Source: Abyssalbus ytuae
GTDB taxonomy: Bacteria > Bacteroidota > Bacteroidia > Flavobacteriales > Flavobacteriaceae
Assembly: GCF_022807975.1 (NCBI RefSeq)
Contig: NZ_CP094358.1
Coordinates: 3,658,001 to 3,722,000, forward strand
Length of the DNA stretch: 64,000 nt
Reading direction: 5' to 3'
Shown: positions 1-64,000 of the stretch, in pieces
Numbering within the stretch: the first letter of the stretch is position 1
Layout of the letters: each line of letters opens with the position of its first letter
Made by a program: the position numbers and the translations under genes
The notes under the pieces: model-generated
What the model was told of the DNA's origin: nothing
The model's database searches: none
Seen by the model: the letters and a program-made list of their open reading frames with translations, nothing else

Positions 1-3000
1 ATAGATTCATTACCATCGCCTCCCACGTTGGCAGTCTGTCCCATTGAAGTAATATCGATATAATCATAAGCCGGCCCTCCGCTGTTATTGTCTACCCATG
101 TGTAACCAAAAGTCCCCGGACCACCACTGGCATTCATAAACTGAGGCCCAATCCTGGTATCGGGAGATTCTTTATGTTCTATTTTAGCATATTCTATTTT
201 CGGATATTGTAAAGGTGTTTTATTCTTTTCTCCCGCTTTAGCAAAGAAAGGAGGACTTAATGAATAGTTTAAGGTAGAATTACCTGTATTACTTATGCTA
301 ACAGTCTCAGTAGCTGAGTCTCCTTTTACCAAAGATAAACTAACAGAATCCGGTGACACTTCAAGAACAGGTGGATCGATACCAACTCCGGAAAGGGGTA
401 TGTTGTATGTTTCGTTACCAAACGCATCATTGCTGGTTATTGAAATACTATCTTCTATTAACCCTACGGTTGTCGGACTAAATAGTACACTAATAATTTG
501 TGTTGTTCCGGGTTCTAAGGAGAAGGCAGAAGTTGTATCCAGGCTAAAATCTGAATTTTCATTGCTGATTCCTGATATTTCTAAAGTTTTAGTCCCCAAA
601 TTTTCAATTAAAAATGTGGCTTCACTGCTTAACCCGATAAAAATCGGATCAAATGCCAATGAATCAGGAGTAATAGAAATTTCAGGATATCCGATGACCG
701 TTAATTCAAACAAGGTAGTTGGCACATTTACCGGATCATTACTGGAAACGGCAAGCTCATCGTAATAAACTCCGTCAGTTAATGAAGTAGCATCTAGCGT
801 AACAGTTAAACTTTTTGACTTTCCTGCAGCAACTACCCCTGATAAAGGAGAAACATTGCTTATAAGAGGGGTTAGCCCAAAAGCAGGTTTTACAAACCTG
901 ACTGCCAGTCCGTTTTTAAGGTAGGAAGTGTTAAAAGCTACCTGTGCACCATCAGTACCGTCAGCATTTTCAATCCCCACTGTTGCAGTATTTATAAATG
1001 GAGCGGTTTCAACATCCTCATAAAAGATGTCAATGTTTCCGTCTTCATATAAAACTATCTGGAAAGTTACTGTTTCAGTTTCTGAACCGAGAAAATCAGA
1101 TGCCTGTGACCATTGCACAATAAAATGATTGCCGAAATCCTGGTAATATACTGCGCCATTAAAGTTTTGTGGTTCTAAATCTTCCCATAGACCAGCAATT
1201 ATATTGTCAATACTGTCATCATTAGGAAGTTGGGTGTTTACCCATGTGGTGGTTGTAGTAGGAGCCTGGAATGCTATAAAACCATTGGCATTTACAAAAG
1301 CACTTGAGTATTGGTTTCCGTAAAATTCAAAGGGAAAAGAAATAGCCACTTCTGTGGTGCCGTCACCATTGATTAGACTGGTAATTTCAGTTCCTGTAGA
1401 GGAAATATCGTTAAAATTATATACAGGGCCTCCCGGTTCATCACTGTCAATCCATTTATAACCATATCCGTTATCAGTACCAACGCTATAAAGAACCGGA
1501 GAACCAATACGGGTATCGTTATATCCTTTTTCCTGATTCAGTTTAAAGTTTTCAAAAGTAATTCGCTCGGTATTATTTAATTTTACTTCCGGATTTGCCA
1601 AAGCGGCTGCAACAGCAAGATCAGGGAAGGAAAAAATTAATGGTGAATTACCTTCGTTTATCAGGGTTATTTGAGAATCTATAGTAGTTCCGGCATCAGT
1701 AGTTTCAGAAACCTCCGTTGGGTCTAAAACTGCCACAGGCGGATCGACTCCTACACCGTTTACAATAATTTCGATCAGATTATTGTTGGATGCATCACTT
1801 TCAATGGTAATAATTCCGTTAATACTTCCCAGTTGAGAGGGAGTAAAAGTTATTTCCAACTCTAAACTTTCTCCTGCTTCTATCACGGCCGATGAAGTAT
1901 CAACAGTAAAATCAGGATTATCAGAAGTTATACCGGATATGCTGAGCTGAGCCAAACCATTATTACTGATAGTTACCGATAATTCTTTACTGCCACCCAA
2001 AAAGACATTGTTAAATAACAGGAATTCTTCAGAGACTTCTATTTCGGAAACCTGGCCTGAAACTTCAAAAGTGGTAGCTACGGCAGTAGTTGGATTTGCA
2101 GGGTCATTGCTGGATATAATAATATCGGTTTCATAAGTGCCATTGGCCAGTTCCTCACCGTTAAAAGTAGCAGAAACATTTATGCTCTCCCCCGGATTTA
2201 CAGTACCGGAGGAAGGTTCCAGGGTAATATAATTACCTGAGCCCCCACTCAAGGCTCTTACAAAAAATACAAAACCGGAAGGATTGTATGTGCTACCCCC
2301 ATCACTACTAAAAAAATAAGTGTCCGGGCGTTGTGTGGCATTACTATCAACTCCTTGTGGGAAAGCAATACCGTCAGGATATTTATGAACTACCCAGAAT
2401 GATTCTCCTGCCGAAAAACTTAAAGCTTCATTAAGTGTTTCAACTGCCACTACACCTTCTTCGCTGGCCAGGGTAGATGTTTGCGAAAGAAGTAATTCTC
2501 CGTCATTAGGGGTACTACCTCCTTTATAAATTTCCAGAATTATAACCGGGCTGGTTACGGCTTCAGTTCTGTATCCGTTTCTTACAGCAGTAAGTGTAAA
2601 ATCCGATTCCACATCAAAGTTTAATGCACTTGTGTAAGGAGCTGTTTGTACTCCTGAGAAATCATCAGGAAAAAGTATTCCGCTATCGTAATAAATAGAA
2701 TCACTGAATGTTACCGATTCATTTTGATAATAATCAATCTTTGTTTTGAGTTTATCTTTACTTAACCCTGCCGGTTTATCTTTTAAAATATTTATGTTTC
2801 CCGCACCATAATTAGCCATATCCAGGGATTCTACCGGTATATCAGATACAGCCAGGTCAGGGGTAAAGCGGGTAGCACTAAAAGACGTATTAAACTCCAA
2901 GGGACTTTGTCCCGAATTGGTGATAGTAAAAGTTTCTGTTTTCACAGGAGGAATATCGGTTTGAACATTCACAGCAGCACTTAGGGAATCAGGAGATACT

Positions 3001-5390
3001 TCAATAGTTGGAGGTTGAACTACCGTTAATGATACGGGAACTTCCACCAGCGAATTTACAGGGTCGTTACTGTTTATGGATATTGTAGCTGAATAATCTC
3101 CGGGATCTAATGTCCGTGCATCAAATTTTACCTGTACTGTGGTTGATGATCCAAATGCCACATTCCCGGCACTGGGTGAAACTGACAAGAAGAAAGCATC
3201 CGGATCCCCATCCGTAATTTCAAGATTGTCAACATCCATGGTAGATCCTTCTACTTCCATAAAAGATAAAAAGACTACCTGTTCTATTTCAGGTGCAAAT
3301 CCCTGCCCGGAATAAATCAATTCCCCGTCAAAATAAATGGTAAATGCAGAGTCATCTTTATCTACCACTATGCGTAAATCAAAATATCCTTCCGGTGTTG
3401 TTGCCTCTATTCTGTTAAATGAAGAGCCTGAAAGTACATCAATGGTGCCATCACCATTAAAACGAAGCCGGGTATTAACCGAACCGGCGCTGGGTGACTG
3501 AGGAATTACCTCCCATGTTACTCCTGTCCCCTGAATATTAACAGAAGCAGACATCACCATAAAGGGTTCATCGCCGGGGGCAACGGTTGGAGAAATAGCC
3601 AGAATATTTCCGGGTCTGGTGTCCCCGAGACCATCTGAAATACCCCTGAAATGTAATGTACCTTCCAAGGGATTTTCATCAGAGACAACCCAGTTATTTA
3701 AATATTGGCTTATCCATCCGGATTGCCCATCAATATCTCCAATTGAAAAATCTTCAAAATCAGTTGCATAGAGTGAAGTGATAATTTTGTTATAAGAATT
3801 GTTGTTACTTTTAACAAGGCTTTCCAGGCTACCAGATTCAAAAGAATGAGAATACTTCATATTGCTAAATCCCTGCGACATGATAGACTGGGTAGAAGTT
3901 TGTACTCTTTCTGTAAAACTAGGGGTAGAGTTGTCATTCACACTGATACTGAAAGATAAATTGTCATCTCCGGTGTTTGAAATAGTCAGATCTCTGGTTA
4001 CAATCTGAAATTGTTCAACAGTTTCATTAAACATTTCAGGAGATACACTGATTATCGGTACTTCTGTGCCATCTATAACCCTTACTGTTACGGGGATGGA
4101 AAGTAAAGCGTCAGTATCTACCGGTTGTACAAAAATCGTATCCTGATAAATACCTTTTGTTAAACCGGCTGAATTTAAGGTTACATTAAAAGAATCAGAT
4201 CCGGCCGAAGGAATTGTTAACTGTTCAGGAGAGATAGTTTCAATAGTAGATGAACCAGGACTGGCACTTATAGTTGCAGTTATTGAAGCATCAGATATAT
4301 TGGAAACAGTGATGGTTTCAGTGATACTGTCACCCACAGATAATTCTTCGGTTAATGAGGTAGGAGAAGCCACCAAAGGAGGAGCTTCAGCATCGTTTAT
4401 AAGCCATCCCATGTCTTTAAATAGTCCTCGGGTAATATCACCTATATCATGATTTGATTCTGCAGAACCTACCTGTGGAGTCATTAAGGAATTTGGATCA
4501 CCTGCTGGAAAAGCAGCCTCATCCCAATGAGCTATACTTGATCCCCCCTGAAAAGTACTTGGAGCATAAAGTTCTGGTCTTTCACCTCCCAAAGCTGCTT
4601 TAGCAAAATCTCCATCCATAAATAAATCTCCGCTGGTAAAGGCATCTCCCAATTCTACTGAAGGATCAGGATATGTAAGTAAATATGTGCCATCACCATC
4701 TACTATAAAGAGGCCAAATACAGCAGGTAATCCATTTGACCGTAGAGATCCAATACCCCCGCTATAACTTCTTACGGTTGTAAAACCCAAACCATGAGCA
4801 GCCTCATGAAGGGCAACTGTAACAAAATCGTATAATCCGGAAGGGGTATTCCCATCAGTACCATAGTACCATGGAATACCATCACCAAGATTTACAATCA
4901 GGTCATATTCTTCATCAGGAAAGAGAACCTCCCCTGCTAAAGCATTTGCCAAAGCGGCAGGATACAATACATCCGGTTCAGGTGCCCCTGGAAAATTTAC
5001 CACATTGTAGGCAGGGCCTGCTGAAGCTAAAACACCGGGTCCTAAACTTGCAAAATCAGCATAAATTTTAATAGGTACGGAGGATACAATTTGAGTGGAC
5101 CAAATATCTAAAGCAAATTGAAAAGCTTCTTGTGCATCCGGGTTTGCCTGGGCCCCTGGCCCAAATGTAATTTCAAATTCAGCGGTTGCAGCATTTTGCA
5201 AGGTTCGCTGAAATTCTTTGCTGTTGATGTCAGGGATATTAACCCTGGTGTGCATGTCCTCAAGTTTTGCAGGACAAATAACCGGAACTGCAGGACGCTT
5301 TTCCGGGGTCTGGGCTGTAACTGAATGCTGAAAAAGGAAGGAAAATAATAAAATCAGACACCCAGTCATGAAAAAGGAGTTTTTTTTCAT
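1..5390 (-). CDS. Giant secreted zinc metalloprotease-like protein with many Ig-like/ASH-type repeats (3' end outside window)
   Basis: The frame is open from ATG at 5390 down to base 1 (at least 1796 residues), so the protein is partial. Residues 1 to about 25 form a signal peptide ending ...SVTAQ. A catalytic-type region follows: H195-E-A-A-H199 with G202, then AHWDE (H288) and an LMTP turn (M303). This resembles the leishmanolysin-like (M8) metzincin layout, where the third zinc ligand lies far from HExxH; the metzincin third His six residues after H199 is replaced by Thr. From about residue 330 on, beta-sandwich modules recur with phrases such as TISNTG, ISSNDPANP and GTVNPGES, like ASH/choice-of-anchor domains, and a laminin-G-like insert lies near 560-720. 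Such proteins are usually exported, often through type IX secretion, but the C-terminal sorting domain would lie outside the window. Substrate unknown. It is separated by 276 bp from the hyp operon and probably unrelated to it. Confidence 0.85.
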   Translation of the reverse strand, partial: MKKNSFFMTGCLILLFSFLFQHSVTAQTPEKRPAVPVICPAKLEDMHTRVNIPDINSKEFQRTLQNAATAEFEITFGPGAQANPDAQEAFQFALDIWSTQIVSSVPIKIYADFASLGPGVLASAGPAYNVVNFPGAPEPDVLYPAALANALAGEVLFPDEEYDLIVNLGDGIPWYYGTDGNTPSGLYDFVTVALHEAAHGLGFTTVRSYSGGIGSLRSNGLPAVFGLFIVDGDGTYLLTYPDPSVELGDAFTSGDLFMDGDFAKAALGGERPELYAPSTFQGGSSIAHWDEAAFPAGDPNSLMTPQVGSAESNHDIGDITRGLFKDMGWLINDAEAPPLVASPTSLTEELSVGDSITETITVSNISDASITATISASPGSSTIETISPEQLTIPSAGSDSFNVTLNSAGLTKGIYQDTIFVQPVDTDALLSIPVTVRVIDGTEVPIISVSPEMFNETVEQFQIVTRDLTISNTGDDNLSFSISVNDNSTPSFTERVQTSTQSIMSQGFSNMKYSHSFESGSLESLVKSNNNSYNKIITSLYATDFEDFSIGDIDGQSGWISQYLNNWVVSDENPLEGTLHFRGISDGLGDTRPGNILAISPTVAPGDEPFMVMSASVNIQGTGVTWEVIPQSPSAGSVNTRLRFNGDGTIDVLSGSSFNRIEATTPEGYFDLRIVVDKDDSAFTIYFDGELIYSGQGFAPEIEQVVFLSFMEVEGSTMDVDNLEITDGDPDAFFLSVSPSAGNVAFGSSTTVQVKFDARTLDPGDYSATISINSNDPVNSLVEVPVSLTVVQPPTIEVSPDSLSAAVNVQTDIPPVKTETFTITNSGQSPLEFNTSFSATRFTPDLAVSDIPVESLDMANYGAGNINILKDKPAGLSKDKLKTKIDYYQNESVTFSDSIYYDSGILFPDDFSGVQTAPYTSALNFDVESDFTLTAVRNGYRTEAVTSPVIILEIYKGGSTPNDGELLLSQTSTLASEEGVVAVETLNEALSFSAGESFWVVHKYPDGIAFPQGVDSNATQRPDTYFFSSDGGSTYNPSGFVFFVRALSGGSGNYITLEPSSGTVNPGESINVSATFNGEELANGTYETDIIISSNDPANPTTAVATTFEVSGQVSEIEVSEEFLLFNNVFLGGSKELSVTISNNGLAQLSISGITSDNPDFTVDTSSAVIEAGESLELEITFTPSQLGSINGIITIESDASNNNLIEIIVNGVGVDPPVAVLDPTEVSETTDAGTTIDSQITLINEGNSPLIFSFPDLAVAAALANPEVKLNNTERITFENFKLNQEKGYNDTRIGSPVLYSVGTDNGYGYKWIDSDEPGGPVYNFNDISSTGTEITSLINGDGTTEVAISFPFEFYGNQYSSAFVNANGFIAFQAPTTTTTWVNTQLPNDDSIDNIIAGLWEDLEPQNFNGAVYYQDFGNHFIVQWSQASDFLGSETETVTFQIVLYEDGNIDIFYEDVETAPFINTATVGIENADGTDGAQVAFNTSYLKNGLAVRFVKPAFGLTPLISNVSPLSGVVAAGKSKSLTVTLDATSLTDGVYYDELAVSSNDPVNVPTTLFELTVIGYPEISITPDSLAFDPIFIGLSSEATFLIENLGTKTLEISGISNENSDFSLDTTSAFSLEPGTTQIISVLFSPTTVGLIEDSISITSNDAFGNETYNIPLSGVGIDPPVLEVSPDSVSLSLVKGDSATETVSISNTGNSTLNYSLSPPFFAKAGEKNKTPLQYPKIEYAKIEHKESPDTRIGPQFMNASGGPGTFGYTWVDNNSGGPAYDYIDITSMGQTANVGGDGNES

Positions 5391-5666
5391 AATCAGATAA
5401 AGTTTTAGTTGTTAATGATTCCGTAATTTTCAGGGTAAATTACAATTACTGAAAGAAAAATCCTATTTTAATTTGATTTTATAGGATTTATTTTTATTAA
5501 AAAATAAATTTTACATTTTTACCGTAAATTAATTGTATTAATCTAGTAATCAATATGTTGTTTGTGGGGTTTGAAATTTTGAAATATAGTTTGGAATATA
5601 TTTCTTTAAGAAAATTCTTCTTTTATAAAGTGTAAAAGAAACAGTCTTTTTTTGTTTAATAAGAAA

Positions 5667-5912
5667 TTATGTGATGTCGTCTATTTCGCCCAATTGTCTT
5701 AATATTTCAAGCGTTTTTTCAGCTTCATCCCGGTCTATGATGCTAATGGCAGCTCCTACATGGACCATTACATAATCGTTTATTTTAACTTCAGGTATCA
5801 GGGCAAGACTAACCTTTTTTACAACGCCGTCAAAAGATACTTTTCCTGTTGGAAATACTTCTTCTTGAGCTGAGATAATCTCAATTAATTTTCCGGGTAC
5901 TGCCAGGCACAT
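5667..5912 (-). CDS. hypC: [NiFe]-hydrogenase maturation chaperone HypC
   Basis: 81 residues starting MCLAVPGK, the HypC/HupF signature. HypC carries the Fe(CN)2CO group with HypD and delivers it to the hydrogenase large-subunit precursor. The essential Cys2 and the conserved His51 (in MVHVGAAI) are present, and the length is normal. It is the last gene of the minus-strand hydrogenase operon, 5 bp after hypB, so it is translated from the hox-hyp message. No convincing terminator was seen downstream. Only one hypC copy is present here, so it must serve the HoxH enzyme. Confidence 0.95.
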   Translation of the reverse strand: MCLAVPGKLIEIISAQEEVFPTGKVSFDGVVKKVSLALIPEVKINDYVMVHVGAAISIIDRDEAEKTLEILRQLGEIDDIT

Positions 5913-5917
5913 TGGTT

Positions 5918-6754
5918 TCAGACTTTAGTAATGGTTATTTCTTCATAATTATTTTTAAGCCAATCATACCATGTTTTTAATCCTTCACCTGTAGTGGCTG
6001 AAATTTCGAAGAATTGTATATGAGGATTTATTTTTCTTGTATTTGTTTTAAATTTTTCAATGTCAAAATTTACATAGGGTATTAAGTCTATCTTGTTGAT
6101 AATACATATGTGGGAGGTGAAAAACATATCAGGGTATTTTAAAGGTTTATCATCCCCTTCGGTAACGCTCACAATTACAATACGCTTATTCTCCCCTAAA
6201 TCAAACATAGAAGGGCATACAAGGTTACCCACATTTTCGATTAATAAAACAGCATTGTTTTTTATCCTGAGTTTCTTTATGGCTTCATATACCATATTGC
6301 TTTCTAAATGGCAGCCTTTGCCTGTATTTATTTGTATAACAGGTATTTTTAAAGCATCAATTCTATTGGCATCATTCAGTGTCTGTTGATCGCCTTCTAT
6401 TACATAAAACGGAAATTTCTCTTTTAAATCTTTTAATGTTTGCTCCAGCAGGGTCGTTTTTCCTGAGCCGGGAGAACTTACCAGGTTAAGTGCAAAAATA
6501 TTTTTTGCTTCAAAGTATCCCCTGTTTCCGGCAGCCCTTATGTCATTATCTTTTAAGATGTCTTGCTCTACCTTAAGGAAAGTATGATTATGAGAATGCT
6601 CGTGAAGGTGTTCATGAGAATGTTCGTGGGAATGGGAATTCTCCATATGATCGTGATGTTGATGCCCGTTTTTTATATGATAGTGGGCATTATCGCCGGG
6701 TTTTTGAATAATAGCCCCGTTTTCATCTGTTCCGCAACCACAAGTTCCACACAT
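5918..6754 (-). CDS. hypB: Hydrogenase nickel incorporation GTPase HypB
   Basis: 278 residues. The N-terminus MCGTCGCG carries the high-affinity nickel CxxCxC motif. A histidine-rich stretch at about residues 24-57 (repeated HSHEH) could store nickel. The G domain has a P-loop SSPGSGKTT at about 93-101, EGDQQT, ENVGNLVCP with the metal-site Cys, and NKIDL for guanine recognition. HypB works with HypA to insert nickel into the hydrogenase large subunit, driven by GTP. It lies between the maturation protease (22 bp upstream) and hypC (5 bp downstream). The family is unambiguous. Confidence 0.96.
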   Translation of the reverse strand: MCGTCGCGTDENGAIIQKPGDNAHYHIKNGHQHHDHMENSHSHEHSHEHLHEHSHNHTFLKVEQDILKDNDIRAAGNRGYFEAKNIFALNLVSSPGSGKTTLLEQTLKDLKEKFPFYVIEGDQQTLNDANRIDALKIPVIQINTGKGCHLESNMVYEAIKKLRIKNNAVLLIENVGNLVCPSMFDLGENKRIVIVSVTEGDDKPLKYPDMFFTSHICIINKIDLIPYVNFDIEKFKTNTRKINPHIQFFEISATTGEGLKTWYDWLKNNYEEITITKV

Positions 6755-6775
6755 AGTTTTAATTTTTTAATTGAG

Positions 6776-7252
6776 TTAACATATATTTTTATTTGCAACA
6801 GTAACCGGTAAAAGCTTGGTAAAAAATTCTTTAGCTTGTTCCAGGTTATTTTTTGCATTATTGCTCAAACCATATTTTAAGTTCCAGGAATATCCCTGTA
6901 TTCCTATTATGAAGGCTCCAGGTCTATGATGGTAAAGGTTATTTGCCAGATACATTATTGTTTCCGGAGATAATTGATGACTGGTAAAAGCATGTTTATT
7001 TAGAGGAATACATTTTTTACAATAAAAACCTTTCTCTACGGTGCTTTTTACTGCATCAACAAATATTACCTTGTTATAATTGCAAAGAAGTTCGGCATCT
7101 TCTATCTGGAGTTGATATCTGTATTCCGCATCAATATCAATAAAATTAAGGCTTTTAACGTAATCAAGAAATAACCATCCCAGTGCATCATCCTGCCTTC
7201 CAATGTTTCCTATACCTATGACTAAAATCTTGTTATTATCTTCTTTTCTCAT
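6776..7252 (-). CDS. hoxW: [NiFe]-hydrogenase maturation endopeptidase (HoxW/HyaD/HycI family)
   Basis: 158 residues from ATG at 7252; the frame opens one codon earlier at TTG. The N-terminal ILVIGIGNIGRQDDALGW matches the GxGNxxxxDDxxG start of the hydrogenase maturation proteases (M52), which probe nickel in the finished large subunit and cut off its C-terminal tail. A central FVDAV, as in the family, supplies the usual second acidic metal ligand. The gene overlaps the end of hoxH by 17 bp, so it is translationally coupled to its presumed substrate. The symbol hoxW is assigned from context, because the enzyme is HoxFUYH-type. Confidence 0.88.
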   Translation of the reverse strand: MRKEDNNKILVIGIGNIGRQDDALGWLFLDYVKSLNFIDIDAEYRYQLQIEDAELLCNYNKVIFVDAVKSTVEKGFYCKKCIPLNKHAFTSHQLSPETIMYLANNLYHHRPGAFIIGIQGYSWNLKYGLSNNAKNNLEQAKEFFTKLLPVTVANKNIC

Positions 7253-8684
7253 CAATTAGCTCTCCATAATTATTATACAGCGAAACCTCTAAAGGCATTT
7301 GACCCAAATCGTGAGTAGCACAGCTTAAACACGGGTCATAAGCCCTGATAGCAACTTCTACCTGGTTTAACATGCTTTCTGTTATTTCCGGTTTTCCGTC
7401 CATTACGTGTTGTGCCACCCACTTAACTGCCTGATTCATTGGTTCATTGTTGTGAGTTGTTGAAACAATAAGGTTACAGCGGGTAATTCTGTCTTTTTCA
7501 TCTACTTTGTAGTGATGAATAAGAGTACCTCTCGGAGCTTCGATAATGCCTATTCCTTCGCCCCGTCTTTTTCCTCTTCTTAATAAATCGTTACTTAAAA
7601 TATCATTATCTTCTAACAATAATTTCATCATTTCGGCACAATGAAGGAGTTCAATTAGCCTTGCCCAGTGAGAATGCATGGTTTTATTGTTGGTTTTACC
7701 ATTGTTTTCTTTTACAAATTCCAGCCTTTCTTTCTCGGCAAGAGGAGTGGAAATACCATTACAAACATTTATTCGTGCAAGCGGACCCACCCGGTTCCAG
7801 CCTTTTTCGTTTCCAAGATGCTTCAGGTAGGGAAATTTTAAATAAGACCATCGCTCGACTCCTTCATAAAAATAGTTCTGATAGTCATCGCAACAAATGT
7901 CATGCAATGTTATGTTCCCTTCTGAATCGGTTGCCCTTAGGTTGCCGTCGTATAATTCCAAAAAACCGTTTTGTTTATTGACTAAACCCAGATGCCCGGA
8001 TGGATATTGAGCAAATTCATCAAGCCATTTCTTATGCTTTTTATGATATTCCTTTATATAAGCAATGATTTCAACAGACCATTCAATCATGGTATTAACT
8101 GATGGTATTTCTTTTCCGTTTAAAAAATAATCCCTTTCGGCAGTGGTTATTTTTTTATGTACTCCACCGGGAGTTGCCGAAATACCATGGATTCGTTTTC
8201 CGGCTATGGTTTTTATTATTTCCTGGCCAAACTTTCTCATTAAGATGCCTTTTTTGGCTAATTCGGGATGTTCCATAGCCACTCCTACAACATTTCTTTT
8301 GGCAGGGGCGGCATCATACCCAAATAGAAGATCTGGTGAAGCCAGATAGAAAAAATGCAGGGCATGAGACTGAAATATTTGCCCGAAATGAAGAAGTTTT
8401 CTTATTTTCTGGGCAGGTAACGACAGGTCTTCGGGGTTTAAGCCCACTATCTGATCAATTGCTTTTGCTGCAGCCAAATGGTGGCTTACCGGACATATCC
8501 CACATAATCTTTGCACAAGTACAGGAGCTTCCCAATATGGATGGCCTTGTATAAAACGTTCAAAACCCCTGAATTCTACTATGTGAAAAAATGAATCTTT
8601 TACATGGTTGTTTTCGTCCATATGAATGGTAACTTTACCATGGCCTTCAACTCTTGTTACCGGATCTATTACAATTTTGTTCAT
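7236..8684 (-). CDS. hoxH: NAD-linked [NiFe]-hydrogenase large subunit HoxH
   Basis: 482 residues from ATG at 8684 (MNKIVIDPVTRVEG); an in-frame TTG three codons upstream is less likely. It has both nickel-iron ligand motifs: RLCGICPVSHH (C61, C64) and DPCLSCATH near the C-terminus (C452, C455). Cutting after H458 by the HoxW-type protease would remove a 24-residue tail starting DLGQMP, typical of HoxH. The sequence type is that of the bidirectional NAD-reducing enzymes (group 3d-like). The gene starts 10 bp after the HoxU-HoxY fusion stop and overlaps the protease gene. The enzyme is expected in the cytoplasm; no transmembrane or Tat signals are seen in the subunits. Confidence 0.95.
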   Translation of the reverse strand: MNKIVIDPVTRVEGHGKVTIHMDENNHVKDSFFHIVEFRGFERFIQGHPYWEAPVLVQRLCGICPVSHHLAAAKAIDQIVGLNPEDLSLPAQKIRKLLHFGQIFQSHALHFFYLASPDLLFGYDAAPAKRNVVGVAMEHPELAKKGILMRKFGQEIIKTIAGKRIHGISATPGGVHKKITTAERDYFLNGKEIPSVNTMIEWSVEIIAYIKEYHKKHKKWLDEFAQYPSGHLGLVNKQNGFLELYDGNLRATDSEGNITLHDICCDDYQNYFYEGVERWSYLKFPYLKHLGNEKGWNRVGPLARINVCNGISTPLAEKERLEFVKENNGKTNNKTMHSHWARLIELLHCAEMMKLLLEDNDILSNDLLRRGKRRGEGIGIIEAPRGTLIHHYKVDEKDRITRCNLIVSTTHNNEPMNQAVKWVAQHVMDGKPEITESMLNQVEVAIRAYDPCLSCATHDLGQMPLEVSLYNNYGELIDEKRR

Positions 8685-8694
8685 TTTGAGCAAT

Positions 8695-9963
8695 TTAGTC
8701 GTAATTAAATTCTTGATGAAAAACAGGCTGTTCTTCCCCCAGCAAAATACTTTTTACAACTTTCCATATATGGTTGGCATTTGGTGGACAGCCGGGAATG
8801 AAATAGTCAATCTTAACAATTTCATTACACGGATAAACATTGTTCAAGAGTTTGGGTATATCTTCATGATTTGGTATAACATGTGCACCTATTTCACTGG
8901 TCATACTATTTATATAGGCTTCTTCAAGGCATTCTTTTAGTGGGATAAAATTTCTCATGGCAGGAATACCTCCCATTACAGCACACTCTCCCAAAGCGAT
9001 CAGAATATCACATTTTTTCCTGAATTCTTTTAAAACTTCTATATTTTCTGAGTTTGCACAACCTCCCTCTATAATTCCAACATCACATCTTTTGGTAAAC
9101 TTTTTAATATCTGTTAACGGTGATTTATTGAATTCAACCATTTCCAGTACATCCAGAATTTCGGTATCAATGTCTAACAATGACATATGGCACCCAAAAC
9201 AACCTGCAAGGGAAGTGGTAGCAACAATAAATTTGTTTTTGCCGTTGGGAGCTTGCTTTTTGTGATTTACCGGAGTTTTCTTATTTTTCCCTTTTGCATC
9301 ATACTTTCTTTCTCCAAAGGGCTCTTTATAAACCATTCCTTTTACCAGGATGGCGCCTACAGGGCACAATTGCATAGCGTGTAAAGCCTGGGCCTTGCTC
9401 ATTTTTTCTTCTTGTTCATAATCTACCTGTATATGTGTTTTTACACCTCTTTTTACAAATGAAAAAATATCTTTTCCGTCTTCCGATTTTATTTCTTCAA
9501 CACACCGCCTGCAGAGAATACATCTGTTAGATTCCAATACTAGTTGTTTAGGATTAAAATCTACGTTTTTATTGCTGTATACATGAGGAAACCGTGTGGC
9601 TGTTATTCCCATGTCATAGGCGAGGTTTTGCAAATCGCAGTTACCGCTTTTTTCACATGATGGGCAAAAATGGCTGCCTTCGGCAAAAAGCATTTCTATG
9701 ATGGCTTTTCGGGTATCTATCAACTCTGCGGTGTTTATTTTTATGTCCATTCCATCCTGTACTTTGGTAGTGCAACCGGTAGTCGATTTTCCGTTTACAT
9801 TTACGGTACATATCCTGCAAGTTCCCAATGAGTGCCGGGCATCCCTGTAATGACAAAGGGTAGGAATGTATATACCATGTTCTTTAGCGGCATTTACCAG
9901 GTTTTTTCCCAGTTGAACATGATATTCTTTATCATCTATCTTTATTTTAACCAGTTTATCCAT
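8695..9963 (-). CDS. hoxUY: Fused hydrogenase/diaphorase subunit: HoxU-like N-terminus and HoxY-like C-terminus
   Basis: 422 residues from ATG at 9963; an upstream in-frame TTG at 9975 is less likely. The first ~230 residues are a complete HoxU. They have a plant-type [2Fe-2S] domain (LCHYRDARHSLGTCRIC, later GCTT), the HFCPSCEKSGNC His/Cys cluster region and a ferredoxin-like CILCRRC...LCPVGAI set. A lysine- and asparagine-rich linker (about 220-245) follows. Then comes a complete HoxY small subunit with its proximal [4Fe-4S] cysteines in SLAGCFGCHMS, LGECAVMGG and IPGCPPNAN. In described HoxFUYH operons these are two separate genes. No stop or frame change occurs between the domains, so this is a genuine single reading frame. 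The stop of hoxF overlaps the start by 8 bp (ATGGATAA). Confidence 0.93.
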   Translation of the reverse strand: MDKLVKIKIDDKEYHVQLGKNLVNAAKEHGIYIPTLCHYRDARHSLGTCRICTVNVNGKSTTGCTTKVQDGMDIKINTAELIDTRKAIIEMLFAEGSHFCPSCEKSGNCDLQNLAYDMGITATRFPHVYSNKNVDFNPKQLVLESNRCILCRRCVEEIKSEDGKDIFSFVKRGVKTHIQVDYEQEEKMSKAQALHAMQLCPVGAILVKGMVYKEPFGERKYDAKGKNKKTPVNHKKQAPNGKNKFIVATTSLAGCFGCHMSLLDIDTEILDVLEMVEFNKSPLTDIKKFTKRCDVGIIEGGCANSENIEVLKEFRKKCDILIALGECAVMGGIPAMRNFIPLKECLEEAYINSMTSEIGAHVIPNHEDIPKLLNNVYPCNEIVKIDYFIPGCPPNANHIWKVVKSILLGEEQPVFHQEFNYD

Positions 9964-11779
9964 AAGTAGTTTCAATTTCGTTGATTATTTCATTGTAATC
10001 CTGTACAGCTTTTTCTAAATTGAAAGCTTTATTAATGTCACTTTCGGCCTGCAGGCATTTATTAAACTCATCCGGAAATTTTAATACGGCTGTTAAAAGG
10101 CAATTGGTAGAAGTTTTTCCGAGTCCACACCTGCTTGTTTGTTTAATGATATTACTCCACTGTTGTATTTGTTTCAAATCATTTTTATCAGCATGGTGCA
10201 AAAGGATTTTGTTAATTTGCCGGTTGAGAAGATAATTGCCGGTTCGGCAGGGTACACATATTCCGCATGATTCTGCAACGAAAAAGTCGGAGATATTTTT
10301 TATAATTGACAGTAAATCCCGTTCTTTTTTGAAAACCATAAACGAACCGCCGCTTCTTAAACCTACCGCACTCATTTTTTGTGCATACTCTATAGGGTCA
10401 TCAAAATTAAACTGAATATGTTCTGCCAATAAATTTTCTCCTGAAATTTCACGTTCAAAATCGGCCGGGGAGAGGCATTCTCCTGCAAAACCATTGTATA
10501 GGATAAAATAAGGATTTTCGGCTTCGATGAGGTCTAAAAAATCTTTTAATTTCATTCCCCATTCAATTTCATAAATTCCGGGTTTTTTGCAATCGCCGGA
10601 AACGCTCATAATTTTAGTTCCCGGTGTTACTTTTGTTCCTATAGACAGGTATTTTTCCAGACCCATCTCCATAATTCTGGGAACTGCACATAAAGTTTCA
10701 ACATTGTTTACTATTGTAGGCTTTCCTAAAAAACCTTTTTCTACGGGAAAAAATTCTTTGGTAGTGGGCTCACCTCTTTTTCCTTCCATAGAGTTTATAA
10801 GTGCAGTTTCTTCTCCGCATACATAAGCTCCTGCACCCATATGTATATAGATGTAAAAGTTAAAATCTTCAATTCCAAGGATATTTTTACCCAAAAAACC
10901 TTTTTGATTGTAATCTTCAATAATTTTTTCAAGTTTTTCTTTCAGGTAAAAATATTCGGCACGCAAATAAATAATTCCTACTGATGCTCCTACTGCATAT
11001 CCCGCTATAATCATACCTTCCAATAACAATTGGGGATGAGTGTTCATTAAAACCCTGTCTTTGAAAGTACCTGGTTCACCCTCGTCCGCATTACATATCA
11101 CATATTTTTGATCTGCTTCATTGTTTTTACACAATTGCCATTTTAATCCGGTGGGGAAAAAAGCTCCGCCTCTGCCGGAAAGTTTTGAATTTTTTACCAG
11201 CTCAATAATATTCCCGGGACTCATCTTTTTTAGAAAGTTCAACGATGAGCCTTCAGCATACGGATTAAAGAAAACTGTTTTACCGGTTTCCGGGGTATAC
11301 CGGATATTGTCCTGTGGTAATTGGGTAAGGGAATCAATATGAGCCCCGTTTTTTAACGAGGTCATTATATTTTTCACCTTTTCAGGGGTTAAGTTGGTAA
11401 AAGCCCTGAAGTTAATTAAAGCTGAGGTTTCCTGATCACTTAAGCCTATGCACGAAGTTTCAAATAATCCGAACATTTTATCCTGGCTTACATTCCCAAA
11501 GCTTACACCTGCTTCTTCCTCAAAGGCTTTTTTTACCGAATCAAAATCCTTAATTCCGGATACAATCGAGTTGTTTAAATAGATGGTATATTTTCCCGAA
11601 TGCTTTCTATGATAAAAGTGGTAAAATGAGACAACACCATCTAACTCGGTTTGAGAGATATTAAATTCCTTCGAAATTCTTGCAACATCATCACTGCTTA
11701 TAAACCTCCGTTTTTTTTGAATATCCCACAATACATTCATGATAGAAGTTTTACATGCGGAATTATTTAAACTTGCCAT
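9956..11779 (-). CDS. hoxF: NAD-reducing hydrogenase diaphorase subunit HoxF with fused HoxE-like N-terminal domain
   Basis: 607 residues from ATG at 11779 (MASLNNSACK); the frame extends to a GTG at 11818, but that would place the start almost on top of the predicted promoter. Residues 1 to about 140 resemble the NuoE/HoxE thioredoxin-like domain, but only one of the four usual cluster cysteines remains (ETSCIGLSDQ), so it probably holds no [2Fe-2S]. The rest is NuoF-like: SGRGGAFFPTGLKW (NADH), CNADEGEPGTFKDR (FMN) and a [4Fe-4S] set in ESCGICVPCRTG plus TSRCGLGKT. It oxidises or reduces NAD(H) for the hydrogenase. It is the first structural gene of the hox operon and is preceded by a CRP/FNR-like site. 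Confidence 0.93.
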   Translation of the reverse strand: MASLNNSACKTSIMNVLWDIQKKRRFISSDDVARISKEFNISQTELDGVVSFYHFYHRKHSGKYTIYLNNSIVSGIKDFDSVKKAFEEEAGVSFGNVSQDKMFGLFETSCIGLSDQETSALINFRAFTNLTPEKVKNIMTSLKNGAHIDSLTQLPQDNIRYTPETGKTVFFNPYAEGSSLNFLKKMSPGNIIELVKNSKLSGRGGAFFPTGLKWQLCKNNEADQKYVICNADEGEPGTFKDRVLMNTHPQLLLEGMIIAGYAVGASVGIIYLRAEYFYLKEKLEKIIEDYNQKGFLGKNILGIEDFNFYIYIHMGAGAYVCGEETALINSMEGKRGEPTTKEFFPVEKGFLGKPTIVNNVETLCAVPRIMEMGLEKYLSIGTKVTPGTKIMSVSGDCKKPGIYEIEWGMKLKDFLDLIEAENPYFILYNGFAGECLSPADFEREISGENLLAEHIQFNFDDPIEYAQKMSAVGLRSGGSFMVFKKERDLLSIIKNISDFFVAESCGICVPCRTGNYLLNRQINKILLHHADKNDLKQIQQWSNIIKQTSRCGLGKTSTNCLLTAVLKFPDEFNKCLQAESDINKAFNLEKAVQDYNEIINEIETTYG

Positions 11780-11806
11780 AATAAAAAAATATGATGTACA
11801 CTGTAA

Positions 11807-11850
11807 TAAATGTAACACACACTAAAAAACTATTTTATGACATTTATCAT
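11807..11850 (-). promoter_or_regulatory. Predicted hoxF promoter with CRP/FNR-like operator
   Basis: On the minus strand a -7-like box TACATTTA (11814 to 11807) is close to the Bacteroidota TAnnTTTG consensus. Upstream lies ATGACATTTATCAT (11837-11850), an ATGA-N6-TCAT inverted repeat. Its centre is 29.5 bp from the start of the box, so it would sit near -41.5, the class II activator position. The same arrangement recurs at hypA. Confidence 0.5.
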
Positions 11851-11883
11851 TTTATGTATTAATTATGGTTGATTTTTAGGAGG

Positions 11884-12225
11884 TTATGAAACTTTTAAAG
11901 ATTTAATCTTTAATTCTCTCCCTCTGAGAATGGTTTTTTGTATGCTGTGGCAGCCGGGGCACGGATCGTATATATTCTCTATTTCAAATACCCTGTCACA
12001 TTCTGTACATTTTGCTTCTGCTTTAATAATGTTGATTTTCTTTGAAGCTTTTTCAAGGGCGGTATTTTTTACAGCCGCAGGCCAAACAAAATTAAGGGCA
12101 TCCGTTTCAATACCGGATAAGTCCCCTATTTCCAATTCGATTTCTTCAATATAGGCAGCATTGGTTTTTGCCAGTTCTTCTTCGGCAATTTTAATAATAC
12201 TCGTCACTATAGATAATTCATGCAT
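11884..12225 (-). CDS. hypA: Hydrogenase nickel incorporation protein HypA
   Basis: 113 residues with the invariant MHE start whose His2 binds nickel. The zinc finger is complete (C73, C76, C89, C92 in KCTECD and DPCPGC). HypA receives nickel and passes it to the large subunit together with HypB. The gene stands alone upstream of hoxF with a 104-bp gap that contains the hoxF promoter, and it is divergent from hypF across 115 bp. Length and motifs are normal for the family. Confidence 0.95.
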   Translation of the reverse strand: MHELSIVTSIIKIAEEELAKTNAAYIEEIELEIGDLSGIETDALNFVWPAAVKNTALEKASKKINIIKAEAKCTECDRVFEIENIYDPCPGCHSIQKTILRGRELKIKSLKVS

Positions 12226-12246
12226 ATGATGAGTGTTTGATTACCA

Positions 12247-12320
12247 CAATATTATAAATTACGGTTTCTGTTATATATGATGAAAGTCATTTAATAATCC
12301 AAAAATCAATTGCACTTTTA
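12247..12320. promoter_or_regulatory. Shared operator/promoter region between hypA and hypF
   Basis: ATGATGAAAGTCAT (12277-12290) is an ATGA-N6-TCAT inverted repeat lying about 51 bp from both start codons. On the minus strand a -7-like box TAATATTG (12254 to 12247) starts 29.5 bp from its centre, exactly as at hoxF. On the plus strand the equivalent position (12313-12320, CACTTTTA) is a weaker match. It probably binds a CRP/FNR-family activator controlling both directions. Confidence 0.45.
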
Positions 12321-12340
12321 ATTGTCATAAACATAACAGG

Positions 12341-14626
12341 ATGCATTGCGATGTGTTACAAAAATCTTACAGGATAATTATTACAGGAAGGGTACAAGGT
12401 GTAGGTTTCAGGCCTTATGTACATTCGGTGGCAGGTAACTACGGTCTTATGGGGTCGGTATCTAATAATGAACAAGGGGTAATTATTTATGTATCCGGTG
12501 AAAAACAAGATATCTTCCGTTTTTATAAGAAAATAATAAGTAATCCTCCGGTTGTTTCAAAAATTGGCAGTCATCATATAGAAGAAATAAATTTTAAAAA
12601 ATACGATAATTTTAAAATTATTCCTTCTAATAAAAAAAATAAACTTAATGTACAACTAACTCCCGATTTTGCTATCTGTGATGAATGTAAAAAAGAAATT
12701 TCAGATCCCTCCGACAGGCGTTATTTATATCCGTTTACAACCTGTGTAAATTGTGGGCCCAGGTGGTCAATAACCCAAACTTTTCCCTTTGAGAGGGAAA
12801 ATACCTCCATTCATGAATTTGAAATGTGCGAAGATTGTTATGAAGAATATACCAACAAGTTAAATCGCAGATATCATTCTCAAACCAATTCATGTAAAAA
12901 ATGTGGTGTAAAATTAACTTTAGCCAATAAAAATGGTAAATTAATAAAGTCCCATTACAAACAAACGTTCAAATACATTGGAGGATTAATTTCAGGTGGC
13001 AAAATTATAGCTATAAAAAACAGCGGAGGTTATTTGTTATGTTGTGATGCTACCAATCCTGTAGTAGTTAACAGGTTAAGAATAAATAAGAACCGGCCCA
13101 ATAAACCTTTTGCCGTTTTATATCCCTCATTAAAATTATTGAAGGATGATGTAGGGATAAATGAAACGCAGGAAAAAGCTTTATTATCTGCAGAGAGGCC
13201 AGTTGTAATAGTTACAGCTAAAAATATCAAAGATAAGCTGGCCTCTAAGGAGATAGCGCCGGGTTTAAATCAACTGGGGGTGATGCTTCCGTATACGGCT
13301 ATTTTACAATTACTGGCAAATGAACTAACGGTTCCGGTTGTTGCAACCAGCGGAAATATTCACGGAAGCCCCATAATAAGCGATAAAAAAGAAGCCCAAA
13401 GTAATTTAAGCGAAGTAGCCGATTATTTTTTGCATCATAATTTAAAAATTGCCAATCCACAGGATGATTCGGTAATAAAGTATACTGGTAAATTTAATCA
13501 TGAAATTTTGTTGAGACGATCACGTGGTTATGCTCCAAATTATTCTGTTAAACCTGTAAAAACAGATGAAAAAATCATGGCTTTAGGAGCTGATTTAAAA
13601 AGTACTGTAGCTTTTTTGCCAAATGATTATTTATACATCAGCCAGTATTTGGGAAATTTAAATAACTATGATGTTTATAAAAGGTTTACTGAAACTTCAT
13701 CAAAATTTATCTCTCTTTTTGAACAGGAACCTGAAGTAATTCTCTCTGACAAGCATCCTGATTATTTAAGCACTCAATATGCCAATGAATTGTGCCAGCA
13801 TTTAGGAATAAAAAACAGGCAGATACAACATCATAAAGCCCATTTTGCAGCGGTGCTGGGCGAAAATGAATTATTTAATTCAAACGATCCGGTATTGGGT
13901 GTGATATGGGATGGTACCGGATATGGGGATGACGGACAAATATGGGGAGGAGAATTTTTTAAGTATGAAAAGAATAAAATGGGGAGAATTACTCATTTTG
14001 ATTATTTTGATTGGCTGGCCGGTGATAAGATGGCCAGGGAACCTAAACTTTCAATGTTGGCTTTGGCAAATATGGATATGTATCCTATTGTTGAAGAAAA
14101 ATTTTCTAAAGAAAAACAAATAATATATCAGCTGTTAAAAGAAGAGAATTCACTTAAAACATCTTCTGTCGGGAGGCTTTTTGACGCAGTTGCATCGCTA
14201 CTTAATATTTGTGATTATAATACATACGAAGGGGAAGCTGCAATGCTTCTGGAAAATAAATTGCAGGATTATAAACTAGAGGAATATAAAATATATTGTG
14301 CAGGGTTAATTGACAATATAATCCCAACAAAATCAATCTTTAAAAAAATTGTCAGGGATCATAAAAAAGGCATGTCCGAACAACAAATTATAGGAAACTT
14401 TTTCTATACCCTTGCCAATTATGTATTTCAAATAGCAAACTTTTATAAAATAAAAAAAATAGCTCTTGGCGGCGGAGTCTTTCAAAATGCTGTCCTCATA
14501 GATATGATCCGTGAAATTGGAGAAGAAGGTTACGATTTGTTCTTCAATAAAAATTTATCTCCTAATGACGAAAATATATCATACGGACAGTTAATGTATT
14601 ACCTGAATTGCAGGAATGATAATTGA
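12341..14626 (+). CDS. hypF: Carbamoyltransferase HypF
   Basis: 761 residues. HypF turns carbamoyl phosphate into the thiocarbamoyl group on HypE, the source of the cyanide ligands of the [NiFe] site. Domains in order: an acylphosphatase-like domain (GRVQGVGFRPYVH, about 14-26), two zinc-finger-like Cys pairs (CDECKKE, CVNCGPRW, CEDCYEE, CKKCG, about 110-190), a YrdC-like domain (about 205-390, with SGNIHGSP), and a Kae1/HypF C-terminal domain with QHHKAHFAAVLGEN and LGGGVFQN. Length is normal. It is the first gene of the divergent hypFDE operon, and its stop overlaps the frame leading into hypD. Confidence 0.96.
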   Translation: MHCDVLQKSYRIIITGRVQGVGFRPYVHSVAGNYGLMGSVSNNEQGVIIYVSGEKQDIFRFYKKIISNPPVVSKIGSHHIEEINFKKYDNFKIIPSNKKNKLNVQLTPDFAICDECKKEISDPSDRRYLYPFTTCVNCGPRWSITQTFPFERENTSIHEFEMCEDCYEEYTNKLNRRYHSQTNSCKKCGVKLTLANKNGKLIKSHYKQTFKYIGGLISGGKIIAIKNSGGYLLCCDATNPVVVNRLRINKNRPNKPFAVLYPSLKLLKDDVGINETQEKALLSAERPVVIVTAKNIKDKLASKEIAPGLNQLGVMLPYTAILQLLANELTVPVVATSGNIHGSPIISDKKEAQSNLSEVADYFLHHNLKIANPQDDSVIKYTGKFNHEILLRRSRGYAPNYSVKPVKTDEKIMALGADLKSTVAFLPNDYLYISQYLGNLNNYDVYKRFTETSSKFISLFEQEPEVILSDKHPDYLSTQYANELCQHLGIKNRQIQHHKAHFAAVLGENELFNSNDPVLGVIWDGTGYGDDGQIWGGEFFKYEKNKMGRITHFDYFDWLAGDKMAREPKLSMLALANMDMYPIVEEKFSKEKQIIYQLLKEENSLKTSSVGRLFDAVASLLNICDYNTYEGEAAMLLENKLQDYKLEEYKIYCAGLIDNIIPTKSIFKKIVRDHKKGMSEQQIIGNFFYTLANYVFQIANFYKIKKIALGGGVFQNAVLIDMIREIGEEGYDLFFNKNLSPNDENISYGQLMYYLNCRNDN

Positions 14627-14628
14627 AA

Positions 14629-15714
14629 ATGAAATACTTAAATGAATATAGAAATTTAGAAGCAACAAACCGTTGGTTAAATCTTATTCATAAAACTATC
14701 ACAAGAAACTGGAATATTATGGAGGTTTGTGGCGGACAAACGCATAGTCTTGTTCGCAACGGTATTTTAGAATTGCTTCCTGAAAAGGTAAGGATGATAC
14801 ATGGTCCCGGTTGCCCCGTGTGCGTTACACCTTTAAACCTTATTGATAAGGCGGTAGAATTACTGGAAAATAATGTGATTGTATGTTCTTTTGGCGATAT
14901 GGTACGTGTACCGGGTAGCAAAAAAAGTTTAATGCAGGCCAAAGCTAACGGAGGTGATTTAAGAATCTTATATTCCCCGTTGGAAGCCGTAGACGTAGCC
15001 AGGGAAAATCCTCAAAAACAAGTGGTGTTTTTTGCCGTCGGGTTTGAAACTACTGCACCTGCAAATGCGTTGTCAGTATTACAGGCAAAAGAAAAAGGGT
15101 TAAAAAATTACTCCCTTTTGGTTTCTCATGTGCTTGTACCACCCGCTATGGAAGCTATTTTAAAGGATGAATTGTGTAAAGTAAATGCGTTTTTAGGAGC
15201 AGGCCATGTATGTACAATAATGGGATTAGGGGAATATTACCCCCTCTCTGCAAAATATAAAATTCCGATTATTATAACCGGTTTTGAGCCTGTAGACCTT
15301 GTACAAGGAATATATATGGCCGTTAACCAGCTTGAAAAAGGAATTTTTGAAGTAGAAAATCAATATGCAAGAGTAGTAAAAAAAGAAGGAAACCTGGCAG
15401 CCAAAAATCTCATAAATATAGTTTTTAGAGTTGGATCCCGTCAATGGCGTGGTATTGGAGAAATTCCGGACAGCGGATATGTTTTACAGGATGAGTTCAA
15501 CGAGTTTGATGCCGAATTGAAATTTGGTATCCGTCACATACAAGTACCCGAAAATAAAACATGCATTGCCGGGGAAATTTTAAAAGGTATAAAAAAGCCT
15601 TATGAATGTAACCAGTTTGGAAAAAATTGTTCACCTGTAAATCCGTTGGGCGCGCCCATGGTATCATCTGAAGGGGCTTGTGCTGCTTACTACCATTTTA
15701 CAAACACTGTTTAA
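14629..15714 (+). CDS. hypD: Hydrogenase iron-cofactor assembly protein HypD
   Basis: 361 residues from ATG at 14629; a TTG two codons upstream overlaps the hypF stop. HypD is the [4Fe-4S] scaffold on which, with HypC, the Fe(CN)2CO unit is built. Signature motifs are present: EVCGGQTHSLVR, HGPGCPVCVTP (redox CxxC), GFETTAP and a C-terminal region with the remaining cysteines (NQFGKNCSPV, SEGACAAYY). It sits 2 bp after hypF and 2 bp before hypE, so translation is probably coupled. Confidence 0.95.
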   Translation: MKYLNEYRNLEATNRWLNLIHKTITRNWNIMEVCGGQTHSLVRNGILELLPEKVRMIHGPGCPVCVTPLNLIDKAVELLENNVIVCSFGDMVRVPGSKKSLMQAKANGGDLRILYSPLEAVDVARENPQKQVVFFAVGFETTAPANALSVLQAKEKGLKNYSLLVSHVLVPPAMEAILKDELCKVNAFLGAGHVCTIMGLGEYYPLSAKYKIPIIITGFEPVDLVQGIYMAVNQLEKGIFEVENQYARVVKKEGNLAAKNLINIVFRVGSRQWRGIGEIPDSGYVLQDEFNEFDAELKFGIRHIQVPENKTCIAGEILKGIKKPYECNQFGKNCSPVNPLGAPMVSSEGACAAYYHFTNTV

Positions 15715-15716
15715 TT

Positions 15717-16739
15717 ATGAATAACAGGGCCGAAAATAAAACAATAAACTTAAGTCATGGAAGTGGCGGTTTAATGATGAGGAAATTATTAAACGATGTC
15801 ATCTTTAAAGCATTTGACAATAAATATTTAAACCGGAAACATGATGGGGCACTGGTAAAATTGACGGGGGAAATAGCCGTTTCCACCGATAGTTTTGTTA
15901 TTTCCCCGATATTTTTTAAAGGTGGGGATATTGGTGAGCTGGCAGTCAACGGGACGGTTAATGACATAGCTATGTGCGGGGCCATTCCCCGATTTTTATC
16001 TTTAAGTTTTATAGTAGAAGAAGGTTTGGGGTTAGAAAGTTTAATCAGAATAGTAAACTCTGTAAAAACTGCAGCTAAAAATAGTGGTGTACGGATTATA
16101 ACAGGTGATACCAAAGTAGTGGAGAAGGGAAAAGGCGATAAAATTTTTATTAATACCACAGGGATTGGGGAGGTACATCCAAAAGCCAATATATCTTCTG
16201 AAAAGATAAAACCGGGCGATAAAATAATAGTAAGCGGATGTATAGCCCAACACGGTATGGCAATTATGTCTCAAAGAAAAGGTATGGAATTTGAAGCCGA
16301 TATAAAAAGTGATACCACCAATTTAAATTTTTTGGTAAAAGATATTTTAGATGCTTTCGGATCTAAAATACATTTACTAAGGGATCCTACAAGGGGAGGT
16401 TTAGCAGCTGTATTACATGAAATAGCTGAAGATACTCAAACCGGTATTACCATTTATGAAAACAAATTACCACTGGAAAAACAGGTGGCTGCAGCATGCG
16501 AAATTTTAGGTATTGACCCCATCTTTGTAGCTAACGAAGGTATATTTGTTGCAATAGTAGATTCTGATATTACAGATGATTTGGTTGAACTGATGATTCA
16601 AAAAGAAAAAGGAAAAAATACTGTATGCATTGGAGAAATTTCACAAGATCATCCGGGAAAAGTTGTGATGCACAGTTCAATAGGAGGCAAACGTATAGTA
16701 AGTCCGCCAATTGGAGAACAACTACCCCGTATTTGCTAA
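15717..16739 (+). CDS. hypE: Hydrogenase cyanide-forming dehydratase HypE
   Basis: 340 residues from ATG at 15717 (MNNRAENKTINLSHGSGG); the frame extends back into hypD from a TTG, which is unlikely to be used. It has the PurM-like ATP-binding fold (LSHGSGGLMM, STDSFVISP, NGTVNDIAMCG, LRDPTRGGLA). It ends in PRIC, the family's C-terminal Cys that is carbamoylated by HypF and dehydrated to the thiocyanate. Last gene of hypFDE. It converges on the nickel transporter gene with only 4 bp between stops. Confidence 0.95.
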   Translation: MNNRAENKTINLSHGSGGLMMRKLLNDVIFKAFDNKYLNRKHDGALVKLTGEIAVSTDSFVISPIFFKGGDIGELAVNGTVNDIAMCGAIPRFLSLSFIVEEGLGLESLIRIVNSVKTAAKNSGVRIITGDTKVVEKGKGDKIFINTTGIGEVHPKANISSEKIKPGDKIIVSGCIAQHGMAIMSQRKGMEFEADIKSDTTNLNFLVKDILDAFGSKIHLLRDPTRGGLAAVLHEIAEDTQTGITIYENKLPLEKQVAAACEILGIDPIFVANEGIFVAIVDSDITDDLVELMIQKEKGKNTVCIGEISQDHPGKVVMHSSIGGKRIVSPPIGEQLPRIC

Positions 16740-16743
16740 AGTT

Positions 16744-17463
16744 TTAGGTAACTGCCAGCCAGTAAACACCAACCACAATCGCAAAAAGTCCCCCGGAAAA
16801 ACGAATACCGTAAAACAGGTTTTCATTATGGCTGTTTTGAGATACATCTGAAACTTTGCCGATTAAAAAAGTAAAAGAAGTCATGGCTATAATTATCCCT
16901 ATGGCAAAACCAACTATGTATAAAACAGCATCTGAAATTTTTTGAAAACTTAAAACAGGAAGGAATAAAATAAAATGAGCAATTCCGGCCAGGCCATGTA
17001 TTATCCCTATAGACAGGGAAGCCATACCACTTTGCTTCAGATTTTTTTCATGAGTATGATTATGATGGTTACCGTGGGAATGGTCATGTGGATGACTATG
17101 AATTACAGGGTTATTATCCGGATGAAAATGAAGATGTTTATGCCCTGTCTTCTTTTCAATAAAAATTTTATAAAATACCCAGGCCCCTATACCAATTAAT
17201 ATAATTCCCACTAACTTTTCACTGTAATGGGATATATTTTCAACCGGGATGAGTTCTTTAAAAAAAAGGAATAATAAACCTATAAAGAGCATTCCTATTA
17301 AATGGCCGGTTCCCCATAACAGGCCTATTTTCCAGCCTTTTCTATTAGATTTTATCGCAAAAGGAATAACAGCAGCCAAATGATCAGGGCCGGTTATTAC
17401 ATGCAGTATTGAAGCCAGAATACCTGCAAAAAGGGGAAAATCCAAATAATTACTGATATCCAT
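16744..17463 (-). CDS. UreH/HupE-type nickel transporter with histidine-rich loop
   Basis: 239 residues, about six hydrophobic segments. The first helix carries HVITGPDHLAAVIPF, like the HxxTGPDHLAA motif of UreH-type nickel permeases, and a later helix carries HGLAGIAHF. A cytoplasm- or periplasm-facing loop (about residues 112-139) is packed with His (HKHLHFHPD, HSHPHDHSHGNHHNHTH), suited to nickel capture. The position beside hypE supports nickel supply for the hydrogenase; no urease genes are present here. It could also be called a NicO/RcnA-like exporter from the His-rich loop alone, but the context favours uptake. Confidence 0.8.
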   Translation of the reverse strand: MDISNYLDFPLFAGILASILHVITGPDHLAAVIPFAIKSNRKGWKIGLLWGTGHLIGMLFIGLLFLFFKELIPVENISHYSEKLVGIILIGIGAWVFYKIFIEKKTGHKHLHFHPDNNPVIHSHPHDHSHGNHHNHTHEKNLKQSGMASLSIGIIHGLAGIAHFILFLPVLSFQKISDAVLYIVGFAIGIIIAMTSFTFLIGKVSDVSQNSHNENLFYGIRFSGGLFAIVVGVYWLAVT

Positions 17464-17583
17464 GTTAAGTTATAAATACTGTTAGGGATATTTACACAAA
17501 AATAATTTATAAAATGTTGATTTTGGGTGTATTATTTAAAAAGTTGTATAAAAAAGGTAGGCCAGACGAAAGAACTAAAAAAA

Positions 17584-19071
17584 TCAACCGAACTTTTTAT
17601 TTAACTCAAGTACAACTTCTTCTGTTTTTCTGTTTTTAATATCTCCCTCAATGATAAGCGGAGGGGCTTTTCTTTCTTTACAATCTGTAATGGCACATCG
17701 TTCACAGGTAACGCCCACCTCTTTTATCTGAATTTTTTCATCATTTAAAAAAGCTATTTTTCTTTTTAATTGCCTGTTAATTTCCAGTCCCACACTTATG
17801 CTCCGGTACTGGTTATTTTTAAAGGGGTCTTTTGTAGCTGAAGAAAAAATAAGGTAAGAAACATTATCTTCGGGATAATGGGATACCTGAACATCAAAAA
17901 TATGATTTTGCTCACTTTTATTTTCACTAATTTCCTGAAGGACTTTTAGTGAAATCCATCGCCTGCAATATTTTTCATTAGTTTCATTACCGTGGGGAGA
18001 ATGATGATGGGTTAAATGCAATTCTTTTGTTAAAGTGAATTTATCAGAGCCTTTTTTATACGCAAAACGTAAAAAAAACAAGTTTTGTATGTTAAAATCC
18101 TTGGGGAGTATATTGGTTAAACGCTGATAAAAAGATTCGGGAGAGGCATTATATGATTCGATGGTCTTTAAAAATAGATTTTTATCAAACTTATCTTTAT
18201 CAAACAAATGTTTTATTTGCCCGGAGAAAGTTTCTCTGGGTAATATAAGGGCCCCGGCAAAATAAGAAGCATAAAAATTATTCAGCACCGGGTCAAAATT
18301 ATCAAACTTTATCCATGAAAAAGTATATAGCCGGTCGGTAATATTCAAATAATTATAAGCAATTTCTTTGGCATAAATAAAAGCTTTCTGAGCATCATCG
18401 GTATGGCTTGCCAATAACAAGGTTTTGTTTTTTGGTATAAAAACCGAGCGTAAACTATCCAGTTCATTATGTTTGTCCAGTTCTTTATTGTTAATGGTAT
18501 AGTTATATTCTTCAATTAATATTTCTTCCAGTTCCCTTGAAGTTACCGGTTGTTTTAAATCTATTTGATAAGCCCCGGCAAACTTTATAACCTTTTCTTC
18601 CAAATCATCAAAATAGTTATTATTGGCTTCCTGGTGTGAGCGCACAGCCGCCAGGTAAAAGTTTTCTTTGCCAAAATTGTAATGTTTGGCTATTTCAATA
18701 ATTGTACTTATAAATGCAGTTACCTTCACAGGAGCATCGGCCACAATATCTATTAAATCACTTTCTTTTATACCAAAAAGGTCAAAAGGTATCTCTTTTA
18801 AAACTTTAGATTGAAGTAACTCGCCAATCGGAGCCAGGTTTTTGTCAAGTTTTAACGACACCAGATAATCATAAGGAATATCGAGTTTTTCCGAGAGCAG
18901 GGCAATTTTATCAGTTTTAGGATATTTTTTTCCCTTTTCAATCTCATTTAAATAAGATTTAGATAACCCTGTGAGCTTGGAAAGGCCATAGAGGGATAAA
19001 TTTTTATCAGACCTGATCTGTTTCAGTTTTAAACCGAAAATAAGTTTTATATACTCCTCTTCCATAATCAT
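17584..19071 (-). CDS. XRE-family regulator of the RamB/ScfR (short-chain fatty acid) type
   Basis: 495 residues. The N-terminal XRE helix-turn-helix is at about 14-70 (LKQIRSDKNLSLYGLSKLTGLSKSY...). A central IrrE-like/zincin-related region (about 150-300) and a C-terminal domain with YCRRWISLKVL and a Cys cluster (CERCAITDCKERKAPP) follow, the layout of RamB and MccR/ScfR regulators. RamB in Corynebacterium controls aceA/aceB. Here the gene is divergent from aceB-aceA, which fits the same job, sensing acyl-CoA or carbon status. The palindrome in the shared promoter is the likely target. Start at 19071 (MIME); ATG two codons later is equally possible. Confidence 0.82.
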   Translation of the reverse strand: MIMEEEYIKLIFGLKLKQIRSDKNLSLYGLSKLTGLSKSYLNEIEKGKKYPKTDKIALLSEKLDIPYDYLVSLKLDKNLAPIGELLQSKVLKEIPFDLFGIKESDLIDIVADAPVKVTAFISTIIEIAKHYNFGKENFYLAAVRSHQEANNNYFDDLEEKVIKFAGAYQIDLKQPVTSRELEEILIEEYNYTINNKELDKHNELDSLRSVFIPKNKTLLLASHTDDAQKAFIYAKEIAYNYLNITDRLYTFSWIKFDNFDPVLNNFYASYFAGALILPRETFSGQIKHLFDKDKFDKNLFLKTIESYNASPESFYQRLTNILPKDFNIQNLFFLRFAYKKGSDKFTLTKELHLTHHHSPHGNETNEKYCRRWISLKVLQEISENKSEQNHIFDVQVSHYPEDNVSYLIFSSATKDPFKNNQYRSISVGLEINRQLKRKIAFLNDEKIQIKEVGVTCERCAITDCKERKAPPLIIEGDIKNRKTEEVVLELNKKFG

Positions 19072-19128
19072 AAAATAAAGATAATAAAAATTGCGAAAAA
19101 ATAATTTTTTACATAAAATTTAATTTTA

Positions 19129-19171
19129 GCGAACGTTCGCTTGTTTTATAAAAAACTTTTTTTTAATATTG
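19129..19171 (+). promoter_or_regulatory. aceB promoter with 12-bp palindromic operator
   Basis: GCGAACGTTCGC (19129-19140) is a perfect palindrome. It abuts a possible -33 element (CTTG, 19140-19143), followed at about 20 bp by a -7-like box TAATATTG (19164-19171), identical to the one before hypA. A half site GCGAA recurs at 19093-19097 nearer the regulator gene. Binding here would block or modulate aceB transcription and may autoregulate the XRE gene. Confidence 0.5.
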
Positions 19172-19191
19172 TCTGTATAAATAAGTTAGTC

Positions 19192-20790
19192 ATGGAAAAT
19201 ACAACACTAATTCAAACAAAACTTAAGTTCTCCAGAGATGTAAATAATTTATATCCTGAGATTTTGACGGAAGAAGCACTGAGCTTCTTAACTGCTTTAC
19301 ATGACAGGTTTAATGCTAGTAGGTTAGCATTACTTGAAAGAAGAAAAAAACAACAAAAAGAGTTTGACAAAAGAAAATTTCCCGGATTTCCCGTAGAAAC
19401 AGAAAATATTCGGGAAGGGGATTGGACAGCAGGGAAAATACCCGGCGACCTTCAGGACAGGAGAGTAGAAATTACAGGCCCGGTAGACAGGAAAATGATA
19501 ATAAATGCCTTAAACTCCGGCGCAAAAACATTTATGGCCGATTTTGAAGATAGTAATTCACCCACCTGGGAAAATACTATAGAAGGACAGCAAAATCTAA
19601 TTGATGCCAATAAGGGAACAATTTCTTTTACCAATAAAAACAGTGGTAAGCACTATAAACTTAATAAAGAACATGCAGTGTTAATAGTGCGCCCGCGTGG
19701 TTTGCACCTAAACGAACGGCATATAGTTGTTAACGGAGAAGAAATGTCAGGGAGCCTCGTAGATTTCGGGTTGTATGTTTTTCATAATACATCTACCTTG
19801 TTAAATAAAGGTACAGCACCCTATTTTTATTTACCAAAACTCGAGCATTACCTTGAAGCCCGCTGGTGGAACGATGTGTTTGTATTTGCGCAAAACTATT
19901 TAAATGTTTCAAGAGGCACTTATAAAGCCACTGTTTTAATAGAAACCATTACAGCCAGTTTTCAGCTTGATGAAATCATATACGAATTAAAAGACCATAT
20001 TGTAGGATTAAATTGCGGCCGCTGGGATTATATTTTTTCATATATAAAAAAATTAAGAAACCACCCGGATTTTGTAGTGCCAAACCGCGACCAGGTAACC
20101 ATGACTACGCCTTTTATGGCAGCCTATTCTAAGCTGGTTATACAACGTTGCCATAAAAGAGAAATTCATGCCATAGGGGGAATGGCAGCCCAGATACCTA
20201 TTAAAAATGACCCCAAAGCAAACCGGGAAGCGATAGAAAAAGTAAGGCTGGATAAAGAAAGAGAAGTTAAAAACGGTCATGACGGTACCTGGGTGGCACA
20301 TCCTGCATTGGTAAGTGTGGCAATGGGTGAGTTTAATAAGCATATGCCGGCTCCTAATCAAATTCATGTAAAAGCTGATGAAACACTAATTAAGGAAGAA
20401 GATTTGCTGGAAAAACCTGTTGGGACTGTTACCGAAGCCGGCATCCGAAAAAATATAAACGTCTCCATATTGTATTTGGAATCGTGGTTGCGTGGGTATG
20501 GTGCGGCAGCCCTGTACAATTTAATGGAAGATGCGGCTACTGCCGAAATATCCCGGACACAGGTGTGGCAGTGGTTGCAGAATGAAGTAACCCTGGAAGA
20601 CGGAAGAAAATTTAATATGGAACTGTATATAGAAATTTTTGACGATGAGGTTGAAAAAATTATAAAAGAAACGGGAGCTGATAAAATTCCACAAACAAAA
20701 TTTAAACTGGCAATAGAACTTTTTGAAAAACTGGTTTTAAGTGAAGAGTTTGAAGAATTCTTAACACTTTCGGCTTATCAATATATTTAA
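19192..20790 (+). CDS. aceB: Malate synthase (glyoxylate shunt)
   Basis: 532 residues from ATG at 19192 (MENTTLIQTK). The longer frame from TTG at 19141 would translate across the promoter and is rejected. The enzyme condenses glyoxylate and acetyl-CoA into malate. Malate synthase A features include FMADFEDSNSPTW, IVRPRGLHLNERH, ETITASFQLDEIIYELKDHIVGLNCGRWDYIFS, and a C-terminal region with WLRGYGAAALYNLMEDAATAEISR, length as in the A-type family. It is followed after 71 bp by aceA in the same direction, so the two form the shunt operon. Confidence 0.96.
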   Translation: MENTTLIQTKLKFSRDVNNLYPEILTEEALSFLTALHDRFNASRLALLERRKKQQKEFDKRKFPGFPVETENIREGDWTAGKIPGDLQDRRVEITGPVDRKMIINALNSGAKTFMADFEDSNSPTWENTIEGQQNLIDANKGTISFTNKNSGKHYKLNKEHAVLIVRPRGLHLNERHIVVNGEEMSGSLVDFGLYVFHNTSTLLNKGTAPYFYLPKLEHYLEARWWNDVFVFAQNYLNVSRGTYKATVLIETITASFQLDEIIYELKDHIVGLNCGRWDYIFSYIKKLRNHPDFVVPNRDQVTMTTPFMAAYSKLVIQRCHKREIHAIGGMAAQIPIKNDPKANREAIEKVRLDKEREVKNGHDGTWVAHPALVSVAMGEFNKHMPAPNQIHVKADETLIKEEDLLEKPVGTVTEAGIRKNINVSILYLESWLRGYGAAALYNLMEDAATAEISRTQVWQWLQNEVTLEDGRKFNMELYIEIFDDEVEKIIKETGADKIPQTKFKLAIELFEKLVLSEEFEEFLTLSAYQYI

Positions 20791-20798
20791 AAAAAAAA

Positions 20799-20827
20799 CC
20801 CCGCGAATGCTGCAACATTCAAACGGG
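20799..20827 (+). repeat. Inverted repeat between aceB and aceA
   Basis: Nine bases after the aceB stop: CCCG, C, GAATG, a 6-base loop, CATTC, AAA, CGGG, preceded by an A-run. Read on the plus strand it lacks a T tract, so it is unlikely to stop aceB transcription completely. It may be a processing or stabilising hairpin that sets the aceB:aceA ratio. On the minus strand it would look like a terminator, but no minus gene ends here. Confidence 0.5.
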
Positions 20828-20861
20828 ATTCAATTATTAATTAATAACATATTGCAAAATT

Positions 20862-22139
20862 ATGAAAACAAACAACAAAATTCAAGCTTTAATTACAGAC
20901 TGGACTGTAAATGCACGTTGGAAAGGAATAGAAAGGCCTTATACTGCACAGGAGGTTATTACTTTGCGTGGCTCGTATGAAATTGAACACTCTCTTGCCA
21001 GACGGGGGGCAGAGATTTTGTGGAAAAAATTAAATGAACTTGATTATGTCGCTGCATTGGGAGCCCTTACAGGAAACCAGGCCATTCAGGAAGTAGAAGC
21101 AGGGCTGGAAGCCATTTACTTAAGCGGATGGCAGGTAGCAGCCGATGCAAACCTGGCAGGCGAAATGTATCCGGACCAGTCCTTGTACCCGGCTAACAGC
21201 GTACCCCAGGTGGTAAAAAGAATTAATAACGCCTTACTAAGGGCCGACCAGATACAGATTGTAAATAAAGTTGAAAATAAAAAAGATTATTTAGTTCCCA
21301 TTGTTGCCGATGCCGAGGCAGGGTTTGGAGGTAATTTGAATGCTTTTGAACTCATGAAAGCCATGATAGAAAGCGGAGCCGCAGGGGTACATTTTGAAGA
21401 TCAGTTAAGCTCGGCAAAAAAATGCGGGCATTTGGGCGGGAAAGTTCTTGTACCCACTAAGGAAGCGGTAAATAAACTTATTGCTGCCCGTTTGGCTGCC
21501 GATGTTATGGGGGTTCCTACTGTTATTGTTGCACGTACCGATGCCGATGCTGCAAACCTTCTCACCAGCGATATTGATGAGAGGGACAGGAAATTTATTA
21601 CCGGGGAACGGTCTGCCGAAGGTTTTTTCTATGTTAAAAACGGGTTGGAACAGGGAATAGACCGGGGGTTAAGCTATGCTCCTTATGCCGATTTATTATG
21701 GCTGGAAACCTCTACACCCGATTTGGAACAAGCACGGAAATTTGCAAAAGCTATTCATGCCAAATACCCCGGTAAGTTATTGGCTTACAATTGTTCTCCA
21801 TCCTTTAACTGGGCTGCAAAATTAAGTGTGAAGGAAATGGAAACCTTCCGGGAAGAACTCGCTAAAATAGGTTACAAGTTTCAATTTATAACCCTGGCAG
21901 GGTTTCATGCTTTAAATACCAGTATGTTTGAATTATCCAGGGCCTACAAGCAAAAAGGTATGGCCGGTTACTCCGAGCTTCAGCAAAGAGAATTTGCCTT
22001 GCAAAAAGACGGGTTTAAAGCCGTAAAACACCAGGGATTTGTAGGAACATCATATTTTGATACCGTTCAAAATATTGTAACGGCCGGTACGGCAAGTACA
22101 ATGGCCATGAAAAACAGTACAGAAGTTGCGCAGTTTTAA
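20862..22139 (+). CDS. aceA: Isocitrate lyase
   Basis: 425 residues. It splits isocitrate into succinate and glyoxylate, the first shunt step. The catalytic KKCGH signature ([16 protein letters not shown]) is intact, with [22 protein letters not shown] for magnesium/substrate binding, [12 protein letters not shown], and [11 protein letters not shown]. Length matches the 425-435 residue bacterial type. It is second in the aceBA operon and ends just before a strong terminator. Confidence 0.97.
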
Positions 22140-22172
22140 ACTGCATTCTTAATTTGGTTAGGTTAGTAATCC

Positions 22173-22206
22173 AAAAAGTGCTTCCGGAATTCCGGAAGCA
22201 CTTTTT
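22173..22206 (+). terminator. Rho-independent terminator after aceA
   Basis: A perfect 34-base palindrome with arms AAAAAGTGCTTCCGGA, ending in a T run, 33 bp after the aceA stop. As an RNA hairpin it has a stem of about 15 bp and a 4-base loop. It is symmetrical and could also stop transcription coming from the other side. Confidence 0.93.
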
Positions 22207-22273
22207 ATTTTAGTAATTAATAACCTTGTAGCCCCCTAATGTGATATAACTGAGATAACAACTAGACTGTGCG

Positions 22274-23041
22274 TTATGGGGTGTTCCTGTTGCCCCGGGA
22301 ACCCTGGGAGCGAAGATTTGTTGACCTTGTTCTGCTTCTGCTGTTTGCCATGTTTTGATTTACAGGGGTAGTAAAACTGTTTTTAAAAGAATTACTAACT
22401 ACTTTTGCAGGGATCACCTCGTCAGGGATCACTGGTTCTGCTTCCGGTATATCATCATCTAACAGCTCACGCCTTGCCTCTTCCTGCTGGCGTTCCAGTT
22501 CTTCAAGTTCCTGTCTTAATGCCCTGTTTCTTTCTTCTAACTCTTGTGATTCCTCATTTAGATGCTCATTTAACATTCTCTCTCGCCGCTCATCTCCTAT
22601 CTCTTTTACTTCAGCCAGCATGCCCGCCAATATTTTGTCCTGTTCTTCCGGTTCAAGCATATGATACACTCTTTGGTTAAGCATCTTCATCAGTTTTAGT
22701 TTGTTTTTATAGCTTGTAGGCGGTATTTCTTCTTTTGCCCCTTTTACCATGGCAATCAAACGCTTTCTTAATGTATCGTCCTCTAATGATTTACTGAATG
22801 ATTCTTTGTAAAATTCATGATGTGACATGCCTAATACTTTTTCCAGTTCAGAAGGATCATGATATAGCCCCATTAGTTCATAATGTAAGTTTTTAGGGTT
22901 TTTACGAATTAAGTCTTTGGCCTGTTTACTCTTAAAAGCAGCTTGGATAAGAGTATAATTAAAGAAATAATTCATAGTCATATTAAAAAAGAAGTCATTA
23001 AGTGCTTCATTTAGTTCCTCTCTAGCTTCTTCCGGACTCAT
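22274..23041 (-). CDS. Uncharacterised Glu-rich coiled-coil protein
   Basis: 255 residues, no family recognised. The first ~60 residues are helical with aromatic residues (NDFFFNMTMNYFFNYTLIQAAF) but no clear signal or membrane helix. The middle is strongly charged, and about 150-195 is a Glu/Arg coiled coil (NEESQELEERNRALRQELEELERQQEEARREL). Then come an acidic-proline segment (DDIPEAEPVIPDEVIP) and a basic Ser/Arg tail (SRSRTRSTNLRSQGSRGNRN). It is downstream of the next gene by 70 bp in the same direction, so they probably form a two-gene unit. Inserted between aceA and the DUF294 gene. Function not inferred. Confidence 0.7.
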   Translation of the reverse strand: MSPEEAREELNEALNDFFFNMTMNYFFNYTLIQAAFKSKQAKDLIRKNPKNLHYELMGLYHDPSELEKVLGMSHHEFYKESFSKSLEDDTLRKRLIAMVKGAKEEIPPTSYKNKLKLMKMLNQRVYHMLEPEEQDKILAGMLAEVKEIGDERRERMLNEHLNEESQELEERNRALRQELEELERQQEEARRELLDDDIPEAEPVIPDEVIPAKVVSNSFKNSFTTPVNQNMANSRSRTRSTNLRSQGSRGNRNTP

Positions 23042-23111
23042 AATTAAAATTTTTTATTTAATAATTGGTTTGGGAAATAACAGTTGGGGCTTTAACGGGA
23101 TACTATGCCCC

Positions 23112-23687
23112 TTACATTCTCTTCTTTCTAGGTGCATTTTTAGTTTTGGTGAGGCTGTCCCTCTTTTTTAGGTTAATGGGGATAACTTTTTTATTTTCTT
23201 GAAGTTCTTGTTGTTTTTTGTCTCCTAAACCATAAAAAGATCCGCTTCTTCCCCGATATCTCTGCGGGGGTATGTCCTCAATAAGGGCTTCACCCCCGTC
23301 TCCGGGCGCAGGGTTTGTTTCATTTTTACCTTTTAAAGATTTATTAAACTCTTCGTCTAGATCCTGTGATGTTTTTCTATCAACAACCACCTCATTACTG
23401 AGCATCCTCTCCTCTCCGAGGATTGCTACTTGCTGCTTAAATTCCTGCAGGATGTTTATTAACTCTTGCTGAAATTTTTGGAATTCCCCCCTTTGTTGTT
23501 GGAGCTCTTTCGTCAAAGCTTCAACTTGCTTTTGCAGGTTTTGGAACTCCTTTTGCATTTCTTGCATCGTTTCTTTCATCCCCCCTAATTCTTTGAGGAA
23601 TTCTTCGCGATTTTCTTTATCCCATTTTTTTCTATAGTGGGAATAAATTAAAAAAGCGCCTATAAGTAAAAGGTCAACAAACAACAT
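23112..23687 (-). CDS. Uncharacterised membrane-anchored coiled-coil protein
   Basis: 191 residues, no family recognised. An N-terminal membrane helix (MLFVDLLLIGAFLIYSHYRKKW) would anchor it in the inner membrane, followed by a long Gln/Glu coiled coil (about 25-95, with repeated QKEFQNLQKQVEALTKEL). A low-complexity linker (PAPGDGG, PPQRYRGRSGS) and a lysine/arginine tail ending RKKRM follow. The architecture recalls small scaffolding or division-associated proteins such as YhcB-like ones, but no motif proves this. It precedes the 255-residue Glu-rich gene; both end in basic tails. Confidence 0.7.
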   Translation of the reverse strand: MLFVDLLLIGAFLIYSHYRKKWDKENREEFLKELGGMKETMQEMQKEFQNLQKQVEALTKELQQQRGEFQKFQQELINILQEFKQQVAILGEERMLSNEVVVDRKTSQDLDEEFNKSLKGKNETNPAPGDGGEALIEDIPPQRYRGRSGSFYGLGDKKQQELQENKKVIPINLKKRDSLTKTKNAPRKKRM

Positions 23688-24040
23688 GATATATAATTTT
23701 TAAGTTTAATAAATTTTTTACAGTTAAATTTATAAGAAACTTTGTTTGCATGATTGCGTAAAGTAATAAGTGGTGGGTTTAATATAATAAGTGGGAAATT
23801 ACAGATTGTTTATTCATACTTACATTTATTTTTTGTGTAGGATTTACGTTCTTATCATAAAAGGTAATTTATAGGATGTTTACAGGGAATGTACTTGTTT
23901 TTTTATAAAGAATGTTTGGTTAACAGTTGAATGAATAGCCATAATGAAATGGTTTTGAATGTTTCCTGAAGCCTCTCAAGCTCCGCGAAGTCTCCCGGCT
24001 TATGGGGAAGAATAACAAAAATATATAGCACATAGCCAGG
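23688..24040. other. Intergenic stretch without a recognisable gene
   Basis: AT-rich, with stops in all frames at short distance and no RNA gene recognised. A short direct repeat of AATAAGTGG occurs around 23765-23800. The stretch leads into a palindrome (24041-24058) and a tandem-repeat block (24077-24280). Confidence 0.6.
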
Positions 24041-24058
24041 TCCCGATAGCTATCGGGA
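24041..24058. repeat. Palindromic repeat element
   Basis: TCCCGATAGCTATCGGGA is a perfect 18-base palindrome just before the tandem repeats. I recall the core CCCGATAGCTATCGGG as a frequent dispersed intergenic palindrome in flavobacterial genomes, but only one copy is visible here, so this is recollection rather than evidence from the window. Confidence 0.6.
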
Positions 24059-24076
24059 TTGCGCAGCAGGGGTTAT

Positions 24077-24280
24077 ATGGCTTTCAAAAAAATTAGAACC
24101 CCATTTTATTGTTTAAATGGCCTTCTAAAAAATTTAGAACCCCATTTTATTGTTTAAATGGCTTTCAAAAAAATTTAGAACCCCATTTTATTGTTTAAAT
24201 GGCTTTCCAAAAAAATTAGAACCCCATTTTATTGTTTAAATGGCTTTCAAAAAAATTTAGAACCCCATTTTATTGTATAA
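24077..24280. repeat. Five tandem copies of a 40-41 bp unit
   Basis: Units start at 24077, 24117, 24158, 24199 and 24240, spaced 40, 41, 41 and 41 bp. Each runs ATGGCTTTC, an A-rich run, TTAGAACCCCATTTTATTG, TTTAA. Copies differ mainly in the length of the A run (AAAAAAATTA against AAAAAAATTTA) and a few substitutions, and the last copy is degenerate (GTATAAACGG). There are no unique spacers, so it is not CRISPR. It lies upstream of the DUF294 gene and may be a variable-number minisatellite. Confidence 0.92.
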
Positions 24281-24283
24281 ACG

Positions 24284-24296
24284 GATGATAATCATC
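24284..24296 (+). promoter_or_regulatory. Possible operator upstream of the DUF294 gene
   Basis: GATGATAATCATC is a perfect inverted repeat around a central A, 38 bp before the ATG at 24334 and just after the tandem repeat. Position suits a regulator site, but no family is assigned and no clear -7 box is visible beside it. Confidence 0.3.
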
Positions 24297-24333
24297 ATAC
24301 AGGGCGAGGCTTTTTTTCCATAAATTAGTGGTT

Positions 24334-26247
24334 ATGAGTAATATTATAGCAGAAAGAGTTTATGATTTTTTAAAAAACTTTCCTCCCTTCAGTTTTTTGG
24401 AAAGGCAGGAATTACTGGAAATTTCCGGCAAAGTAAAAGTAATATACCTTGAAAAAAATGAATTTGTGTTTAAAGAAGGCGAAACTACACATAATCATTT
24501 TTATATAGTAAAAGACGGGGCCATAGGTATTTTAAGAGAGCAAAATACCATATTGGTAGACCAATGTGATGAAGGAGATATTTTTGGTATCAGGGCATTA
24601 ATAAGGAAAGGAGATTATTTTTTAAGTGCACAGGCTATTGAAGAAAGTATTGTTTACAGTATTTCTTCAGAGTTGCTGGAAAGAATTATTGAAACCAACA
24701 ATGAGGCGAATAAGTTTCTTATTACCAGTTTTGCAACAAATACCCGTAATCCGTATTCCAATGAAAATAAAGGAGTGCTGTTTACCTATGCCACCGATTT
24801 AAAACCGGGCCAGTTTGATTTTACCGAAATTCAATCCGTACAATATTCCAAACATCCTGTTACCTGTTCTTTAACATCTACCATACAACAGGCAGCCACT
24901 ATTATGGCCCGAAACAGGGTAGGTTCTATTGTAATTGAAAAAAATAAAAAACCATACGGAATAATAACGGATAAAGATTTAAGGTTAAAGGTAGCCACGG
25001 GTAATTATAAAATAGAAGATAATGTACAACAAATAATGTCGCGGCCGGTAATTACTTACCCGCCTGATATTACCATTGCCGAAGCCCAGATAGCTATGAT
25101 TCAGCACGGCATCACCCATTTATGTATTACCGAAGATGGCACGCCCGGGTCCATGCTAACAGGGGTACTGTCGGAGCATGATATATTGGTGGTTCATGGA
25201 AATAATCCTTCGGTATTGATTAAAGAAATTAAAAGAAGTGATACCACCGAAAGTTTAAAATATATACGAAATAAAGCGCAACAGCTTTTAAAAGGGTACC
25301 TGGAACAAAACATTCCCGTGTTTTTTATTTCAAAAATAATATCAAAAATAAATGAGGCGGTTACCGAAAAAGTTATTCGGTTTTCGGTTAACGAAATGGA
25401 AAGTCCGCCGCCGGTTACATTTGGCTGGTTATCACTTGGGAGCCAGGGAAGAAAAGAACAATTGCTTTTTACCGATCAGGATAATGCCCTGGTGTTTGAA
25501 AATGTAGCAGAAGAAAACTATAAGGAAACAAAAAAATATTTTTTAACACTATCTAAAAAAGTAACCGATAAGCTTCATGTGATAGGTTTTGAGTACTGTC
25601 CTGCAAATATGATGGCCAGTAATCCAAAATGGTGCCTTTCGGTTAATGAATGGAAAAAACAATTTAATAACTGGATTGTAAAGCCGGATGAAAAAAAGAT
25701 AATGCTAAGTACCATTTTCTTTGATTATGATATAGTGTATGGTAACAAAAAATTGATTGATGAAATGTCTGACAGCATTTTTACTTCTATAGGCACTTAC
25801 ACTATTTTTCTTAACTTTTTAGGGCTTAATGCATTAAAAAATCCTCCTCCGCTGGGTTTTTTCAGGCAGTTTCTGGTGGAAGAAACCGGGGAGCATAAAG
25901 ACCAGTTTGATATAAAGGCCCGTGCCTTAATGCCCCTGGTAGATGCGGCCAGGTTACTTATTTTGTCCCACAGTATAAAAAATTATAACAATACCATTTT
26001 ACGTTTTGAAAAACTCATTGAAATTGAACCCCAAAACCGGGATTTGTATATTTCCTGTATTAATGCATTTAAAATATTATTGCGTTTCAGGACGGTTCAC
26101 GGTTTACAGCAGGAAAGCTCCGGCAGGTTTATTGACTTGAATTCTTTGGGCAAATCAGACAGGTTGAAACTGAAAAGTTGTTTCAAGCCCATTAAAGAAA
26201 TACAGGAGCTTATACGTGTAAGATTTCAATTATCACATTTAATGTAA
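24334..26247 (+). CDS. cNMP-binding/CBS/DUF294 nucleotidyltransferase-like signalling protein
   Basis: 637 residues from ATG at 24334; a GTG two codons upstream is less likely. Domains in order: a cyclic-nucleotide-binding-like domain (about 15-130, KNEFVFKEGETTHNHFYIVKDG), a CBS pair (about 170-310, TIQQAATIMARNRVGSIVIEKNKKPYGIITDKDLR), the DUF294 nucleotidyltransferase-like domain (about 375-460, GSQGRKEQLLFTDQDNALVF with the GS...DxD-type core), and the DUF294 C-terminal domain. This family is repeatedly found with an adjacent DnaQ-like exonuclease and with acetate genes (acs, actP-type symporter), as here. The exact reaction is unknown; signal-controlled nucleotidyl transfer is an inference. 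The stop overlaps the next start by one base. Confidence 0.9.
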   Translation: MSNIIAERVYDFLKNFPPFSFLERQELLEISGKVKVIYLEKNEFVFKEGETTHNHFYIVKDGAIGILREQNTILVDQCDEGDIFGIRALIRKGDYFLSAQAIEESIVYSISSELLERIIETNNEANKFLITSFATNTRNPYSNENKGVLFTYATDLKPGQFDFTEIQSVQYSKHPVTCSLTSTIQQAATIMARNRVGSIVIEKNKKPYGIITDKDLRLKVATGNYKIEDNVQQIMSRPVITYPPDITIAEAQIAMIQHGITHLCITEDGTPGSMLTGVLSEHDILVVHGNNPSVLIKEIKRSDTTESLKYIRNKAQQLLKGYLEQNIPVFFISKIISKINEAVTEKVIRFSVNEMESPPPVTFGWLSLGSQGRKEQLLFTDQDNALVFENVAEENYKETKKYFLTLSKKVTDKLHVIGFEYCPANMMASNPKWCLSVNEWKKQFNNWIVKPDEKKIMLSTIFFDYDIVYGNKKLIDEMSDSIFTSIGTYTIFLNFLGLNALKNPPPLGFFRQFLVEETGEHKDQFDIKARALMPLVDAARLLILSHSIKNYNNTILRFEKLIEIEPQNRDLYISCINAFKILLRFRTVHGLQQESSGRFIDLNSLGKSDRLKLKSCFKPIKEIQELIRVRFQLSHLM

Positions 26248-26912
26248 TGATACACTGGTTTAAACGTAAAGAATACCCCGATTTTTGGCATCGTTACAAA
26301 AGTCATTTCAAATCCTTTAATAAACCGGATTTGGAAAATACCCGTTTTATAGTTTTTGATACTGAAACCACCGGGTTGAATGTTGTAAATGACAGGATTT
26401 TATCAATAGGGGCAGTAGCGGTAAAAAATAACTTTATTGATGTATCCGACAGTTTTGAAATATACCTGAACCAGGAAAAGTATAATGCAACAACCGTAGA
26501 AATTCACGGGATATTAAAAGAAGGAAAACTCATAAAGGCCGATGAAGGAGATGCTGTTGTAAAGTTTCTGGAGTATATAAAAGAATCTGTTTTGGTGGCC
26601 CATCATACAGCTTTTGATATGGCCATGATAAATGAAGCATTAAAAAGAATGAAACTGCCAAAACTTAAAAATAGGAGTATTGATACGGGTTATTTGTTTA
26701 AAAAATTAAACAATGACACTACCGAAAATAAACATTATGCCCTGGATGAATTGTGTGTAAATTTTAATATACCCATGCATGACAGGCATACTGCAACGGG
26801 CGATGCTTTTATTACCGCTTTGTTATTTTTAAAATTAAAAAAACAATTGTTGGCTAAAGGGTTTACTTTACACGATTTTTTTATAAAATCTCCCAAGCGG
26901 GGACTTTTGTAA
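26247..26912 (+). CDS. DnaQ/DEDDh-type 3'-5' exonuclease
   Basis: 221 residues with all exonuclease motifs: FDTETTGLN (Exo I, Asp and Glu), HHTAFDMAMINEAL (Exo II) and HDRHTATGDAFIT (Exo III, DEDDh His and Asp). It resembles the polymerase III epsilon exonuclease but is encoded with the DUF294 protein (ATGA overlap), so it is likely a dedicated partner rather than the replicative subunit. It probably cleaves nucleic acid or a nucleotide product of the signalling module; substrate unproven. Confidence 0.92.
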   Translation: MIHWFKRKEYPDFWHRYKSHFKSFNKPDLENTRFIVFDTETTGLNVVNDRILSIGAVAVKNNFIDVSDSFEIYLNQEKYNATTVEIHGILKEGKLIKADEGDAVVKFLEYIKESVLVAHHTAFDMAMINEALKRMKLPKLKNRSIDTGYLFKKLNNDTTENKHYALDELCVNFNIPMHDRHTATGDAFITALLFLKLKKQLLAKGFTLHDFFIKSPKRGLL

Positions 26913-26998
26913 TGTAAAAGTTAAAGAAGTATTTCACTTTAAGGAAATATTATTTCAGAAGGATATTTTTTATACCTTAATGCCATTAATTATTAATA

Positions 26999-27802
26999 AT
27001 GCCAAAACTTTTAAACTTAATAAGCCTTAGACATATAATTAAAGGGGGGAGTTCAAAACCTGTTTCAATTCAGGCAGAAGATGAAAACGGAAAAGTTTCT
27101 TCATATGTGCTTAAGTTATTTAAGAAAAAACATGTAGATCAAAATTATTCATCGGCAAAAGAAATTTTAGGAGTAGAATTAGCCAAAGATTTTGATTTGC
27201 CTGTTTCAGATTATGGAATTATTAATTTCGACCACAAATATTTAAAATCATTTTTCGATGATAAATATATATCTGAGTTAGATATAGGGTATAAGTTTTG
27301 TAGTGAATTAAAAGAGGGTATGGTTATATATGACAGTAGTGGCACTAACAGATTCTTAAAAAACTATGATTTAGAAAATGTTTTTGGCTTTGATAATATT
27401 ATTCTTAATACAGACAGGGGTGGGTATAGATATAAACCTAATTTACTTGTTGGCGATGATGATTTTTTACTAATTGACCATGAAACAATATTACCACATT
27501 ATACCTCCGGAAGTATAGAGGAACAGATTAATTATAAAAATAAGTTTAATAGTTATATTTACACAAATCACATTTTTTATAATGACTTAAAGAAAAAACG
27601 AAAAAAAGGGATAATGTTTGATGAAACTATAATGCATTTGTCAAATTTTGATTTAAAGAAAATTGATAATATATTCGCAGACTTTGATAAATTTAACATT
27701 ACTTGTGGTAATAAAAACAAATGTTATTCTTATTTTAAATGGTTGAAAGACAATATAAATGATGTTTATAATACTTTGAATAATAGACTTTTTAATGGAT
27801 AA
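26999..27802 (+). CDS. HipA-like protein kinase (HipA_2-type), first gene of a two-gene cassette
   Basis: 267 residues. It lacks the N-terminal HipA domain and resembles the short HipA-family kinases. A probable N-lobe lysine lies in YVLKLFKKKH (about 37-46). FGFDNIILNTDRGGYRYKPNLLV (about 130-152) looks like the catalytic loop with Asp and Asn, and FLLIDHE (about 157-163) like the metal-binding Asp. HipA kinases phosphorylate proteins such as GltX and cause growth arrest. No HipB-like HTH antitoxin is adjacent. Instead the stop overlaps the next gene by 8 bp (ATGGATAA). The gene is unusually AT-rich: rows 27241-27300 and 27661-27720 are each 13/60 G+C, against 24/60 in a row of acs. It sits inside an acetate gene cluster, suggesting insertion by transfer. 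Confidence 0.72.
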   Translation: MPKLLNLISLRHIIKGGSSKPVSIQAEDENGKVSSYVLKLFKKKHVDQNYSSAKEILGVELAKDFDLPVSDYGIINFDHKYLKSFFDDKYISELDIGYKFCSELKEGMVIYDSSGTNRFLKNYDLENVFGFDNIILNTDRGGYRYKPNLLVGDDDFLLIDHETILPHYTSGSIEEQINYKNKFNSYIYTNHIFYNDLKKKRKKGIMFDETIMHLSNFDLKKIDNIFADFDKFNITCGNKNKCYSYFKWLKDNINDVYNTLNNRLFNG

Positions 27803-28640
27803 AATATATACATATAGCCTGCTTAAGTATAAGCATTCATCGATTCTTGGTGAGTGTTTAAATATTGGTTTACTGGTATATTTTAATGATAACAAAAAAT
27901 TGAAGTTTATATACCCTGATTCTCTTTCCCGAATAAAGAATAGTTATGTAGGGGTAAATGAAAAAACAATTAGAAACTATTTAAAACAAATAGATTATAA
28001 AGCAACATTGTTTAATAAAAAATTTGACAGCCTTATTTCGGAAATAATCGGATATAACTTCAAGGAGTTTATTGACAATTATATATTGCCACCTGACGGG
28101 AGTTCATTGCAGTTTGAAAATAGTGTTGTAAATTTTCAAAGAAATTATTCCGAAGACAAAATAGTAGAACAACTTAAGCATCTTTATCATTTTGAATCTC
28201 AAGAAAGTAGAGTTGACAAAGAATATGAAATCGGAAAGACTTTTTATGGATATATAAAAAACAGGGTGAATGAAAATTATTTTTATAGAGATTATGAGAT
28301 AAAAAACCCAACCGGTGCCAAATTTAAATTTAAATACGCTTGGCAAAATGGCAGTTTAAACCTTGTTAAACCTTTAAATTTCGATTTATCTGAACAAAGG
28401 CACATAGCAAGAAAGGCTCATGAAAATTTTGGTTTATTTGTAGATTTAGAACCTGTTGCCGAGCAGAAAGATTTAAAATATGACCTGTTAGTTATAAAAC
28501 CAACAAAAAAGAGTCTTTATAAAGAATATGACCACTCCATAAAACTTTTGGAAAGGGTAGAAAGGACTAATATTATTGAAGAATCTGAGATTAAAAAATA
28601 TTCTGAAAATTTAATCAAAACATTATCAAATAAAAAGTAA
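27795..28640 (+). CDS. DUF3037-family protein, partner of the HipA-like kinase
   Basis: 281 residues. The opening YTYSLLKYKHSSILGECLNIGLLVYF matches my recollection of DUF3037 proteins, which begin with a Y-x-V-L-R-Y-x-P...E-x-x-N-I-G-V-xx pattern and are often encoded beside short HipA-like kinases. No signal peptide, membrane segment or catalytic motif is evident, so it is expected in the cytoplasm. Overlap with the kinase gene implies fixed stoichiometry; it may be the antitoxin or the substrate. AT-rich like its partner. Ends 76 bp before the convergent acs. Confidence 0.68.
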   Translation: MDKIYTYSLLKYKHSSILGECLNIGLLVYFNDNKKLKFIYPDSLSRIKNSYVGVNEKTIRNYLKQIDYKATLFNKKFDSLISEIIGYNFKEFIDNYILPPDGSSLQFENSVVNFQRNYSEDKIVEQLKHLYHFESQESRVDKEYEIGKTFYGYIKNRVNENYFYRDYEIKNPTGAKFKFKYAWQNGSLNLVKPLNFDLSEQRHIARKAHENFGLFVDLEPVAEQKDLKYDLLVIKPTKKSLYKEYDHSIKLLERVERTNIIEESEIKKYSENLIKTLSNKK

Positions 28641-28667
28641 AGAATTAATAATGCTAGCTTTATAAAA

Positions 28668-28697
28668 AAAGAAACTGCCATTTACGGCAGCCTCTTT
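28668..28697 (-). terminator. Terminator for acs (possibly bidirectional)
   Basis: On the minus strand, a 12-bp stem with two G-T wobbles (arms AAAGAGGCTGCC and GGCAGTTTCTTT), a 6-base loop and a following T run, 19 bp after the acs stop. It lies between convergent genes and could also end the HipA-like/DUF3037 transcript. Confidence 0.8.
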
Positions 28698-28715
28698 AAA
28701 ATTAAATAAATTTAC

Positions 28716-30623
28716 TTACAAAGCATTATCCATTATTTCTTTCACTACCTCCGGATTGAGCAGGGTAGAAGTGTCGCCTAAATTACCGGTATCTTTACTG
28801 GCAATTTTTCGCAGTATTCTACGCATAATTTTACCTGACCTGGTTTTTGGCAGTCCTGAAGTAAACTGAATTTTATCAAGTTTGGCAATTGGGCCAATAT
28901 GCTCGGTAATAATCTGGTTAATTTCCTTACGAAGATTATCCTGATTCCTGGTTTCGCCTGTTTCTTTTAAAATAACATAACCGTACAGGGCATTACCTTT
29001 TACGTCGTGAGGGAAACCTACAATTGCCGATTCTGCAACTGCCGGATGTTCGTTAACAGCATCTTCTATTGGTGCAGTACCCAAATTATGGCCGGAGACA
29101 ATAATTACATCGTCAACACGGCCTGTAATTCTGTAATACCCGACTTCATCCCTTAAAGCCCCGTCTCCTGTAAAATATTTATTTTCAAAAGCCGAAAAAT
29201 AGGTGTCCTTATATCGTTGATGATTTCCCCAAATTGTTCTGGCTATAGAGGGCCATGGAAACTTTATACACAATCTTCCATCTACCTGGTTACCTTTAAT
29301 CTCCTGGCCGTTTTCGTCCATTAAAGCCGGTTGAATGCCGGGCAGGGGTAAAGAGGCGTATGTGGGAATGGTGGGGGTAGCATAAGGAATAGGAGAGATC
29401 ATGATGCCTCCTGTTTCGGTTTGCCACCAGGTATCTACAATGGGGCTTTTCTTTTTACCCACATTAATGTTATACCAGTGCCATGCCTCTTCATTAATAG
29501 GCTCTCCTACTGATCCCATTACTTTTAATGAGGACAGATCATATTTTTCAACATATTCCAGATTTTCTTTTGCCAAAGCCCTTATGGCAGTGGGAGCTGT
29601 ATAAAACTGGTTTACTTTGTATTTTTCTACTATCTGCCAGAATCTCCCGAAATCAGGATAGCTGGGCACCCCTTCAAACATTAACGTGGTAGCACCGTTG
29701 GCCAGCGGGCCGTATAAAATATAGCTATGGCCTGTTATCCAGCCAATATCTGCAGTACACCAGTAAATATCTTCATCTTTATACTGAAAAACATTTTTAA
29801 AAGTATAGGCCGTATATACCATATATCCGCCGGTACTATGCACCATACCTTTAGGCATTCCGGTAGAGCCCGATGTATATAAAATAAATAAGGGGTCTTC
29901 AGAATCCATTATTTCTGCAGGACAATAATCGTTTGCCGCATCAAGTAAAGGTTGCAACCACTTATCACGGTTTTGGGTCATATTTATTTCGGAATTAATC
30001 CGTTTTGCAACCAGTACTGTTTCTACACAGGGGCATTTTTCAAGGCTTTCATCTACTATACCTTTCAGGTCTATGGTTTTTGAACCTCTGTATGAACCAT
30101 CAGAGGTAATCACCATCTTACAGTTACTGTCGTTTATCCTTGTAGCCAGGGCGCTGGAAGAAAACCCGGCAAAGACTACCGAGTGTATGGCACCAATTCG
30201 TGCACATGCCAGTACTGAAACGGCGAGTTCCGGTATCATTGGTAAATAAATACAAACTCTGTCACCTTTTTTTACCCCTTGATCCTTTAGAACATTAGCC
30301 ATTTTACACACACGCTCGTGCAAGTCTTTAAAAGTTATGTATTGTTCTTTTTCCTCGGGGTCGTTGGGTTCAAATATGATGGCAGTTTTGTTGCCATGTG
30401 TGGGCAAATGCCTGTCAATACAATTTTCTGTTATGTTAAGTTTAGCACCTTCAAACCATTTTATTTCGGGTTTTGTAAAATCCCAGCTAAGTACTTTGTC
30501 CCATTTTTTTCTCCACATAAAATGTTCTTCAGCTACTTCTTCCCAGAAGTTTTCAGGATCCCTGACAGATTTTCGGTAGATTTGAAAATATTCTTCCAGG
30601 TGCTTAATATGATAATTACTCAT
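28716..30623 (-). CDS. acs: Acetyl-CoA synthetase (AMP-forming)
   Basis: 635 residues, normal length. Activates acetate to acetyl-CoA through acetyl-AMP. Motifs: YTSGSTGMPKGMVH (P-loop-like A3), DTWWQTETGG (A5), TGDGALRDEVGYYRITGRVDDVI (A7-A8) and a C-terminal KTRSGKIMRRILRK holding the lysine that is acetylated in other Acs enzymes. Supplies acetyl-CoA for the aceBA shunt in this region. Probably its own transcription unit, with a terminator downstream and a small membrane protein gene upstream. Confidence 0.97.
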   Translation of the reverse strand: MSNYHIKHLEEYFQIYRKSVRDPENFWEEVAEEHFMWRKKWDKVLSWDFTKPEIKWFEGAKLNITENCIDRHLPTHGNKTAIIFEPNDPEEKEQYITFKDLHERVCKMANVLKDQGVKKGDRVCIYLPMIPELAVSVLACARIGAIHSVVFAGFSSSALATRINDSNCKMVITSDGSYRGSKTIDLKGIVDESLEKCPCVETVLVAKRINSEINMTQNRDKWLQPLLDAANDYCPAEIMDSEDPLFILYTSGSTGMPKGMVHSTGGYMVYTAYTFKNVFQYKDEDIYWCTADIGWITGHSYILYGPLANGATTLMFEGVPSYPDFGRFWQIVEKYKVNQFYTAPTAIRALAKENLEYVEKYDLSSLKVMGSVGEPINEEAWHWYNINVGKKKSPIVDTWWQTETGGIMISPIPYATPTIPTYASLPLPGIQPALMDENGQEIKGNQVDGRLCIKFPWPSIARTIWGNHQRYKDTYFSAFENKYFTGDGALRDEVGYYRITGRVDDVIIVSGHNLGTAPIEDAVNEHPAVAESAIVGFPHDVKGNALYGYVILKETGETRNQDNLRKEINQIITEHIGPIAKLDKIQFTSGLPKTRSGKIMRRILRKIASKDTGNLGDTSTLLNPEVVKEIMDNAL

Positions 30624-30675
30624 AGTTGATTAATTAATATTTATTAGTTTTTAAATTAAATACGAGATTAGAAAA

Positions 30676-30897
30676 TTAATTTATTTTCTTGGATTTGAAT
30701 AATCCAAACCAATTTGGATTTAATATTTTAAGTTTTATAAGAGCCCATAAAATCACTATGAAACTTACGCCAAGTGCTATAGAATTAAGAGGGCTCAAGG
30801 GTGTTTCACTTTCAAATTTGAAACGAAAATACAATGAAACGACAATATAGATAGTAATCACTATATCGGACGCTAACGGACTTAATCTTAATTTCAT
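30676..30897 (-). CDS. Small two-helix membrane protein
   Basis: 73 residues with two hydrophobic segments (DIVITIYIVVSLYFRF and SIALGVSFIVILWALIKL) and a lysine-rich end. No family recognised. It lies between acs (52 bp) and the response regulator, all in the same direction. It may be a minor component of the acetate module; no function is inferred. Confidence 0.6.
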   Translation of the reverse strand: MKLRLSPLASDIVITIYIVVSLYFRFKFESETPLSPLNSIALGVSFIVILWALIKLKILNPNWFGLFKSKKIN

Positions 30898-30948
30898 TTT
30901 TTCATCAACTTAAATTAAACTAAGGTTGTTTGCACACAAAACCAAAGA

Positions 30949-31314
30949 TTAATTTAATAGTTCATGTATTTCTGAAACTATTTTTTTAAGTGAAAAAGGT
31001 TTGGTTAAATATTTATCAGCTCCAAGTTTTAAACCTTTTTCTATATCTGAAGCTTTATTTTTAGCTGTTAAAAAAACAACTTTGGTATTTTTCAGGTTTT
31101 CATTGTTTCTGATGTGATGAAGTGTCTGGTAACCATCAACGCCGGGCATCATAATATCCAGTAAAACCACATGGGGGATATTGTTTTCTAAAATTTGTAA
31201 TGCCTCATTTCCGTCCCGGGCTATATAAACCTCAAAATCTTGTTTTTTAAAGGTATATTCCAGAGTCATCACTATATTAGGTTCGTCATCAACAATCAGA
31301 ATCTTTCTTTTCAT
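30949..31314 (-). CDS. Receiver-only response regulator
   Basis: 121 residues from ATG at 31314 (MKRKILIVDDE); the frame opens at a TTG four codons earlier. A full receiver domain: acidic pair D9/D10, phospho-acceptor D53 in LLDIMMPG, T in FLTAK and K in LTKPFS. There is no output domain. It follows the symporter-kinase gene by 18 bp, so it is almost surely its partner. In CrbSR systems that control acs, the regulator has a LuxR-type HTH; that HTH is missing here, so output must go through protein contact or phosphotransfer. Confidence 0.9.
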   Translation of the reverse strand: MKRKILIVDDEPNIVMTLEYTFKKQDFEVYIARDGNEALQILENNIPHVVLLDIMMPGVDGYQTLHHIRNNENLKNTKVVFLTAKNKASDIEKGLKLGADKYLTKPFSLKKIVSEIHELLN

Positions 31315-31332
31315 TCTTTTTAGCAATACAAT

Positions 31333-34023
31333 TTAATTAAAAGGTAGTTTAAAACCAAAGGTTGCACCGTTTTTGTTGCTTTTTTCAGCCCATATTTTGC
31401 CATTGTGTTTTTCAATTATCTGTTTGCTAATGGCTAAACCCAAACCGCTTCCTTGTGGTTTTATGGTATTTTGATTTTTTGATTGATAGAATTTATCAAA
31501 AATGTAACTGAAATCCTCCTCCGGGATTCCTTTCCCGTTATCTTTTACGGTAATAACAATAAAATTTCTTTCGGGTTTATAGTTTATTTCAATTTTTCCG
31601 TTATCAGCATCGCAAAACTTAATTGCATTGGAAAACAAGTTGGTTAATACCTGTAAAATCCTGTCTTCGTCATAATTTAAAAAATAGTTGGTAGAATTAT
31701 TAATGGTTATATGTATGTTTTTTTTGCCGGCAATGTGTTGAATACTGTTTACAGCTTTTAAAATAGTATCTTTTATATTCTTTTTGTTCATTACCAGTTG
31801 TTGTCGTCCGGTTGATAGTTTTTCAAAATCCAGAATATTATTTATCAGCCGTGATAAACGGTCTGAATCCTGGAGAATATTTTTTAAGAATTGTACTTGT
31901 ATGTCTGATGGCATATTATCATTTTCATCCATCAAAAGTTCTGTTGCTGCCCTTATTCCCGTAACCGGGGTTTTTAGTTCGTGTGCTACGGTATCTAAAA
32001 ATTCGTCTTTTTGCTTATCTTTTAACCTTAGTTCTTCATTAACATCCCTGAGCTGGTTGGTTAAACGGGTTAATTCATTTGATTTTTCCCTGAGTAGTTT
32101 ATTTTTTGCAATAGCCTCTTTAGATTCTTCCAGTATTTTTAAAACTTCAAGCAAACTTATTTCTTCTTCTTTTACCACACCGGCAATAAGAATTTTAGCC
32201 GATGCACCTCCTATGGTTCCTGTGAGTAGTTTTTCGGAAAAATTAATTAACCGGGCATCTGCCATTTGGGTATTTTGAGGTAATTTATATTTAAGAAAGA
32301 AGAGTTTTAAGGCACGTTCGGTTCGTTTTTCACCTAAAAATTTGATAAGTACATTTTTAATATCTTTTACGTAGGCTTCGCCTTTCCACACAAGCGCACT
32401 ATCTTGCAGAGAAGAGTAGTTTCTGCTGTCAATAAACATTTCGGCATAATTACGTTCCCGGTAATTTCCCTTGGACGTTAGTGAAAAAGTAAGGTAAGCC
32501 AGTATATTCACAAGCATGCTCCAAAAAAAGGCATGAGCGGGAGGGCTCAAAAAGTTTAAGCCGAACAGGGCATGTGGCTTTAAAAGTGAAATGTTGAATA
32601 ATCCGTGGTTGGTAAATTCTTTTGATCCTGTAAAAGCCTCAATAGTAAATGGTAAAATAAGGGTGTAAAAAGTAATAAGAAAACCTAATAATATGCCTGT
32701 AATTGATGCTTTAGCCGAACCTCTGTTCCAGAAAAGCCCGATAAAAAAAGAAGGAGCCAGTTGAGATACAATTACAAATGCTATTAGACCTATTGAGTAA
32801 AGTGATAGTTCAATAGAAAAGTTAACGTAAAAAATGTATGCTGATACAATTATTGAGAAAATAGAAATTCTTCTTATGTTCTTAATATACTGGGTGTTTT
32901 TTTCGGGATGGCCTTTAATGAATTTATCTAAAAAACCATAGGGTATAATTAAATTATTACTTACCATGGTAGAAAGAGCCAGGGTAGAAACAACTACCAT
33001 TGAAATTACAGCTGAAAAACCGCCTAAAAAGACTAAAAGAGCCAGGAAATTATTGCCTTGCTGTAAGGGAAGCAATAGTGAAAAATAATCAGCATTTACT
33101 GTATCATCAAAGGTCAATTTGCCACCCCATGCAATAAAAATGACAAAAATATTGAAAAGGAGCAAATACAACGGAAACATCCAAATAGCATTTTTAAGAT
33201 GCTTTTCCCGTGTGTTTTCGATTACTGAAACCTGAAATTGCCTTGGTAATAAAAAAATAGCCATAAAGGAAGCCATAATTATATAAAACCAGTTAAAACC
33301 TCCTTCCAATCCATGTAAGGTTACCAGTTTTTCAAAATTGGGCCGTTGTGAAATCTGATTATAAATGTCTTCGGTGCCATTAAATAAATAATAGGTAACA
33401 TATGCACCCACGCTTAAAAAGAAAACCAATTTTAAAATAGACTCAAAAGCCACGGCAGTTACTATTCCCCGGTGCTTTTCGGATGCATCCGGAGTCTGAG
33501 TGCCATAAAAAGTGGCAAATACAGCCAGAATGACTGCAATGTAAAAAGTGGAATCGTTTACAATACTGGTATAAGTATTGCCAGTTCTGTCTGATATAAT
33601 TTCAAAGGTTTCGGAAATAGCTTTTAACTGAAGGGATAGGTAAGGAATAGTTCCGAACAGGCATATAACTGTTATTAAAGCACCCAAAAAACGGTTATTT
33701 CCGTAGCGTAATGAAACAAAATCGGCAATGGAGGAGATTTTATGTTGTTTGGAAATTCTGATAATTTTTCGCAGTACCACTATCCATAAAGGGGCTGCTA
33801 AAGCCGGCCCGAGATAAATGGGTAAAAAATTAATTCCGGAATTAGCGGCAATTCCCACACTGCCATAATAGGTCCATGCAGAGCAGTAAACACCTAATGA
33901 TAAAGTGTATATGTACGGGTTATTTACCCATTTACTTTTAGTGTTTTTTTCGGCAAGAAAAGCAATGTAAAAAAGTAATGCTAAGTACAGTATGATTATA
34001 ACAATTAATATATAATTATTCAT
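31333..34023 (-). CDS. Sodium:solute symporter-histidine kinase fusion (CrbS/CbrA-like)
   Basis: 896 residues. Residues 1 to about 520 form an SSS transporter fold with about 13 hydrophobic segments (SLGVYCSAWTYYGSVG, GGFSAVISMVVVSTLALSTM). A linker with coiled coil (about 620-665) follows, then HisKA with the phospho-acceptor H681 in VAHELKTPVTG, and an HATPase domain (NLFSNAIKF, DNGKGIPEEDF, GSGLGLAISKQII). CrbS-type kinases sense or co-transport a small carboxylate and regulate acetyl-CoA synthetase. It overlaps the small membrane gene upstream by 8 bp and is followed by the receiver gene. Confidence 0.93.
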   Translation of the reverse strand: MNNYILIVIIILYLALLFYIAFLAEKNTKSKWVNNPYIYTLSLGVYCSAWTYYGSVGIAANSGINFLPIYLGPALAAPLWIVVLRKIIRISKQHKISSIADFVSLRYGNNRFLGALITVICLFGTIPYLSLQLKAISETFEIISDRTGNTYTSIVNDSTFYIAVILAVFATFYGTQTPDASEKHRGIVTAVAFESILKLVFFLSVGAYVTYYLFNGTEDIYNQISQRPNFEKLVTLHGLEGGFNWFYIIMASFMAIFLLPRQFQVSVIENTREKHLKNAIWMFPLYLLLFNIFVIFIAWGGKLTFDDTVNADYFSLLLPLQQGNNFLALLVFLGGFSAVISMVVVSTLALSTMVSNNLIIPYGFLDKFIKGHPEKNTQYIKNIRRISIFSIIVSAYIFYVNFSIELSLYSIGLIAFVIVSQLAPSFFIGLFWNRGSAKASITGILLGFLITFYTLILPFTIEAFTGSKEFTNHGLFNISLLKPHALFGLNFLSPPAHAFFWSMLVNILAYLTFSLTSKGNYRERNYAEMFIDSRNYSSLQDSALVWKGEAYVKDIKNVLIKFLGEKRTERALKLFFLKYKLPQNTQMADARLINFSEKLLTGTIGGASAKILIAGVVKEEEISLLEVLKILEESKEAIAKNKLLREKSNELTRLTNQLRDVNEELRLKDKQKDEFLDTVAHELKTPVTGIRAATELLMDENDNMPSDIQVQFLKNILQDSDRLSRLINNILDFEKLSTGRQQLVMNKKNIKDTILKAVNSIQHIAGKKNIHITINNSTNYFLNYDEDRILQVLTNLFSNAIKFCDADNGKIEINYKPERNFIVITVKDNGKGIPEEDFSYIFDKFYQSKNQNTIKPQGSGLGLAISKQIIEKHNGKIWAEKSNKNGATFGFKLPFN

Positions 34024-34210
34024 AATGTCTTTTTAATACTATGTAGGATATAAGTATTGATAAAATCCAAAATGTAAAAATTGCAAAGTAGAGGATTGGT
34101 ATCCCGAGTATTGCGTCATTTATATTGAATATTAAGATAAAAGGAATATTTAAAGCAAAAAAAAGAGCTATAGATATTATAATTAATTTTTGTTCGTGTC
34201 GTTTTTTCAT
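34016..34210 (-). CDS. Small two-helix membrane protein upstream of the symporter-kinase
   Basis: 64 residues, two hydrophobic helices (LIIISIALFFALNIPFILIF and LGIPILYFAIFTFWILSILISYIVL). It recalls the small DUF3311/DUF485-type partners of SSS transporters, but the match is by shape only. The 8-bp overlap with the kinase gene supports co-translation and a role as a small subunit of the sensor's transporter part. Confidence 0.65.
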   Translation of the reverse strand: MKKRHEQKLIIISIALFFALNIPFILIFNINDAILGIPILYFAIFTFWILSILISYIVLKRHYE

Positions 34211-34241
34211 TCCGAAATATATCTTGCTGAATAAAAATAAT

Positions 34242-34269
34242 AAAACAGTACCAAAACTGGTACTGTTTT
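34242..34269 (-). terminator. Terminator between the symporter operon and the sensor operon
   Basis: Perfect 12-bp stem with arms AAAACAGTACCA and TGGTACTGTTTT and a 4-base loop, 25 bp after the symporter stop, followed on the minus strand by a T-rich run. It separates the porin/DUF4212/symporter transcript from the sensor kinase transcript. Confidence 0.88.
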
Positions 34270-34294
34270 TATTATCAAATCAAAAAAATATGAA

Positions 34295-36007
34295 TTAATG
34301 ATGTGTTGCTTCTCCTGCACCACTGGGTATCCGGATATGTTCAACAATATCCTGTACTTTTTCAGGAGGAGTCTGTGTAAACCTCATTACAACAAGAGCC
34401 ACTATAAAGTTTACAATCATGGCAATGGTTCCGAATCCTTCAGGAGAAATACCAAACCACCAGTCTTTTGCCAGCCCCGCAACAGCTTCTTTTCCACCGT
34501 CAAAAATGCCAAATTTAAATTTGAGCATATAAAAAAGCATAAGAGATATACCTACGATCATTCCTGTTACCGCACCTTCTTTATTCATTTTTTTATAGAA
34601 TATTCCCAGAACAATTGCGGGGAAGAATGAGGCAGCAGCAAGACCGAAGGCTAGTGCCACCACAGCAGCTACGAAGCCAGGAGGATTTATACCAAAATAA
34701 CCTGCTATAACTACAGCAACAGTGGCAGAAATTCTTGCGGCCCATAATTCTCCTTTTTCTGAAATTTCCGGTTTAAATACATTTTTTATTAAATCATGTG
34801 ATACTGAAGACGATATAACTAAAAGTAATCCTGCTGCGGTTGATAATGCTGCCGCCAGACCACCTGCTGCAACCAGGGCTATTACCCAGGCCGGAAGGTC
34901 GGCTATTTCAGGATTAGCAAGTACCATTATATCTCTGTCTACTGTGAGTTCATTGGATGCTGCATCTGCTACATATTGAATTTTCCCGTCATTATTTTTA
35001 TCATTAAATTTTAATAATCCGGTAGTTTCCCAGTTTTTAAACCATGAAGGCATATTTGCGTACTCCTGATTACTTACAGTATTAATTAAATTAGTTCTTG
35101 CAAAAACAGCAACAGCGGGAGCAGTGGTATATAAAATGGCAATAAATAATAGCGCCAACCCAGCTGATTTTCTTGCATCTTTTACCCTTTTTACCGTAAA
35201 GAACCTAACAATTACATGCGGTAAACCGGCAGTACCTACCATTAGAGCTAAAGTAATTGCAAAAACATCAATCATTTTTTTAGAGCCATCAGTGTATTCG
35301 GCAAAGCCGAGTTCTGTAGAAAGTCCGTTTAATTTATCTAAAAGATACATTCCCGAGCCATCATTAATGGTAGAACCCATTCCTAATTGAGGTATGGGAT
35401 TACCTGTCATTTGTATGGAGATAAAAATTGCAGGAACCATAAAAGCAAAAATCAGTACACAGTATTGAGCTACCTGTGTATAGGTGATACCTTTCATACC
35501 TCCTAATACAGCATAAAAAAGTACAATGACCATTCCTATAATTACCCCGGTATTTACATTTACTTCAAGGAATCGGGAAAAAACCACACCTACCCCGCGC
35601 ATTTGTCCGGCAACATAGGTAAATGAAACAATTAAGGCACAAAGTACTGCTACAATACGGGCAGTTTTAGAATAGTAACGTTCTCCAATAAAATCGGGAA
35701 CGGTAAATTTTCCGAATTTACGCAGGTATGGAGCAAGGAGTAAGGCAAGGAGTACATATCCGCCTGTCCAGCCCATTAAGTAAACGGAGCCATCATATCC
35801 ACTAAAAGAAATAATACCTGCCATTGAGATAAAAGAGGCAGCTGACATCCAGTCGGCTGCAGTAGCCATACCGTTAGCAGTAGGGGATACTCCCCCTCCG
35901 GCTACGTAAAATTCTTTGGTTGAGGCTGCACGGGACCATATTGCTATACCTATGTACAATGCAAATGATATCCCTACCAGTATATAAGTCCAAACTTGAA
36001 CACTCAT
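34295..36007 (-). CDS. Sodium:solute symporter, acetate-type (VC_2705-like)
   Basis: 570 residues, about 13 membrane helices. Motifs of the acetate/propionate branch: EFYVAGGGVSPTANGMATAADWMSAASFISMAG, GMKGITYTQVAQY and VGTAGLPHVIVRFFTVKRVKDAR. A central loop (about 300-360) carries NNDGKIQYVADAASNELTVDRDIMVLANPEIADLP. The C-terminus ends SGAGEATHH. Preceded 30 bp upstream by a DUF4212 subunit, the standard partner. It probably imports acetate or a related monocarboxylate with sodium, feeding Acs. Confidence 0.92.
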   Translation of the reverse strand: MSVQVWTYILVGISFALYIGIAIWSRAASTKEFYVAGGGVSPTANGMATAADWMSAASFISMAGIISFSGYDGSVYLMGWTGGYVLLALLLAPYLRKFGKFTVPDFIGERYYSKTARIVAVLCALIVSFTYVAGQMRGVGVVFSRFLEVNVNTGVIIGMVIVLFYAVLGGMKGITYTQVAQYCVLIFAFMVPAIFISIQMTGNPIPQLGMGSTINDGSGMYLLDKLNGLSTELGFAEYTDGSKKMIDVFAITLALMVGTAGLPHVIVRFFTVKRVKDARKSAGLALLFIAILYTTAPAVAVFARTNLINTVSNQEYANMPSWFKNWETTGLLKFNDKNNDGKIQYVADAASNELTVDRDIMVLANPEIADLPAWVIALVAAGGLAAALSTAAGLLLVISSSVSHDLIKNVFKPEISEKGELWAARISATVAVVIAGYFGINPPGFVAAVVALAFGLAAASFFPAIVLGIFYKKMNKEGAVTGMIVGISLMLFYMLKFKFGIFDGGKEAVAGLAKDWWFGISPEGFGTIAMIVNFIVALVVMRFTQTPPEKVQDIVEHIRIPSGAGEATHH

Positions 36008-36037
36008 AATCTTATTTTTATCGGTTAGTGATTAAGG

Positions 36038-36298
36038 CTACTCGTCGTAACCATATTTTTTATCTAGTTTATTCATCAGCCTTACGTACACAAAAATGAG
36101 GATTACAAATACATATATTGATCCTTGTTGTGCAAACCAAAAGCCTAATTGGAAACCACCTATTTTAATGCTATTTAATGCATCTTTAAATAAAATTCCG
36201 GCTCCATAGGAAACAACAAACCATATAGCTAGTAAGATAACCAGGTATCTTAAATTTTCTTTCCAATATGCAGTTGCATGTTTTTGTTTTTCTGTCAT
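36038..36298 (-). CDS. DUF4212 small subunit of the sodium symporter
   Basis: 86 residues with two membrane helices (LRYLVILLAIWFVVSYGAGILF and GFWFAQQGSIYVFVILIFVYV). It has the DUF4212 features YWKENLR near the start, GGFQLGFWFAQQGS in the middle and a short charged end. It always goes with the symporter type that follows it here (30 bp), and the porin gene lies 11 bp upstream in the transcript's downstream direction (36310-37530 being 5' of it). Confidence 0.92.
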   Translation of the reverse strand: MTEKQKHATAYWKENLRYLVILLAIWFVVSYGAGILFKDALNSIKIGGFQLGFWFAQQGSIYVFVILIFVYVRLMNKLDKKYGYDE

Positions 36299-36309
36299 TA
36301 GTTTAGTTT

Positions 36310-37530
36310 TTATAGATATATCATTGCCTGAAGAGTAAGAGTTCCTGTTGAGTCTCCGAATTCTTCGTTTTTATATTCTAAAGTTAGCTTTGAGTTGTGA
36401 CCGCTCATATATGAGTTAATACCTATTCCGAGTATGTTTCTGTTATCATCGACAGCATCGTAACTATTAGATCCGTACGAAACATATGGCTGAAAACGCG
36501 TTTTGGTTTTATCCCCCGGTATTACATAACCCACATGTCCGTATATCATACTTCCCGTACCATAGGCGCTGAATAAATAGTCGCGACCGTAATCATTACT
36601 TTGAAAAGTTGCGTATGCTGTTATTGCTGCCCCGTTTTCACCTAAGGGGGAGTCGTAGAAGGCATCTATTGCAAAAATGCTGACATCTTCACCGTGTAAT
36701 TCTCCTGTTCCGTCAGCATATACTGAACCACTTGGATGCAGGAAAAAACCGGCGCCGATATTAAAAACTTTTTTTCCTCCTAAATAAGATCCGACTTTAA
36801 AAGGTAAAAAATTTGATTCCTGGTCGAGAAAATTATAATCAAAATAACCGGCAATTACTTTTCCGGCATCTTTAGATCCTATTAATCTTCTACCACCATA
36901 TACGGCTGCACCGTTAACCTCCGGTTCTCTGGCATCCAGGCCGTTGGTAATGGCGTCATTTACAGCGATTCTATATTGCAGGCCACCAAATTTACCTTTG
37001 GCAAAAATTCCTATGTGACGGGCAAACTGGTCTGTTAATCCTATAGTTGACCAGGACTGCCTGTTGTTATCAAGGGTCATTATGTTAAGGGTACTTTGGT
37101 TGTTTAACCGGGATATACCGTTAAAATAATGCAATCCACCGCCTATGGTATGATTTTCGGCTATGCTGTATTGGGCCCATACATCATGAAAAAATAATTG
37201 AGAACCTTCTCCTTTACCTACAGGACTCATAGTGCCACTATTTAGACTGTTAAGTCCAAAATGGGTGAGAATTAAGAATTTGCTGTTGATTTGTGCAAAC
37301 ATTAATATACGTGCCCTTCGTAAATTAAAATTTATACTACTGGCGTCGTCTGCTACATTGTCATTATAAGTAGTCTGGACCTGGGCCCAGGAAATGACTC
37401 TTAAATATTTAGAGCCATCTTCATTAAATTTCACTTTTAATCCTCCGTCATAATCCGGAGAACCTTGTGAGTACAAATAATGAAGGCTTAAAATGCATAA
37501 GCCTGTCATTAGTACAATGGATTTTTTCAT
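36310..37530 (-). CDS. Outer-membrane porin
   Basis: 406 residues with a signal peptide (MKKSIVLMTGLCILSLHYLYSQG). The mature part alternates as in beta-barrels (RYIRVISWAQVQTTY-like strands, INFNLRRARILMFAQINSKF) and ends with aromatic strand residues (TLTLQAMIYL). It resembles phosphate-selective O/P-type or short-chain-acid porins. First gene of the porin-DUF4212-symporter operon, so it probably brings acetate or another small acid across the outer membrane; specificity is inferred from context only. Confidence 0.85.
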   Translation of the reverse strand: MKKSIVLMTGLCILSLHYLYSQGSPDYDGGLKVKFNEDGSKYLRVISWAQVQTTYNDNVADDASSINFNLRRARILMFAQINSKFLILTHFGLNSLNSGTMSPVGKGEGSQLFFHDVWAQYSIAENHTIGGGLHYFNGISRLNNQSTLNIMTLDNNRQSWSTIGLTDQFARHIGIFAKGKFGGLQYRIAVNDAITNGLDAREPEVNGAAVYGGRRLIGSKDAGKVIAGYFDYNFLDQESNFLPFKVGSYLGGKKVFNIGAGFFLHPSGSVYADGTGELHGEDVSIFAIDAFYDSPLGENGAAITAYATFQSNDYGRDYLFSAYGTGSMIYGHVGYVIPGDKTKTRFQPYVSYGSNSYDAVDDNRNILGIGINSYMSGHNSKLTLEYKNEEFGDSTGTLTLQAMIYL

Positions 37531-37640
37531 CTTATTTAATGATTAGTAATTAATATAAATTGGTTTTGTGTGCACTACTAATCTCTAAAAAACAAGATGT
37601 TAACTAAAATTTAATATATTTATTTGTTAAATTAATATAC

Positions 37641-38060
37641 TTAGTCTCTGAATCTTTCCCATTTAATAAGCATAAATTTATCTCCCAGTTCGGTGACAAT
37701 GACTCCTGCGCCTGTTAAATTATCAGATTTTTGAAAGTACTCTCCTAATTCTTTAGCATTAAGAATTTTATATGTTGGATGGTAATCAGAATTGTAAGGT
37801 CTTTTTATATTGTATTTTTTTACCCAGTTCATAATGGTTACATGAGAAATGCCTAAAATCCTTTCAATTTCCCTAAAAGTTAATCCTTCCAGGTATAATT
37901 GTAGTGCCTTATTGACATAATAATCATCAATTTTTTTCCCCAGCTTGCTTACAGAGAAGAAATAACCGCAGGATTTACATTTATACCTTTGCCTGTTATT
38001 AACAATACCGCTTTTTATATAGCTGGTAGATTTACAGTTGGGGCATAATTTAATTTTCAT
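37641..38060 (-). CDS. Zinc-ribbon/helix-turn-helix protein of IS1/InsA-like origin
   Basis: 139 residues from ATG at 38060 (MKIKLCPNCKS); a TTG 12 codons upstream is less likely. Two CxxC pairs (CPNC and CKSC with RYKC) form a zinc ribbon as in InsA-like transposase subunits, followed by an HTH (ALQLYLEGLTFREIERILGISHVTIMNWVKKY). There is no DDE catalytic domain and no IS ends are seen, and a distinct C-terminal part (YFQKSDNLTGAGVIVTELGDKFMLIKWERFRD) replaces it. It is likely a domesticated transposase-derived DNA-binding regulator rather than a mobile element. Confidence 0.8.
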   Translation of the reverse strand: MKIKLCPNCKSTSYIKSGIVNNRQRYKCKSCGYFFSVSKLGKKIDDYYVNKALQLYLEGLTFREIERILGISHVTIMNWVKKYNIKRPYNSDYHPTYKILNAKELGEYFQKSDNLTGAGVIVTELGDKFMLIKWERFRD

Positions 38061-38242
38061 ATATATTATTTTACCATAAATATAGTAATTTAGCAATAAA
38101 ATTATGTGTTTTCATTTTTATATTTTTCTGTTAAAGTTATTTATTGTATTGTTTTATAATACTTTACGTTATATCATTTTATCTTTATTTTTTGTTTTTT
38201 ATGATATATTTAATTAACACTGAAAATAAAATTTAATTTATA
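38061..38242. other. AT-rich intergenic stretch
   Basis: Part of the 340-bp gap between the zinc-ribbon gene and tRNA-Arg. Very AT-rich, with no gene or clear repeat. The rest of the gap holds the predicted tRNA promoter and a broken tRNA copy. Confidence 0.6.
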
Positions 38243-38274
38243 TTGGATAATATATCTCAGATGTTGTATATTCG
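38243..38274 (+). promoter_or_regulatory. Possible promoter for the tRNA region
   Basis: TATATTCG (38267-38274) matches TAnnTTTG at all but one position, with TTGG (38243-38246) about 20 bp upstream as a -33 element. The transcript would cover the broken tRNA copy and the intact tRNA-Arg. Confidence 0.4.
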
Positions 38275-38311
38275 CACCCCGAAATAAGGTAGACAATGCT
38301 TTATATTCGAT

Positions 38312-38381
38312 GGTCGCGTAGCTCAGCTGCCCGCCCGGATGAACGGGGTTATCCGTTCGGACGGGGATAGTGCATCTGCCT
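38312..38381 (+). pseudogene. Broken tRNA-Arg copy with a hairpin inserted in the D-loop
   Basis: ATGGTCGCGTAGCTCAGCTG at 38310-38329 is identical to 38399-38418 at the start of the intact tRNA. A 36-bp GC-rich, self-complementary insert follows (38330-38365; arms CCCG/CGGG and GAACGG/CCGTTC). Then GATAG and GCATCTGCCT resume the tRNA sequence with one change (A to T) until 38381, where similarity stops inside the anticodon arm. No anticodon, T arm or 3' acceptor remain. Confidence 0.85.
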
Positions 38382-38400
38382 ACGGATTTTTTGAAATAAT

Positions 38401-38474
38401 GGTCGCGTAGCTCAGCTGGATAGAGCATCTGCCTTCTAAGCAGACGGTCACAGGTTCGAATCCTGTCGCGATCA
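38401..38474 (+). tRNA. tRNA-Arg (anticodon TCT)
   Basis: 74 bases forming a full cloverleaf. The acceptor GGTCGCG pairs with CGCGATC (one G-T) and the discriminator is A. The D arm contains GCTCAGCTGGATAGAGC, the anticodon arm CTGCC-TTCTAAG-CAG with anticodon TCT, and the T arm CAGGTTCGAATCCTG. The CCA end is not encoded. Followed at once by a terminator, so it is a single-tRNA unit. Confidence 0.96.
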
Positions 38475-38477
38475 CTT

Positions 38478-38512
38478 AAACCCTCACTTTAATTAGTGAG
38501 GGTTTTTGTTTT
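38478..38512 (+). terminator. Terminator after tRNA-Arg
   Basis: Eleven-base-pair stem (AAACCCTCACT and AGTGAGGGTTT) with a TTAATT loop and a following T-rich run, 4 bp after the tRNA 3' end. Confidence 0.92.
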
Positions 38513-38638
38513 TTAGCCTCTGTCTTATATTCCATTTCTACATTAATGTCCAAGAATTTAGACTACAAGAATCATAGATTCGGCTAAAGATTGCTTTTAT
38601 TTACTTCCGACATTTGTAAAAACAAAAAGTTATAAGCA

Positions 38639-39400
38639 ATGTCAAAAAGTAAAATCGCACTGGTAACAGGAGGAAGCCGGGGACTAGGCAGGGATATGGC
38701 CATGAACCTCGCTCAAAAAGGAACAGATGTAATCTTGACCTATCATTCCAATCAAAGAGCAGCTGAGGAGGTAGTTGTGGAAATTGAAAAAATTGGTCAA
38801 AAAGCCAAAGCGTTTAAATTAGATACTTCCAATATTAAATTATTTGATGACTTTTTCAAGGAGATTTCCCGTTATTTAAATACTGAGTATGGAAATTCCA
38901 ATTTTGATTTTCTCGTCAATAATGCAGGGACAGGTCTATATAAATCAATAATTGAAACTACTGAGGATGATTTTGATGCCATGTTAAATATACATTTTAA
39001 AGGAGTTTATTTTTTAACTCAAAAATTGTTACCTCTTTTAAATGATGAAGGAAGAATTGTTAATATTTCTTCCGGGCTTACAAGGTTTTCTTTTCCGAGT
39101 TCTTCGGCGTATGCTTCAATGAAAGGAGCTGTAGAGGTTTTTACCCGATATCTGGCTAAAGAATTGGGTCAAAGGAAAATTACGGCCAATATAGTTGCTC
39201 CCGGAGCTATTGCTACTGATTTTGGAGATGGTTCTAACAGGGATAATAAAGAAAAGAGGCAATTTATAGCTAATGCCACTGCCTTAGGAAGGGTTGGTGA
39301 AGCAGAAGATGTTGGTGGAGTGGTCACTTTTTTATGTTCTCCTGATGCAGGCTGGGTTAACGGGCAGAGAATTGAAGTGTCTGGAGGAATGTTGGTTTAA
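38639..39400 (+). CDS. Short-chain dehydrogenase/reductase (classical SDR)
   Basis: 253 residues. The Rossmann cofactor motif VTGGSRGLGRDMA is at the N-terminus, NNAG at about 98, and the Ser and YxxxK active site in SSGLTRFSFPSSSAYASMKGA. It ends GWVNGQRIEVSGGM, typical of the FabG-like branch. It is an NAD(P)-dependent oxidoreductase with unknown substrate. It starts a same-strand group with an NmrA-like gene (42 bp) and an AraC regulator (102 bp), a common arrangement for stress-response reductases. Confidence 0.92.
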   Translation: MSKSKIALVTGGSRGLGRDMAMNLAQKGTDVILTYHSNQRAAEEVVVEIEKIGQKAKAFKLDTSNIKLFDDFFKEISRYLNTEYGNSNFDFLVNNAGTGLYKSIIETTEDDFDAMLNIHFKGVYFLTQKLLPLLNDEGRIVNISSGLTRFSFPSSSAYASMKGAVEVFTRYLAKELGQRKITANIVAPGAIATDFGDGSNRDNKEKRQFIANATALGRVGEAEDVGGVVTFLCSPDAGWVNGQRIEVSGGMLV

Positions 39401-39442
39401 TGTGTTCAATTCTAAATTCATCAATATATAATCTGAAATACA

Positions 39443-40342
39443 ATGAAAATAGTAATAACGGGTTCATTAGGCAACATCAGCAAACCCCTTACACAAGAAT
39501 TAGTACAAAAAGGACATTTGGTTACCGTAATTAGCAGCAAAACCGAGCGGCAAAAAGATATTGAAGCATTGGGGGCAAAGGCGGCAATCGGTACGATGGA
39601 AAATGTAAATTTTCTAACAACCGCTTATAAAGGTGCAGATGTGGTCTACGCTATGGAGGCCCTTGCCTATGGTGCTTTTTTTGATAAAAATCTTGATTTC
39701 ATAGCAGCCAATACAAGAATCGGGAATTGTCACAAACAGGCTATTCAACAATCGGGTGTTAAACAAGTAATTCATCTTAGCAGTATCGGAGCGCATACTA
39801 ATAAAGGAGTTGGAATTCTTGAATTTCATTACAATGTAGAAAATATCTTGAGGGAATTACCGAATGATGTTTCTATTAAATTTATGCGACCTGTTGGTTT
39901 TTATTACAACATGTTCCAATTTATAGAAAGTATTAAAAATCAGGGAGCAATTGTGAGTAACTATGGAGGTGATGAAAAAGAACCATGGGTTTCTCCAAAA
40001 GATATAGCGGCAACTATAGCAGAAGAAATTGAGAAACCATTTGAAGGGCGAACGGTTCGTTATATAGCCAGTGATGAAGTTTCTCCGAATGAAGTGGCTG
40101 AAATTTTGGGGGAGGCTATTGGTAAACCCGGTTTAAAATGGCAGGTTGTAACTAGCGAACAGCTATTAAAAGGCATGGAATCGGCCGGGATGAATCTTCA
40201 AACTGCTAAGGGATTTGTAGAAATGAATGAAGCAAGAGTAAATGGTATACTGTATAAAGATTACTATCAAAATAAACCTGTATTAGGAAAAGTTAAACTG
40301 ACAGATTTTGCAAAGGAATTTGCCAGGATTTATAATTCCTAA
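39443..40342 (+). CDS. NmrA-like NAD(P)H-binding protein
   Basis: 299 residues. N-terminal KIVITGSLGNISKPLTQELVQKGHLVTV is an atypical SDR (NmrA/HSCARG) dinucleotide fold without the YxxxK active site. The middle carries VKQVIHLSSIGAHTN and the later part EPWVSPKDIAATIAEEIE, both typical of the family. Such proteins reduce quinones or act as redox sensors. It follows the SDR by 42 bp and is probably co-transcribed. Confidence 0.88.
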   Translation: MKIVITGSLGNISKPLTQELVQKGHLVTVISSKTERQKDIEALGAKAAIGTMENVNFLTTAYKGADVVYAMEALAYGAFFDKNLDFIAANTRIGNCHKQAIQQSGVKQVIHLSSIGAHTNKGVGILEFHYNVENILRELPNDVSIKFMRPVGFYYNMFQFIESIKNQGAIVSNYGGDEKEPWVSPKDIAATIAEEIEKPFEGRTVRYIASDEVSPNEVAEILGEAIGKPGLKWQVVTSEQLLKGMESAGMNLQTAKGFVEMNEARVNGILYKDYYQNKPVLGKVKLTDFAKEFARIYNS

Positions 40343-40444
40343 TTAAAATACCGGTACCTGCTTTAAAACTTTTTATTTTAGTATGTCTTTTATGCAGGAT
40401 ATTTGCATGGTGGATAAATTATTGTAATTCAATAATACTATAAA

Positions 40445-41365
40445 ATGTTAAATAACAGCATTTATAAAATAAGAACCATTAGTGAACTTCATGAATTAAG
40501 GGGTTTACCAAGGCCGGAGCATCCATTAATAAGTCTGGTAGATTATGCACAGGTAAAGCACTCAACAAAAAACAACTATATCAGTTGGGTTCATGATTTT
40601 TATTCTATTGCCATGAAAAGGAATATTAATGGTAAGTTCCGATATGGCCAGCAGGAGTATGATTTTGACGAAGGATTAATGTCTTTCATTGCTCCCGGGC
40701 AAATTATGAATATTGTTGTAGATGAGAATGAAAATAAAAACCGTTCCGGTTGGATTTTATTTATTCATCCTGATTTTTTTTGGAATACCTCCCTGGCAAA
40801 GTCTGTTAAAGAATATGAATTTTTCAATTACAATACTAACGAAGCCCTTTTTCTTTCGAAAAAGGAAGAAAAAGTTATAAAAAATATTTTTCATAATATC
40901 AAATCAGAAATTGAAGCAAACATAGATAAATACAGCCAGAATATTATTGTAGCCCAAATAGAATTACTTTTAAATTATTCTGAGCGTTTTTACCAGCGTC
41001 AATTCATTACCAGGAAAAAAGGGAATCATCAGATTTTGAGCAGATTGGAAGAAGTGTTAACCACTTATTTTAATAATGAAAATTTAGTAAACAAAAGCCT
41101 TCCTTCAGTTCAATTTGTTGCTGATGCATTAAGTCTTTCTCCTACATATTTAAGTAATTTATTAAAGTCGTTAACGGGATTAAGCACTCAACAACATATA
41201 CATGAAAAATTGATTGAAAAGGCAAAAGAAAAATTGTCAACCACAACTTTATCGGTAAGTGAAATTGCTTATGCATTAGGTTTTGAGCACCCCCAATCGT
41301 TTAGCAAATTGTTCAAAACCAAAACCAACCTTTCTCCGTTGGAGTTCAGGCAATCATTTAACTAA
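40445..41365 (+). CDS. AraC-family transcriptional regulator (paralogue 1)
   Basis: 306 residues. The N-terminal cupin-like sensor includes ISLVDYAQV, FDEGLMSFIAPGQI and WILFIHPDFFWNTSLAKSVKEYEFF. The C-terminal AraC double HTH is intact (VQFVADALSLSPTYLSNLLKSLTG and SVSEIAYALGFEHPQSFSKLFKTKTNLSPLEFRQSF). Clearly paralogous to the gene at 43087-44010. It probably regulates the neighbouring reductases. Confidence 0.93.
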   Translation: MLNNSIYKIRTISELHELRGLPRPEHPLISLVDYAQVKHSTKNNYISWVHDFYSIAMKRNINGKFRYGQQEYDFDEGLMSFIAPGQIMNIVVDENENKNRSGWILFIHPDFFWNTSLAKSVKEYEFFNYNTNEALFLSKKEEKVIKNIFHNIKSEIEANIDKYSQNIIVAQIELLLNYSERFYQRQFITRKKGNHQILSRLEEVLTTYFNNENLVNKSLPSVQFVADALSLSPTYLSNLLKSLTGLSTQQHIHEKLIEKAKEKLSTTTLSVSEIAYALGFEHPQSFSKLFKTKTNLSPLEFRQSFN

Positions 41366-41601
41366 AAAATCAGTGTCAACATTTATAAGAGTGTTTGGAA
41401 ATGATCAATTTTTAAATTGATGTAATCCCTGCTCAATTTTAAAAACAATATTTTTTACTACGGGAATTATTAATTTCCAGTATCGATTATACCATTTTTA
41501 CACGTTTCAGTTACAACAACCAGAGATTCTGTTACATCGGTTTTCTTATTGATATTGAACTTTGCATTGTAAGTTTTAATAATCATAAAAAGAAAATAAA
41601 A

Positions 41602-42447
41602 ATGGATACAAAAAAAGTTTGGTTTGTAACGGGAGCCTCAAAAGGATTAGGGCTTGCTCTTGTGAAAAAATTATTAAGCAAAGGTTACAAAGTAGCTGCA
41701 ACTTCCCGAAATCTTAATGTTTTGAGGGAAGCTGTAGGAACTTTGAGTGCTGATTTTTTGCCTTTGCAAATGGACTTGTTGAATGAGGACAGCGTGTCAG
41801 ATTCAATTTCGAAAGCAATAGAGATGTTTGGAAAATTGGATGTGGTAGTGAACAATGCAGGATATGGGCAGGCTGGTACATTAGAAGAATTGACAGATAA
41901 AGAAAGTCGCCAGAATTTTGATGTCAATGTGTTTGGGGTTTTGAATGTAATCCGTAGAGTTATGCCGTATTTACGTGCACAAAAATCCGGTCATATATTC
42001 AATATTTCGTCAGTTGGTGGTTTTATAGGCAGCTTTCCTAGTTTTGGAATTTACTGCGCAACAAAATATGCTTTAGTAGGTTTAACAGAAGCACTCATGG
42101 CAGAAGTTAAACCTTTTGGTATTTCGGCAACAGTTGTTTACCCCGGTTATTTTAGAACTAATTTCTTAGAGGAAGATTCTTTTTCTCTTCCCAACAATCC
42201 GATGGCCGATTATACAGAGGCAAGGGAGCTGGAAAACATGCATATCAATCAAATAAGTGGAAACCAGGCAGGAGACCCTGATAAAGCAGCAGATGTATTA
42301 ATTGAAGTTGCCGGACAAACAAACCCGGCTTTGCATTTATTTTTGGGTAAAGATGCTTACGACATGGCGAAAAATAAAATAGAGGTTATTCAATCTGCTC
42401 TGGAAGAAAATAAAGTGTTGGCTACTTCAACTGATTTTACAGAATAG
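41602..42447 (+). CDS. Short-chain dehydrogenase/reductase (second SDR)
   Basis: 281 residues with VTGASKGLGLALVKKLL (cofactor), NNAGYGQAGTLEELTD, ISSVGGFIGSFPSFGIYCATKYAL (Ser and YxxxK) and a long C-terminal tail typical of the oxidoreductases annotated as SDR family with substrate unknown. It lies between the first AraC gene and the decayed SnoaL/Atu4866 gene. The 236-bp gap upstream shows no clear terminator or known site. Confidence 0.92.
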   Translation: MDTKKVWFVTGASKGLGLALVKKLLSKGYKVAATSRNLNVLREAVGTLSADFLPLQMDLLNEDSVSDSISKAIEMFGKLDVVVNNAGYGQAGTLEELTDKESRQNFDVNVFGVLNVIRRVMPYLRAQKSGHIFNISSVGGFIGSFPSFGIYCATKYALVGLTEALMAEVKPFGISATVVYPGYFRTNFLEEDSFSLPNNPMADYTEARELENMHINQISGNQAGDPDKAADVLIEVAGQTNPALHLFLGKDAYDMAKNKIEVIQSALEENKVLATSTDFTE

Positions 42448-42479
42448 ATTATTGAAATTAAGACCGAAAAAATTCTATC

Positions 42480-43085
42480 ATGGTATCATCTGCTAAATTA
42501 ATTGTATGTTTTTTATTTTTAATATTATTTAAGTCATGTGTTTGTCAAGACACAGTAAAAAAATCTGACGTGAAGAATAAAAATAAGGAATTAATCAAAA
42601 ATACTTTTAATCACTGGGAAAATGGTACCGGGAATTTTTTCGATCTTTTTCACAAAAAATGTTAATTGAATCGTGGCTGGCAGAGCTCCTTTTTTGTAGT
42701 ACTTATAATGGAAAGAAGGATTTTATGGAAAAAGCTGTTATTCCAATCGTTAACAAATAAAGATGAAAAAATTATAGAGGCAATAGCTTTTTTAGATACA
42801 TATGAACTTTTTAAATTAACCCAGATGGATAAAAAAAATGTAGAAATTACTAAAGAATATATTGGAATGTGGGTGACAGAAGACGGATATATCTGTCATG
42901 AGCTTTTACCAAACAACAGATATAATGAAGCACGTGGTAATAGAGAAAGCGCCTATCAGGGAAGTTATAAAATAAAAGGGAATCATATTGATTATAAAGA
43001 TGATACCGGTTTTACTGCCGATGGTGAATTTCGTGATGGTATACTTTATCATGCAGGAATGATTTTATATAAAAAAGAAGAATAG
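42480..43085 (+). pseudogene. Decayed secreted SnoaL-like/Atu4866-domain protein
   Basis: A signal peptide and SnoaL-like start (VKNKNKELIKNTFNHWENGTGNFFDLFHK) run to a stop at 42663-42665. With the extra A in the run at 42654-42659 removed, the frame would continue KNVN, then a stop (TGA at 42667-42669, probably a former Trp), then VAGRAPF. A second extra T lies in the T run of CCTTTTTTG, after which YNGKKDFMEKAVIPIVNK reads well. The middle of the SnoaL domain is then missing, and reading resumes as LTNKDEKIIEAIAFLDTYELF plus an Atu4866-like C-terminal domain (YIGMWVTEDGYICHELLPNNRYNEARG). The two open pieces (61 and 139 codons) are fragments of one dead gene. Confidence 0.8.
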
Positions 43086-43086
43086 T

Positions 43087-44010
43087 ATGGAAAATAAAAA
43101 AACATATAAGATTAATTCTGTTGGTGATTTCCACCAAATTGCGGGTTTACCAAAACCTCAACATCCTATGGTAAGTCTGGTAGATTACTCACAGGTTGAA
43201 TATTTGATTGACAGTGATTCTCAAATTAGCTGGATTCAAAATTTTTATTCTATTGGCTTAAAAAGAAATATGGACGGAAAATTAATGTATGGGCAACAAC
43301 CATACGATTTTGACGAAGGATTGATGGCTTTTGTAGCTCCTGGGCAACTTATCAATTTTGAGATAATTAAAGATCCTGAGTTAAAACCATCGGGTTGGAT
43401 ATTGTGCATACATCCCGATTTTTTATGGAATACCCCTCTGGCAAAAAGTATAAAGCGATATGAATTTTTTGGATATGCGGTAAATGAAGCACTTTTTCTT
43501 TCTGAAAAAGAAGAAGTAATAATTGTGAATGTAATGCGAAATATTGAACACGAATACAATTCCAGTATTGATAAATTCAGCCAGAATATCATAATTGCAC
43601 AAATTGAAGTGCTATTGAATTATGCTGAACGTTTTTACCAGCGACAGTTTATAACACGAAAAATTACTAACCATCAAATATTAGGCAAACTGGAAAATGT
43701 ACTATCGGATTATTTTAAAAATGACAATCTTTCAGACCTGGGTTTGCCAACTGTACAGTTTATTTCAAACAACTTAAATGTATCGCCTAATTATTTAAGC
43801 AGTTTACTGAAGATTCTTACCGGACAAAATACTCAACAACATATTCATGAAAAAATCATTGAAAAAGCCAAGGAGAAATTATCTACCACTCATTTGTCTG
43901 TGAGTGAAATTGCTTATCAGCTTGGATTTGAACACCCACAATCGTTTAGCAGGTTATTTAAGAGCAAAACCAAAAAATCTCCTTTAGAGTTCAGGCAGGC
44001 TTTTAACTAA
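43087..44010 (+). CDS. AraC-family transcriptional regulator (paralogue 2)
   Basis: 307 residues. Same architecture as the gene at 40445-41365: MVSLVDYSQVEY, FDEGLMAFVAPGQLINFE, WILCIHPDFLWNTPLAKSIKRYEFFGYAVNEALFLSEKEE, then two HTH motifs (LNVSPNYLSSLLKILTG and LSVSEIAYQLGFEHPQSFSRLF). Starts 1 bp after the pseudogene stop, so it once formed an operon with it. It converges on the tricorn-like protease gene (47-bp gap). Confidence 0.93.
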   Translation: MENKKTYKINSVGDFHQIAGLPKPQHPMVSLVDYSQVEYLIDSDSQISWIQNFYSIGLKRNMDGKLMYGQQPYDFDEGLMAFVAPGQLINFEIIKDPELKPSGWILCIHPDFLWNTPLAKSIKRYEFFGYAVNEALFLSEKEEVIIVNVMRNIEHEYNSSIDKFSQNIIIAQIEVLLNYAERFYQRQFITRKITNHQILGKLENVLSDYFKNDNLSDLGLPTVQFISNNLNVSPNYLSSLLKILTGQNTQQHIHEKIIEKAKEKLSTTHLSVSEIAYQLGFEHPQSFSRLFKSKTKKSPLEFRQAFN

Positions 44011-44057
44011 TTTTAATGATTTGATTCAATAGTTTTATTATACCGTATAGTTCCGGA

Positions 44058-47000
44058 TTAATTCCTGTTAGTGTTTATTTGTCTTAAAAGTTCTTCAACC
44101 GCTGTTTTTAGCTGGGTATCCTGTTGTTTTGCTTTTTCATCAGGAGCATTCTTTACGAGAATATCCGGTACGGCAGGATGCTTATCCATATTGGCTCCTG
44201 TATTTTTAACAAACCATCCACGGTATGGCATTCGCACGTATGACCCATCGATAAGTCTATGCGATCCGGTTGAAATTACCGCACCAAAAGTAGGTTGCCC
44301 TACCAGGGTACCTATTTTTAAAGATTTATAGGCATGCGAAAAAATTTCGGCATTAGAATAACTTCTTTCATTACATAAGGCAATAGAAGGCTTCGTCCAT
44401 GCAGCTAAGGGTAAACGCTCACTATACGGATAATTTTCTTTAAAGTTGGCATGTTCTTTCTTTAAATCGGCAGCTGCACCGCGGGGGATGGTATATGCGT
44501 GTTGTTTTACATTTAAAACAGCCATCAGGTAATCTGTGGTCCAACCACCACCGTTATAACGCACATCTATTACAATACCTTCTTTTCCGTAACCTGCTGC
44601 CGTAATTTCTCTTTCAAAGCGTTCAAAACTTGTCCAGTTCATTCCCTGGATATGAATATATCCTAATTTTCCACCTGAATATAAATGGGTAAGACGTTTA
44701 CGTTCTTTTACCCAGGCAGTATAATTGGCTACTCTGTTTGTGGTATCGGGGCGGATAATAATTTCTGACGATTTTCCTTTAGGTGTGATTACAGAAAGAT
44801 AAATTTTCTCATCCGCTTTCCCATTAAGGAAGCTGTAATAATTTACCGAAGGAGTTAGTTTTTCACCATTAACAGCAGTGATGATGCTACCGGGTTCTAA
44901 AGTACTGGTTACTTTATCAGCCGGCATACCTGGCGTGACGGATACAATTTTTACAGTTCCGTCTTCTAACGGATAAACTTCAATGCCTAATTGTCCGCTA
45001 CGTTGTTGTTGCAGGTCTTCACGTTTTTCTCCTCCATACATTCCCATATGGCTGGCGTTAATTTGCCCCAACATCCAGTTAAATATGAATTTAAAATCGG
45101 TACTGGTAGATGCTTTCATAGCCAGGGGTTTGAATTGGGTTTTTAGAAGATTCCAATCGTGTTCATGGAAATGAGGATCATAAAAACCATCATTAATAGC
45201 TAGCCATGCATCTTCAAAAATCTGGTTACGTTCTTCCGGATAATTGATTTCCATTTTAGCGGAAAAGGAAATTTCTTCGGAGTTAGTTTTATTAGAAGAG
45301 TTGGCTTCCCCTCGTGCTAATTTAATTCGGTGAGGTTTTCCGTTCAGGGTAAAGTACAAATATTCTTTTTCCCTGTCAAGTTGAACAGCTGAGGGTTTGG
45401 AGTTACCCAGGGTTAATGCTTTTTTATCTTTACCATCCCACTTTATTTTGAATAAATCCGAAGTTACATCAATATTGGTACGTGTACCGTTGCCTGTAGT
45501 GTAATAAAAAGTTTTTCCGTCTTTGGAAATACCTTGTAAAAATTCACCACCGCTGTAATTTGTTACCTGTACTTGGCGTTCATAAATATCCTCTAGATCA
45601 ATAATTACAGGAGATGTTTTTTTGTTACGTTCTTTTTTCTTTTTTTCTTCGACGATTGTTTCTTTATCAGGTTCTTCAGAAGAACTTTCTTCCCAGTCGG
45701 AAGTAGTTTTTTCCCAGTTTTCTCTTTGTAGCCATACAAACCAAACATCGTAGTCACTGTTATTTCTGTTTGAAGTAAAGCCTATTTTTGTGCCGTCGTC
45801 GCTCCAAACAGGGTTATGGTCACCTTTCGGATGCATGGATATATTAGTGGCAGGTATTGAATTATCAACTTTTTGTATAAAAATTTCAGAATTGAATTCT
45901 AAATCCTGAAGGGTGTACGCCACCCATTTGCTATCAGGAGACCATGAAATATCCGAAGGTAAAGACCAGCCGTTATCGTTTAATATAACTTCATTTGTTA
46001 ACTCACCTTTTTTTGAGATTTCAGATACTATAAGTTTTCCTCTGCCCTGGGTATACGCCAACAATTCTTGATTGGGAGATAAAGATGGATTGTCAATTCT
46101 GGTATCTGAAAAAGTCAATTGTACGATGGTATGTTTTAAGGAACAAAAAATATCTTTTTGGTCAGGGTCGGAAGAAGTGATTTTGAACAAATTCTGGACT
46201 CCGTTCCTGTCTGAAGTAAAAATAACCGTTTCGTCATTTAACCAAAAAGCATTGTGGTCCCGATAAGGAGAGTTGGTCAGGTTAACGGTTCTTTTTTTCT
46301 TTTTCTCGTTTTCTGTCAGAAATATTTCTCCTCTTATAGTGAGTAAACTATATTTTCCGTTGGGGGAGGGCATTATTGAATACACATCTTTGGTGTATAT
46401 TTTGGTTTCAACCAAATCTAAACGATAATCGGCATTTATTTCAATAGATAAAGGAGTTACTTTTTTTGTGTTTACATCTACAAGGAACAATTTATCCATT
46501 TGTGAAACCACGATGGTACTGTGATGGTTTCCCAGTTGATAGGAAAAAATACCAAAATCCTCAAAATGAGTTATTGGGTCTATTTTTTTTACTTCGTCGT
46601 TGTCATTAAGAGTAGCCTTGTGGACATTATATTTCCCTGATCTGGCCGATTGAAAGAACAAAATATTGTTTCCACCCCAAACGGGTGAAAAATCATTGCC
46701 GTTAAAAGTTGTAATCTGGTGGTAAGTGTTTTTTTCAATATTATACACCCAAATATCTCTATTGGCACTCCCGCGATACTCTTCTCTTGTAATACGGCAG
46801 CTTCCTTTTGTAAAAGCTATAAGTTTTCCGTTGGGAGAAAGGGTAGCATCAAAACCCAGGCTGTTCATTATTCGTTTTGGTGTGCCGCCATTTAAAGAAA
46901 CTTCAAATATTTCCTGTTCTGCTTCTACTTGTGAAAAATTTCTTTTTGTACAGAACAAAGCTTTGTTGTTTGGGGTTACATCTGTTAAAATATCATTTGC

Positions 47001-47315
47001 AGATGAGTAGGTGAGTCGTTTGGGTATTCCTCCGTTTACAGGAATTACAAAAATATCGTTATTTCCAAATCGATTACTTTGAAAAACTATTTGGGAATCG
47101 TCACTGTTAAATAGCGGGTTGCTATCGTATGCTTCGTGTATGGTTAATCTTTTTGGGTTAGAACCGTCTTTAGCAGCTATCCATATATCACCTTGATAAG
47201 TAAAAGCAATAATATTGCCCTGATGATTAATGACAGGATTATGAATAAGAGGTTTTTGATTTTTGGCATTTAGGTTAAAGCAAAAGCTTAACAGTAGAAT
47301 TACTAAAATGCGCAT
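44058..47315 (-). CDS. Tricorn-like S41 protease
   Basis: 1085 residues with a signal peptide (MRILVILLLSFCFNLNAK). The N-terminal ~600 residues hold beta-propeller repeats of the TolB/WD40-like PD40 type (DGSNPKRLT, WSPDSKWVAY, WSDDGTKIGFTSNR). A charged insert of Glu/Lys (about 555-580) is followed by a tricorn C1-like helical bundle with the active-site His (H756 in NASHMGMY), a PDZ domain (about 785-850) and the S41 catalytic domain with Ser (S987 in NERSYSNAEIF). It degrades peptides, probably in the periplasm. It stands alone; the link to the adjacent SusCD locus is not clear. Confidence 0.93.
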   Translation of the reverse strand: MRILVILLLSFCFNLNAKNQKPLIHNPVINHQGNIIAFTYQGDIWIAAKDGSNPKRLTIHEAYDSNPLFNSDDSQIVFQSNRFGNNDIFVIPVNGGIPKRLTYSSANDILTDVTPNNKALFCTKRNFSQVEAEQEIFEVSLNGGTPKRIMNSLGFDATLSPNGKLIAFTKGSCRITREEYRGSANRDIWVYNIEKNTYHQITTFNGNDFSPVWGGNNILFFQSARSGKYNVHKATLNDNDEVKKIDPITHFEDFGIFSYQLGNHHSTIVVSQMDKLFLVDVNTKKVTPLSIEINADYRLDLVETKIYTKDVYSIMPSPNGKYSLLTIRGEIFLTENEKKKKRTVNLTNSPYRDHNAFWLNDETVIFTSDRNGVQNLFKITSSDPDQKDIFCSLKHTIVQLTFSDTRIDNPSLSPNQELLAYTQGRGKLIVSEISKKGELTNEVILNDNGWSLPSDISWSPDSKWVAYTLQDLEFNSEIFIQKVDNSIPATNISMHPKGDHNPVWSDDGTKIGFTSNRNNSDYDVWFVWLQRENWEKTTSDWEESSSEEPDKETIVEEKKKKERNKKTSPVIIDLEDIYERQVQVTNYSGGEFLQGISKDGKTFYYTTGNGTRTNIDVTSDLFKIKWDGKDKKALTLGNSKPSAVQLDREKEYLYFTLNGKPHRIKLARGEANSSNKTNSEEISFSAKMEINYPEERNQIFEDAWLAINDGFYDPHFHEHDWNLLKTQFKPLAMKASTSTDFKFIFNWMLGQINASHMGMYGGEKREDLQQQRSGQLGIEVYPLEDGTVKIVSVTPGMPADKVTSTLEPGSIITAVNGEKLTPSVNYYSFLNGKADEKIYLSVITPKGKSSEIIIRPDTTNRVANYTAWVKERKRLTHLYSGGKLGYIHIQGMNWTSFERFEREITAAGYGKEGIVIDVRYNGGGWTTDYLMAVLNVKQHAYTIPRGAAADLKKEHANFKENYPYSERLPLAAWTKPSIALCNERSYSNAEIFSHAYKSLKIGTLVGQPTFGAVISTGSHRLIDGSYVRMPYRGWFVKNTGANMDKHPAVPDILVKNAPDEKAKQQDTQLKTAVEELLRQINTNRN

Positions 47316-47494
47316 AAGGCTGTTAGTTTATATTGAGTTATTAACATAATTATTTACTTGGAGAAGTTTTAAACATTAAAAATAACCAGTTTAAATTTAT
47401 TTTAATTAATTTTTTGGTTTAAATACTAAATTTTAAGAAAGCTGTACTTTAAAATCGAGATATCTACATGTTTTATTTAATACATAAGCTATTA

Positions 47495-47526
47495 AATACT
47501 CCCCCTTGGTAATCTGGGGGAGTATT
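47495..47526 (-). terminator. Terminator-like hairpin after the first SusD
   Basis: A perfect 11-bp stem, AATACTCCCCC with GGGGGAGTATT, and a 10-base loop, about 40 bp beyond the SusD stop. On the minus strand it is followed by an AT-rich run. It lies 180 bp from the tricorn-like gene start and separates it from the SusCD operon. Confidence 0.82.
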
Positions 47527-47564
47527 AGCCAGTTCAAAATTACATTTAGAGAACAGATTGTTTT

Positions 47565-49052
47565 TTATATAGGGTTTTGTTCTATTAAAGGGTTAGCATC
47601 TATTTCATCCTGTGGTATTGCCCATATCCATCGATTATCACCGGCAGGAACTTCCAGTACCTCATTTGTTATAGACTCAGTGTGATTTGACCCGGTCCGG
47701 TCTAAGGGCAGGTTTAATCGTTTTAAATCGAGCCATCTGAATCCTTCTCCCCACAATTCAACCCGCCGTTGAATCATTATTTCATCAATTAAATCCTGGC
47801 CTGTATTAGTAGACAGGGTATAGTTGTCATCACGTGTTGATACCATTTCGAAAAGAACCTGGGCTGCGGGGCCGCCTTGTCCGTTTCTTGCCAATGCTTC
47901 TGCTTCAATTAAATACATTTCGGCTGCACGCATCATAGGAACATCCATACGGCTGTCGGAGGTACTTACCGTTAAAAACTTTTGATTTGTATATGGATGG
48001 CGGCTTGCATTCTCAACTATTTCAATCCCCGGAGGTAAATTCAGATGTTCTCCGGTAGGATCCCATAAAGTAGCTCTTACATCTGTTGGGGAGATCATAT
48101 CATATAAGAGGTTATTTATAGATCGTGGGTTGGCCCTGATAGAAGAAGAACTATAGTTTCTGGAAATATATGCTCCCAGATTACCGTAATAATTGGTTTG
48201 ATCTTCAACTATATGGCTGGCCCACATAAATTCATCATTAGATTCGGCATCATCCCGAAATCCCAGGGCATATGTTTCCTGATCCATCAAAAGATAGCCA
48301 TCTCTTGCTTCACGGGCGTATTGAGCAGCAATCGACCAGCTACCTTGTGTTAAGGCTACACGGGCTTTTAATCCTTTACCTACATTTGCGTTAAGGTGCG
48401 ATTTATTTTCCCGTACATATCCTTGTAATAAAACGATAGCAGCATCAATATCTTCATTTATTTGGGTGTATACTTCTTCAACTGTAGCACGGGCAAGAGG
48501 CTCGGTAGAATTGTCAAGCCTTATGGGTACTCCGGCTTGTTGGTTTTCTACACCCCTTTTATAGGCACCGGCCCATACCTGCACCAATTGGTAGTGTGCA
48601 TAGGCCCTGTATAATAAGGCCTGGCCTTTAATAATGTCTCTTTCTTCCTGTTCACCTTCAGCCTGGTCTACTCCGTTTATTAATATATTAGCATTGGCAA
48701 TCCATTTATAAAACATAGCCCAATGTGAGGTATTATATGAGTTTGTAGGATTAGAATTTAAAATCCATCTGTAGGAAGTAGTCCAGGTGGCAGAATTAAA
48801 TACGTGATCTTCACCTAATTCATCCATATTCATATTAAAAGATCCGGCACCGCCTCTTCCCTGGCTGTCGTAGCGAATATATAAGGCCCTGTGTATGCCG
48901 TTTAAGGCAGACATTGCATTACCTGTGGTAGTTATAATTGTAGCTGAAGACACCTGTTCGGTAGGATACGTATCTAAAAAATCTTTTTCACAACCTGTTA
49001 ATAGCAGATTGTATGAAAATATTAGTATGAAAATATATGTAATTTTTTTCAT
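47565..49052 (-). CDS. SusD/RagB-family outer-membrane lipoprotein (locus 1)
   Basis: 495 residues. A lipoprotein signal (LLLTGC at about 16-21) is followed by the SusD fold: ISALNGIHRALY-like N-terminus, GQALLYRAYAHYQLVQVWAGAYKRG, and a C-terminal IMIQRRVELWGEGFRWLDLKRLNLPL with WAIPQDEIDANPLIEQN. It binds glycans or other nutrients on the cell surface for the partner SusC, 13 bp upstream. Substrate not deducible, because no enzyme genes accompany this pair in the window. Confidence 0.95.
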   Translation of the reverse strand: MKKITYIFILIFSYNLLLTGCEKDFLDTYPTEQVSSATIITTTGNAMSALNGIHRALYIRYDSQGRGGAGSFNMNMDELGEDHVFNSATWTTSYRWILNSNPTNSYNTSHWAMFYKWIANANILINGVDQAEGEQEERDIIKGQALLYRAYAHYQLVQVWAGAYKRGVENQQAGVPIRLDNSTEPLARATVEEVYTQINEDIDAAIVLLQGYVRENKSHLNANVGKGLKARVALTQGSWSIAAQYAREARDGYLLMDQETYALGFRDDAESNDEFMWASHIVEDQTNYYGNLGAYISRNYSSSSIRANPRSINNLLYDMISPTDVRATLWDPTGEHLNLPPGIEIVENASRHPYTNQKFLTVSTSDSRMDVPMMRAAEMYLIEAEALARNGQGGPAAQVLFEMVSTRDDNYTLSTNTGQDLIDEIMIQRRVELWGEGFRWLDLKRLNLPLDRTGSNHTESITNEVLEVPAGDNRWIWAIPQDEIDANPLIEQNPI

Positions 49053-49065
49053 TTCTTTTTCTTTT

Positions 49066-52000
49066 TTAAAATTTGATATTTAAACCAAGAGAAACAATCC
49101 TGGAAGGTGTATATACATTCGAGGTTGTTCCGTTAAATTCCTCCTGAATATTTAATCCTTTTCGAGAATTTATTGAGAATACATTTTCGGCACTTAGATA
49201 TACCTGGGCAGTTGTAACTCCGATAACTTCCTGAAGTTCTGCCGGAAGATTATACATGAAATTGATTTGTCTTAGATTTAAAAAAGACGAATCTACCAGC
49301 CATCTGTCTGAAGTAGCATTGGAATCAGTTGTATTGGTAACATCCATTCGGGGTATATCAGTAATATCACCTGGTTTTTGCCATCTTCCAAGAATATCAG
49401 TACTTAATGCTGTACCATAAGTACCGGAACTCATAATACCCTGATAATTATAATCTAAATTTTCACCTCCCAGTTGATAGGTAAACATAAAAATTAAGTT
49501 AAAGTCTTTATACCTAAAAGAATTAGTAATGGCTCCTGTTAGATCCGGAATGGCTGTCCCTGCATAATGATATTCGGCATTTGCCTGATCGGTGGTTAAT
49601 GTATTACCTTCAACTATACGTATATCATCATCATTAGCATCGATTGCCTCTTGAGTTGCAAAATAAAGAGGTGAACCGTCTGCCGGGTCAACCCCGTACC
49701 AATCTTTTAACCAATAGTCATAAATAGAATGCCCGACCATTAATTTTTTAGAACCATTAATAATTTCCTCTTGTGGTAATTTTGTAAACTCATTTTCTAT
49801 GGTGGCAGCATTAAAGCCAAAATTCCACTTGAAATTTTCGGTTTTAATCACATCGTAATCAAGGCTAATTTCAATTCCTTTGTTATACATGGTTCCTATA
49901 TTTTGAGTAATTGAAGAACTACCACTTGAGAGGGGTAATGGAACATCAAATAATAAATTATCCGATTCGCGGTTGTAATATTCAACAACACCGTTTAATC
50001 TGTCAAAAAAGCGAAATTCAATAGCAATATCCGAACTTGCACTTTTTTCCCATTCCAGATTTCGATTTTCGAGGGTTGCCTGTAAAAATCCTGATTCGGA
50101 TTGATTGTTATAACCAAGATCGTACAGTCCCTGATAGGCGTATAAATCGATACCGGAGTTATTTCCGATTTCTCCATATGAAGCTCTTAGTTTTAGCAGA
50201 TTAATCCAGGTTTGATTTTTTATAAATTCTTCCTGATCTAAACGCCAGGCAAGACCTAAAGACCAAAAATTACCCCAACGAGTTTCACGTGCAAATTTGG
50301 AAGATGCATCGGTTCTGTAAGATAAACTAAAATAATATTTTTGCTTGTAGTCATAATTAAACCGTCCGAAATAGCTTTCATCATTACCTACAGCTTCATA
50401 TGAATTTAAATTTAATGTGGTAACAAAATTTATTAATTCGGTATTACCATCTGCAATAATCTCTGAGCGGGATCCGTCCAGTTCATTAAATTTCATTTCC
50501 AGGGATTCATGCCCCAGCAGGGCATTAAAATTATGACTCTCATTCAAACTCAGTGTATAGTTTAATAATTGGTTAAACCCAACCACAGTTCTACGATTGT
50601 AGGTTCTACCAGCTCTTCCTGTACCGGCAGCGTCTCCTACGAATTTATTTTCAAAATCAGTATTATAATAATGACGTTGGTCAAAACTGGCATTTGTGGT
50701 AAATGTCAGGCCTTCCGTAAACTGGATATTAAAATATGTTCTCCCGCTGATGGAAGTTATCTCATCCAGGTCTTCATTCCATTTCATTTCAGCTACAATA
50801 TGCCTACCATTGCTGGCACCACTGGGGCGGGTTATATCCAAATCATAAATTTTGTTACCATTTTCATCTAATACATAGGCTCCCGATGCGTCATGTTTAT
50901 ATATATTATATATGGGACCTATACCTCTGGCAAAGCGAACTGGATTTACAAAGGAACTGGATTGGGATGAAGTAGCCTGTGCCTGATTACCTTTTGATGT
51001 GGTTACTCCAATATTTAATCCCGTTTTCAGCCAATCATTGGCTTGATAATTTACCCTGAGGCGTCCGGATATTCTAGAGAAATCCGAATTAATTAAATAT
51101 CCTTCTTCATCGAGGTAGCCTAAAGAGGCATAATAATCTCCTTTTTCTGTACCTCCTTGATAACTAATGTCATAATTTTGACGGTATCCTACTCTTGTAA
51201 CAGCATCTTCCCAGTCTAAATCATCATATATAAGAGTTGCATTAGGATTAATTTTACCATCTACTCCTACAATTTGATCGTTAGGTACATTGTAGGGATT
51301 ACTTAATAATTCGTCATATATATTATTGGAGGCATATAAATTTGCAGCCTCCACATCGGCATCAGTATCAATTCCGGGTATAGCCCGGCTATTTCGGAGG
51401 GCTTCCCACATAATTTCGTAATATTGATCTGGATTTAACCTCTCATATTCAGGAATGGCCCGGTCTACTATACTGGAAGAAATGTTGATTGAAAATTCGC
51501 CTTTTCTGTTTTTTCCGCTTTTGGTAGTAATCATTACCACACCATTTCCTGCTTTATTTCCATATAATGCTGTAGAAGAAGCATCTTTTAAAATAGTGAT
51601 GCTTTCAATATCATTGGGATTAATAGAATTGATGTAACCATTAAACGGTATTCCGTCAACTACATACAATGGATCACTGGATGCTGAATAGGAGCCATAC
51701 CCCCTTATCCGGATACTTTGCCCGGAACCTGGTTGTCCGCTAGCCGAGGTAACTGTTACACCGGCCGATGAGCCTTCTATTGCACTTGTAAAGTTTGAAA
51801 TGGGTCTCATCTCTATATTAGCTGCATCAATTTGAGTGGCTGACCCTGTAAAATCACTTTTTTTGGTGGTTCCGTAGGCAACAACAATTACTGCATCGAG
51901 TTCGTTGAACTTTTCTTTTAGAACCAGATTTATAGTTTTATTACTGCCAACAGTAACACTTTGTGTTTCCATGCCAATATATGTAAACTCTAATACTTCT

Positions 52001-52596
52001 CCTTCCTCTGCGATAATTTGATATCTACCTTCAAAATCGGTGGTAGTACCCCGTGTAGTTCCCTGTACCTGGATAGATACACCGGGTAAGGGTAAACCAT
52101 CTTCATCCGTAACCAAACCAGTTACGGGTTGTTGGGTGGCTTTGACTATTAGCGAAGAAATTTCCTTATTTGTGATTGTGGTATCTTTTGTATTAGAAAT
52201 ATCTTTATTTTCTATTTCTTTTAAAAAATTAATCACAGATTGGTCGTTTCGGGGAAACAATACAATTTGATTTTTAAATATTTTAAAATCTATATTCGTG
52301 TCAGATAGAAGATTAGTGAGTACACTTTCTATTTTCTGACTTTCAGCATTTATACTTGCTTTTTCCGATACGTTAATAAGACTATTATTATAGAAAAAAT
52401 GATAATTACTTTCAGCTTCTATTTTTTTAAAAATAAGTTTTAATTCAGCATTTTCTACTTTTAATGTAATAGCCTGGGCATTAGCATTGGAGGCAAATAA
52501 TTTTACTACGCTAATACATACTAAAACAACATAGATTTTCATAATTCTTAGAAATTGTTTTCTAAGCAAAAAACCTTTTGGTTTGCTTTTTTTCAT
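49066..52596 (-). CDS. SusC-type TonB-dependent transporter with STN domain (locus 1)
   Basis: 1176 residues. Signal sequence ending ASNANAQ, then an STN (secretin/TonB short N-terminal) domain at about 45-110, which in FecIR systems signals to the anti-sigma factor. A carboxypeptidase-regulatory-like domain (GLVTDEDGLPLPGVSIQVQGTTRGTTTDFEGRY), plug (SITILKDASSTALYGNKAGNGVVMITTKSG) and 22-stranded barrel ending GLNIKF follow. The STN domain together with the FecR and sigma genes immediately upstream indicates substrate-induced self-regulation. Confidence 0.96.
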   Translation of the reverse strand: MKKSKPKGFLLRKQFLRIMKIYVVLVCISVVKLFASNANAQAITLKVENAELKLIFKKIEAESNYHFFYNNSLINVSEKASINAESQKIESVLTNLLSDTNIDFKIFKNQIVLFPRNDQSVINFLKEIENKDISNTKDTTITNKEISSLIVKATQQPVTGLVTDEDGLPLPGVSIQVQGTTRGTTTDFEGRYQIIAEEGEVLEFTYIGMETQSVTVGSNKTINLVLKEKFNELDAVIVVAYGTTKKSDFTGSATQIDAANIEMRPISNFTSAIEGSSAGVTVTSASGQPGSGQSIRIRGYGSYSASSDPLYVVDGIPFNGYINSINPNDIESITILKDASSTALYGNKAGNGVVMITTKSGKNRKGEFSINISSSIVDRAIPEYERLNPDQYYEIMWEALRNSRAIPGIDTDADVEAANLYASNNIYDELLSNPYNVPNDQIVGVDGKINPNATLIYDDLDWEDAVTRVGYRQNYDISYQGGTEKGDYYASLGYLDEEGYLINSDFSRISGRLRVNYQANDWLKTGLNIGVTTSKGNQAQATSSQSSSFVNPVRFARGIGPIYNIYKHDASGAYVLDENGNKIYDLDITRPSGASNGRHIVAEMKWNEDLDEITSISGRTYFNIQFTEGLTFTTNASFDQRHYYNTDFENKFVGDAAGTGRAGRTYNRRTVVGFNQLLNYTLSLNESHNFNALLGHESLEMKFNELDGSRSEIIADGNTELINFVTTLNLNSYEAVGNDESYFGRFNYDYKQKYYFSLSYRTDASSKFARETRWGNFWSLGLAWRLDQEEFIKNQTWINLLKLRASYGEIGNNSGIDLYAYQGLYDLGYNNQSESGFLQATLENRNLEWEKSASSDIAIEFRFFDRLNGVVEYYNRESDNLLFDVPLPLSSGSSSITQNIGTMYNKGIEISLDYDVIKTENFKWNFGFNAATIENEFTKLPQEEIINGSKKLMVGHSIYDYWLKDWYGVDPADGSPLYFATQEAIDANDDDIRIVEGNTLTTDQANAEYHYAGTAIPDLTGAITNSFRYKDFNLIFMFTYQLGGENLDYNYQGIMSSGTYGTALSTDILGRWQKPGDITDIPRMDVTNTTDSNATSDRWLVDSSFLNLRQINFMYNLPAELQEVIGVTTAQVYLSAENVFSINSRKGLNIQEEFNGTTSNVYTPSRIVSLGLNIKF

Positions 52597-52650
52597 AATT
52601 TTGGAATGTTTAGATGTTGATCAATTGTTTTTAATTGATTGGCAAACGAA

Positions 52651-52673
52651 AGAGGGTGTGTGGCGCACTCTCT
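52651..52673 (-). terminator. Hairpin between fecR and the STN SusC gene
   Basis: Arms AGAGGGTG and CACTCTCT (one G-T pair) around a 7-base loop, immediately after the FecR stop. It could reduce read-through so that the SusC gene depends on its own, sigma-driven promoter. A second small inverted repeat (ATCAATT/AATTGAT) lies at about 52619-52638. Weak as a terminator because the T run is broken. Confidence 0.35.
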
Positions 52674-52674
52674 T

Positions 52675-53646
52675 TTATTTTCTCATATCAATTGTAATTT
52701 CCTTATTTTCTATTTTGTAAATGATAGGGGAGGAGATCATTAATAGTTGCAATGATTCATCCAAAGTTAAATTGTCAAATGTTCCTGTATATTCATATGT
52801 TAATAATTTAGATGAGTTAATAGTTATTTTTACATTGTATTTTCTTTCAAGGTCAAGTACTACCTGTTCCATAGGGGTACTGTTAAAAACAAGGGTTCCT
52901 TTTTGCCATGCTATGACATCTTCTGATTTTACTTCTCCGATTTCTATTTTGTTTTCTGTTTTATAAAAGATAGCTTTCTGGGAGGGGGCAAGCAGGATAG
53001 GGGTTTCCTCTTCCCTTAAAAGCTCTACTTTTCCGGTAATTAGAGTAGTTTCTGTCTGAATATCATTCAGGTATGATTTTACATTAAAGGTTGTTCCTAA
53101 TACTTTAACATCAAAATCTTGTGTTTTTACTATAAAGGGTCTAAGGGAGTCATGAACAATATCGAATAAACCTTCGCCTACAAGAGTGACTGTCCTTATA
53201 TTGCTTTTAAAAGTCTCAGGATATTCTAAATAACTGCCAACATTCAATTTTACCGTACTTCCATCGGGTAATACTATTTCTCTTTTTTCAATATTTTGAG
53301 TATTTACAATTAAAGTTTCCGGTGTGTTTTTATTAATGAAATTTTGAGGCAGATTGCTCCAATTTTGATAAATAATAAAAGTTGTTGAAACAAGCAGAAT
53401 GATTATCACTGCATATGAAATATAACGGGAGTGGCTTCTCTTTTTTTGCTTTTGCTTAAAAATGTTAAAAGCAATATGATTATGAGGGGTTTTGATTTTT
53501 TTTAAAGAACCTGCTACGTAGTTAGCTTTTATTAAGTTATACTGTTTTTGGTTTTCCTTACTGTTTTTTAACCAATCCAGTACTATTTTTTTTTCTTCAG
53601 GATTAACTTCTTTTCTTATGTATTTGTGAAGCAGTTCTTCTTTCAT
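52675..53646 (-). CDS. FecR-family anti-sigma factor
   Basis: 323 residues. N-terminal cytoplasmic sigma-binding part (ELLHKYIRKEVNPEEKKIVLDWLK), one membrane helix (about 75-95, YISYAVIIILLVSTTFIIY), then the periplasmic FecR domain (REIVLPDGSTVKLNVGSYLEYPETF, GEGLFDIVHDSLRPFIVKTQDFDVKVLGTTFNVKSY) and a DUF4974-like end. It holds the neighbouring ECF sigma factor until the STN domain of the loaded SusC signals. The gap to the sigma gene is 63 bp. Confidence 0.95.
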   Translation of the reverse strand: MKEELLHKYIRKEVNPEEKKIVLDWLKNSKENQKQYNLIKANYVAGSLKKIKTPHNHIAFNIFKQKQKKRSHSRYISYAVIIILLVSTTFIIYQNWSNLPQNFINKNTPETLIVNTQNIEKREIVLPDGSTVKLNVGSYLEYPETFKSNIRTVTLVGEGLFDIVHDSLRPFIVKTQDFDVKVLGTTFNVKSYLNDIQTETTLITGKVELLREEETPILLAPSQKAIFYKTENKIEIGEVKSEDVIAWQKGTLVFNSTPMEQVVLDLERKYNVKITINSSKLLTYEYTGTFDNLTLDESLQLLMISSPIIYKIENKEITIDMRK

Positions 53647-53709
53647 TTTATATGGTCTTTATATAAAAGACGTCATAAAATGAGCTTCCCCCTATACTTA
53701 AATATAATT

Positions 53710-54288
53710 TTAAAATAAATGTAAAAACTCCTGTAAATGAAAGCGCATATGTTTTAAAGCTTTCCCAATATGGTTTTCTACTGTTTTTATTGATATTTGA
53801 AGTTGTTCTGAAATATCTTTATGAGCTAAACCTTCTATTCTACTTTTTATAAATACATGTTTACATTTTTCTGGTAAAATATTGATTGCTTCAATAATTT
53901 GGCTTGCCAGTTCTTTTTGAATAATTTCTGAGGCATTGTTATCGGATAAAGCATTATAATTCAACCAATTTTCTATTTGCTCATAGTGGCCGTGTTTTTG
54001 TAATTGCCTGCTTTTTTTTCTTAGATGATCCAGACAGGCATTTTTTGTCATCTTAAACAGATAACCGTTAAGGTTAATATTAATATTTAGATCTTTTTTT
54101 TTCTTCCAGAGTTTAATAAAAACATCCTGTACTATTTCTTCAGCATCTTCTGGGCGGGATATATAATTTTTGGCAATAAACAATAACTTATCATAATACA
54201 AATTGAATATTGTGTCAAACTCAACCTCATTAATATTGTTTGTACAATAAATGAAGGTCTCATTATTATTATGTTTGTTATCTGACAT
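53710..54288 (-). CDS. ECF RNA polymerase sigma factor (FecI-like)
   Basis: 192 residues. Region 2 (FNLYYDKLLFIAKNYISRPEDAEEIVQDVFIKLWKK) and region 4 (LPEKCKHVFIKSRIEGLAHKDISEQLQISIKTVENHIGKALKHMR) are intact. There is no region 3, as in ECF factors. First gene of the sigma/FecR/SusC/SusD locus. The 244-bp gap to the divergent regulator gene is AT-rich and shows no clear operator. Confidence 0.95.
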   Translation of the reverse strand: MSDNKHNNNETFIYCTNNINEVEFDTIFNLYYDKLLFIAKNYISRPEDAEEIVQDVFIKLWKKKKDLNININLNGYLFKMTKNACLDHLRKKSRQLQKHGHYEQIENWLNYNALSDNNASEIIQKELASQIIEAINILPEKCKHVFIKSRIEGLAHKDISEQLQISIKTVENHIGKALKHMRFHLQEFLHLF

Positions 54289-54532
54289 GCCTATTCAATT
54301 AGTCTATAAACTTAACTAAAAAATAATAAAAAAATAAAGTACCTTATTTTTTTGTAATATTGACAAAAAATGTTTAATAAAACAGAAAAAAAATATTTTC
54401 AATATAAATATTTTTACAAATTAACAGTTGTAAAATTTATTAGTAAGAGTATGGTAAATAGTACTTTCCTTTCCTTTTAAATAATATCGGGTACTCTTTA
54501 TGCATACTTAATAATTTAAAAAGCATATTAAG

Positions 54533-57349
54533 TTGTTAAAATATTCAGGTTATAATTCGTATTTATTAAAATTCATTTTCCTCTATCTTTTTGTTTCTAT
54601 CCGGGCAGGATACAGTCAAAAATTACCACCAGTTCATAATTTTAGCATTAAAGACTATAAAGCAGGCAATCAAAATTGGGGTATTACCGAGAGTGACGGA
54701 TACTTATATGTGGCTAATAATGAAGGGTTGCTTGAATTTGATGGTTTAGCCTGGAGGCTTTATACACTTCCCAATAAAACCATAATCAGGTCTGTAGTTG
54801 TACATGATAGTAAAATTTACACAGGCTCATATGAAGAGTTTGGCTACTGGGAAAAATCAGATACAGGTGAACTGGTATATACAAGCCTTGTTCCTACCCT
54901 TGAAGATAACGAAATAGAAACAGAAGCTATTTGGGGAATATTTCCTTTAGAAGATAGAGTAATCTTTAAATCTTTTGCTAAAATTTACATATATAAAAAC
55001 AATAAGACTATTACTCTTAATCCCAAAGCAACCCTGAATGTAGGAGTCTTGATGAATAATACTTTTTACGTATCTATGAGTGGTAAAGGAATATTCACCC
55101 TCAAAGGAGAATCTTTTGAACTTGTAAAAGGAACCGATAAATTTAAAAATTATAAAATCAGGGCAATTTTACCTTATGGAGAAGATGAATTGATGATTGG
55201 AACTTCATTAAACGGCTGTTTTGTGTTTAAAGAAGGAGAATTTAAAAAATGGGAGCATCCGGTAAATGAAATATTAAAAGAGCATCAGCTAAATACCATA
55301 AGCTATAACAAGGGCAGTAAATTGTTTTTTGGAACCATTAAAAACGGATTGTATGTGGTAGATGAAGAAGATGGTTCGTATTATAATTTGAACATAGATA
55401 ATGGTTTACAAAATAATACCATATTAGCAAGTACCATATCCAAAGATAATTTATTATGGTTAGCATTAGATAATGGGGTTTCGGCAACGCCCATAAATTA
55501 TCCCGCATATTATTTAAACCCTTCCAAACAAAACATCGGGGCTGTATACGATGTTGTTTCTTTAAATAATAAAACATATTTGGCAACAAATACAGGTATA
55601 TATAAGATTGATGAGCGAGGAATAAATTTTATTAAAGGTTCACAAGGACACACCTGGGATTTATTTGTTTGTGATGATGAAGTGATATGCGGGCATAACC
55701 TTGCAACATATAGCATTCAAAATGATAGATTAACTACCATTTCCCATCGAAATGGAGGATATACTTTTATTCCTGTTCCCACTGTTGCCAATACTTTTAT
55801 TCAGGGAAATTATGGCGGAATCAGTATATTTACAAAAAAAGGAAGAATTTGGACTTCTCTGAGAATAAGGGATATAAATTTTCCGGTAAAACAAATTGTT
55901 TTTGAACAACCTCACATTATTTGGTTAGCCCATGCCTACAAAGGGGTATACAGGGTTCAATTATCAGCAGACTATCTAACGGTAAAAAGTATTGAAGCTT
56001 ATCATAATAATACTCTACTCAATCCTTATGATATAAGACTTTATAAAATTGAAAATGACATAGCTTTTTTTAGTAAAGGCCAATGGTTCGTATTTAATAG
56101 TATAGAAAAAAAAATAGAACCATTTGTTTCCTTAAATAACATTTTAGGACCTTATAATTCAGCCTTTCCTATATCTGATACTAATAAAAGTCCATATGTT
56201 TTTAAAGATAAGGACGATAATATTTTTTTAAGAAATAAATTACAGGATAGCACAAGCCAGGTTTTTATACCTAACAGGTACTATAATAATTTACTGGTAA
56301 ATAAATATGAAAAAGCTATTGTAATAAATGATAGTTTGACCTATATCCTTTTATATAATAATGTTCTTGCAATAAATCAAAAAAAGATAAATAAACAGTT
56401 AAATGTTCACCCTCCTAGAATTGAAAGAGTTTTTGTTAATAAAACACCACAAAGTATAAAAGGTGATTTTTCTTTAAAATCAAAAGATACATTGTCTGTA
56501 GAGGTGAGTATTCCTTTTTTATCAAATAATTCAATTGTGTATAAATTATCTCAGGATGCATCAAAAACCTGGAAGCCATCAAACGGGAAAATGGAATTTT
56601 ATAATTTACCTTACCGGAATATAGAAATGCAGTTAAAAACATTAACAGCCTCTTCCAATTCTTCAAATAACGATACCAAACTAAGTTTTTATGTTAAACC
56701 ACCATGGTATATGGGGTTTTATGGGGTTTTGGCTTTCATATGTGTTTTGCTTATAACATTATATATAATCAGTACTATTAATAATTATGTATTGATTAAA
56801 CATAAAAAATATTTAGACGATCAATTTCTTCATGAACAAGAACTTTTAAGAAAAGAAGAAGCGCTAAATCATGAAAAAAAATTAAACGAGTTTCAAAAGA
56901 AGCAGCACGTGCGGGAACTTAATGCTAAAACCAAAGAGTTGGCAAATACAGCTATGGCAATGACCAAGAAAAATGAACTTTTGTTAAGTCTTAAAAACGA
57001 TTTGCTGTTTTTTAAGAATGAAGTAATAAGTAAGCACGAGTTTAATAAACTTATAAAGACCTTAGATAAAAATATTGATAATGTAAAAGATTGGGAAGTG
57101 TTTGAATCTAATTTTAATCAGATTCATGAATCATTTTTTAAAACACTGCTTGAAAAGCACCCTGATGTTTTAACTCCTAAAGATTTACGATTATGTGCTT
57201 ATTTAAAATTAAACCTGTCCACTAAAGAAATTTCGCCATTAATGAGCATCTCACCCAGGGGAGTAGAAATACATCGTTATAGATTGCGAAAGAAATTAAA
57301 CCTTAGTACTAATCAAAATTTGAACGAATACCTTATGAATATCTCATAA
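54533..57349 (+). CDS. Beta-propeller sensor with membrane helix and LuxR-type HTH
   Basis: 938 residues. No ATG lies near the start; TTG at 54533 gives a good signal peptide (LLKFIFLYLFVSIRAGYSQ). The periplasmic part holds propeller repeats (ITESDGYLYVANNEGLLEFDG, NNGLQNNTILAS-like) and a Y_Y_Y-like beta domain (about 630-720). One membrane helix (about 727-750, MGFYGVLAFICVLLITLYII), a coiled coil and a C-terminal HTH (LTPKDLRLCAYLKLNLSTKEISPLMSISPRGVEIHRYRLRKKL) follow. No kinase or receiver domain, so it is a one-component transmembrane regulator. Such proteins sense oligosaccharides at PULs; it sits just before the second SusCD locus. Confidence 0.9.
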   Translation: MLKYSGYNSYLLKFIFLYLFVSIRAGYSQKLPPVHNFSIKDYKAGNQNWGITESDGYLYVANNEGLLEFDGLAWRLYTLPNKTIIRSVVVHDSKIYTGSYEEFGYWEKSDTGELVYTSLVPTLEDNEIETEAIWGIFPLEDRVIFKSFAKIYIYKNNKTITLNPKATLNVGVLMNNTFYVSMSGKGIFTLKGESFELVKGTDKFKNYKIRAILPYGEDELMIGTSLNGCFVFKEGEFKKWEHPVNEILKEHQLNTISYNKGSKLFFGTIKNGLYVVDEEDGSYYNLNIDNGLQNNTILASTISKDNLLWLALDNGVSATPINYPAYYLNPSKQNIGAVYDVVSLNNKTYLATNTGIYKIDERGINFIKGSQGHTWDLFVCDDEVICGHNLATYSIQNDRLTTISHRNGGYTFIPVPTVANTFIQGNYGGISIFTKKGRIWTSLRIRDINFPVKQIVFEQPHIIWLAHAYKGVYRVQLSADYLTVKSIEAYHNNTLLNPYDIRLYKIENDIAFFSKGQWFVFNSIEKKIEPFVSLNNILGPYNSAFPISDTNKSPYVFKDKDDNIFLRNKLQDSTSQVFIPNRYYNNLLVNKYEKAIVINDSLTYILLYNNVLAINQKKINKQLNVHPPRIERVFVNKTPQSIKGDFSLKSKDTLSVEVSIPFLSNNSIVYKLSQDASKTWKPSNGKMEFYNLPYRNIEMQLKTLTASSNSSNNDTKLSFYVKPPWYMGFYGVLAFICVLLITLYIISTINNYVLIKHKKYLDDQFLHEQELLRKEEALNHEKKLNEFQKKQHVRELNAKTKELANTAMAMTKKNELLLSLKNDLLFFKNEVISKHEFNKLIKTLDKNIDNVKDWEVFESNFNQIHESFFKTLLEKHPDVLTPKDLRLCAYLKLNLSTKEISPLMSISPRGVEIHRYRLRKKLNLSTNQNLNEYLMNIS

Positions 57350-57609
57350 AATAGGGGTTTAAAATATATTTTAGAAGATTATTTCTTAAAATTTTACTAA
57401 TTATTTACTCTAAATTATACATCATCACTACATCATTAATACAAATTTGCCTTCATCTGTTTGATTAAAAAAAGCTTGTTACCCCTTTTTATTACTAATT
57501 TTTTTGTGTGTTTAAAAAAATGATGTAGTTAAAATGTAGACAATTTAACTACTACAGACAACCATCCTTTTAACTTTAAAATTGCTAATCCAAGTAAAAT
57601 GTTAACAAA

Positions 57610-60600
57610 ATGAAAAAAACCTTATTATGTGTATTAATGTTGTGGTGTGGTATAAATTTTTCACAGGAAATTACCATATCCGGCAACGTAACAGATTCGC
57701 AGGAAGTTCCTTTACCGGGAGCCTCTATATTATTAAAAGGTACCTACACAGGTACACAAACCGATTTTGAAGGTAATTATGTTTTGCCCGATGTACCTTC
57801 GGATGGAGTATTAGTCATAAGTTATGTAGGCTATGTGTCACAGGAAATACCAATTAATGATCAGACTACTATAAATGTGGTTTTACAGGAAGATCTTCAA
57901 TCGTTAGATGAAGTAGTGGTAATAGGATACGGATTTCAAAAAAGATCCGACATTACCGGAGCAATCTCTTCCATAAAATCGGAAGATATAGAAAGCCAGC
58001 CAGCCCTTAACGCTATGCAATCTATTCAGGGGAAAGTCGCAGGGGTCAACATTATTAATAGTGATGCACCAGGATCGAGCCCTAATGTTATTGTTAGAGG
58101 TCTTGGAACAGCAGAATCAGGAAGGCAACCTCTTTTTGTGGTAGATGGAATTTTAGTATCTAATATTCAGAACATTAGCCCTAATGATATTGAAAGCATA
58201 GACATAATGAAAGATGCTTCTTCTGCTGCTATTTACGGTACAAATGCTTCTAATGGTGTAATATTAATAACTACTAAAAAAGGTAAAACTGGTAAAGCAG
58301 TTATTGAAGCCAAGACTTTTATTGGAACAAAGTCTATTTTAAATCCGGTCGAAATGGCCAACGCAAATCAGTATATAACATATTACAATGAAAAGCAGGA
58401 AGCTATCGGAGCACCTTATTTACTATCTCAAAATCAGCTTTACGATACTGATTGGTATGATGAACTTGTTGATTTTTCTTTTTTTAATAATAATTCCTTA
58501 ACGATTTCCGGCGGATCAGATCTTGTTAATTATCTGTTTAGTGTTAATAATTATAATGAAGATGGTCTGTTGGAAAATCAGGAATACAATAGAACTACCA
58601 TCAGAAATAATAATATTTACAAGTTGTTTGATGACAGATTAAAGATTTCACAAAATGTGAACCTTACTTTCACAAATGAAAGACCCCAGCCATTTGGGGC
58701 TTTTAATGAAGCTTACAGGCAATCACCACTCGTTCCTGTTAGATATCCCAATGGACTATTCGGACAAAGCTTTGTAAATACTACTACCGGGGTAGTAACT
58801 TATGAGGCACAACCCGGAGAATCTGTAGGTAACCTTAACTCTATTGGTAACCCCGTAGCAAATGTTTTCTTTAATAATGAGAAAATAAATACAACAACTA
58901 TTCAGGGTATCGGTGAAGCTGAATTGTCAATTACTGATTTTCTGAAAATCACATCGCGTTTCGGTGCTACAAAATATTTTTATAATAAAAGGAATTTTAA
59001 TCCTAATAAAGAGAGATGGTTAAATGCGGACCCAACAAGAACAGAAGAAGAATTTGACCAATTAAAAGCCGATAATCCGGAGTCACTTACTTATATTAAT
59101 AATGAACTTAGCTTTGAAAAGATAGAAGATTTCAGATATAACTGGGATACTTTCTTAACATTTGATAAATCTTTTGGAAGTCATAATTTATCTGCCACTT
59201 TAGGAGGATCCAAAGATAAAAGGAATATCCGGTCAAGAAGTTGGGTAAAAGGTTACGATGTACCGGAACAGGAACAATATTGGAACATAGATTTGGCTTC
59301 AGGCGATTATACAAAAGAAGTAGAACAAACCAGTTATACTCCGATATCAGTTTTATCATATTTTGGCAGGCTGCAGTATAATTATGACAGTAAGTACTTT
59401 TTAAGTGCCAATTTTAGGAGAGATGGTAATAGTGTGTTTAAACAAGGCGGGGAATATTGGGGCAATTTTCCATCCTTTAGTGTTGGGTGGGTACTATCCA
59501 GAGAAAATTTCTTAAAAGATTCGGGAATAAACTTCCTGAAACTTCGAGGAGGATATGGTGAATTAGGAAATGCAAATGTTCCTTTTAATTCCTCATTAAT
59601 TTATACCGATGCTGGAAGTGGTAGTAATAATTATGTTTTTGGACCCAGTCAGGAACTAGTTTTTGGGGCAAGCTCAGGAACTCCCGTAAAAGATATCACC
59701 TGGGAGGTAACGGAAGAAACATTTGTGGGCTTGGATTTTGCCTTCTTTGATAGCAGGCTTTCAGGTAATATAGATGTTTATAACAGAAAAAACACCAATG
59801 CAATTTTAAACATTCAGCCTACATTGTCATCTGAAAATTCTCAATCCTTTTATGACCATGGGGCAGAAATTACAAATAAAGGGATTGAAGCTTCCTTAAA
59901 CTGGAATCATGAAATAAATAAAGACTTTTCATATAATGTAGGAGTTAATTTTAATTACAATAAAAATAACGTAGAAAATGTAAAACCTGCCTACGATGGT
60001 GCAACCGGAGGAAGTTTGGCTAATGGCCAGATTACAAAAAGATTACAGGAAGGTCAACCTTTGTTTGCATGGTGGATGTATGAAGCTGTAGGAGTGTGGC
60101 AAAATCAGGATGAAATTGATGCAAATGCAAGCCTGGGAAGTGCCGCTCCGGGACATTTGAGATATGCCGATCTGAATGATGACGGTGTAATTGACGATAG
60201 GGATAAAAAGTTTTTCGGTTCTTATATTCCAACTTATAATTATGGTATAACCCTTGGTTTTAACTACAAGAATATAGATTTTAGTTTATACGGAATTGGA
60301 GTAGGAGGCAATAAAGTTTATAATGCTCTGAAAGGTACAAGAATTGACGGAGGAGAAAACATTACTGCCGACACATTTAATGAAAGATGGACAGGCGATG
60401 GATCAACTAATTCACATCCCGGAGCCGATAGAGATGCTGTAGCATCCAGCTATTACCTTGAAGATGGGGATTATTTCAGAATAAATAACATTACCCTTGG
60501 CTATACGTTGAAAGAATTATTCCAAAACTCCCTAAAAATACGTCTGTATTTAATGGCACAAAACCCCTTTATTTTTACTAAATATTCAGGATTTACGCCG

Positions 60601-60708
60601 GAATTGATAGGAAGCAATAGTGGTGTACCCAGGGAAACTGCAGGTATTGAATTAACAGCATATCCAAATGTTAAAACATTTTTGCTGGGAGCTAATATTG
60701 AATTATAA
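57610..60708 (+). CDS. SusC-type TonB-dependent transporter (locus 2)
   Basis: 1032 residues. Signal peptide (MKKTLLCVLMLWCGINFSQ), carboxypeptidase-like domain (NVTDSQEVPLPGASILLKGTYTGTQTDFEGNYVLP), TonB-box-like region and plug (SIDIMKDASSAAIYGTNASNGVILITTKKG), barrel ending LLGANIEL. No STN domain, unlike the locus 1 copy, so regulation is presumably by the propeller-HTH protein. Upstream AT-rich region has a TAACTTTA box (57571-57578) but no convincing -33. Followed 17 bp later by its SusD. Confidence 0.96.
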   Translation: MKKTLLCVLMLWCGINFSQEITISGNVTDSQEVPLPGASILLKGTYTGTQTDFEGNYVLPDVPSDGVLVISYVGYVSQEIPINDQTTINVVLQEDLQSLDEVVVIGYGFQKRSDITGAISSIKSEDIESQPALNAMQSIQGKVAGVNIINSDAPGSSPNVIVRGLGTAESGRQPLFVVDGILVSNIQNISPNDIESIDIMKDASSAAIYGTNASNGVILITTKKGKTGKAVIEAKTFIGTKSILNPVEMANANQYITYYNEKQEAIGAPYLLSQNQLYDTDWYDELVDFSFFNNNSLTISGGSDLVNYLFSVNNYNEDGLLENQEYNRTTIRNNNIYKLFDDRLKISQNVNLTFTNERPQPFGAFNEAYRQSPLVPVRYPNGLFGQSFVNTTTGVVTYEAQPGESVGNLNSIGNPVANVFFNNEKINTTTIQGIGEAELSITDFLKITSRFGATKYFYNKRNFNPNKERWLNADPTRTEEEFDQLKADNPESLTYINNELSFEKIEDFRYNWDTFLTFDKSFGSHNLSATLGGSKDKRNIRSRSWVKGYDVPEQEQYWNIDLASGDYTKEVEQTSYTPISVLSYFGRLQYNYDSKYFLSANFRRDGNSVFKQGGEYWGNFPSFSVGWVLSRENFLKDSGINFLKLRGGYGELGNANVPFNSSLIYTDAGSGSNNYVFGPSQELVFGASSGTPVKDITWEVTEETFVGLDFAFFDSRLSGNIDVYNRKNTNAILNIQPTLSSENSQSFYDHGAEITNKGIEASLNWNHEINKDFSYNVGVNFNYNKNNVENVKPAYDGATGGSLANGQITKRLQEGQPLFAWWMYEAVGVWQNQDEIDANASLGSAAPGHLRYADLNDDGVIDDRDKKFFGSYIPTYNYGITLGFNYKNIDFSLYGIGVGGNKVYNALKGTRIDGGENITADTFNERWTGDGSTNSHPGADRDAVASSYYLEDGDYFRINNITLGYTLKELFQNSLKIRLYLMAQNPFIFTKYSGFTPELIGSNSGVPRETAGIELTAYPNVKTFLLGANIEL

Positions 60709-60725
60709 AATAAAAAGTATTTATC

Positions 60726-62159
60726 ATGAAAATAAAATTTCTAAATATATATTATTTACTGGCAGTACTAACACTATTTTCGCTTAGTAGCTGTGATGAA
60801 GATTTCATAGAGGTAGACTCCAAAGAAGAAATTGAAGCCGAAGATAGCGGTGAAGTTCTTGAACCCGATGCATATGTAACAGGAACTTACGGTATGTTAA
60901 CAGACTGGGTTTATGCTTTTTCATATTTAGGCATTACTGAAATTATTTCGGATAATGCAGATAAAGGAAGTTCACCTTCCGATACCGGTACGGATAAACA
61001 TCTTTTAGATGGTTTAACACATACTACCTCCTCAGCATCTATCAGGGCAATGTGGTCTCATTGGTACAAATCTATAGGAAGAGCAACATTTGCTATTGAA
61101 TACACAGAAGACTATAACATGACCGACACAAATCTTGCAAACAGGTTAATTGGTGAAGCCAAATTTTTAAGAGCTTTAAATTACTTTTGGCTGGTAAGAT
61201 CTTTTGGTGGCGTACCATTACAGCATATTGATGCCACAGTAAGAGCATCAGAAGATGAAGTGTATGATTTCATTGTGGAAGATTTACAGGATGCGATTAG
61301 TTTTCTCCCTGAAAAGAGTCAATACGCTCCAGCCGATTTAGGTAGAGCTACCAAAGGAGCTGCAAAAGCTCTATTATCTAAAGTTTATTTGTATCATGAA
61401 GATTGGCAACTTGCTTTTGATACGGCCAGTGAGGTTATAAATTCAGGAGAATATAGTCTGGAACCCAATTATGAAGATATATGGAGAGAATACTCTGAGA
61501 ATGGTGTGGAATCTATTTTTGAAGTACAGGGAAGAGGTGAATCTATAGCCCACGGAATTCAACAGTATTCACAAACCCAGGGAGCAAGAGGTACCAGTGG
61601 CTGGGGCTGGGGATTCAATATACCTTCACAAAATTTACTTGATGCTTTTAATGCCGAAGGAGATGATATAAGAAGAGATGCAACTATAATTTTTGCAGGC
61701 GAAACATTATATGATGGTCGCGAAGTAAGTGCAGCTGTAGAAAACCCAATGTATAACGAAAAAGCATATTCAAGTGCAAATGCTGGTGCAAGCGATGGAG
61801 ACAAAAACATCCGGGTTTTAAGGCTTGGTGAAATATATCTCATACATGCAGAAGCAGCAAATGAAATAAATAATACTACTGCAGCCCTTTCATCATTAAA
61901 TATGATAAGAAACCGGGTTAATTTATTGCCGGTAGCTACTACTGATAAGACTCAATTAAGAGAAGCTATCTGGAAAGAGAGAAGGCTTGAATTAGCATTT
62001 GAACATGACAGGTGGTTTGATTTAACAAGAACAGGACAGGCTAAAGAAGCTATGGCAGCCGATGGTAAAACTTTCATAGAAAATAAACATGAATTGTTTC
62101 CTATTCCTAACGACCAGTTAATTCAAACCCCTGATATGTTACAAAATGAGGGATGGTAA
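60726..62159 (+). CDS. SusD/RagB-family outer-membrane lipoprotein (locus 2)
   Basis: 477 residues. Lipoprotein signal LFSLSSC with Cys near 23, then SusD-fold features: LIGEAKFLRALNYFWLVRSFGGVPL, AAKALLSKVYLYHEDWQLAFDTASEVI and C-terminal IWKERRLELAFEHDRWFDLTRTGQA with LFPIPNDQLIQTPDMLQNEGW. It binds the polysaccharide for the SusC 17 bp upstream. The downstream gene is a carbohydrate-active lipoprotein 19 bp away, so this is one operon. Confidence 0.96.
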   Translation: MKIKFLNIYYLLAVLTLFSLSSCDEDFIEVDSKEEIEAEDSGEVLEPDAYVTGTYGMLTDWVYAFSYLGITEIISDNADKGSSPSDTGTDKHLLDGLTHTTSSASIRAMWSHWYKSIGRATFAIEYTEDYNMTDTNLANRLIGEAKFLRALNYFWLVRSFGGVPLQHIDATVRASEDEVYDFIVEDLQDAISFLPEKSQYAPADLGRATKGAAKALLSKVYLYHEDWQLAFDTASEVINSGEYSLEPNYEDIWREYSENGVESIFEVQGRGESIAHGIQQYSQTQGARGTSGWGWGFNIPSQNLLDAFNAEGDDIRRDATIIFAGETLYDGREVSAAVENPMYNEKAYSSANAGASDGDKNIRVLRLGEIYLIHAEAANEINNTTAALSSLNMIRNRVNLLPVATTDKTQLREAIWKERRLELAFEHDRWFDLTRTGQAKEAMAADGKTFIENKHELFPIPNDQLIQTPDMLQNEGW

Positions 62160-62178
62160 GAAATAAAAATTAAATTGA

Positions 62179-63567
62179 ATGCGAAATATTATCATCTCTA
62201 TATCAATAAAATTGGCTGTTGCACTCTTATTTACAGGGTGCAATAGCCATAAATCTACCAAAAAAGAATCGGAAGTAAACAATTCGGAAAAAGACCTTGT
62301 GCAAATTCCTGACAGTACATTGTTGGACTCGGTTCAGAAACAAACCTTTAATTATTTCTGGGAAGGGGCAGAACCTAATTCCGGTATGGCACGGGAACGT
62401 ATCCATATGGACAATATTTACCCGTTAAACGATCAAAGTGTAGTAACTACCGGAGGCACTGGTTTTGGCCTAATGGCAATATTGGTGGGAATTGAAAGAG
62501 GTTTCATAACCAGGGAACAGGCGGTTGAGCGATATGAAAAGATTGTTACTTTTTTAGAAAATGCCAATCGTTTTCATGGTGCATGGCCTCATTGGATTGA
62601 TGGTAAAACAGGTAAAGTACAACCCTTCAGTGCAAAAGATGATGGAGGAGATTTAGTTGAAACTGCTTTTTTAATTCAGGGACTGTTAACTGTAAAAGAA
62701 TATTTTAAAAATGGTAACCAGAAGGAAAAAGAATTAACAGGCAGAATTCAAAAATTATGGGAAGAAGTCGAATGGAATTGGTATACCAGGGGAGGAAAAG
62801 ATGTACTTTACTGGCATTGGAGTCCTAACCATGATTGGGATATGAATTTTGCAGTAAGAGGATATAATGAATGTCTTATTATGTACGTTCTTGCAGCCGC
62901 TTCCCCAACTCATTCTGTTAATAACGAAGTATATAATACAGGATGGGCAAGAAACGGCCAGATTGTAAGTGACAGAGAATTCTATGATCTGGAAACAATA
63001 GTAGATCATTATGAAACTGCCGATTCCCCGGTAGGCCCGCTTTTTTGGGCACATTATTCATATTTAGGATTAAGTCCTAAAAATTTATCCGACAAATATG
63101 CAAATTATTGGGAATTGAACCGGAATCATGCACTTATTCATTATAAACATGCGGTTTCAAACCCGGCAGGATACAAAGGATATAGTAGTAAGAGCTGGGG
63201 GTTAACTTCCAGTTATTCGATGAAAGGTTATGCAGGACATCGTCCCGACAGAGATCTTGGGGTTATTTCTCCCACCGCTGCTTTATCATCAATGCCATAC
63301 ACCCCCAAGGAAAGTATGAGATTTTTAAGGTTTATGTATGAAGAACAAGATAGCCTTATCGGAAAATATGGGCCTTATGATGCTTTTAGTTTTGAACACA
63401 ATTGGTATTTGCCTAGATACCTTGCCATCGATCAAGGCCCTATTCCGGTAATGATTGAAAATTACAGGTCCGGTTTGCTTTGGAACTTATTTATGAATAA
63501 TACTGACATTCAAAATGGCCTGAAAAAATTAGGTTTTAAAACACCCTATTTGCATGATGATGAATAA
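62179..63567 (+). CDS. Glucoamylase-fold lipoprotein (PF10091, GH144-like)
   Basis: 462 residues. Lipoprotein signal LFTGC (Cys about 21). The sequence NYFWEGAEPNSGMARERI, GGTGFGLMAILVGIERGFITREQAVERYEKIVTFLENANRFHGAWPHWIDGKTG, DDGGDLVETAFLIQGLL and YRSGLLWNLFMNN is that of the bacterial glucoamylase-fold domain PF10091. Characterised members from Bacteroidota include endo-beta-1,2-glucanases of GH144, so beta-1,2-glucan is the best guess for the substrate, unproven from sequence alone. Expected on the cell surface or in the periplasm. Tandem with a second copy. Confidence 0.88.
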   Translation: MRNIIISISIKLAVALLFTGCNSHKSTKKESEVNNSEKDLVQIPDSTLLDSVQKQTFNYFWEGAEPNSGMARERIHMDNIYPLNDQSVVTTGGTGFGLMAILVGIERGFITREQAVERYEKIVTFLENANRFHGAWPHWIDGKTGKVQPFSAKDDGGDLVETAFLIQGLLTVKEYFKNGNQKEKELTGRIQKLWEEVEWNWYTRGGKDVLYWHWSPNHDWDMNFAVRGYNECLIMYVLAAASPTHSVNNEVYNTGWARNGQIVSDREFYDLETIVDHYETADSPVGPLFWAHYSYLGLSPKNLSDKYANYWELNRNHALIHYKHAVSNPAGYKGYSSKSWGLTSSYSMKGYAGHRPDRDLGVISPTAALSSMPYTPKESMRFLRFMYEEQDSLIGKYGPYDAFSFEHNWYLPRYLAIDQGPIPVMIENYRSGLLWNLFMNNTDIQNGLKKLGFKTPYLHDDE

Positions 63568-64000
63568 AACAAATATCTTTCTCGTAATATATATGATTTT
63601 ATTTTGGTCATGTTCTGATAATGGACAGGAATACAAGTCACCTACCATAGAACAACCTGACACTCAAAATCCGCCCGAACCGGAAGAACCGGATATAACA
63701 GAGGAAGAATTACTGGATTTAACACAAAAAGAAACCTTAAAATATTTTTGGGATTATGCCGAAAGTAATTCGGGGTGTGCCAGGGAGAGATATCATGTAA
63801 ATAACCCTGCCCTTGATGCAAATACCGTAACAACTGGTGGGACAGGTTTCGGAGTAATGAGTTTGCTGGTAGGAATAGAAAGAAGTTTTATAACCCGGGA
63901 AGAAGGAGTGGAAAGACTAACCAAAATTTTAACTTTTTTAGAAAATGCCAACCGTTTTCATGGTGCATGGCCTCACTGGATGGATGGAACAACCGGAAAT
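63554..64000 (+). CDS. Second glucoamylase-fold lipoprotein, truncated by the window edge
   Basis: 149 codons visible; the 3' end is outside the window. Three consecutive ATG codons at 63554, 63557 and 63560 overlap the end of the previous gene. Signal peptide ends FWSCS (lipoprotein). A Pro/Glu-rich spacer (QNPPEPEEPDITEEE) precedes the domain, which begins KYFWDYAESNSGCARERYH, then GGTGFGVMSLLVGIERSFITREEGVERLTKILTFLENANRFHGAWPHWMDG, clearly paralogous to the gene at 62179. The ATGATG overlap implies translational coupling. The pair probably act on the same glucan, perhaps at different locations or chain lengths. Confidence 0.9.
   Translation, partial: MMMNKTNIFLVIYMILFWSCSDNGQEYKSPTIEQPDTQNPPEPEEPDITEEELLDLTQKETLKYFWDYAESNSGCARERYHVNNPALDANTVTTGGTGFGVMSLLVGIERSFITREEGVERLTKILTFLENANRFHGAWPHWMDGTTGN

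Follow-up and report, generated by a model that had tools for sequence, protein, structure and literature searches.

A two-gene unit in the genome of Abyssalbus ytuae is probably an antiphage cassette of PDC-M66 type that was acquired horizontally and works like DS-6/HipAD. It lies in the 64,000-nt stretch of DNA analysed here (hereafter, the window) and consists of a gene for a HipA-like kinase of PDC-M66A type (267 aa; 26999–27802, plus strand), followed by a gene for a DUF3037-type partner of PDC-M66B type (281 aa; 27795–28640, plus strand). Direct reading shows that the two plus-strand frames overlap by 8 nt (27795–27802, ATGGATAA). According to Pfam, the pair is bounded on one side by a DUF294 gene and a gene for a DnaQ-type 3′–5′ exonuclease (26247–26912, plus strand; RNase_T), and on the other by the acetyl-CoA synthetase gene acs (28716–30623, minus strand; ACAS_N and AMP-binding). 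The exonuclease gene and acs are convergent host genes outside the cassette, separated from it by 86 and 75 nt, respectively. No HipB-like gene was found beside the pair among the window ORFs of at least 80 aa, and the genome, a single contig of 4.37 Mb, contains one match to the kinase. Elsewhere in the window (5918–17463), Pfam identifies a cluster for a nickel-dependent hydrogenase that includes NADH-dehydrogenase-like subunits; its hyp-type maturation genes were assigned by eye.

The pair stands out by its base composition. Over its 1642 nt the G+C content is 0.267, against 0.356 in the remaining window, and the kinase (0.257) and partner (0.275) genes are the two lowest-G+C ORFs among the 35 mechanically called ORFs of at least 180 aa. 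This contrast is sharpest with acs (0.405) and weaker with the exonuclease gene (0.333); the DUF294 gene has a value of 0.355. Out of 1248 sliding segments of 1642 bp, four were at least as AT-rich as the pair, three of them overlapping it and one starting at position 56001. We found no direct repeats flanking the cassette, and the inverted repeats there (25 of 39 shown) are AT-rich and were read as chance occurrences. Promoter-like sites were near the mean of shuffled sequences (17 versus 13.7), and terminator-like sites were above it (3 versus 0.6). An earlier note, made from the letters of this DNA, had described the 8-bp overlap, the low G+C relative to the neighbours, the position between the DUF294/exonuclease pair and acs, and the missing HipB partner, and the analysis agreed with it on all of these points.

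For comparison we took 16 stretches of DNA surrounding the best-matching exonuclease relatives in other genomes; a 17th stretch represents the second exonuclease–DUF294 copy of the A. ytuae genome itself. DUF294 lies beside the exonuclease gene in all 16 loci from other genomes. The acs gene is convergent with the exonuclease gene in six of them, is found beyond DUF294 in one, and is absent from the stretch in nine, some of which terminate at contig ends. Neither a kinase nor a partner match at E 1e-8 was present in any of the 17 stretches. At the six convergent junctions the stop-to-stop distances are 50, 163, 85, and 86 nt in four empty cases and 1439 and 1022 nt in the other two, compared with 1803 nt in the window (26913–28715), a segment that we presume to have been acquired. 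The two wider junctions each contain a GH16-type gene (L066:5594–6775 in the 1439-nt gap, and L070:6765–7337, apparently incomplete, in the 1022-nt gap). The exonuclease–acs junction thus looks like a site of cargo coming and going and may be a recurrent landing site. The insertion proposed in the earlier note is upheld, since a stable syntenic presence across the family was contradicted by the 16 loci without a copy, the rarity of relatives in the family (see below), and the unusual composition. The alternative that the pair is a conserved component of the acetate cluster was ruled out by its absence from the relatives' loci and its rarity in the family.

Both proteins were identified by profile comparison. 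The kinase matched Pfam HipA_2 with 49.3 bits (cut-off 27; 5.2e-13) and PADLOC PDC-M66A over residues 8–226 of 267 (3.8e-24). The classical HipA Pfam domains had no match in the kinase, HipA_2 and a sub-threshold MORN_2 being the sole matches at E ≤ 1. When the window kinase was aligned with 11 others, all 12 of them matching PDC-M66A, the invariant positions were G17, P21, K39, E55, A62, D132, N137, D139, R140, N148, and D160-H161-E162. Such conservation would be expected of an active kinase; K39 is absent from the invariant list of a second alignment of four rows that included L106. The DxxxxxxxN-like loop pointed out previously is present, with a spacing of eight residues between D139 and N148 instead of the seven first given. 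Two additional residues between these positions are shared by the window kinase and L100, L101, L104, and L105, and are missing in L086 and the others. The AlphaFold2 model of the kinase had a mean pLDDT of 37, and our reading of the active site comes from sequence conservation. The comparison of the kinase profile with sequences of solved structures was weak, the best match (0.031) being a phosphatidylinositol 4-kinase type 2.

The partner matched PADLOC PDC-M66B over residues 3–279 of 281 (7.8e-31). Of the two Pfam families named in the earlier note, HipA_2 was confirmed in the kinase; the DUF3037 match of the partner (17.2 bits, 0.0059) is below the cut-off of 22.6, while its PDC-M66B match spans nearly the whole protein. 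Among 13 aligned partners, window included, DUF3037 was matched by 12 at E up to 10 and PDC-M66B by all 13. DUF1829 was not among the 18 families listed for these 13 partners at E up to 10, a search in which a distant form could be missed.

The original report of DS-6/HipAD is said to be that of Brenes & Laub 2025. A study on DS-6 (renamed HipAD), with Brenes & Laub 2025 and Payne 2024 among its references, reports that defence was lost when a predicted catalytic residue of the kinase was mutated, predicts contacts between kinase and partner and between partner and DNA, and describes DS-6B with DUF3037 and DUF1829 (PMC13092281). In the Retron-Sda1 locus, according to another report, the HipA kinase is needed for defence against Bas51 and deletion of DUF3037 is toxic; PADLOC names this two-gene system PDC-M66 (PMC12548924). 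In agreement with this family (PADLOC-DB 2.0.0), both window proteins match its models and their genes are adjacent on one strand with the 8-nt overlap; however, the window pair is divergent, scoring 83.3 bits (kinase) and about 105.5 bits (partner), whereas the best PDC-M66B match among the phylum genomes reached 359.3 bits. The window pair also has the two-gene kinase and DUF3037 architecture of the Retron-Sda1 pair, which in contrast belongs to a retron locus of type III-A1; among the neighbours of the window pair we saw no reverse transcriptase. With DS-6/HipAD, compared here by its published description, it has in common a HipA-related kinase with its residues kept and the lack of HipB; its partner may be of the same DUF3037 type, the Pfam match being below the cut-off. 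Unlike that system, the window partner gave no DUF1829 match, and we therefore did not file the pair as HipAD in the strict sense. Classical HipBA is related by the Pfam family name of the kinase (HipA_2), but the window has no HipB-like partner and the partner present matches DUF3037 alone. Judged by these sequence matches, the window pair is a divergent example of an already described defence pair. The earlier suggestion of a toxin–antitoxin or antiphage pair agrees with the experiments published on related pairs; its description as undescribed does not stand, being ruled out by the PDC-M66A and PDC-M66B matches and by the published DS-6/HipAD and Retron-Sda1 pairs.

Pairs with the same two domains in the same order as the window pair, HipA_2 and DUF3037, but with a short partner that has about 127 aa and no C-terminal half, were present in all five short-type loci that we opened (L087–L091). 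Matches to the short-type partner were found in 22 of 23 genomes of the genus g57, among the genomes listed, and this short pair may be vertically kept. The shared order and domains, and the matches among the listed g57 genomes, would suit a housekeeping or regulatory kinase pair of this sort in the window as well, a reading that we consider very unlikely in view of the kinase tree and of the rarity of the window pair in its own family. The tree was built from 20 kinases, leaving out L100 because its kinase frame is interrupted. In it the window kinase groups with L104 and L105, relatives from its own family (98/96), and these three together with L101 and L086 form a set of five with long partners (100/100), which stands apart from six short-type kinases (L094 being short-type by its presumed partner). 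The kinase of a Hymenobacter plasmid pair (L102), in which the annotation splits the partner region into two frames, also groups with the long-type pairs.

The long-type pair is rare and scattered. With the partner as a single query, only the genome of A. ytuae itself gave a match among 60 relatives, and partner relatives were found in five of 397 family genomes, own included, three of them full-length. Besides the window, the full-length ones were in G701 (47%) and G607 (41%), and two more were weak partial matches in frames of 573–575 aa. The PDC-M66B profile matched 78 of 395 phylum genomes, including three missed by the single query (G001, G040, and G053). Eight of these 78, the A. ytuae genome among them, span 262 or more of the 281 profile positions; in the remainder coverage is mainly N-terminal and most have open frames of about 131 aa. 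Partner relatives were also found on three of 72,556 plasmid records, two of which match 80% or more of the length of the partner. The 50,697 phage records gave no match to it, and the partner of L081 likewise had none in phage records. Searches of genome contigs confirmed no relative with the partner and two with the kinase, and a search of viral contigs with the kinase alignment returned two loci, L106 among them.

In the nearest relatives (L100, L104, L105, and L101) the pairs lie in other neighbourhoods, and each is more AT-rich than the remainder of its own locus. Rarity, composition, empty junctions, and the locations of the relatives together indicate that the window pair is a compact cassette, probably acquired horizontally. 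In L105 (7717–12625), the pair is oriented the other way round; on one side it has a FixS-type gene, and on the other an ORF of 129 aa with a gene for a heavy-metal P-type ATPase behind it (Pfam). The closest relative by kinase identity (63%) is L100, from an uncultured Flavobacteriaceae bacterium, where the interruption of the kinase frame (L100:7992–8785) reflects either real decay or an assembly error. This interrupted frame is what would speak for the window pair being a defence cassette in decay, a reading that we consider very unlikely, as both window frames are complete, the kinase residues are conserved, and the partner has its full length.

With respect to defence context, we counted 14 loci with long-type partners (the window, L080–L086, L100, L101, L103, L104, L105, and L106; L102, L107, L092, and L093 were left aside). 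Five of the 14 have type I restriction genes close to the pair (L080, L081, L084, L106, and L103), and in L103 the start of an HsdM-like ORF is almost the same, by eye, as that in L106. In L086, an array that we read as CRISPR (repeats of 36 nt, period of 66 nt) starts about 4.6 kb beyond the pair. No clear defence partner was seen in the remaining long-type loci, where the scan covered a minority of the ORFs. In the window, a PADLOC scan of ten proteins revealed no defence island around the pair. Five of the ten matched PADLOC at E ≤ 0.001, namely the exonuclease, a coiled-coil ORF (0.00096), and proteins with HTH, receiver, and histidine-kinase domains, and we read these five as generic domains.

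HipA-type kinases have a role in persistence. The window pair could accordingly be an ordinary toxin–antitoxin pair serving its own persistence or stress dormancy, without a phage role in this host; its place among host metabolic genes, where we recognised no further defence system next to it, is compatible with this, and the scattered sites of the relatives would also suit a selfish module. This explanation appears unlikely to us, given that several related pairs are in type I restriction–modification loci and that related pairs were shown to defend (PMC12548924, PMC13092281). The window kinase shares 17–21% identity with the restriction–modification-associated kinases, and this low identity together with the low bit score of the partner means that its function may have drifted.

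We therefore return to the antiphage cassette, in which the kinase would most likely be a toxin held in check by the DUF3037 partner, by analogy with the characterised pairs. Free HipA-like kinase would stop growth; the partner would bind and restrain it, and the 8-nt overlap would serve to coordinate the two. Infection would presumably release or activate the kinase, which might then phosphorylate a cell component, leading to dormancy or abortive infection and blocking phage multiplication. We infer that this copy is active; the target and trigger sketched here are likewise presumed.

A possible clue to the trigger is the predicted fold of the partner. Comparison of its profile with sequences of solved structures was weak (best 0.004 over 40 residues). 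The AlphaFold2 model, built on four sequences, had a mean pLDDT of 76 and a pTM of 0.49, with two of five predictions near 76 and two under 39, and predicted an alpha/beta C-terminal domain from about residue 138–139. With this model, Foldseek gave no match reaching E 0.001. In a second structural comparison, residues from about 138 to 281 aligned mostly with nucleases, the best being BstEII (9ibq; Z 9.3, rmsd 3.9 over 134), slightly above the Z of 7 to 8 that is usual when a model lacks clear relatives. Cdn1, Can2, Card1, PspGI, and others were also aligned, and further down the list other folds appeared, such as ATP citrate lyase. We take BstEII and these other nucleases to share the PD-(D/E)XK fold. 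The positions conserved in the C-terminal half of the partner are F179, N185, P193, K207, G213, and L232, and these do not make up a D...(D/E)xK triad. The model thus hints that this half may be a PD-(D/E)XK nuclease fold lacking catalytic residues, a possibly new detail, and nucleic-acid binding by such a dead fold is conceivable. More tentatively, and with a good deal of doubt, we propose that in this clade the C-terminal half of the antitoxin is a dead nuclease fold that would sense or bind phage or host nucleic acid and thereby free the kinase, a pseudo-nuclease sensor coupled to a growth-arresting kinase.

If this pseudo-nuclease reading were true, it would give a hint at how such kinases are triggered. 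More broadly, the A. ytuae pair adds a divergent clade, whose compact two-gene units are found in unrelated neighbourhoods, to a kind of defence pair that was validated recently.
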